In this document: positions 1-23,064 of the stretch, piece by piece
How the letters are laid out: every line of letters starts with the position of its first letter
Position numbering within the stretch: position 1 is the first letter of the stretch
Position numbers and translations under genes: made by a program
The notes under the pieces: model-generated
The model's input: the letters and a program-made list of their open reading frames with translations, nothing else
What the model was told of the DNA's origin: nothing
Database searches by the model: none
Source: a virus
Reading direction: 5' to 3' (one strand)
IMG/VR virus record: IMGVR_UViG_3300024433_000057
Location: 1 to 23,064 of that record
DNA: 23,064 nt

Positions 1-1
1 G

Positions 2-307
2 ACCGTTGAGGGGCTCGACTCTCACCGCGATCCGGCTACCGCGTTGCTGTCGGAAACGATTCTCTTGCGAGAGAATGATTACTTCACCTACATGGCGCAA
101 GTCCGAGGGTCCTTCCAAAGCTCTAGTCCAAGCGCCACCGATTTCACGGCCATCTTTGGGACCAACTTCACCAAGGCTTTCCAGACGGCCAATCCTGATC
201 TAGCAGGGGGGTTCGCTCCCGGTATTTTGACTACGGGGTCGTTTACGGGAGCCTCGGTGAGTAGCCCCCCAGTTCCACGATTAGATCCGGAGGACACCAA
301 TGGCTAA
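2..307 (+). CDS. 3' end of an unrecognised gene upstream of the baseplate spike (5' truncated by the window)
   Basis: The frame is open from the first complete codon of the window to a TAA at 305-307, giving about 101 C-terminal residues; the real start lies outside. An internal ATG at 44 exists, but the frame continues upstream of it, so I treat the gene as truncated rather than short. The visible tail has no recognisable domain: a short charged helical stretch (LLSETILLRENDYF) is followed by a Ser/Thr/Gly/Pro-rich segment ending in RLDPEDTNG. The last 8 bases overlap the start of the spike gene, which suggests translational coupling. By position it is probably another tail or baseplate component, but the sequence seen does not show that. 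Function unassigned. Confidence 0.7.
   Translation, partial: TVEGLDSHRDPATALLSETILLRENDYFTYMAQVRGSFQSSSPSATDFTAIFGTNFTKAFQTANPDLAGGFAPGILTTGSFTGASVSSPPVPRLDPEDTNG
289..293 (+). promoter_or_regulatory. Ribosome binding site GGAGG for the spike gene
   Basis: A consensus Shine-Dalgarno GGAGG sits 6 bases before the ATG at 300, inside the end of the upstream gene. It supports 300 as the start of the 801-residue spike protein. It also shows that initiation does not depend only on read-through from the upstream gene. Confidence 0.7.
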
Positions 308-2705
308 ACCTTCATCCTTCCCGTCCGGGGACGTTTCCAAGGGGGATATCGCTCTTGAAGCGACCCGTCGTAAGCGCGCCAAGTCCGGATCTCCATCACG
401 CACCGCCGGGGCCCCCCTGGGCCTCGCCCGGGTGGTTCGCGTGGATTACACGACCCATGAGGTGACTCTCCGAGTCTTTGTGGGGGAGGACGATGAGTTC
501 CAACGGGCGCCCATCACCAACTGCTACCCTGCTGCGGGGGCGCGTCACTTTATTGGCGCCCTTCCGGAGCCTGGTGACGTGTGTGTGATCGGGTATTTCC
601 ACTCCAAGATCCCGTGTATTTTGGGTTGGTTCCCGATCTCTGCAACCGCAGGAATGGAATGGTTGCCCACGCAGGATTTCCTGGCAACCGAAGCAGACCT
701 AAACCCCAAGAACCGTGCAGAGTTCGAGGGGATCTACACGCGGCAGCGGCACAAAATGCGGGCCATGAACCCGGGTGACATCTTTTTGTCATCGTCCAAG
801 GGTTCCGACATTTTCCTCGACGAGGGAGTGCTGATCACGAACCGGCGTGCGAACGAGATTCGTATCCGGGACCAGGATCAAGCGATTGTATGCCGGTCAC
901 TACAGCAGTTCCATGTGACCGCTGGAGTCCGCTCTTACTCCGGGATGGTCCAACGTGACGCCACCTTCCTTCCAGCCCGGATGGTGAGCGATGGGACCAA
1001 TTGGGCAGCAGGGAAACAAGCAGAAAGTGGAGCGCCCCTTTCGTCTTTCTTGTTGGGAGCCGCTCCAGTTGAGTCGGGGGGCTTGACCCCTCACCCCGTG
1101 TTTCAACGGTCCGATCCGGGGTTCCCTTTCCCGGATTCGGGGCAGGTATTTTCCGAGTCCCTCGACCCATATAGCTTTCTTCAACGGGGACTTTTCCTTG
1201 GGCCGGACGGCTTTATCCGGGATGCCCAAAAAACAGTCTCGGATGCGGAATACGGAGGCAAGCCCCTGTTCCGTGTGGCCTACGATCCAAACCCGGCCGC
1301 GGGGGCCCTTCCGGTCAACTCGGCAACTCTACAAGATCTTGGGCAGGCTGACACCCTTACTGAGTACCGGATCGAGCTGGACCACACTTCAGACGGGCGT
1401 CTTCCAGTTACTGAGCAAACAGACGGGTTTGATGCCGATCGCCTGCCCTCCTCAGCAGACCAAAATCTTCTAAGCTCCAACCAACCCTTCATCACGTTTG
1501 TGCTGGGGTCGGTGGTCGGGAATGATGCGTTCTCATCGAGCGGGAGAGACCTGTATGCACTTCCGCTCGTGCCGAGGATTTTTGACGGCAACAAGTCAGA
1601 TCCACGGATGGAATCGGGACTTGGCGTCGAGATTGGCGAGCACGCAGCGTCTCTTTTCCAAGTAGTCAATCCGTTGGATTCCAACGCCAACTTGCCTATG
1701 TTCTCGTCGGTCACAAAGGACGGTCGATTCAAGGCATATGTCTCGGGCCCCCAACTTGAAAACTCGGTTGAAGTTGGGATGTCGGGGGGCATGAAGGTCC
1801 AATCAGGAGGGCCGATGGAGTTCATTGCTCCCGCGGTCAACTTGAACTTTGAGGAAGGGGATGATGTCAACAACTTCGGCTTTGCCGTAACGACAGGCAC
1901 CGGAGCAATCAAGCTTTCCGCCCGGGGCCCGACAACGCAGGGGAGTTTTTCCGCTCGCCTCAATCCTGACCAGCTTAGCGAACAGCAGTTGCCGAGCCTG
2001 CTCTTGGAATCTCCGACCGGGAACACTCACCTGCTTGCAGGACGTGCCGTCAAGGTTTCGGGATCCGACGTGATCCAGTTGGTAGATACCAACGAGGTCA
2101 CGGCGACCCCGAAGCAAAGCTTCAACGTCTTCACAGACAAGTTCCTTACCCAATGCAACACCCTCGACCGCACTGTGCAGGGACGTGAAAACACCCTTTA
2201 CTCTGGTCCCAAGAACTTTCTTCCGACCAACCTGCCTATTCGAAAGGTCACTTTCGGGGCCAACCCAGCCACAGGACACGCTGGAGGACTTACGGACCAG
2301 TATTTGATGTTGTTCGGCGACCGGCAAGAGAGGTTCTTGTTCGGGAACCACCGGACGAATATTGTCGTCGGCAACATGACGTACTCGACGACGGTGGGCA
2401 CCTATACCGCAAGCGCGGGCACGAACAGCCTGACCGTAGGCTCTCTCGCAGGGATCAGTGCATTCTCCGCGGTGGGCGGGATGCGCCTGACATCTCTTCA
2501 AAACGCCTCGCTACGGGGTATCACAGGGGTATCCGTATCTTCCCTGGCTACGACACGGGTATCCGGTCGGACCACTATTTTGGGCGGCGTAGGGGCCGTT
2601 GGCGGTATCCTCAACGGATCCGATATCGATCCCCTTACCGGGCTTCCTTTCCAGTTCTTGGGCCTTGGGAGCCCAGGACACCTACTTGGACCACCGTTAC
2701 CGTAA
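300..2705 (+). CDS. Baseplate central spike / hub protein (gp5/GpV-like, OB-fold plus C-terminal beta region)
   Basis: The 801-residue protein is probably the needle-like spike at the centre of a contractile-tail baseplate, which contacts or pierces the host envelope. Residues about 42-112 look like the small OB-fold barrel of phage spike proteins: a beta run (ARVVRVDYTTHEVTLRVF), then GALPEPGDVCVIGYF and PCILGWFP, the usual 'pass a size/flow check' pattern of GpV/gp5 N-termini. From about 681 (FGNHRTNIVVG) to the end there are short Gly/Ser/Thr/Val repeats like the beta-helical stems of spikes, closing with DPLTGLPFQFLGLGSPGHLLG. I see no lysozyme-type catalytic domain in between, unlike T4 gp5. 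The middle (about 120-680) is beta-rich with no recognised domain. It starts on an RBS-supported ATG, overlaps the previous gene by 8 bases, and its TAA overlaps the next ATG by one base. The neighbouring gp25-like and J-like genes fit the call. Alternative: another OB-fold baseplate protein. Confidence 0.68.
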   Translation: MAKPSSFPSGDVSKGDIALEATRRKRAKSGSPSRTAGAPLGLARVVRVDYTTHEVTLRVFVGEDDEFQRAPITNCYPAAGARHFIGALPEPGDVCVIGYFHSKIPCILGWFPISATAGMEWLPTQDFLATEADLNPKNRAEFEGIYTRQRHKMRAMNPGDIFLSSSKGSDIFLDEGVLITNRRANEIRIRDQDQAIVCRSLQQFHVTAGVRSYSGMVQRDATFLPARMVSDGTNWAAGKQAESGAPLSSFLLGAAPVESGGLTPHPVFQRSDPGFPFPDSGQVFSESLDPYSFLQRGLFLGPDGFIRDAQKTVSDAEYGGKPLFRVAYDPNPAAGALPVNSATLQDLGQADTLTEYRIELDHTSDGRLPVTEQTDGFDADRLPSSADQNLLSSNQPFITFVLGSVVGNDAFSSSGRDLYALPLVPRIFDGNKSDPRMESGLGVEIGEHAASLFQVVNPLDSNANLPMFSSVTKDGRFKAYVSGPQLENSVEVGMSGGMKVQSGGPMEFIAPAVNLNFEEGDDVNNFGFAVTTGTGAIKLSARGPTTQGSFSARLNPDQLSEQQLPSLLLESPTGNTHLLAGRAVKVSGSDVIQLVDTNEVTATPKQSFNVFTDKFLTQCNTLDRTVQGRENTLYSGPKNFLPTNLPIRKVTFGANPATGHAGGLTDQYLMLFGDRQERFLFGNHRTNIVVGNMTYSTTVGTYTASAGTNSLTVGSLAGISAFSAVGGMRLTSLQNASLRGITGVSVSSLATTRVSGRTTILGGVGAVGGILNGSDIDPLTGLPFQFLGLGSPGHLLGPPLP

Positions 2706-3286
2706 TGCCTTTGACCGGACCAGAGATCACGGCCTCGATTATCGCAGCAGGAGGCGCCGTCTACCCGGGGTCGCAAGATCTGCCCCGAATCGCGCAGGCC
2801 ATTGGCGCCTCCCTTCCCGTATGGTTTCAAAGCCCCACGAACGTTTTGCTCAACGGGGTGACTGCTGGCTTTCTGGGGGCCGGGACGGCTACAGGAAAAG
2901 TTACCTTTGTCCCCACGGGACAGATCATTTTTGCCTTGAACTCGGTAGGACTCAACGGCCCTACGGCACAAGGGCTTGGAGCGGCTATCGAAGCGGGGCT
3001 CGTAGCTATTTTGAATGTCAATGCTTCGTATATTGGCGTATCTGTAGGAGTGGGTACCGGCACGGACATCACGAAAGTGTCCATTAGCAACCCCGCGACC
3101 CTTCTGCCGATCCTTTTGGCGAACCTTCAGGCAGCCGGGATCAACGGTCAACAAGCAGCTCAGCTTGCCTCGGGGCTGAGCACAGGGATTGCGGCTCTAG
3201 TACAAACGGGCTCAGGATTTGGAGCGGTAGCCGGCCCTCCTGGGGTTTTTCCTTCGGGTGGAACGAGCATTTCGAGGGTATTCTAA
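2705..3286 (+). CDS. Small Gly/Ala-rich protein with internal duplication, probable virion component
   Basis: I do not recognise a named family in this 193-residue protein. It contains two similar units, residues about 47-103 and 108-167. Each runs (I/N)GV.(A/V)G....GT...KV, then a hydrophobic stretch, then G(L/I)NG..A..L..G...G(L/I).A(L/I). The same start of a helix-rich unit may be present at 7-40. Composition is rich in Gly, Ala, Val and Ile, with almost no charge and no clear signal peptide or typical membrane helix. It reads as a compact structural protein rather than an enzyme. The ATG overlaps the spike stop (TAATG), so it is translationally coupled to the spike gene. The C-terminal tail (from about 168) is Gly/Pro/Ser-rich and probably flexible. 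It could be a spike cap, a tail-tip accessory or a wedge accessory, but this rests only on position. Confidence 0.85.
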   Translation: MPLTGPEITASIIAAGGAVYPGSQDLPRIAQAIGASLPVWFQSPTNVLLNGVTAGFLGAGTATGKVTFVPTGQIIFALNSVGLNGPTAQGLGAAIEAGLVAILNVNASYIGVSVGVGTGTDITKVSISNPATLLPILLANLQAAGINGQQAAQLASGLSTGIAALVQTGSGFGAVAGPPGVFPSGGTSISRVF

Positions 3287-3295
3287 GAGAACATC

Positions 3296-6200
3296 ATGGG
3301 ATTTGCGCTGTCAGGATTTGTGCTTCGGGCCCCTCGGGTTGCCCCGGCGAACGCTATTGCGACCGATGAGCCCACCAACGGGGTCGAGCAAGACTACAAG
3401 TCGTTGCCTCCCTTGAGCTATCAGATCCCGGCCCCTCAGTTCACCTCTGTCTCTGAGGACCAGTATCGGGCGGCGGTGCTTTTGGAGCCGGGAGGTGAGA
3501 CGGAGACTGAATATCTGATCTTCGCCGCCAACACGGCCGATCTAAAGGATCGGGCAGACTTTGAGGTACTGGGGGAATCCCGGGCCATTGTCGGTGCCGG
3601 GAACTTGACGGTGATCCAGATCATTCCTGATCCCGATCCGGGCAACCCATTCACAAGCTCTTCTCAGGTGGAGCTTACGGACGGGACCGATCGAGTTTTC
3701 ATCTTCGACCAGGCGAACCGCACGATCCAGAACGTGACCACGCTTGTGGCGGTGCGTGGAGATACGGGAGATGAGTTCGATCTTTCGAATGCCATTGCCT
3801 GGAACCCCGTAACTTCAACGGCTACGATTACGGACTCGGCCCTCCTGTCTCTTTTGGGTGGCGGCCTTTCAGCGGAGCGCGGGGACACTGTTCGACGGAT
3901 TGGGACGGTTCTTGCTGCCCCTACCTTTTGGTGGACCAAGAACGATCGTTACGAAACCCGATTCAAGTGGGATGGCCAACGAGGACGCTGGGCCCCCTTG
4001 AAGGGGACTCCCCCTCGGAATCTGAACCGTCTCCTGGTGGGGGAATCTTATGTGTTGTCCCCTGCTCCTCGGATTCGGGTTGGGGGGTTTCTCCCTGGCA
4101 ATAGTGGGGACGCAGACTCGTACTCGATGGTACGGCTGGGTCGCCGTCCCGATAGCACTTCGATGCCCGTGGCAGAGCCAGTATCCTCTTCGGGGTTTGG
4201 GGGAATTCGGGTGGTGCTCGACGATGAAGTCCAGGACTTCGACTTCGCAACTGACCCTACCTTGTCGGCGATCGTGGGCCAGACGACAGGGGAGCTGGTG
4301 TGGAACCCGGCCTTTGTGGATGCCTTCGCTGGGCAGACGATCTTCTATTCGTACCAAGGTTTCATCGATCAGCCGCAGAGCGATCCGACAAACATTGAGC
4401 CTCTTGGAGAACTGGAAACTTCGGCCGGGAACCCCCTCTTTTTGGCACCTATCCCGGGGCCTACGGACTTTCCGTTTGTCAGAATTGGGAACCGTCAATT
4501 CTTAGACGCCAAGATTGTCGACACCGATGCCCTGTTGGAGGTTTTGGTCGTGGAAGAAGGGCAAGTGGGGGTTTCCCTATCCACAGGCCGATTGAAGTTC
4601 TCACAGATCGACATCGACAAGGCAGATCCGGATTCTGCGACCTTCGATTCCCTTTACCTAGGGGCACAGGTTTTCTATGATGGACTGAGCCTGACGCAGC
4701 GGCCTTTGCAGACCAAGGCCCCGGTACAGCTTGTAAACGGATCGGGACAACCGACGACCGTTAGCTCATCCAACTCTCTGTTTATCCCGGATGCTTCCCC
4801 TCTCCCCTCTCCGGGGGTTTCGGGTGTGCAGTTTCGCTTGGATGGGACGGGCTTTCCTCCAAACGGCTCTACTGCTCCGGGTATCCGACCAAACGAGTCG
4901 GGTCTTGTACGTGATGTTCGAGGGCCTTGGGATCTTTTCTTCTTCGGCGAGTCCGGGCAGATTCGGTCTGTTCGTCTCGTAGACGATGATGATGAGATTC
5001 CCCGGTTTGACTTCCAGCTTCCTCGGAACGTTGCGATCGTTGACTTGCGTGAGAAGGCTGGAGGGTCTCAGGTCATCCTTTCAAAGGAGGACCGAAAGCG
5101 ATTCAACGGGGAAGCCTTGTTCTTCCTCCAGACCAGCGTCCAACCCGCTGTCTACCATGACCAGGCTCGGATGTTCTCTCGGGTGCGGGGGGCGTTTTTC
5201 CTTGAAGGGGATGAAGTCTTTGTCTTCCGCATTGGAGGGCTCACGTATACCTGGGACGCGGCAACGGATCCCGGGGGCGTTTCTACTTCCCAGGGGGGGG
5301 AGTTCACTCCGGAAGAAATCGTCCAGAGCTTGAATGCGGTGATTACGGGCCCTGGGTCCGCCATCGTGCTGGGAGACCGGATTGCTCTCCAGACTCAAAA
5401 TCTAATCAACGGTAAACGTTGGGGTCAGATTGAGATCGGATTTGGTCCGGGTGGTGAGAAGGACCTATCGGGCCCCGCTGCGCTCGGGTTCCTTCCCGGC
5501 TGGTTGCTCAATGTCCCTGCGGCTTCACAAGGGCCCAACCCGTTCGATCCTCCCGAGGTTAGGTTTTTGCCTGACAACGGGTCGAACCTCGGAGTGTTCC
5601 GTAGTCCTCTCAATCTAGGGGGCCGGCAGGAGAGTATCTCGGATGTCAACCATATCGATCGATTTGACGATGTGGCACTCGTGTCCTCGATCTCGCCAAG
5701 CCCGGTGGTGTTGCTAGATCGGCCTCCCTTGGAGGATATCCCGGGATATGACGACGGGGTGTTCTTCCGTTTCCAAAACGGGTTGCTGTTCCGTAACCTC
5801 CAGAACTACGAGGATGTGTTCTATGATTTCGGGACACGTCGTCTCTTCTGGGCCGACCGGCGTCGGCAGTTTAGCTTTGTCGAGCAACCCTCCTTGGAGA
5901 TCCAGCTCGATCGTCAACGGATTATCGCCCAGAGCTTTCGACTTCCATCGAACAGTCTTCGTGTATCGGAGCAAGGCTCCCCGTTTGAGACTCAGGTTCT
6001 AAACGAGGATTTTTTGGTTCTTGATGGGGGCGCCTCGGGGCGTCTCACCTTGATCAACCAGGTAGGGACTTCCGTATTTCTCGGGGGTCGCGGGGCTTTC
6101 ACTGCGGGCAGCACGACCTTTATCGACAACAGCGTTGATGTGGATTTCGTGGCTCTGGGGGTCAAAAAGGGATTCCAGCTTCAAATCCAAGCCGGGGATG

Positions 6201-9200
6201 CCCAGGGAACCTACGTTGTTGCCTCCGATGCCACGTTGCCAAATACGTTGACCGTCGAGCAGCCTTTTCCAGCGGATGGGGTTGCCGTACCTTGGGAGCT
6301 TTTTGAAGGCGTGGACAGGGACACTTTCGATGAAGGTATCGTCGCCGATGTCCAGTTTACCCAGTTCCAGCATCTCCCCGAGGAGCCTTTCCGGATTCGA
6401 GTGCTGAGTGACCTTGGGGAAAATCCGGGGACCCCAACGGCTCAGTCCATGAACCGATTGGTGGCAGTGGTGGGGGATGCCCTCAACTCTGGACGGGAAA
6501 TCAGTCTTCGGTTTGGATTGCCCAACGGCAGCCCTTCGGCGTCGCTTCGATCCTTGAGCACGCAAAACCTGGGGCAGGTGTCCAACGACACGCAGTTTGT
6601 TCCGGGGGTGTCTACGGAGAGGTTTGCCAACAACAACTTTTCCATCCGTGTGGGGAACAAGACGTACACGTTTGGAAACGGGGATCTCGTCAAAGTTCCG
6701 ACCGTCACGTCAAACCTGACCGGAGACGTGATCGAAGTTCAAGACTTTGATGGGCTTCTCAATTTCGGGTCCGAGGTTCTCAATCAGTTCGAAGGTTCCG
6801 ACACGATCTACGTTGAAGAGTTCCTTGACCCGGCTACAAGCCCAATCTCCCTTCCACAAGGGGTAGCAGAGTTCTCACCCACGTCCGGGGAAATCAACCT
6901 TTCTTTGGGGGACTTGACGGCCTTTAGCGAGGAGAATGTCTACTTTGTCGAGCTGATGGTCACTGAGAATGCTCAGGATGTGACCTTGAACCCAATCCAG
7001 GGGTCCTTCTTGTTCTCCAAGCCGCTGCGAGATTTTCAGCTTGTCGAGGCGGAATACTTCCTGGCAGAGAATGGAACTGGTGACCTACTGCTCACCCCAC
7101 CGGAAAATGATCCAGAGGGGACTCCGGTTCCGACTCGGGTGATCGAGTTTCTTCCTTTGACGGTTTCACTAGAGACTGCAACGCCCACGAACGACCAGAC
7201 ACGGTGGACGTTCAACCCCACGGGTCGGACGGTCGAAGAGGGTGTGGCGGTCTACATTGGGTCAACATTGACCAATGTTGGAAACTCTCCTGTTTCGACG
7301 GTGGAGCCCGAACCCTCGGTCATCATTTTCCAAAACCCTGTACCGGATACTTCCAATGTCCGCATTAGTTATACGGTATTGGAAACCTTTGGAGGCGAGG
7401 TTACTTTCACTACGTCTCAGCAGCCGGTGTTCCGTCCTCCCTTCTTTATCGAAGCGGACCAGTCAAGCTTCACTCTCGAAACGGATCGGACGGCCGATGT
7501 TGTGGCGGGACAGCTCTTGCGGGTCGGGGAGTTTGCGTTCTACATCACGGCAGTGAGCTACGATGCAAGCACAAACAGTACGCTAGTAGAGTTTACGCCA
7601 CCGACGCAACTTGAAGCAGGATCCAAGGATCCCAGCACGGACTCCATTTCGGTCTTGTCCAGTGATCCCGTAGCCAAAGCGTTCAACCCGGACGCTAACG
7701 ACGGCTTCTTCATTGAAGTACCTAACTCGTATGACCCCATCAATCGTGGTCGCCAAGACATCATCTTTGACGGCAATCTGACCAACTTGGCCGTTGCGGG
7801 TCACATCCTGGAGCTGGGGGGACTTCCCTTCGTGATCACCGGGTCGACGCTGATTGACAACGGGACCCGGACTCAGGTGGACATCTCGGCATTCTTCCCT
7901 CGTGGGTTTAACGCCGACCAGGATGATGCGCGTATCTCGGGGCGCCCTGTGTATGCGCCTACTCCGAGCACCTTTGTGGGCCTCGGAGCACTCGTGTCCG
8001 ATCAACGCTTCGAGTTGATCCTCTTTGGAGAGATCAACGATCAGGGGCTAGAGCTTCCGGGTCGCACACTCCGGGAATCGATTGAGTACGAGATCGATCT
8101 GTCTACAGGGGACCTTCAGTTCTTGGATCCTCCACAGGGCCCACTGTTGCCCGGACAGGCGTTGTACCTTCGGCGCACGGCTCAACGTGGGCTTTTCCCG
8201 GTCCTCCAGGACGGGGAGCTTCTCCTTCCCAAGTTCTTGGCTCAGTTTGCCCATATCATTCAGCCCTCTGAGGAAAACAACCTCTTGCGGGGCATCCTGC
8301 GGGCACAGTACACCTTTAGTCAGCCGGATTCCTGGTACTTCCGCACCACCCCGCTTCTGCGCTATTTGGGCGAAGTAGCCGATGAAGTGGCCCGGGACGT
8401 GTCGGCGTTGCTGCCGTCACAAGGGCCACAAGGGGCTGTGATCCCGCCCATCGAAAACAAGAATCAGGGCAACGTCGGCCTGCGGAGCGAAGGTCGCAAT
8501 CTGGAGGATGAGGACAGGGCTGCGAGGGTTTTCCTGGAGTTCTACAATGAGGTGGTCGTCGCTTATGAGCAAGTGCTTGAGACGATCTCCGGAGACATTA
8601 TTGGAGACCGAGATGGCAAGTTCCGATTCTTCATCGGGCGCGATAACGAGTTCACTCCTCCGGGGTTCGAGAATGCCATCACCGGAGAGCTGAATCGTCG
8701 AAACATCTTCTCTGAGCTTTGGTTCGGTTACAACCGCAACATCGTTTTCCTGCGGCGTGATCCTCTTGTCCAGCCTAACGGGGCGTCCCTCAATGGGGAT
8801 CAAATCATCGGTCCCTTCATCGATCCAGATCTGTTAGACGATCTTCGGGGGCAGCAAAGTGACCTTATCATGAACGACGTAGATGATGTCGTTCTGGTCT
8901 CTCGCACCCGAAAGCGGTTGCGGCTCTTTCCCTTCCGCCTGGAATCCTTTGGCCGTTACAAACTGGTCGGAGAGCCCAGTCGATTCTCGCGCATTTTCCC
9001 AGAGCGGGCAGAAGCATTCACGCTGACCGATCCGGGGATCGGATCGGACCTTGAGTCGGACCCGATCAAGCCTGGAGTCTATGCCTTCCGCAAGCGCGTT
9101 CGGCGTTTCTCCATCTCAGGGGACGGGATTACACTCCCCAAGCGAGCCTCCACCTTTGGCAAGGCCATCGGTGACATCGGCAACCCCGTACTTGGTCAAA

Positions 9201-12200
9201 TCACGAACATCGGATCGATCAACGTTCGCCCCCGCCTTCCTCGGGCACGGGTCTTTGCGTATTCCGAGACAGGGTTCCCAGAATTCGATGCCGAGATCGC
9301 TGCGGCGGGAGGTACAACCTTTAGTAGTCAACCGCGCCCCGCGGTGATTGCCACCCCGCTTACTCTTCAGGACCTACCGTTGGCTCAAAACGGACTTCCT
9401 GATGTGTCCCAGTTGGCGGCCCAGGGGGGAGAAACCATCGATCTCACCACGGGGGACCCTGACTTGTTCACCCCACCCTTCACCGAAGGGAAACTCAAGG
9501 TAGCTTTTGGCCGTCCGGACGGACGGATCATTGACGTTTCTTCGGGCGAAGCCTTCTCGTTCCAGTTCCCTCCCGGGACGGATATCACCACGCTGAAATC
9601 TGTTTTCGTGGGAGAGGTGTTGCTTGGGTGCATTGCTACCTTTGCCGATGAAGATGGGAACGTGCTGACTTCATCGTCGCAAGTTCAAGAAGTCTCCGAA
9701 GACGCTCAGTCCACAGTCGGCCCCGTGGAATTGTTCCAGGGGGACACCTTCTTTGTGACACCACCGGATGCCGATGTGCGGATGGGCGGCGATCCAAACC
9801 AGCCCCCGACCGCTGCGGAGTTGGAAGCCAGTGTTACCGGGCTCCCGGGCTATCGAATCCAGTTCGACCTTCGGGTGGATCGAAGTGATGGTGAGTACGA
9901 GGATGGTACCTTTTCCTCGTTCAAGGACCCTTCCATTCTGGGGCTCAAGGAGATCTTGGGACAGCGGCCACCGTCGCCTTTGACCAACCTTGAGGCCGAC
10001 GTACGGTTCCGAAACTCACGGACGGAACCGTTGGAGATCCCGGCCTTGATTGGGGGCCCCTTCAATGACTCAGGGGACTACTCCTTGCCCTACCTGGTGG
10101 CGCCAAACACGGAGAAGAACCGACTCGGCGAGGCACAGCAGGCATTCAACACCTTGTTCATTGACTCCCCTCAGCCTTCGGCCATCTACCCCGATGAAAT
10201 CCAAGGCGTGGACGGACAGGTGATTGCCACCTTCGCGTTCCCGGCGATCCCCGCAACGCTTACGACGAGCCTCAATGCAGAGCCCGCCTTTGTGGCTGGG
10301 CAGGGGATTGGTCCTGTTCGTGAGTTCGATCTGTTTTTCGTGGAGACGAACCAGACCACGATTCCTGTAGGAACACAGGGCATCTTGTCCGTTGGGGCAG
10401 TCAACGGTGGTCCCGGTGGATCTACGTTCGAGGCCCCTCGTTTTGTATCCCCGACACGGGTTGGCGATAGGATTCGTTACCGTTTCCTGAATGCTATGGC
10501 GTTTGTCAACCAACCGCCGAACCCAACGCCTCCAGGCATTGTGGTGACTCGGGTGGGTACGCAGACCACGTTCGACATTACCTCGATCTCGACCGCTTTC
10601 CTGGTGTTCAATAATGGACAACCGGCGGTAACGAACGGGGGTCTCAACGACATCTTCAACCCTTCAGGATTGCCGTATCCGAACAACGCCAACCGAGTGA
10701 CGATCAATCTGTTCAACCCGAACACGAACACGTTCTTGCAAAGCGTGGTGATCGACATCAACAACGGAGCCCCCACCGTTACAGGTAACGCAGGTGCGCA
10801 GGGAATCAACGTGCTGCCTACGGCGACGGACAACTTGATTACCATTGACACCACGAACCCGTTTGTGACGATCGGGCTTGGTCCTGCACCAGAGCTTCCA
10901 GAAGACCCTCTCAACCCGGGAAGTTCCTTGCCACTGGAGTTCACCATTGACGTGGATACAAGTGACAACGGTAATGTCGCAGCCAACACGGGTTCCTTTG
11001 GAGCTTTCATCGACAATGACCGTTTGAGCTTTGTCGAAGCGTTGGACTTGCGAACGGTCCTTGACCGAAATGCGCCCCCCATCGATGGTGTAGATGTTTT
11101 TGGCCAACTCTCAGTGTTCTTTGTGTCGGGGTCTGGTACCGATGCCTTGACGATCAACGGGCCTCTGGAGGTCAATGGCAACGCTCCCTTCACTTTCCCG
11201 GAGCGAGCTTCAGGGTTTACAGCCGGAGGTGACTTCAATCCCAATACCGGAGTGGGGCGCATCAAGGTCCCTGGGTTTGAAGGCTTTGGGAACGGTGTCA
11301 TCGCCTCTACCGGGGAGGTTGTGTTCTCGGCTATCCCATCCTCGGACCAAGACGAGGGCGGCATCATTTGTCAGGGCTCTGGATTTGCGGAGAGCGCGGT
11401 TACCAACCCTGACTTCGACAACCGGATCATCAACACCACCATTACAAACGGTGGTTTAGACCGGGTTCAGCCTGGGGATGTTGTCGTAGTAGAAACCGAT
11501 GTGGCAGGACAGGCGACAACCAAGGCAGGCACTTATCTTGTCAAGTTCTCCGAATCCCCCACGGGGATCAACCCCTATCGAGAGATCCTGGGGACATCCA
11601 CACAAACGGTTCCTTTCAACACGGGGGTAGGCTGGGCACAGGTTCGATTCCCCTTGCTTGTGAGCGTGGACATGTCTTCGGCCCAAGTGACCGTGGACAA
11701 CGTAACCCTGTCAACGGGTGCGAATGCCTTTGCTCCTACAGGCCGACTGTATTTTGTGATCCAGACCCAAGACATCACGCAAACAATCAGCTTGGACTAC
11801 ATCGGGGTCAATCCCGTAACTGGGGAGTTCCAAGTCCAGCAGGGATCTGGTCTGGAGGCAGACGGGGCTACTCCGGTTCCGGATGCTGTGTTTGACGCTC
11901 TTGCTGTCGGCACACCCGTCACTGGGTTTGTGCTTGTCGAGGTCCGACTGGACCGGTCACAGGACCCGACCCCTCCTAACCGAAATGCAGTCGGGTTCCA
12001 AGGAGACGGCACGTTCTCGTTTGCGGGCGGTGGTACTGGATTTGGGTTCCGGAACATTACGCTGGACAACGTCAACGGTGTTCCTCAGTCGTTTGACTAC
12101 GAGCAGTTTGCCCTCTCCGGTGCTGGCAATGTGATTGTCAACAACCCCCCCGGTGCTGACCAGCTTGCGCTAAGTCCGGCAGTCCCCGTGGCCCCTGGGC

Positions 12201-14161
12201 AGTTCCAGATCACGGAAGATGCGGTGGTCTATCCGAACGTTGCCGAGGTGCTGGACTTGTCTGGGCTCACAGGGCCCGTTTGGGCGGCCCTTCACGGAGG
12301 TAGCTCCGTCGATGCGTTGTTCCCGACCGACACGTTGGCGGCCGATTTGCGGCTCCAGACGGGCCTGTTCCTGGAGCCTACCTTCCCTCGCCCTGTCCAG
12401 AACCTGACCGGGGCTGGGCCTTACGTGGTCGACACCGCCAATAGCTTGGCGCCCTCTCAAGTGGGGTTCCGGGACGGACCCTCCTTCGGCGCGGCTACCA
12501 CGCCCGAGACCGTTCTTTTCCAAGTTCGGCGCATTCGACGGTTCCATGATGTGCTTGATGGGATCGCAGACATTCTCAATCCGCTTCGATTCGTTTACCA
12601 AACCCGTCGAGGCACCGTCTCCAGCTTCGGTCCCGCCGTCGTGGGCAACGGTGGGAGTTGGCCGTTTGTGGTCACGGCGGCCGGAGGGACCAACCTGGGT
12701 CCCTTTGACGACCCCGACGTGGGGATCTTCCCGAATGATGTCTTCCGACTCTTGGACGATGACGGGACGCTTCTGGAAGAAGTTGAGATCGCGGCGGTGC
12801 AAAGTGGGACCCAAGTGGTGCTAAAAGCGCCGGGGATCACTGCACTTTCCGCGGCGCAGGCAGCAGGCAAGCCTTTCGAGATCTACCTACGGAATGCCCC
12901 TGTGCCCCAGGAGCAAAACGGGAACCAGCTTTTAGACTTGATCACGGATCAAGTATTGCTTGAGCGACGTGCGAACTACGCAACTCAAACGGGCGGCTTT
13001 GTCGCAACCGAACAAGATCCTCTGCAAGACCGGGCAGTTCGAGATACGGATGGGGCCGTAAACTTTGCAGCGTTGGGGGTTCAGCCAGGGGACCTTGTTG
13101 TCATTGATCCGGCCGGGGATCTTCGAGGCACCGGAGGGGTTCCTGGTACGGGTCTAGAGCGCGGGTCAAGGCCCTTCGGCGACCGCAGTGTGCCTAACCG
13201 TACTGTGGCTCAGTCGGGACAGGAGGTGCCTTTCCAGGCAGGAGCCCCATCTGAGTTGGATGACAACCGCGGGTGGTACCGGGTGTCGGAGGTGACGGAA
13301 GATACGGTGATCGTCGAGTCCGGGAACTCCTTTGCTGGGGGTTTGGGGGCGCCAAATGTGACCTTCGGTACAGTGATCGAGTACGCCGTGTACCCTACGG
13401 TCTCAAACTCCGCAGCACCCTTTGCGACCAACCTCGTGGAGGGTCAAAACGATTTGCGTCCTACAGCCTTTGCTGGCCAGGACGGGTCTCCCCCTAACTC
13501 CTATCGAAACAACCTGTTCTCGATCGCACCCTTTGGGTACAAGATTTTGCGTCCAAGCGGCTTGTTCTCCGAAGAGGCTGTAGATCTGGCGCTCTTTATC
13601 CGAGAGCGGACCTTGTCGTTCCTTGAGGAATTTGACGTGTTCTTCCGAGGGGACAAGTCGGGATCGTACTTTGTATTCCAGCGGGACAACCACATTGCGG
13701 ATTTGGGGAACCCCTTGATCCCAGATGAGGGTAAAGGCGTGATCTCAAATGAACTGGTCAACGGCGTTCGAGGGGAAGTCGGGATCTCTCCCTTTGCCAA
13801 TACCTCGGATTGTTTGTCGGTTCTAGATCGTCGCTTCTACATCAACGATTTCCGTTTGGATAACGAGTTCCCCCCAGGGCAGGTCAATGTGCCATCTTTT
13901 GCGGCGTTGAACAACAACGCGAACAACCCGAATGCTCCGGAGGGGGATGGGCGTCCCGTGCTCCCGGACTTGATCACGGACGTTTTGGACAACAATGATC
14001 AGTTTCGGGAGCTTCGCTTCTCATGGCTGAGCTTCCGAACGAACCGGGAGGATGGTACACTAGCAACAGTGGAACGATTCCAAAACGAGTTCGATAAGCG
14101 CAGGAAGAACCAGCTTCGCCAACTACGGCTTCAAAAATCGCTACAGGACGGTAGATCATGA
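3296..14161 (+). CDS. Giant 3621-residue modular virion protein (probable baseplate/tail-tip or fibre-network component)
   Basis: One uninterrupted frame of 10,866 bases encodes a protein of roughly 390 kDa. No enzymatic motif is evident; it is beta-rich, full of Gly, Pro, Asn, Asp and Thr, and lacks long coiled coils. Several module types recur. At least six units of the form 'G..(P/A)G(D/H).(V/L).(I/L)...G.(Y/F).(V/I)' begin near residues 950, 1396, 1491, 2720, 3138 and 3256. Units of the form '(S/T)TG.L.F...G..(V/L).(Y/F)' lie near 326, 429, 1196 and 1603. Residues about 641-735 hold an 'LN...G.I.IG...ALGF' module also seen in the gp25-like protein. Helix-plus-DGKF segments at about 1743-1785 and 3425-3465 look like a divergent duplication. 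The last 40 residues are basic and helical (FDKRRKNQLRQLRLQK). It starts 9 bases after the previous stop with a weak RBS (AAGAGA), and its TGA overlaps the next ATG (ATGA). Location between spike and wedge genes suggests an outer baseplate or fibre-anchoring role, which is inference. Confidence 0.9.
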   Translation: MGFALSGFVLRAPRVAPANAIATDEPTNGVEQDYKSLPPLSYQIPAPQFTSVSEDQYRAAVLLEPGGETETEYLIFAANTADLKDRADFEVLGESRAIVGAGNLTVIQIIPDPDPGNPFTSSSQVELTDGTDRVFIFDQANRTIQNVTTLVAVRGDTGDEFDLSNAIAWNPVTSTATITDSALLSLLGGGLSAERGDTVRRIGTVLAAPTFWWTKNDRYETRFKWDGQRGRWAPLKGTPPRNLNRLLVGESYVLSPAPRIRVGGFLPGNSGDADSYSMVRLGRRPDSTSMPVAEPVSSSGFGGIRVVLDDEVQDFDFATDPTLSAIVGQTTGELVWNPAFVDAFAGQTIFYSYQGFIDQPQSDPTNIEPLGELETSAGNPLFLAPIPGPTDFPFVRIGNRQFLDAKIVDTDALLEVLVVEEGQVGVSLSTGRLKFSQIDIDKADPDSATFDSLYLGAQVFYDGLSLTQRPLQTKAPVQLVNGSGQPTTVSSSNSLFIPDASPLPSPGVSGVQFRLDGTGFPPNGSTAPGIRPNESGLVRDVRGPWDLFFFGESGQIRSVRLVDDDDEIPRFDFQLPRNVAIVDLREKAGGSQVILSKEDRKRFNGEALFFLQTSVQPAVYHDQARMFSRVRGAFFLEGDEVFVFRIGGLTYTWDAATDPGGVSTSQGGEFTPEEIVQSLNAVITGPGSAIVLGDRIALQTQNLINGKRWGQIEIGFGPGGEKDLSGPAALGFLPGWLLNVPAASQGPNPFDPPEVRFLPDNGSNLGVFRSPLNLGGRQESISDVNHIDRFDDVALVSSISPSPVVLLDRPPLEDIPGYDDGVFFRFQNGLLFRNLQNYEDVFYDFGTRRLFWADRRRQFSFVEQPSLEIQLDRQRIIAQSFRLPSNSLRVSEQGSPFETQVLNEDFLVLDGGASGRLTLINQVGTSVFLGGRGAFTAGSTTFIDNSVDVDFVALGVKKGFQLQIQAGDAQGTYVVASDATLPNTLTVEQPFPADGVAVPWELFEGVDRDTFDEGIVADVQFTQFQHLPEEPFRIRVLSDLGENPGTPTAQSMNRLVAVVGDALNSGREISLRFGLPNGSPSASLRSLSTQNLGQVSNDTQFVPGVSTERFANNNFSIRVGNKTYTFGNGDLVKVPTVTSNLTGDVIEVQDFDGLLNFGSEVLNQFEGSDTIYVEEFLDPATSPISLPQGVAEFSPTSGEINLSLGDLTAFSEENVYFVELMVTENAQDVTLNPIQGSFLFSKPLRDFQLVEAEYFLAENGTGDLLLTPPENDPEGTPVPTRVIEFLPLTVSLETATPTNDQTRWTFNPTGRTVEEGVAVYIGSTLTNVGNSPVSTVEPEPSVIIFQNPVPDTSNVRISYTVLETFGGEVTFTTSQQPVFRPPFFIEADQSSFTLETDRTADVVAGQLLRVGEFAFYITAVSYDASTNSTLVEFTPPTQLEAGSKDPSTDSISVLSSDPVAKAFNPDANDGFFIEVPNSYDPINRGRQDIIFDGNLTNLAVAGHILELGGLPFVITGSTLIDNGTRTQVDISAFFPRGFNADQDDARISGRPVYAPTPSTFVGLGALVSDQRFELILFGEINDQGLELPGRTLRESIEYEIDLSTGDLQFLDPPQGPLLPGQALYLRRTAQRGLFPVLQDGELLLPKFLAQFAHIIQPSEENNLLRGILRAQYTFSQPDSWYFRTTPLLRYLGEVADEVARDVSALLPSQGPQGAVIPPIENKNQGNVGLRSEGRNLEDEDRAARVFLEFYNEVVVAYEQVLETISGDIIGDRDGKFRFFIGRDNEFTPPGFENAITGELNRRNIFSELWFGYNRNIVFLRRDPLVQPNGASLNGDQIIGPFIDPDLLDDLRGQQSDLIMNDVDDVVLVSRTRKRLRLFPFRLESFGRYKLVGEPSRFSRIFPERAEAFTLTDPGIGSDLESDPIKPGVYAFRKRVRRFSISGDGITLPKRASTFGKAIGDIGNPVLGQITNIGSINVRPRLPRARVFAYSETGFPEFDAEIAAAGGTTFSSQPRPAVIATPLTLQDLPLAQNGLPDVSQLAAQGGETIDLTTGDPDLFTPPFTEGKLKVAFGRPDGRIIDVSSGEAFSFQFPPGTDITTLKSVFVGEVLLGCIATFADEDGNVLTSSSQVQEVSEDAQSTVGPVELFQGDTFFVTPPDADVRMGGDPNQPPTAAELEASVTGLPGYRIQFDLRVDRSDGEYEDGTFSSFKDPSILGLKEILGQRPPSPLTNLEADVRFRNSRTEPLEIPALIGGPFNDSGDYSLPYLVAPNTEKNRLGEAQQAFNTLFIDSPQPSAIYPDEIQGVDGQVIATFAFPAIPATLTTSLNAEPAFVAGQGIGPVREFDLFFVETNQTTIPVGTQGILSVGAVNGGPGGSTFEAPRFVSPTRVGDRIRYRFLNAMAFVNQPPNPTPPGIVVTRVGTQTTFDITSISTAFLVFNNGQPAVTNGGLNDIFNPSGLPYPNNANRVTINLFNPNTNTFLQSVVIDINNGAPTVTGNAGAQGINVLPTATDNLITIDTTNPFVTIGLGPAPELPEDPLNPGSSLPLEFTIDVDTSDNGNVAANTGSFGAFIDNDRLSFVEALDLRTVLDRNAPPIDGVDVFGQLSVFFVSGSGTDALTINGPLEVNGNAPFTFPERASGFTAGGDFNPNTGVGRIKVPGFEGFGNGVIASTGEVVFSAIPSSDQDEGGIICQGSGFAESAVTNPDFDNRIINTTITNGGLDRVQPGDVVVVETDVAGQATTKAGTYLVKFSESPTGINPYREILGTSTQTVPFNTGVGWAQVRFPLLVSVDMSSAQVTVDNVTLSTGANAFAPTGRLYFVIQTQDITQTISLDYIGVNPVTGEFQVQQGSGLEADGATPVPDAVFDALAVGTPVTGFVLVEVRLDRSQDPTPPNRNAVGFQGDGTFSFAGGGTGFGFRNITLDNVNGVPQSFDYEQFALSGAGNVIVNNPPGADQLALSPAVPVAPGQFQITEDAVVYPNVAEVLDLSGLTGPVWAALHGGSSVDALFPTDTLAADLRLQTGLFLEPTFPRPVQNLTGAGPYVVDTANSLAPSQVGFRDGPSFGAATTPETVLFQVRRIRRFHDVLDGIADILNPLRFVYQTRRGTVSSFGPAVVGNGGSWPFVVTAAGGTNLGPFDDPDVGIFPNDVFRLLDDDGTLLEEVEIAAVQSGTQVVLKAPGITALSAAQAAGKPFEIYLRNAPVPQEQNGNQLLDLITDQVLLERRANYATQTGGFVATEQDPLQDRAVRDTDGAVNFAALGVQPGDLVVIDPAGDLRGTGGVPGTGLERGSRPFGDRSVPNRTVAQSGQEVPFQAGAPSELDDNRGWYRVSEVTEDTVIVESGNSFAGGLGAPNVTFGTVIEYAVYPTVSNSAAPFATNLVEGQNDLRPTAFAGQDGSPPNSYRNNLFSIAPFGYKILRPSGLFSEEAVDLALFIRERTLSFLEEFDVFFRGDKSGSYFVFQRDNHIADLGNPLIPDEGKGVISNELVNGVRGEVGISPFANTSDCLSVLDRRFYINDFRLDNEFPPGQVNVPSFAALNNNANNPNAPEGDGRPVLPDLITDVLDNNDQFRELRFSWLSFRTNREDGTLATVERFQNEFDKRRKNQLRQLRLQKSLQDGRS

Positions 14162-14262
14162 GAGTTATCACAGTGATTCGAAAGCCCTTGTCTGAGGGAA
14201 ACGTAGCCAAGAACTGTTTGAAGCACGGTACGGGGGCGTTGAATATCGACGCTTGCCGGGTG
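14158..14262 (+). repeat. Conserved block 1 of the methyltransferase-fragment paralogues (copy 1)
   Basis: The first 35 codons are 91/105 bases identical (about 87%) to 17525-17629, and 32 of the 35 residues match. Similarity begins at the start codon; the upstream flanks are unrelated. Confidence 0.9.
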
Positions 14263-14604
14263 GGGTTAGGGCCGAAGGAAGATATGGCAAAACTTTCTGC
14301 TCGAAGTGGGGGCGAGCCAGGCTTCCGCAAGGATAGTTATGTCGGCGGGAAAGTGGATGGTGGTCTTCCTCCCGGATGGGATTGCACCAAGGGACGTTGG
14401 CCGGCGAACTTGATCCACGATGGTAGTGCCGAGGTGGTGGGGAAATTTCCCCAGACGGGGAAGAGTTCGGGCGGGGTCGACAAAGCGGGGAAGTTCTCGG
14501 GCCAATATGGGGCATTCGCGGGCAATAACCCGGGCGGGTCAGTAGGGGGGTTCGGCGACGAATCTGCCGCACGGTTTTTCTTCTCCACGAAGGGTGCTAC
14601 CTGA
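14158..14604 (+). CDS. Free-standing DNA-methyltransferase target-recognition-like fragment, copy 1
   Basis: The 148-residue protein matches only the middle of beta-type adenine/N4-cytosine DNA methyltransferases (N6_N4_Mtase group). Three conserved blocks are visible: residues 8-35 (RKPLSEGNVAKNCLKHGTG, then ALNIDACRV), 79-100 (GRWPANLIHDGSAEVVGKFP) and 136-141 (SAARFF). In full-length enzymes these surround the target-recognition segment, between the DPPY-type catalytic motif and the SAM-binding F.G.G motif. Both of those motifs are absent here, so it cannot methylate DNA alone. The frame is intact, has its own ATG (AGGA at 14145-14148 as a weak RBS), and is coupled on both sides: ATGA with the giant gene and TGATG with the 92-residue gene. 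That argues for an expressed gene rather than debris. A paralogue lies at 17525. Possible roles are DNA binding, a partner or inhibitor of a full methyltransferase, or a domesticated virion protein; none is shown. Confidence 0.75.
   Translation: MRVITVIRKPLSEGNVAKNCLKHGTGALNIDACRVGLGPKEDMAKLSARSGGEPGFRKDSYVGGKVDGGLPPGWDCTKGRWPANLIHDGSAEVVGKFPQTGKSSGGVDKAGKFSGQYGAFAGNNPGGSVGGFGDESAARFFFSTKGAT
14392..14457 (+). repeat. Conserved block 2 of the methyltransferase-fragment paralogues (copy 1)
   Basis: These 22 codons (GRWPAN to FPQT) are 60/66 bases identical to 17738-17803. The sequence between blocks 1 and 2 is not alignable between the copies. Confidence 0.9.
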
Positions 14605-14882
14605 TGGCCCAAAAGAAGGCACATTACGACTTCGATTTCGATGTCTCCAAAATGACCCCCGAGGAGGTCAAGGAAAAACTGCGAGAAGGTGGCATCCCGT
14701 TTGAATCTTGGGTCCACAATGAAGAGGAGAAAGAAGTCACTACTTTGCCGATGTTTGAGCGTCAAGCAGAGCTTCTAAAGCAATTGGCAGGTATCTTGGA
14801 AGACCAGATTGAGAACGATGTGAAGGAAGTTGACACGCTCAATGTGCAGCTTCATCGCCTCAAGAGAGGTGGCGGACAATAA
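14604..14882 (+). CDS. Small charged helical protein of 92 residues, unknown function
   Basis: I do not recognise a family. The N-terminal half is acidic and aromatic (HYDFDFDVSKMTPEEVKEKL), continues with GIPFESWVHNEEEKE, and is followed by one long amphipathic helix from about residue 48 to 85 (MFERQAELLKQLAGILEDQI) suited to a coiled coil. The tail is basic and Gly-rich (LKRGGGQ). The ATG overlaps the preceding stop (TGATG), with GAAGGG at 14589-14594 as a plausible RBS. Its TAA is immediately followed by the ATG of the 880-residue gene, so it is tightly coupled to both neighbours. Size and composition would suit a small assembly factor or adaptor for the following large protein. That is a positional guess. 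Confidence 0.85.
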   Translation: MAQKKAHYDFDFDVSKMTPEEVKEKLREGGIPFESWVHNEEEKEVTTLPMFERQAELLKQLAGILEDQIENDVKEVDTLNVQLHRLKRGGGQ

Positions 14883-17525
14883 ATGTCGAATCCAGAACAG
14901 GGACCACAACAGCAAGGCATCCTCGGTCAATGGCAGACCGTGGAGCTTGCTGTGCCCGATTTCCTGGAACCCACGCGCCAGGCAATCGACCAGTTCTTCA
15001 CGACGCTGGTCAATATCCTCACGGTTCTGGTTCAGGTTCTTGAGGTTCTGAAGGTTTTTGCAACGGGGCTTTTGGACCCCGTGGTTGCCATCGTTGAGCG
15101 AATTCAGCGGCTTATCGAAGCCCTCCTAAACGATCTCCGACAGGCGGGGGTTTACCTCCACGGGGATTTCTATGTCCTCAACGGCCCGGATTTCCGAGAA
15201 CTGCGTGGTGGCTTCCTTCAGTATGAACGACGGATGCTCAATCGGTTGACCAACCCGAACGATCCCAATCGACCCGACATCTCTGAGTTCTCTACGGTCA
15301 TTGCCGTATTCTTGTACGCTGGGACTGATATCCGGGGCGTCAATCGTATCATCCGGCTCATTTCCAGTATCCTGCGACTGTTTAACCGTCGTGTACCTGT
15401 CCCCCGTCTCCAAAATCAGGTCTACAACGTTCGTGCGACTTACGGGTATGACGGGGCAACCATCTTCTCGTATAACAAGAGCTTCTTTCGAGGGTTTAGA
15501 CCCCGCGGTAACGCGGGTGAGATCAACAACCCGGCAAGTCCTTACAATGCCGTGAACCTCACCTGGGAGATGGCACCGATCCCCGGTGGCACCATCTTCC
15601 CGGATATCCCTGTTTCCCCTCCTGCGGGATTCCTGGTTGAGTTCTCCACTTTGCGTCAAGGGCTTCCTCTCGTGTACGAACGCGCGATCGAGGGAACGAC
15701 GGAAACATTGGCACTGACCAATCCCTTGGCAAAGCGAGAAGCTGCGCAGATCATTGATGAGGAAGGCAACCCTGTGCTCCTCACAGGAGGATCCGATCAG
15801 GTTTTGGTCCGCGGGTCGGTTCAGTTCAACGATCCAATCATCAACTTTCAGGGGGAGACTCGACCGGATGCTACGCGGGTCTATGCGCTCAAGAATCTTG
15901 CAGACCCCACCCCTATCCCATTGGACCAACTCCAAGAGGGTGACAACTACTACCTCCAGCGTACATTCTTTGTCCCTGCTTCCCAAGGGATCTTCTTTGC
16001 GGGACGGCAGTACGGGGCCACGTTCACTTTCGATCAGATGCCTTTTGCCGCCGAGTTTGACGAGCAAAATGGGCGCGTGGTTCGAATCAATGACCGAGAC
16101 CGACCGGAGCAATTCTTTGTCCGAGTCCGCGCAGTCACCCGGGCAATCCGGTCCAACACGGACTGGCAATACCTGATTGACGAGACGACCCTCCGAGACC
16201 GGGAGGGCCCCGTCGCCACGATGAAGAACCCGGAGATTGACTTCAACGACCGGGGGCCTTCTTCCTCCGTCACGCAGATCTTGTTCCCGGATGCAAGTAC
16301 CGAGATCTGGCTTCGCGCCGTATCGGAAGCGTTGGCTCTTCTTGTGCTCGCGCGGTCAGATTTGACGGTATTCCGAGGCACAGAAGGACCCCTGGACTTT
16401 CCACCGACACCGGGGCAAACGGCCATTACCGGTGTGATCCCCACCCAATGGGGGCAGTTTGCGGGAACGGCCCGGTTGGAAACTCAAATGGAAGATCTGG
16501 CATCGTTCATGATGCCTCAACTGGTGGGGCGTCGCCAGATCCGAAAATACTTCGACGAAGCCGGAGTCGACCCCGCGACCTTCCGAAGAAAACTCTTTAT
16601 CAACGTCATCAACACGACGAATCGGTTGTTTACCAAAAACGCCCCGCCCTTGTCGACGCGGCAGTTTGCGGCAAACGCCGCTGAGGATCTTCTCAACTTC
16701 CGCGTGCTCTTTCAAGAGTCGGGGTTCTCCACCACATTGGACCCAAACGTCGATGGGGGGTTTAGCCTTCTAGAGCTTTTGACAAGGGATGACACCACGG
16801 AAGGTATCGGGGTGAACTCCTCGTCGCTAGGACTTGTCGGAGAGCGGGCTCAGGCTTTGGCATCTTTTCAATGCCGTAGCAATGCCGTGTTGCCACGATT
16901 CCCTCATATTTTCGAGGCTGTGAATCCGAATGCGAACGTCGTCGTAGGGTCGGTAGAGCATCTCCCAGTCGTCTACAAGCGTCGGGGCAGGACGATCCAA
17001 GAGGTTGCGTACGTGCGAAACTTGGTTCCGGATTCGGTATATCGAGCGGCGGCGACGGTTCTTCAACTTGCGGTAGGCCCCCAAGTATCTCCCCAGGAGC
17101 GTGGGTGGATCACGTTCCGGTTGTTCCCCCAAGGGCTTCCTGCGATTGACCAGTTCTTTGATCAGATCTTGGCGCTTTTGCGGAGCATCCAGGCTTCCAT
17201 CGAGAGCATTGCCGAGACGATCCGTAGATACATCGAATTCCTACAGTCAAGAATCTTGGAGCTTCAGGCATTCTTGAACCGAATCAACAACCTGATTCAG
17301 CTCCTTCTCCGGTTCTTCTTGTCCGTCACGCCCGCTGCGGGTCTTGTGCTTGTGGCTCCCGGAACTTCAGGGATTATCTCCGGTCTGGTAAGTGCTCAGA
17401 ACAAGCCGATTGAGCCCAACCCAGCCGAGCGTGACTCCATTGGCGGCGGGGTGGTCATCCTGGCCGGTGGGATCCCGAACATTGCTTTGGATATCTTCCG
17501 AGCCTTCTTCCAGGGGGACACCTGA
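14883..17525 (+). CDS. 880-residue tail/baseplate structural protein with helical ends
   Basis: I recognise the style of a large phage virion protein but not a named family. Residues about 28-85 form hydrophobic heptad-like helices (IDQFFTTLVNILTVLVQVLE and onward). Residues about 754-812 form a second helical bundle beginning with the same AIDQFF motif and rich in LL and I..I spacings. Between them lies a beta-rich region with a segment SPPAGFLVEFSTLRQGLPLV near 245-264 and a Gly-rich turn LTGGSDQVLVRG near 300. The C-terminus is hydrophobic and Gly-rich (VLVAPGTSGIISGL). The hydrophobic runs carry regular charges and look like coiled-coil or packing helices rather than membrane spans. The start immediately follows the 92-residue gene's stop (AGAGGT upstream as RBS); the TGA overlaps the second methyltransferase-fragment start. 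Probable baseplate wedge or tail-tube-adjacent component, by context. Confidence 0.88.
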   Translation: MSNPEQGPQQQGILGQWQTVELAVPDFLEPTRQAIDQFFTTLVNILTVLVQVLEVLKVFATGLLDPVVAIVERIQRLIEALLNDLRQAGVYLHGDFYVLNGPDFRELRGGFLQYERRMLNRLTNPNDPNRPDISEFSTVIAVFLYAGTDIRGVNRIIRLISSILRLFNRRVPVPRLQNQVYNVRATYGYDGATIFSYNKSFFRGFRPRGNAGEINNPASPYNAVNLTWEMAPIPGGTIFPDIPVSPPAGFLVEFSTLRQGLPLVYERAIEGTTETLALTNPLAKREAAQIIDEEGNPVLLTGGSDQVLVRGSVQFNDPIINFQGETRPDATRVYALKNLADPTPIPLDQLQEGDNYYLQRTFFVPASQGIFFAGRQYGATFTFDQMPFAAEFDEQNGRVVRINDRDRPEQFFVRVRAVTRAIRSNTDWQYLIDETTLRDREGPVATMKNPEIDFNDRGPSSSVTQILFPDASTEIWLRAVSEALALLVLARSDLTVFRGTEGPLDFPPTPGQTAITGVIPTQWGQFAGTARLETQMEDLASFMMPQLVGRRQIRKYFDEAGVDPATFRRKLFINVINTTNRLFTKNAPPLSTRQFAANAAEDLLNFRVLFQESGFSTTLDPNVDGGFSLLELLTRDDTTEGIGVNSSSLGLVGERAQALASFQCRSNAVLPRFPHIFEAVNPNANVVVGSVEHLPVVYKRRGRTIQEVAYVRNLVPDSVYRAAATVLQLAVGPQVSPQERGWITFRLFPQGLPAIDQFFDQILALLRSIQASIESIAETIRRYIEFLQSRILELQAFLNRINNLIQLLLRFFLSVTPAAGLVLVAPGTSGIISGLVSAQNKPIEPNPAERDSIGGGVVILAGGIPNIALDIFRAFFQGDT
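17512..17518 (+). promoter_or_regulatory. Ribosome binding site AGGGGGA for methyltransferase-fragment copy 2
   Basis: A purine-rich Shine-Dalgarno-like stretch lies 6 bases before the ATG at 17525, within the end of the 880-residue gene. It supports independent initiation of copy 2 at the TGATG junction. Copy 1 has only a weaker AGGA, so the two paralogues may differ in translation level. Confidence 0.5.
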
Positions 17526-17629
17526 TGCGCATTATCACAGTGATTCGAAAGCCCCTGTCTGAGGGGAACGTAGCCAAGAATTGTGTGAAGCACGGCACGG
17601 GGGCTTTGAATATTGACGCGGGTCGGGTC
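17525..17629 (+). repeat. Conserved block 1 of the methyltransferase-fragment paralogues (copy 2)
   Basis: Partner of 14158-14262, in direct orientation, 3367 bases downstream. By hand count 91 of 105 bases are identical, with many of the differences at third codon positions. Confidence 0.9.
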
Positions 17630-17959
17630 CCTACAGAAGACGATGTGAGTAATCACGGACGCAAACCCACGGAAAACGGGTGGGACCCGCGGATGTCGGG
17701 GGGGCAGCAGGCGGGGCAGACCGAAGGCCAAAAGCTCGGGCGTTGGCCAGCGAACTTGATACACGATGGTAGTGCCGATGTGGTGGAGAAATTTCCCCAG
17801 ACCAGCAGCGGCAAGATGTTGCCCACACATACGACCGCAGGGGTTGATGGTCGTGGGACGTTCGGAGCTGATGCGAAGGACGGGTTTACCACAATGGAGA
17901 CTTACGGAGACTCCGGCTCCGCCGCACGGTTCTTCAAACAGGTAGGAGGCAAGAGCTAG
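17525..17959 (+). CDS. Free-standing DNA-methyltransferase target-recognition-like fragment, copy 2
   Basis: The 144-residue protein is paralogous to the one at 14158. Block 1 (residues 1-35, RKPLSEGNVAKNCVKHGTG, then ALNIDAGRV) differs from copy 1 at three residues; block 2 (72-93, GRWPANLIHDGSADVVEKFP) at two; SAARFF is at 132-137. The parts between (36-71 and 94-131) share no convincing similarity with copy 1. As in copy 1, the catalytic DPPY-type and SAM-binding motifs of N6_N4-type methyltransferases are missing, and the tail (KQVGGKS) differs from the usual continuation into the SAM-binding half. The TGATG overlap with the 880-residue gene and direct abutment to the next ATG (TAGATG) place it squarely in the operon. 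An intact frame with mostly synonymous or conservative changes in the shared blocks suggests selection. Function unknown. Confidence 0.75.
   Translation: MRIITVIRKPLSEGNVAKNCVKHGTGALNIDAGRVPTEDDVSNHGRKPTENGWDPRMSGGQQAGQTEGQKLGRWPANLIHDGSADVVEKFPQTSSGKMLPTHTTAGVDGRGTFGADAKDGFTTMETYGDSGSAARFFKQVGGKS
17738..17803 (+). repeat. Conserved block 2 of the methyltransferase-fragment paralogues (copy 2)
   Basis: Partner of 14392-14457; 60 of 66 bases are identical. The distance from block 1 is shorter here (108 bases between blocks versus 129 in copy 1), so the intervening segment differs in length as well as sequence. Confidence 0.9.
17945..17949 (+). promoter_or_regulatory. Ribosome binding site GGAGG for the 314-residue gene
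   Basis: A consensus GGAGG lies 10 bases before the ATG at 17960, inside the last codons of methyltransferase-fragment copy 2. It supports that start and suggests good translation of the 314-residue protein. Confidence 0.65.
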
Positions 17960-18904
17960 ATGCCCTTCAACTACTTGGGGACCATGCGGGAGAACCAGTA
18001 TCGGTTCTTGCGTAACTTCCTACTCCGTGAGCGCCAGGCCGTTTCCGCTCGTCTTCGGTACATCAACTCGGAGCTGAGTAAGCTTGGCCGTGTGACGGTC
18101 ATTTACGAGCAGCAAACGACCCAAGTGCAAACACCGGAAGGTGCAGTGACGGACATTCAAACCGTCACCGAACGTCGTCAAGGCATCATCATTTCTGCGG
18201 GCTCCTCCTTGGAAAAGCTGGTGCAGGCATACATCGCCATGGGCGGAAACCCCAACAACGTTTCCATGTTTTTGACCCCAGATGACTTGCAGTTTGCCTC
18301 AGACCTAGACCCCGATGAAGATCCCGAGGTAAACCCGAACCAGATAAACACGGATATTGGCGTCCCCGACAACCCCTTTGACCAGCCGGGTGGGGGAATT
18401 GTGGGGGTGGAGTCCACAGATAGCTATGGCCCTGGCGGCCTGTATCGAGGTGGGCGCCCCAACTTCATCCGGGACCCCTATACCAAGATCGGTCGTTACA
18501 TCGATTTGGGGGACACGAACGCCAAGATTGCGATCAAGATGGACTATGCCCGACGATGGGCCACTCAGGAAATCAAAGAGCTGTCCCTCCTAGAGTCCCG
18601 AATTCTCAAACTGGCGGACCTTAGAGAGCAGCTCATCCAAGAGCGGGATGAACTGATTCAGCAAGCCGTAGGGGGATCCGTCCCAGACTATCCGAACCCG
18701 AATGACCCGGATCGGTACTCTCAAGCCCTCAATTTGACCAATATCGTCACTGAGATGGACCGGGTTTTCTACGTGACCGATGAAAACGGGAACCCGAACT
18801 TTGAGGCCATCAATTCAGGGACAGGGGACAACCCGACCGGAATCTCACTTTACGACACCCTCTTTCCCAATGACCCGGGGGAGGATCCATTTGTGACCCT
18901 ATAG
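17960..18904 (+). CDS. 314-residue helical protein, probable baseplate accessory; unknown function
   Basis: No family recognised. Residues about 12-42 form a basic amphipathic helix (FLRNFLLRERQAVSARLRYI), followed by a short beta/QT-rich stretch (about 44-80, including GRVTVIYEQQTTQVQTPEG). Residues 108-170 are low-complexity, rich in Asp, Pro, Asn and Gly (DLDPDEDPEVNPNQ) and probably unstructured. A long coiled-coil-prone helix runs from about 196 to 236 (EIKELSLLESRILKLADLRE). The last 60 residues are again Asn/Pro/Asp-rich. Two helices separated by a flexible linker suit a bridging or clamp role between larger structural parts; that is inference. It abuts the upstream stop with a good RBS and is followed after 15 bases by the gp25-like gene. 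Confidence 0.87.
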   Translation: MPFNYLGTMRENQYRFLRNFLLRERQAVSARLRYINSELSKLGRVTVIYEQQTTQVQTPEGAVTDIQTVTERRQGIIISAGSSLEKLVQAYIAMGGNPNNVSMFLTPDDLQFASDLDPDEDPEVNPNQINTDIGVPDNPFDQPGGGIVGVESTDSYGPGGLYRGGRPNFIRDPYTKIGRYIDLGDTNAKIAIKMDYARRWATQEIKELSLLESRILKLADLREQLIQERDELIQQAVGGSVPDYPNPNDPDRYSQALNLTNIVTEMDRVFYVTDENGNPNFEAINSGTGDNPTGISLYDTLFPNDPGEDPFVTL

Positions 18905-18919
18905 TTTCCCCCTGGTGAA

Positions 18920-20089
18920 ATGTCCTACGACATCCAGTTGGCACATGTGTGTCCGCACCTTACCATCGAGGAAGAGGTGCCTTTGGGGGATGACCGAAGG
19001 TCTCTAAACACCGCTCAGCCCATCGGGGTAAGCGATGCAGTGGTAATTCGGGCTAACGGGATCCCGATCCCCCCTTCGGGTCTGTTCAGTTTCGCCGAGA
19101 TTTTCAGCGGATTTTCGGGGCCTTTCAATATCGTGAAGTTTGAAAACACCTTCACGGTAGCGAATCGCACAAGTTCGGTTACGGTAGCGCTTCCGGTAGG
19201 AAGCCGAGTACCTACCTCTCGGGTTGTGGAGATTTTGAATGCGGCCTTCCGGAACCAAAAGGTTCAGATCCTTGCGGAGGACCGTGACGGGATCTTGAAG
19301 ATTCAGGACCTACTGGAACGGGGGCCAGGTAGTCAGATCAAAGTGAGTGGAGATGCCGCCCCTCTCCTGGGGTTCGTGGATCAAATCCGCGCCCGTGGAA
19401 GGCAAGTTTACCCTGGCTATGAGCTGGCTGAGGAGCCGAACTTGGTCACGCTTTCTGGGCTTACCGGTGTCAAGTCCATTACGACACGGTTCCCCAAGTT
19501 CAAGACGCAGATCCGTGGAAACCCCGTTTTTACGGTGACCTACCGGACATTCCAAAACAAGTGCCGTCGTTGTCAGTCGACCGGCATCGAAAACGACTAC
19601 CGTTTAGCAGCCTCGGGGGACCCTCTCTTGGTTCGTAACGAGGACAAGCTCAACCAAGATGTCCTCAAGATCCTTACAACGATCAAGGGATCCAACCCGT
19701 ACATTCCTGATTATGGGTCGATGATCCCGACCCGGATTGGTCTCAAGGCGCTTCCTGCAAGTCAGACGGTGATCAATGAAGATGCGGTATCGGCCTTGAG
19801 GCTGTTCCAGCGGATTCAGCTTCTTCAAAGTCAGCTCCAGGAAGTCTCTCCCCGAGAGCGACTCAATACGATTTTGTCGGTAGATACGACGATAGAGATC
19901 ACCGACCCAACGGTGTTTAGAACAAACGTGGTCTGCTCGAATGCTTCAAACGAGCCGGTAGTCATCACCACGGTATTTGCAGCCCCCGGCACTGCGGCAT
20001 TGGCCGGGTCCAATGGGCTTTCCCTTGGATTAGAGGGGCTGGGCCTCGATCCTCGTACACGCACACTCCCCGGCATCGCGGTAAGGTAA
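18920..20089 (+). CDS. gp25/GpW-like baseplate wedge protein with N-terminal extension and CxxC motif
   Basis: The 389-residue protein probably forms part of the baseplate wedge that joins the inner baseplate to the tail sheath. Residues about 240-350 resemble the gp25/GpW family: NEDKLNQDVLKILTTIKGSN, then PYIPDYGSMIPTRIG, the expected 'loop for helices - G..P..P.YG' pattern, followed by a long helix (VSALRLFQRIQLLQSQLQE) and beta strands (RLNTILSVDTTIEITDP). Just before it, CRRCQSTGIENDY (215-227) carries a CxxC that could be half of a metal site; only two further Cys are present (C11 in HVCPH, C339). The first 190 residues are extra compared with gp25-type proteins of about 130 residues, and contain an 'LN..DGILKI..LLGF' module shared in style with the giant protein. 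Start ATG follows a 15-base gap with only a weak GGTGA. It directly precedes the J-like gene, the usual phage order. Confidence 0.75.
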   Translation: MSYDIQLAHVCPHLTIEEEVPLGDDRRSLNTAQPIGVSDAVVIRANGIPIPPSGLFSFAEIFSGFSGPFNIVKFENTFTVANRTSSVTVALPVGSRVPTSRVVEILNAAFRNQKVQILAEDRDGILKIQDLLERGPGSQIKVSGDAAPLLGFVDQIRARGRQVYPGYELAEEPNLVTLSGLTGVKSITTRFPKFKTQIRGNPVFTVTYRTFQNKCRRCQSTGIENDYRLAASGDPLLVRNEDKLNQDVLKILTTIKGSNPYIPDYGSMIPTRIGLKALPASQTVINEDAVSALRLFQRIQLLQSQLQEVSPRERLNTILSVDTTIEITDPTVFRTNVVCSNASNEPVVITTVFAAPGTAALAGSNGLSLGLEGLGLDPRTRTLPGIAVR

Positions 20090-20098
20090 CTTTGAGCT

Positions 20099-23064
20099 AT
20101 GGTTGCTACTCCTCAGATCATCGGTCCTGATGGGACTGCCCGAGACAACACGGTCTTTTCAACGACGATCCCCAACCGATTCTTTCGGGGCACGATCGAT
20201 CAGGGAACCGTGGATATGCAAATCTCTATCCGAGGTGGGGCTTTCACGTCCGATCCAGATCTGATTGTCTTTGAGGGGGACCAGTTTTTCTTTCCAAACC
20301 CCGCCGCTTTCCCGGAAGGACTAGAGCTTACCCAAGGTAAGAACACCATTCGAGTGCGCTCTGTAGGCTTCAACGGGTCCGTCTCGGATTCCGCTACCCT
20401 TGAAGTCACGCTGGTCCAGCAGTCAGATGTTGGTCTTATTGGCCGAACGCCTACAAACATCTCCATCGAGCAGTTCGATGACTCCGTGACCATCCAGGTC
20501 GAGGGCATTAGCGACCCAACTTTTGTTGGGATCAACTTCTACGCGGCACGCTTCCAAGGAGGTGGGGATTCCGGCTACCAGCTTATCAGTCTCAACACAG
20601 TATCCGATGCGACCACGGTGGAAGAAGAGCAACTTCTGCGCGGGATCGATGTTACGAACACGATTGCAACGAACCCAGATGGAACCCCTGCTGCGGACCC
20701 TCTCTTCTTGAAGATCAAAGAGACGCAAACACGGTCTCCGGATGTCATCGAGAAGCTAGAGGACGTGCCGCTTACTCCCGAGCTTGCCGCTTCGATTACG
20801 GAGCAAGAGCAAGAAAACCTTGTCAAGACGGATTTCGTTCAGACCTTTGAAGTCCCCGAGATTGTCAACCGTATTCGAACGGTCGTCAACGTGTCTAGTG
20901 TGGTGGAGCGACAGTTCTACCTGTTCAACCACAACCGCATCTTCGGTCCTGCGAACACCCCTCCCACGGTTGCCGTAAACGAGTTCCGTTCTCTCTCGAA
21001 CGGGGAGCCTTTGTACTATGTGGCGACAGCCGTGTACTACGACCCCGAGTTGCAGTTGGAGATCGAGTCCCCCTTCTCCATTGAAGTCTCGGGGCGTCCG
21101 GTAACGATTCAAGACACAGTGGGGACCTTCCCCTCCCCAAGCCGGATTCAGATCGTTGAGGATGTAATTTCGTCGCTTCGACGTACCCAACCTACGGCAA
21201 ACGTGGCCCCTGGTGGTGTTCTTCGAGACACCTTCATTGATCCCTTCGCGGATGAGGCATCCCGTCTTCGCTTTCTCGTAGACTTCCTGTACCGTTCTCA
21301 GTCCTTCGACACGCTCTTGCAGATTGATGGCATCGAGCCGAATGGAGAGTCGACCCCTGTTAGTCGGTCACCTTACAAGCAGGGGCTTCAGCGAGTGTTC
21401 GACCTCTCGAACCCGAATGATGTACAGGTCATTATAGACACCACCTTTGATCAGCTTGCGTCACGTCAAAGTGTGTTTCGTCGCCCCGGCGTGCGTGCTC
21501 GTGGTCTTGTCACCTTCTTCACTTCCAACCGCCCCTCTCAGTCCCTTTTCATCGGGCTTGGGACTCGGGTGGCATCGGGGGGTGTAACCTTTGTGACGAC
21601 ATCGGACGCGCTGATCCCGCTTTCCGATCTTGGGTCTTTCTTCAACCCGGTGACGGGGCTGTATTCGGTCGACGTGACGGTTCAGGCCGAACAGACAGGA
21701 ACCCAAGGTAACTTGTCTCCTGGGCAGATTAGGACGATCCTGAGCGCCCTCCCAGGGCTTTCCGTCACGAACCGAGCGCGCACCTTCGGCGGACTTGGCC
21801 GTGACTCAAACCTTCGCCTGTCAGAGCGGGCAAGGTCCGCACCGGCGTCGGTGGATTCCGGCACTGAGCAAGGGATTCGCCAGGTGGTGGCAGATGTCGC
21901 AGGGGTGGAGCAAGCCTTGGTGATCTCGGCCGGAGACCCTCTCATGCAGCGGGATTACGACCCGGAAGCAAATCGCAATGTGGGTGGTAAGGCCGACGTT
22001 TGGATTCGAGGGATTTCCATTGGCCAGGTGACGGACAACTTCGCCTTCACCTTTGAAGTGGCCAACGATGTGCAGTTTGGGATTGTCGGGAACCCGAACC
22101 AGTTGGTGTTCCGTTCCAAAGACAAGACGCTCTCCCCCGAGAACCCCATCTCGGAGATCATTGATCGGCAAGACCTAGGGCTTGGGTTTAGGAACGCTAC
22201 CTCGGGTCAGTTTTTCGATCTTACGGATGTCCGCGTTTTGGACTATCGGACAATCCAGCTCAGCTCTGCCGTCTTTCAGCCGCCCTTCACCTTTGGTGAT
22301 GTGCTTTTGGGGGACTACCGGTATCAGACCACGACGACTTTCACGTTTACTCGGCAACCCGTTAACAACGTCGTATCGGTCACGGGCCAGATCTCGGGTC
22401 CCCTTCCGGAAGAATCTTTCCAGCTCATCAACCCGGACGATCCTCTCCAAAAGGGTAGGTCTACGGAAGCGCAGAGCTTCCTGCGAATCACTCCGGTTGA
22501 TGGGGTCCCCTCGGGGGCCATGCTTACAGTCCAAAACGAACAGCGCATCATGATTGGGCAGTTCGACGAGTTCCTGGGCAACCTGGGAGTCAACCCTCTA
22601 ACCGTCCGAGTGTTTAACGTTAGTCGCACGGTGGAGTATCGTGGACCCGATGATCCTTCTGGGTTCTCGGATTACTCCATTGTCCCTGGTTCTGCGACTC
22701 GGGCGTTGGCGATCCGGCGAACAGAGAACAGCCAGATCCAGTCAGGTCAGCGGGTGCTTGTAGACTACGAGCACGCGGAAAACTTCTCCGTGGCCTACGA
22801 CGTGAACTTTGTGGTGTCAACGACTCAAGATGCCGTGGAGCAGATCGAGGGGGTCACTTACGATATCCTTGTCAAAGAGGCGGTACCTGTACCCGTGGAC
22901 GTGACGGCGACCGTGATTTATCAGCAAGGGGCTGTCCAATCGACAGTAGATCGCACGGTTCGCACAAACCTGGCTACCTTCATCAACTCCCTCAATCAAG
23001 GGGGCTCTATCCGTCAGTCGGACATCATCTCGGTAATCGACAACAGCGCAGGGGTGAGCTTCGT
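20099..23064 (+). CDS. Baseplate J/gp6-like wedge protein (3' end beyond the window)
   Basis: An open frame of 988 complete codons runs off the window. It is probably the main dimerising wedge protein that forms the ring around the baseplate hub. Residues about 35-105 and 130-170 look like Ig-like or fibronectin-like beta domains (DMQISIRGGAFTSDPDLIVF). The J-family core follows: GGVLRDTFIDPFADEASRLR (372-391); GLGTRVASGGVTFVTT (486-501), the beta-strand 'G..~~T..G~.F.T' region; TFGGLGRDSNLRLSERA with SVDSGTEQGIRQVVADVAGV (584-603); GKADVWIRG (about 632-640); and a C-terminal LVKEAVPVPVDVTATV...INSLNQGGSIRQSDIISVI tail typical of the family. The start at 20099 lies 9 bases after the previous TAA and lacks a strong RBS, so coupling is likely. 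It is longer than T4 gp6 (about 660 residues) or P2 GpJ (about 300), mainly through the N-terminal extension and an insertion at about 690-900. Confidence 0.88.
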   Translation, partial: MVATPQIIGPDGTARDNTVFSTTIPNRFFRGTIDQGTVDMQISIRGGAFTSDPDLIVFEGDQFFFPNPAAFPEGLELTQGKNTIRVRSVGFNGSVSDSATLEVTLVQQSDVGLIGRTPTNISIEQFDDSVTIQVEGISDPTFVGINFYAARFQGGGDSGYQLISLNTVSDATTVEEEQLLRGIDVTNTIATNPDGTPAADPLFLKIKETQTRSPDVIEKLEDVPLTPELAASITEQEQENLVKTDFVQTFEVPEIVNRIRTVVNVSSVVERQFYLFNHNRIFGPANTPPTVAVNEFRSLSNGEPLYYVATAVYYDPELQLEIESPFSIEVSGRPVTIQDTVGTFPSPSRIQIVEDVISSLRRTQPTANVAPGGVLRDTFIDPFADEASRLRFLVDFLYRSQSFDTLLQIDGIEPNGESTPVSRSPYKQGLQRVFDLSNPNDVQVIIDTTFDQLASRQSVFRRPGVRARGLVTFFTSNRPSQSLFIGLGTRVASGGVTFVTTSDALIPLSDLGSFFNPVTGLYSVDVTVQAEQTGTQGNLSPGQIRTILSALPGLSVTNRARTFGGLGRDSNLRLSERARSAPASVDSGTEQGIRQVVADVAGVEQALVISAGDPLMQRDYDPEANRNVGGKADVWIRGISIGQVTDNFAFTFEVANDVQFGIVGNPNQLVFRSKDKTLSPENPISEIIDRQDLGLGFRNATSGQFFDLTDVRVLDYRTIQLSSAVFQPPFTFGDVLLGDYRYQTTTTFTFTRQPVNNVVSVTGQISGPLPEESFQLINPDDPLQKGRSTEAQSFLRITPVDGVPSGAMLTVQNEQRIMIGQFDEFLGNLGVNPLTVRVFNVSRTVEYRGPDDPSGFSDYSIVPGSATRALAIRRTENSQIQSGQRVLVDYEHAENFSVAYDVNFVVSTTQDAVEQIEGVTYDILVKEAVPVPVDVTATVIYQQGAVQSTVDRTVRTNLATFINSLNQGGSIRQSDIISVIDNSAGVSF

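Follow-up and report, generated by a model that had tools for sequence, protein, structure and literature searches.

Beta-class N6-adenine methyltransferases such as CcrM, M.BceJIV and M.RsrI (PF01555) are single-chain enzymes. Multispecific phage C5 methyltransferases of the M.SPR and M.phi3TI type combine one catalytic core with several recognition modules and serve in anti-restriction. Elsewhere, specificity or catalysis is shared among polypeptides. Type I S subunits carry two half-specificities on a separate, exchangeable specificity subunit, and the "Type 1 1/2" methyltransferases have a separate S subunit with a single TRD (PMC3874165). M.AquI and M.EcoHK31I are natural two-polypeptide C5 methyltransferases whose separately encoded chains complement each other (PMC3404938).

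Here we describe two small genes, M1 and M2, from a phage DNA stretch of 23,064 nucleotides (the window: positions 1 to 23,064 of IMG/VR record IMGVR_UViG_3300024433_000057, a fragment of a larger phage genome), together with relatives of these genes in other phage contigs.

Results

Two genes in a baseplate operon carry only the recognition segment of a methyltransferase

The following features frame the locus:

14158..14604, + strand: M1, a stand-alone methyltransferase recognition (TRD) gene; open reading frame of 148 aa, ATG start, TGA stop
17525..17959, + strand: M2, a second stand-alone TRD gene; open reading frame of 144 aa, ATG start, TAG stop, C-terminus SAARFFKQVGGKS
14158..14161, + strand: M1 junction, ATGA, in which the stop of the preceding 3621-aa gene overlaps the M1 start
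17523..17527, + strand: M2 junction, TGATG, in which the stop of the preceding 880-aa gene overlaps the M2 start
17940..17962, + strand: AGGTAGGAGG in the M2 tail, a putative ribosome-binding site (read from the sequence) for the next gene, which starts at 17960
18920-20089: gp25-like gene, by family match
20099-23062: baseplate J gene, by family match

M1 and M2 lie within a closely packed run of co-directional genes that is closed by the gp25-like and baseplate J genes, confirming the baseplate operon that an earlier note on this DNA had proposed. The direct neighbours of M1 and M2 gave no convincing family match. The M2 tail has AGGAGG directly before the next gene, as expected for a cistron fitted into a coupled operon.

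Both genes carry KPLSEGNVAKNC..HGTGALNID, GRWPANLIHDGS and SAARFF. By direct reading and by profile search, we found neither the catalytic motif IV (DPPY) nor the SAM motif I (DPFxGSG) nor motif X (HPTVKP) in M1 or M2. Both matched phrog_3008, "DNA methyltransferase" (E = 4e-10 for M1 and 3e-9 for M2), as well as a profile of 28 phage methyltransferases (E = 3e-31 and 8e-35, respectively), scores far outside what chance would give; the latter match was restricted to positions 161-298 of this 383-position phage beta-class methyltransferase profile. As judged from sequence, M1 and M2 are only the motif VIII-to-motif X segment of beta-class adenine methyltransferases. The earlier note was thus right to describe two intact, open genes that hold these blocks and nothing else of a methyltransferase, and to place the blocks in the target-recognition region of beta-type enzymes. 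Since the catalytic and SAM motifs are missing, M1 and M2 should be unable to catalyse alone, which that note had also held.

A Pfam search at E values up to 1 returned no match for M1 or M2, including to PF01555 and to a Methylase_S-type (HsdS) domain. PADLOC gave no HsdS match, an Rfam search returned nothing, and a search of solved structures with the fragment profile gave no match. AlphaFold predicted M1 alone with a pLDDT of 49.7 and no confident fold; the corresponding region was poorly predicted within the full enzyme too. The predicted model of a full-length relative matched CcrM and M.BceJIV best.

M1 and M2 alternate conserved blocks with unrelated variable segments

The two proteins are 56% identical. 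In DNA, a 104-nt block (88% identity) and a 65-nt block (92% identity) are conserved, with unrelated sequence between them:

14158..14261, + strand: conserved block 1 of M1 (repeat D1); partner at 17525-17628, 88% identity
17525..17628, + strand: conserved block 1 of M2, the partner of M1 block 1
14262..14391, + strand: first variable (half-recognition) segment of M1; unrelated to its M2 counterpart, shared with L206 stand-alone TRDs
17629..17737, + strand: first variable segment of M2; unrelated to its M1 counterpart
14392..14456, + strand: conserved block 2 of M1, GRWPANLIHDGS (repeat D2); partner at 17738-17802, 92% identity
17738..17802, + strand: conserved block 2 of M2, GRWPANLIHDGS, the partner of M1 block 2
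14457..14565, + strand: second variable segment of M1
17803..17916, + strand: second variable segment of M2 (SGKMLPTHTTAG..GFTTMETYGDSG); resembles a segment of methyltransferase L103

Between M1 and M2, the conserved blocks show a Ks of 0.46 and a Ka of 0.049 (Ka/Ks about 0.11); by this measure the blocks are under purifying selection. Block DNA is about 89-91% identical between M1 and M2 versus at most 73-83% to any full enzyme tested. Segments resembling M1 and M2, up to 51-55% identical, were found inside full enzymes. The variable halves have relatives of both kinds: the first half of M1 is 64% identical to a stand-alone TRD, L206:7532 (from the array listed as L206 / G010), and the second half of M2 is 76% identical to the same segment of the full methyltransferase L103.

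A related contig has the same gene order with both sites empty

We compared the locus with a related contig, L011, in which the flanking genes are 66-70% identical, apart from the small gene that follows M1 (46%). L011 keeps the gene order of the window, and M1 and M2 are both missing, with clean start/stop junctions at both sites. At the M1 site, an ATGA overlap is joined directly to the next gene; at the M2 site, a TGATG overlap directly starts a 314-aa gene. Given these empty sites with clean junctions, we read M1 and M2 as precise, translation-coupled insertions. The nearest complete relative is a complete huge phage, LR745208 (485 kb; related baseplate genes, 42% identity), which encodes three full-length methyltransferases elsewhere and has no stand-alone TRD copy in its 485 kb genome. 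The empty sites in L011 and the lack of a stand-alone copy in LR745208 make it likely that M1 and M2 were gained in this phage rather than lost in L011.

M1 and M2 belong to a family of stand-alone recognition genes

Ordinary similarity searches with M1 and M2 returned full enzymes, and earlier viral scans with a stricter start pattern gave only full enzymes or nothing. Stand-alone copies were found with a relaxed pattern: we scanned for start codons lying just a few codons upstream of RKPL, then used an alignment of the matches for further scans. In this way, viral contigs yielded over 30 further stand-alone copies whose ends were similar, and 34 distinct sequences were compared. The earlier note had suggested such a profile search for stand-alone versions and their gene neighbours; the copies found stand by split methyltransferase genes (described below) or by helicase and primase genes. 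Among bacterial genomes, a first scan found no relative and a second only four, none of them stand-alone. Mycobacteriophage and other annotated matches were considered as stand-alone precedents and set aside, the inspected genes being full-length methyltransferases.

Genes of the stand-alone family begin at a start codon 5-7 codons before RKP (consensus M(R)[VI]I[TH]V.RKPL), carry GRWPAN mid-gene and stop soon after [AS]RFF[KQMR]. The residue after RFF is K, Q, M or R in 34 of 34 stand-alone copies versus mostly Y in full enzymes. M1 and M2 both fit the family start, with MR[VI]ITVIRKPL. M2 also has the stand-alone C-terminal signature, with KQ after ARFF (RFFKQVGG); the C-terminus of M1, FFFSTKGAT, is not the stand-alone signature, and its stop falls 7 residues after SAARFF.

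In four contigs, the TRD gene is located between a DnaB-like helicase and a DnaG-like primase. One such gene, in contig G007, is about 90 kb from the cluster of split methyltransferase genes, and TRD genes placed so far from that cluster provide a precedent for dispersal into unrelated core operons.

In other phages, stand-alone recognition genes accompany a methyltransferase split into N- and C-parts

In 13 contigs, an N-part, a TRD and a C-part are separate genes, often overlapping and usually in one cluster. Each of these contigs has one C-part, 1-5 N-parts and 1-7 TRDs, with TRD/N/C counts of 7/2/1 in G010, 6/5/1 in G018, 4/2/1 in G020, 3/4/1 in G013, 3/1/1 in G019 and 3/2/1 in G007. We observed DPPY in 25/25 intact N-parts and motif I in 0/25; conversely, motif I (DPF[LM]GSG) was present in 14/14 C-parts and DPPY in 0/14. 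This complementary loss of motifs means that only a combination of the two parts can hold both the catalytic and the SAM motifs. Most N-parts terminate at WEP..[IV][GA].K, the point at which a recognition segment would follow, and most C-parts retain a degenerate N-like half.

All eight contigs longer than 100 kb with a stand-alone TRD also have N- and C-parts. Two of the eight, G004 and G005, apparently represent a single phage, and another, G012, has a TRD fused to the C-part and an interrupted N-part. We found no stand-alone TRD in three other contigs longer than 100 kb that have unsplit enzymes (G021-G023). Among annotated phages, only two records cover 80% of the C-part, at 26% identity, so we found no cultured phage with the split system. 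Neither an N-part nor a C-part was found in the 23 kb window or in two related contigs (13.9 and 19.7 kb).

The two halves of the recognition genes are shuffled

Each TRD has two variable halves around GRWPAN. At a sharing threshold of 60% identity (99th percentiles of the shuffled control, 36% and 44%), 24 of 15,400 TRD-segment pairs have only the first half in common, 68 have only the second, and 3 have both. In this comparison the two variable halves assort almost independently. The contig L206 has six tandem TRD genes with one-base overlaps, in which halves are reused in different combinations. Mosaicism of this kind would be expected if each half recognised one portion of the target, as in Type I S subunits.

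Discussion

From these comparisons, M1 and M2 are probably specificity subunits that serve as alternatives in a split methyltransferase, whose catalytic genes would lie outside the 23 kb fragment. The enzyme would be a split, three-component beta-class DNA methyltransferase, probably N6-adenine. Its C-part gene would supply motif X and the SAM-binding motif I, along with a degenerate N-like half that lacks DPPY; one or more N-part genes would supply the DPPY half, up to the exact point at which a recognition segment would start; and several small genes would supply interchangeable recognition parts. An active, methylating enzyme is expected to assemble only when an N-part, the C-part and one recognition part meet, and on that requirement each recognition gene would add a target sequence. 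In this phage, the two TRD genes probably entered the baseplate operon as translation-coupled cistrons. Genes for the N- and C-parts would lie elsewhere in the larger genome; because the window is a 23 kb fragment with neither part, the partner is predicted. The host operon of a TRD gene may then set when its specificity is available. For a late operon, this would fall shortly before the packaging of progeny DNA, and the resulting methylation could mark progeny DNA against restriction. The earlier note had suggested pairing with a full enzyme encoded elsewhere. A partner elsewhere agrees closely with our reading; a full enzyme does not, as the relatives indicate separate DPPY (N) and SAM-binding (C) genes.

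M1 and M2 might instead derive from full methyltransferases and influence a complete enzyme in trans, as a decoy, an inhibitor or a specificity modifier. The three full enzymes and no split one in LR745208, the similar segments inside full enzymes and the lack of an N- or C-part in the window all agree with such a role. We nevertheless regard it as unlikely, because every long contig with stand-alone TRDs has the split parts, M1 and M2 resemble one another more than they do any of the full enzymes compared, and M2 bears the stand-alone C-terminal signature. The freely exchanged variable halves between conserved blocks, and the presence of copies at clean gene junctions that are empty in a relative, would also suit TRD cassettes that are selfish or silent: these would spread into the junctions of operons, act chiefly as recombination donors to other TRD or methyltransferase genes, and do little as proteins. 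We judge this very unlikely: start, stop and reading frame are intact in nearly all copies seen, the conserved blocks are under purifying selection, the helicase/primase position is conserved across four phages, and no mobility gene accompanies the copies.

Two further readings concern the origin of the genes as pieces of a methyltransferase. The earlier note considered recruitment as virion or assembly proteins, which the place of the genes in a baseplate operon would suit. Such a role is not needed to explain M1 and M2, because the TRD family elsewhere adjoins split methyltransferase genes or sits between helicase and primase genes; related TRD genes thus occupy other operons, neither M1 nor M2 is present in a relative that shares the baseplate genes, and we think a virion role highly improbable. 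That M1 and M2 hold only part of an enzyme could be taken as a sign of decay from one full methyltransferase gene, an outcome that the earlier note had named as counting against its proposal if seen in relatives. The sequence evidence contradicts it: there are two intact copies at two junctions with no adjacent remains of the other parts, Ka/Ks is low, the L011 sites are empty, and many intact stand-alone homologues have similar ends. We give decay hardly any credence.

Returning to the split enzyme, the occurrence of these genes in other phages suggests a broader proposal, which we put forward tentatively as something short of an even chance. Large phages may have a combinatorial three-component adenine methyltransferase, with a single subunit that binds SAM, several that carry DPPY, and arrays of interchangeable two-half TRDs in differently timed operons, so that the set of methylated sequences would change during infection and evolve by swapping one small gene. 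Our literature search, with most subscription journals and preprints outside its scope, found no description of the three-gene split arrangement, in keeping with the earlier note's view of the locus as a good candidate for an undescribed system. Within the scope of that search, the split enzyme would be the first beta-class methyltransferase with the catalytic motif, the SAM motif and the recognition module all on separate genes, and with as many as seven recognition subunits in a single phage. Many protective methylation specificities would come at low coding cost and be changed by gain or loss of a gene of about 0.4 kb. Such an enzyme would also account for the short "methylase" fragments of phage genomes and provide a ready natural toolkit for work on what determines the specificity of DNA methylation.

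Comparison with known systems

M1 and M2 correspond to the motif VIII-to-X segment of CcrM, M.BceJIV and M.RsrI, members of the same fold family. In known PF01555 members, DPPY, the recognition region and the SAM motif are in one chain, whereas here they would be distributed over three genes, with M1 and M2 as the middle only. The M.SPR and M.phi3TI type of enzyme likewise has its recognition modules in one chain, unlike the separate genes here. M.AquI and M.EcoHK31I resemble the proposed system in being split into separately encoded polypeptides; however, they are of the C5 class, in two pieces with one specificity and no multiplied recognition subunits. The likeness to Type I HsdS and to the "Type 1 1/2" enzymes lies in a specificity that resides on a separate, exchangeable subunit, as proposed for M1 and M2. 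Those systems are gamma-class with an intact M subunit, whereas the enzyme proposed here would be beta-class, its recognition piece an internal segment, its catalytic site shared out over two additional genes, and its recognition genes potentially numerous in one phage.

Inserts and interruptions in split methyltransferases

Among the split methyltransferases, we observed an insert of ~300-400 aa, matching Hint and LAGLIDADG by family matching, in two C-parts (separate genes with the SAM motif but without DPPY).

L325:2653-4566, (-) strand: C-part gene with insert; Hint and LAGLIDADG matches in insert
L326:1195-3030, (+) strand: C-part gene with insert; Hint and LAGLIDADG matches in insert

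The insert is probably an intein in both genes. The C-part at L333:1673-3562 is about as long as these two insert-bearing C-parts. An insert was also found in one N-part (a separate gene with DPPY but without the SAM motif), where it begins after profile position 96; a family search with this insert returned no match.

L335:2790-4559, (-) strand: N-part gene, 589 aa, with ~400-aa insert

In two phages, the N-part is broken directly after DPPYG, at an identical position in both; the break could stem from decay or from an error, or could be an additional split.

L341:3591-3593, (+) strand: N-part interruption, in-frame stop
L327:2642-2657, (-) strand: N-part interruption, frame change

Other ORFs and full enzymes

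Upstream of the recognition gene M1 in the window lies a large ORF, three stretches of which gave no match in a PHROG search.

3296-14161, (+) strand: 3621-aa ORF

In Mycobacterium phage Phineas (L013), two short genes annotated as methyltransferase come right after a full methyltransferase gene; the search with M2, the window's second recognition gene, reported no match within them.

L013:2171-2864: two short methyltransferase-annotated genes

The full-length methyltransferase ORFs of L109, L020 and L021 contain in-frame, S/T/W-rich inserts of ~100-200 aa, for which an Rfam search gave no match. These inserts sit near recognition-segment borders: in L109 the insert follows RFFKQCK, and in L020 and L021 it precedes the EPxxxARKPL strand.
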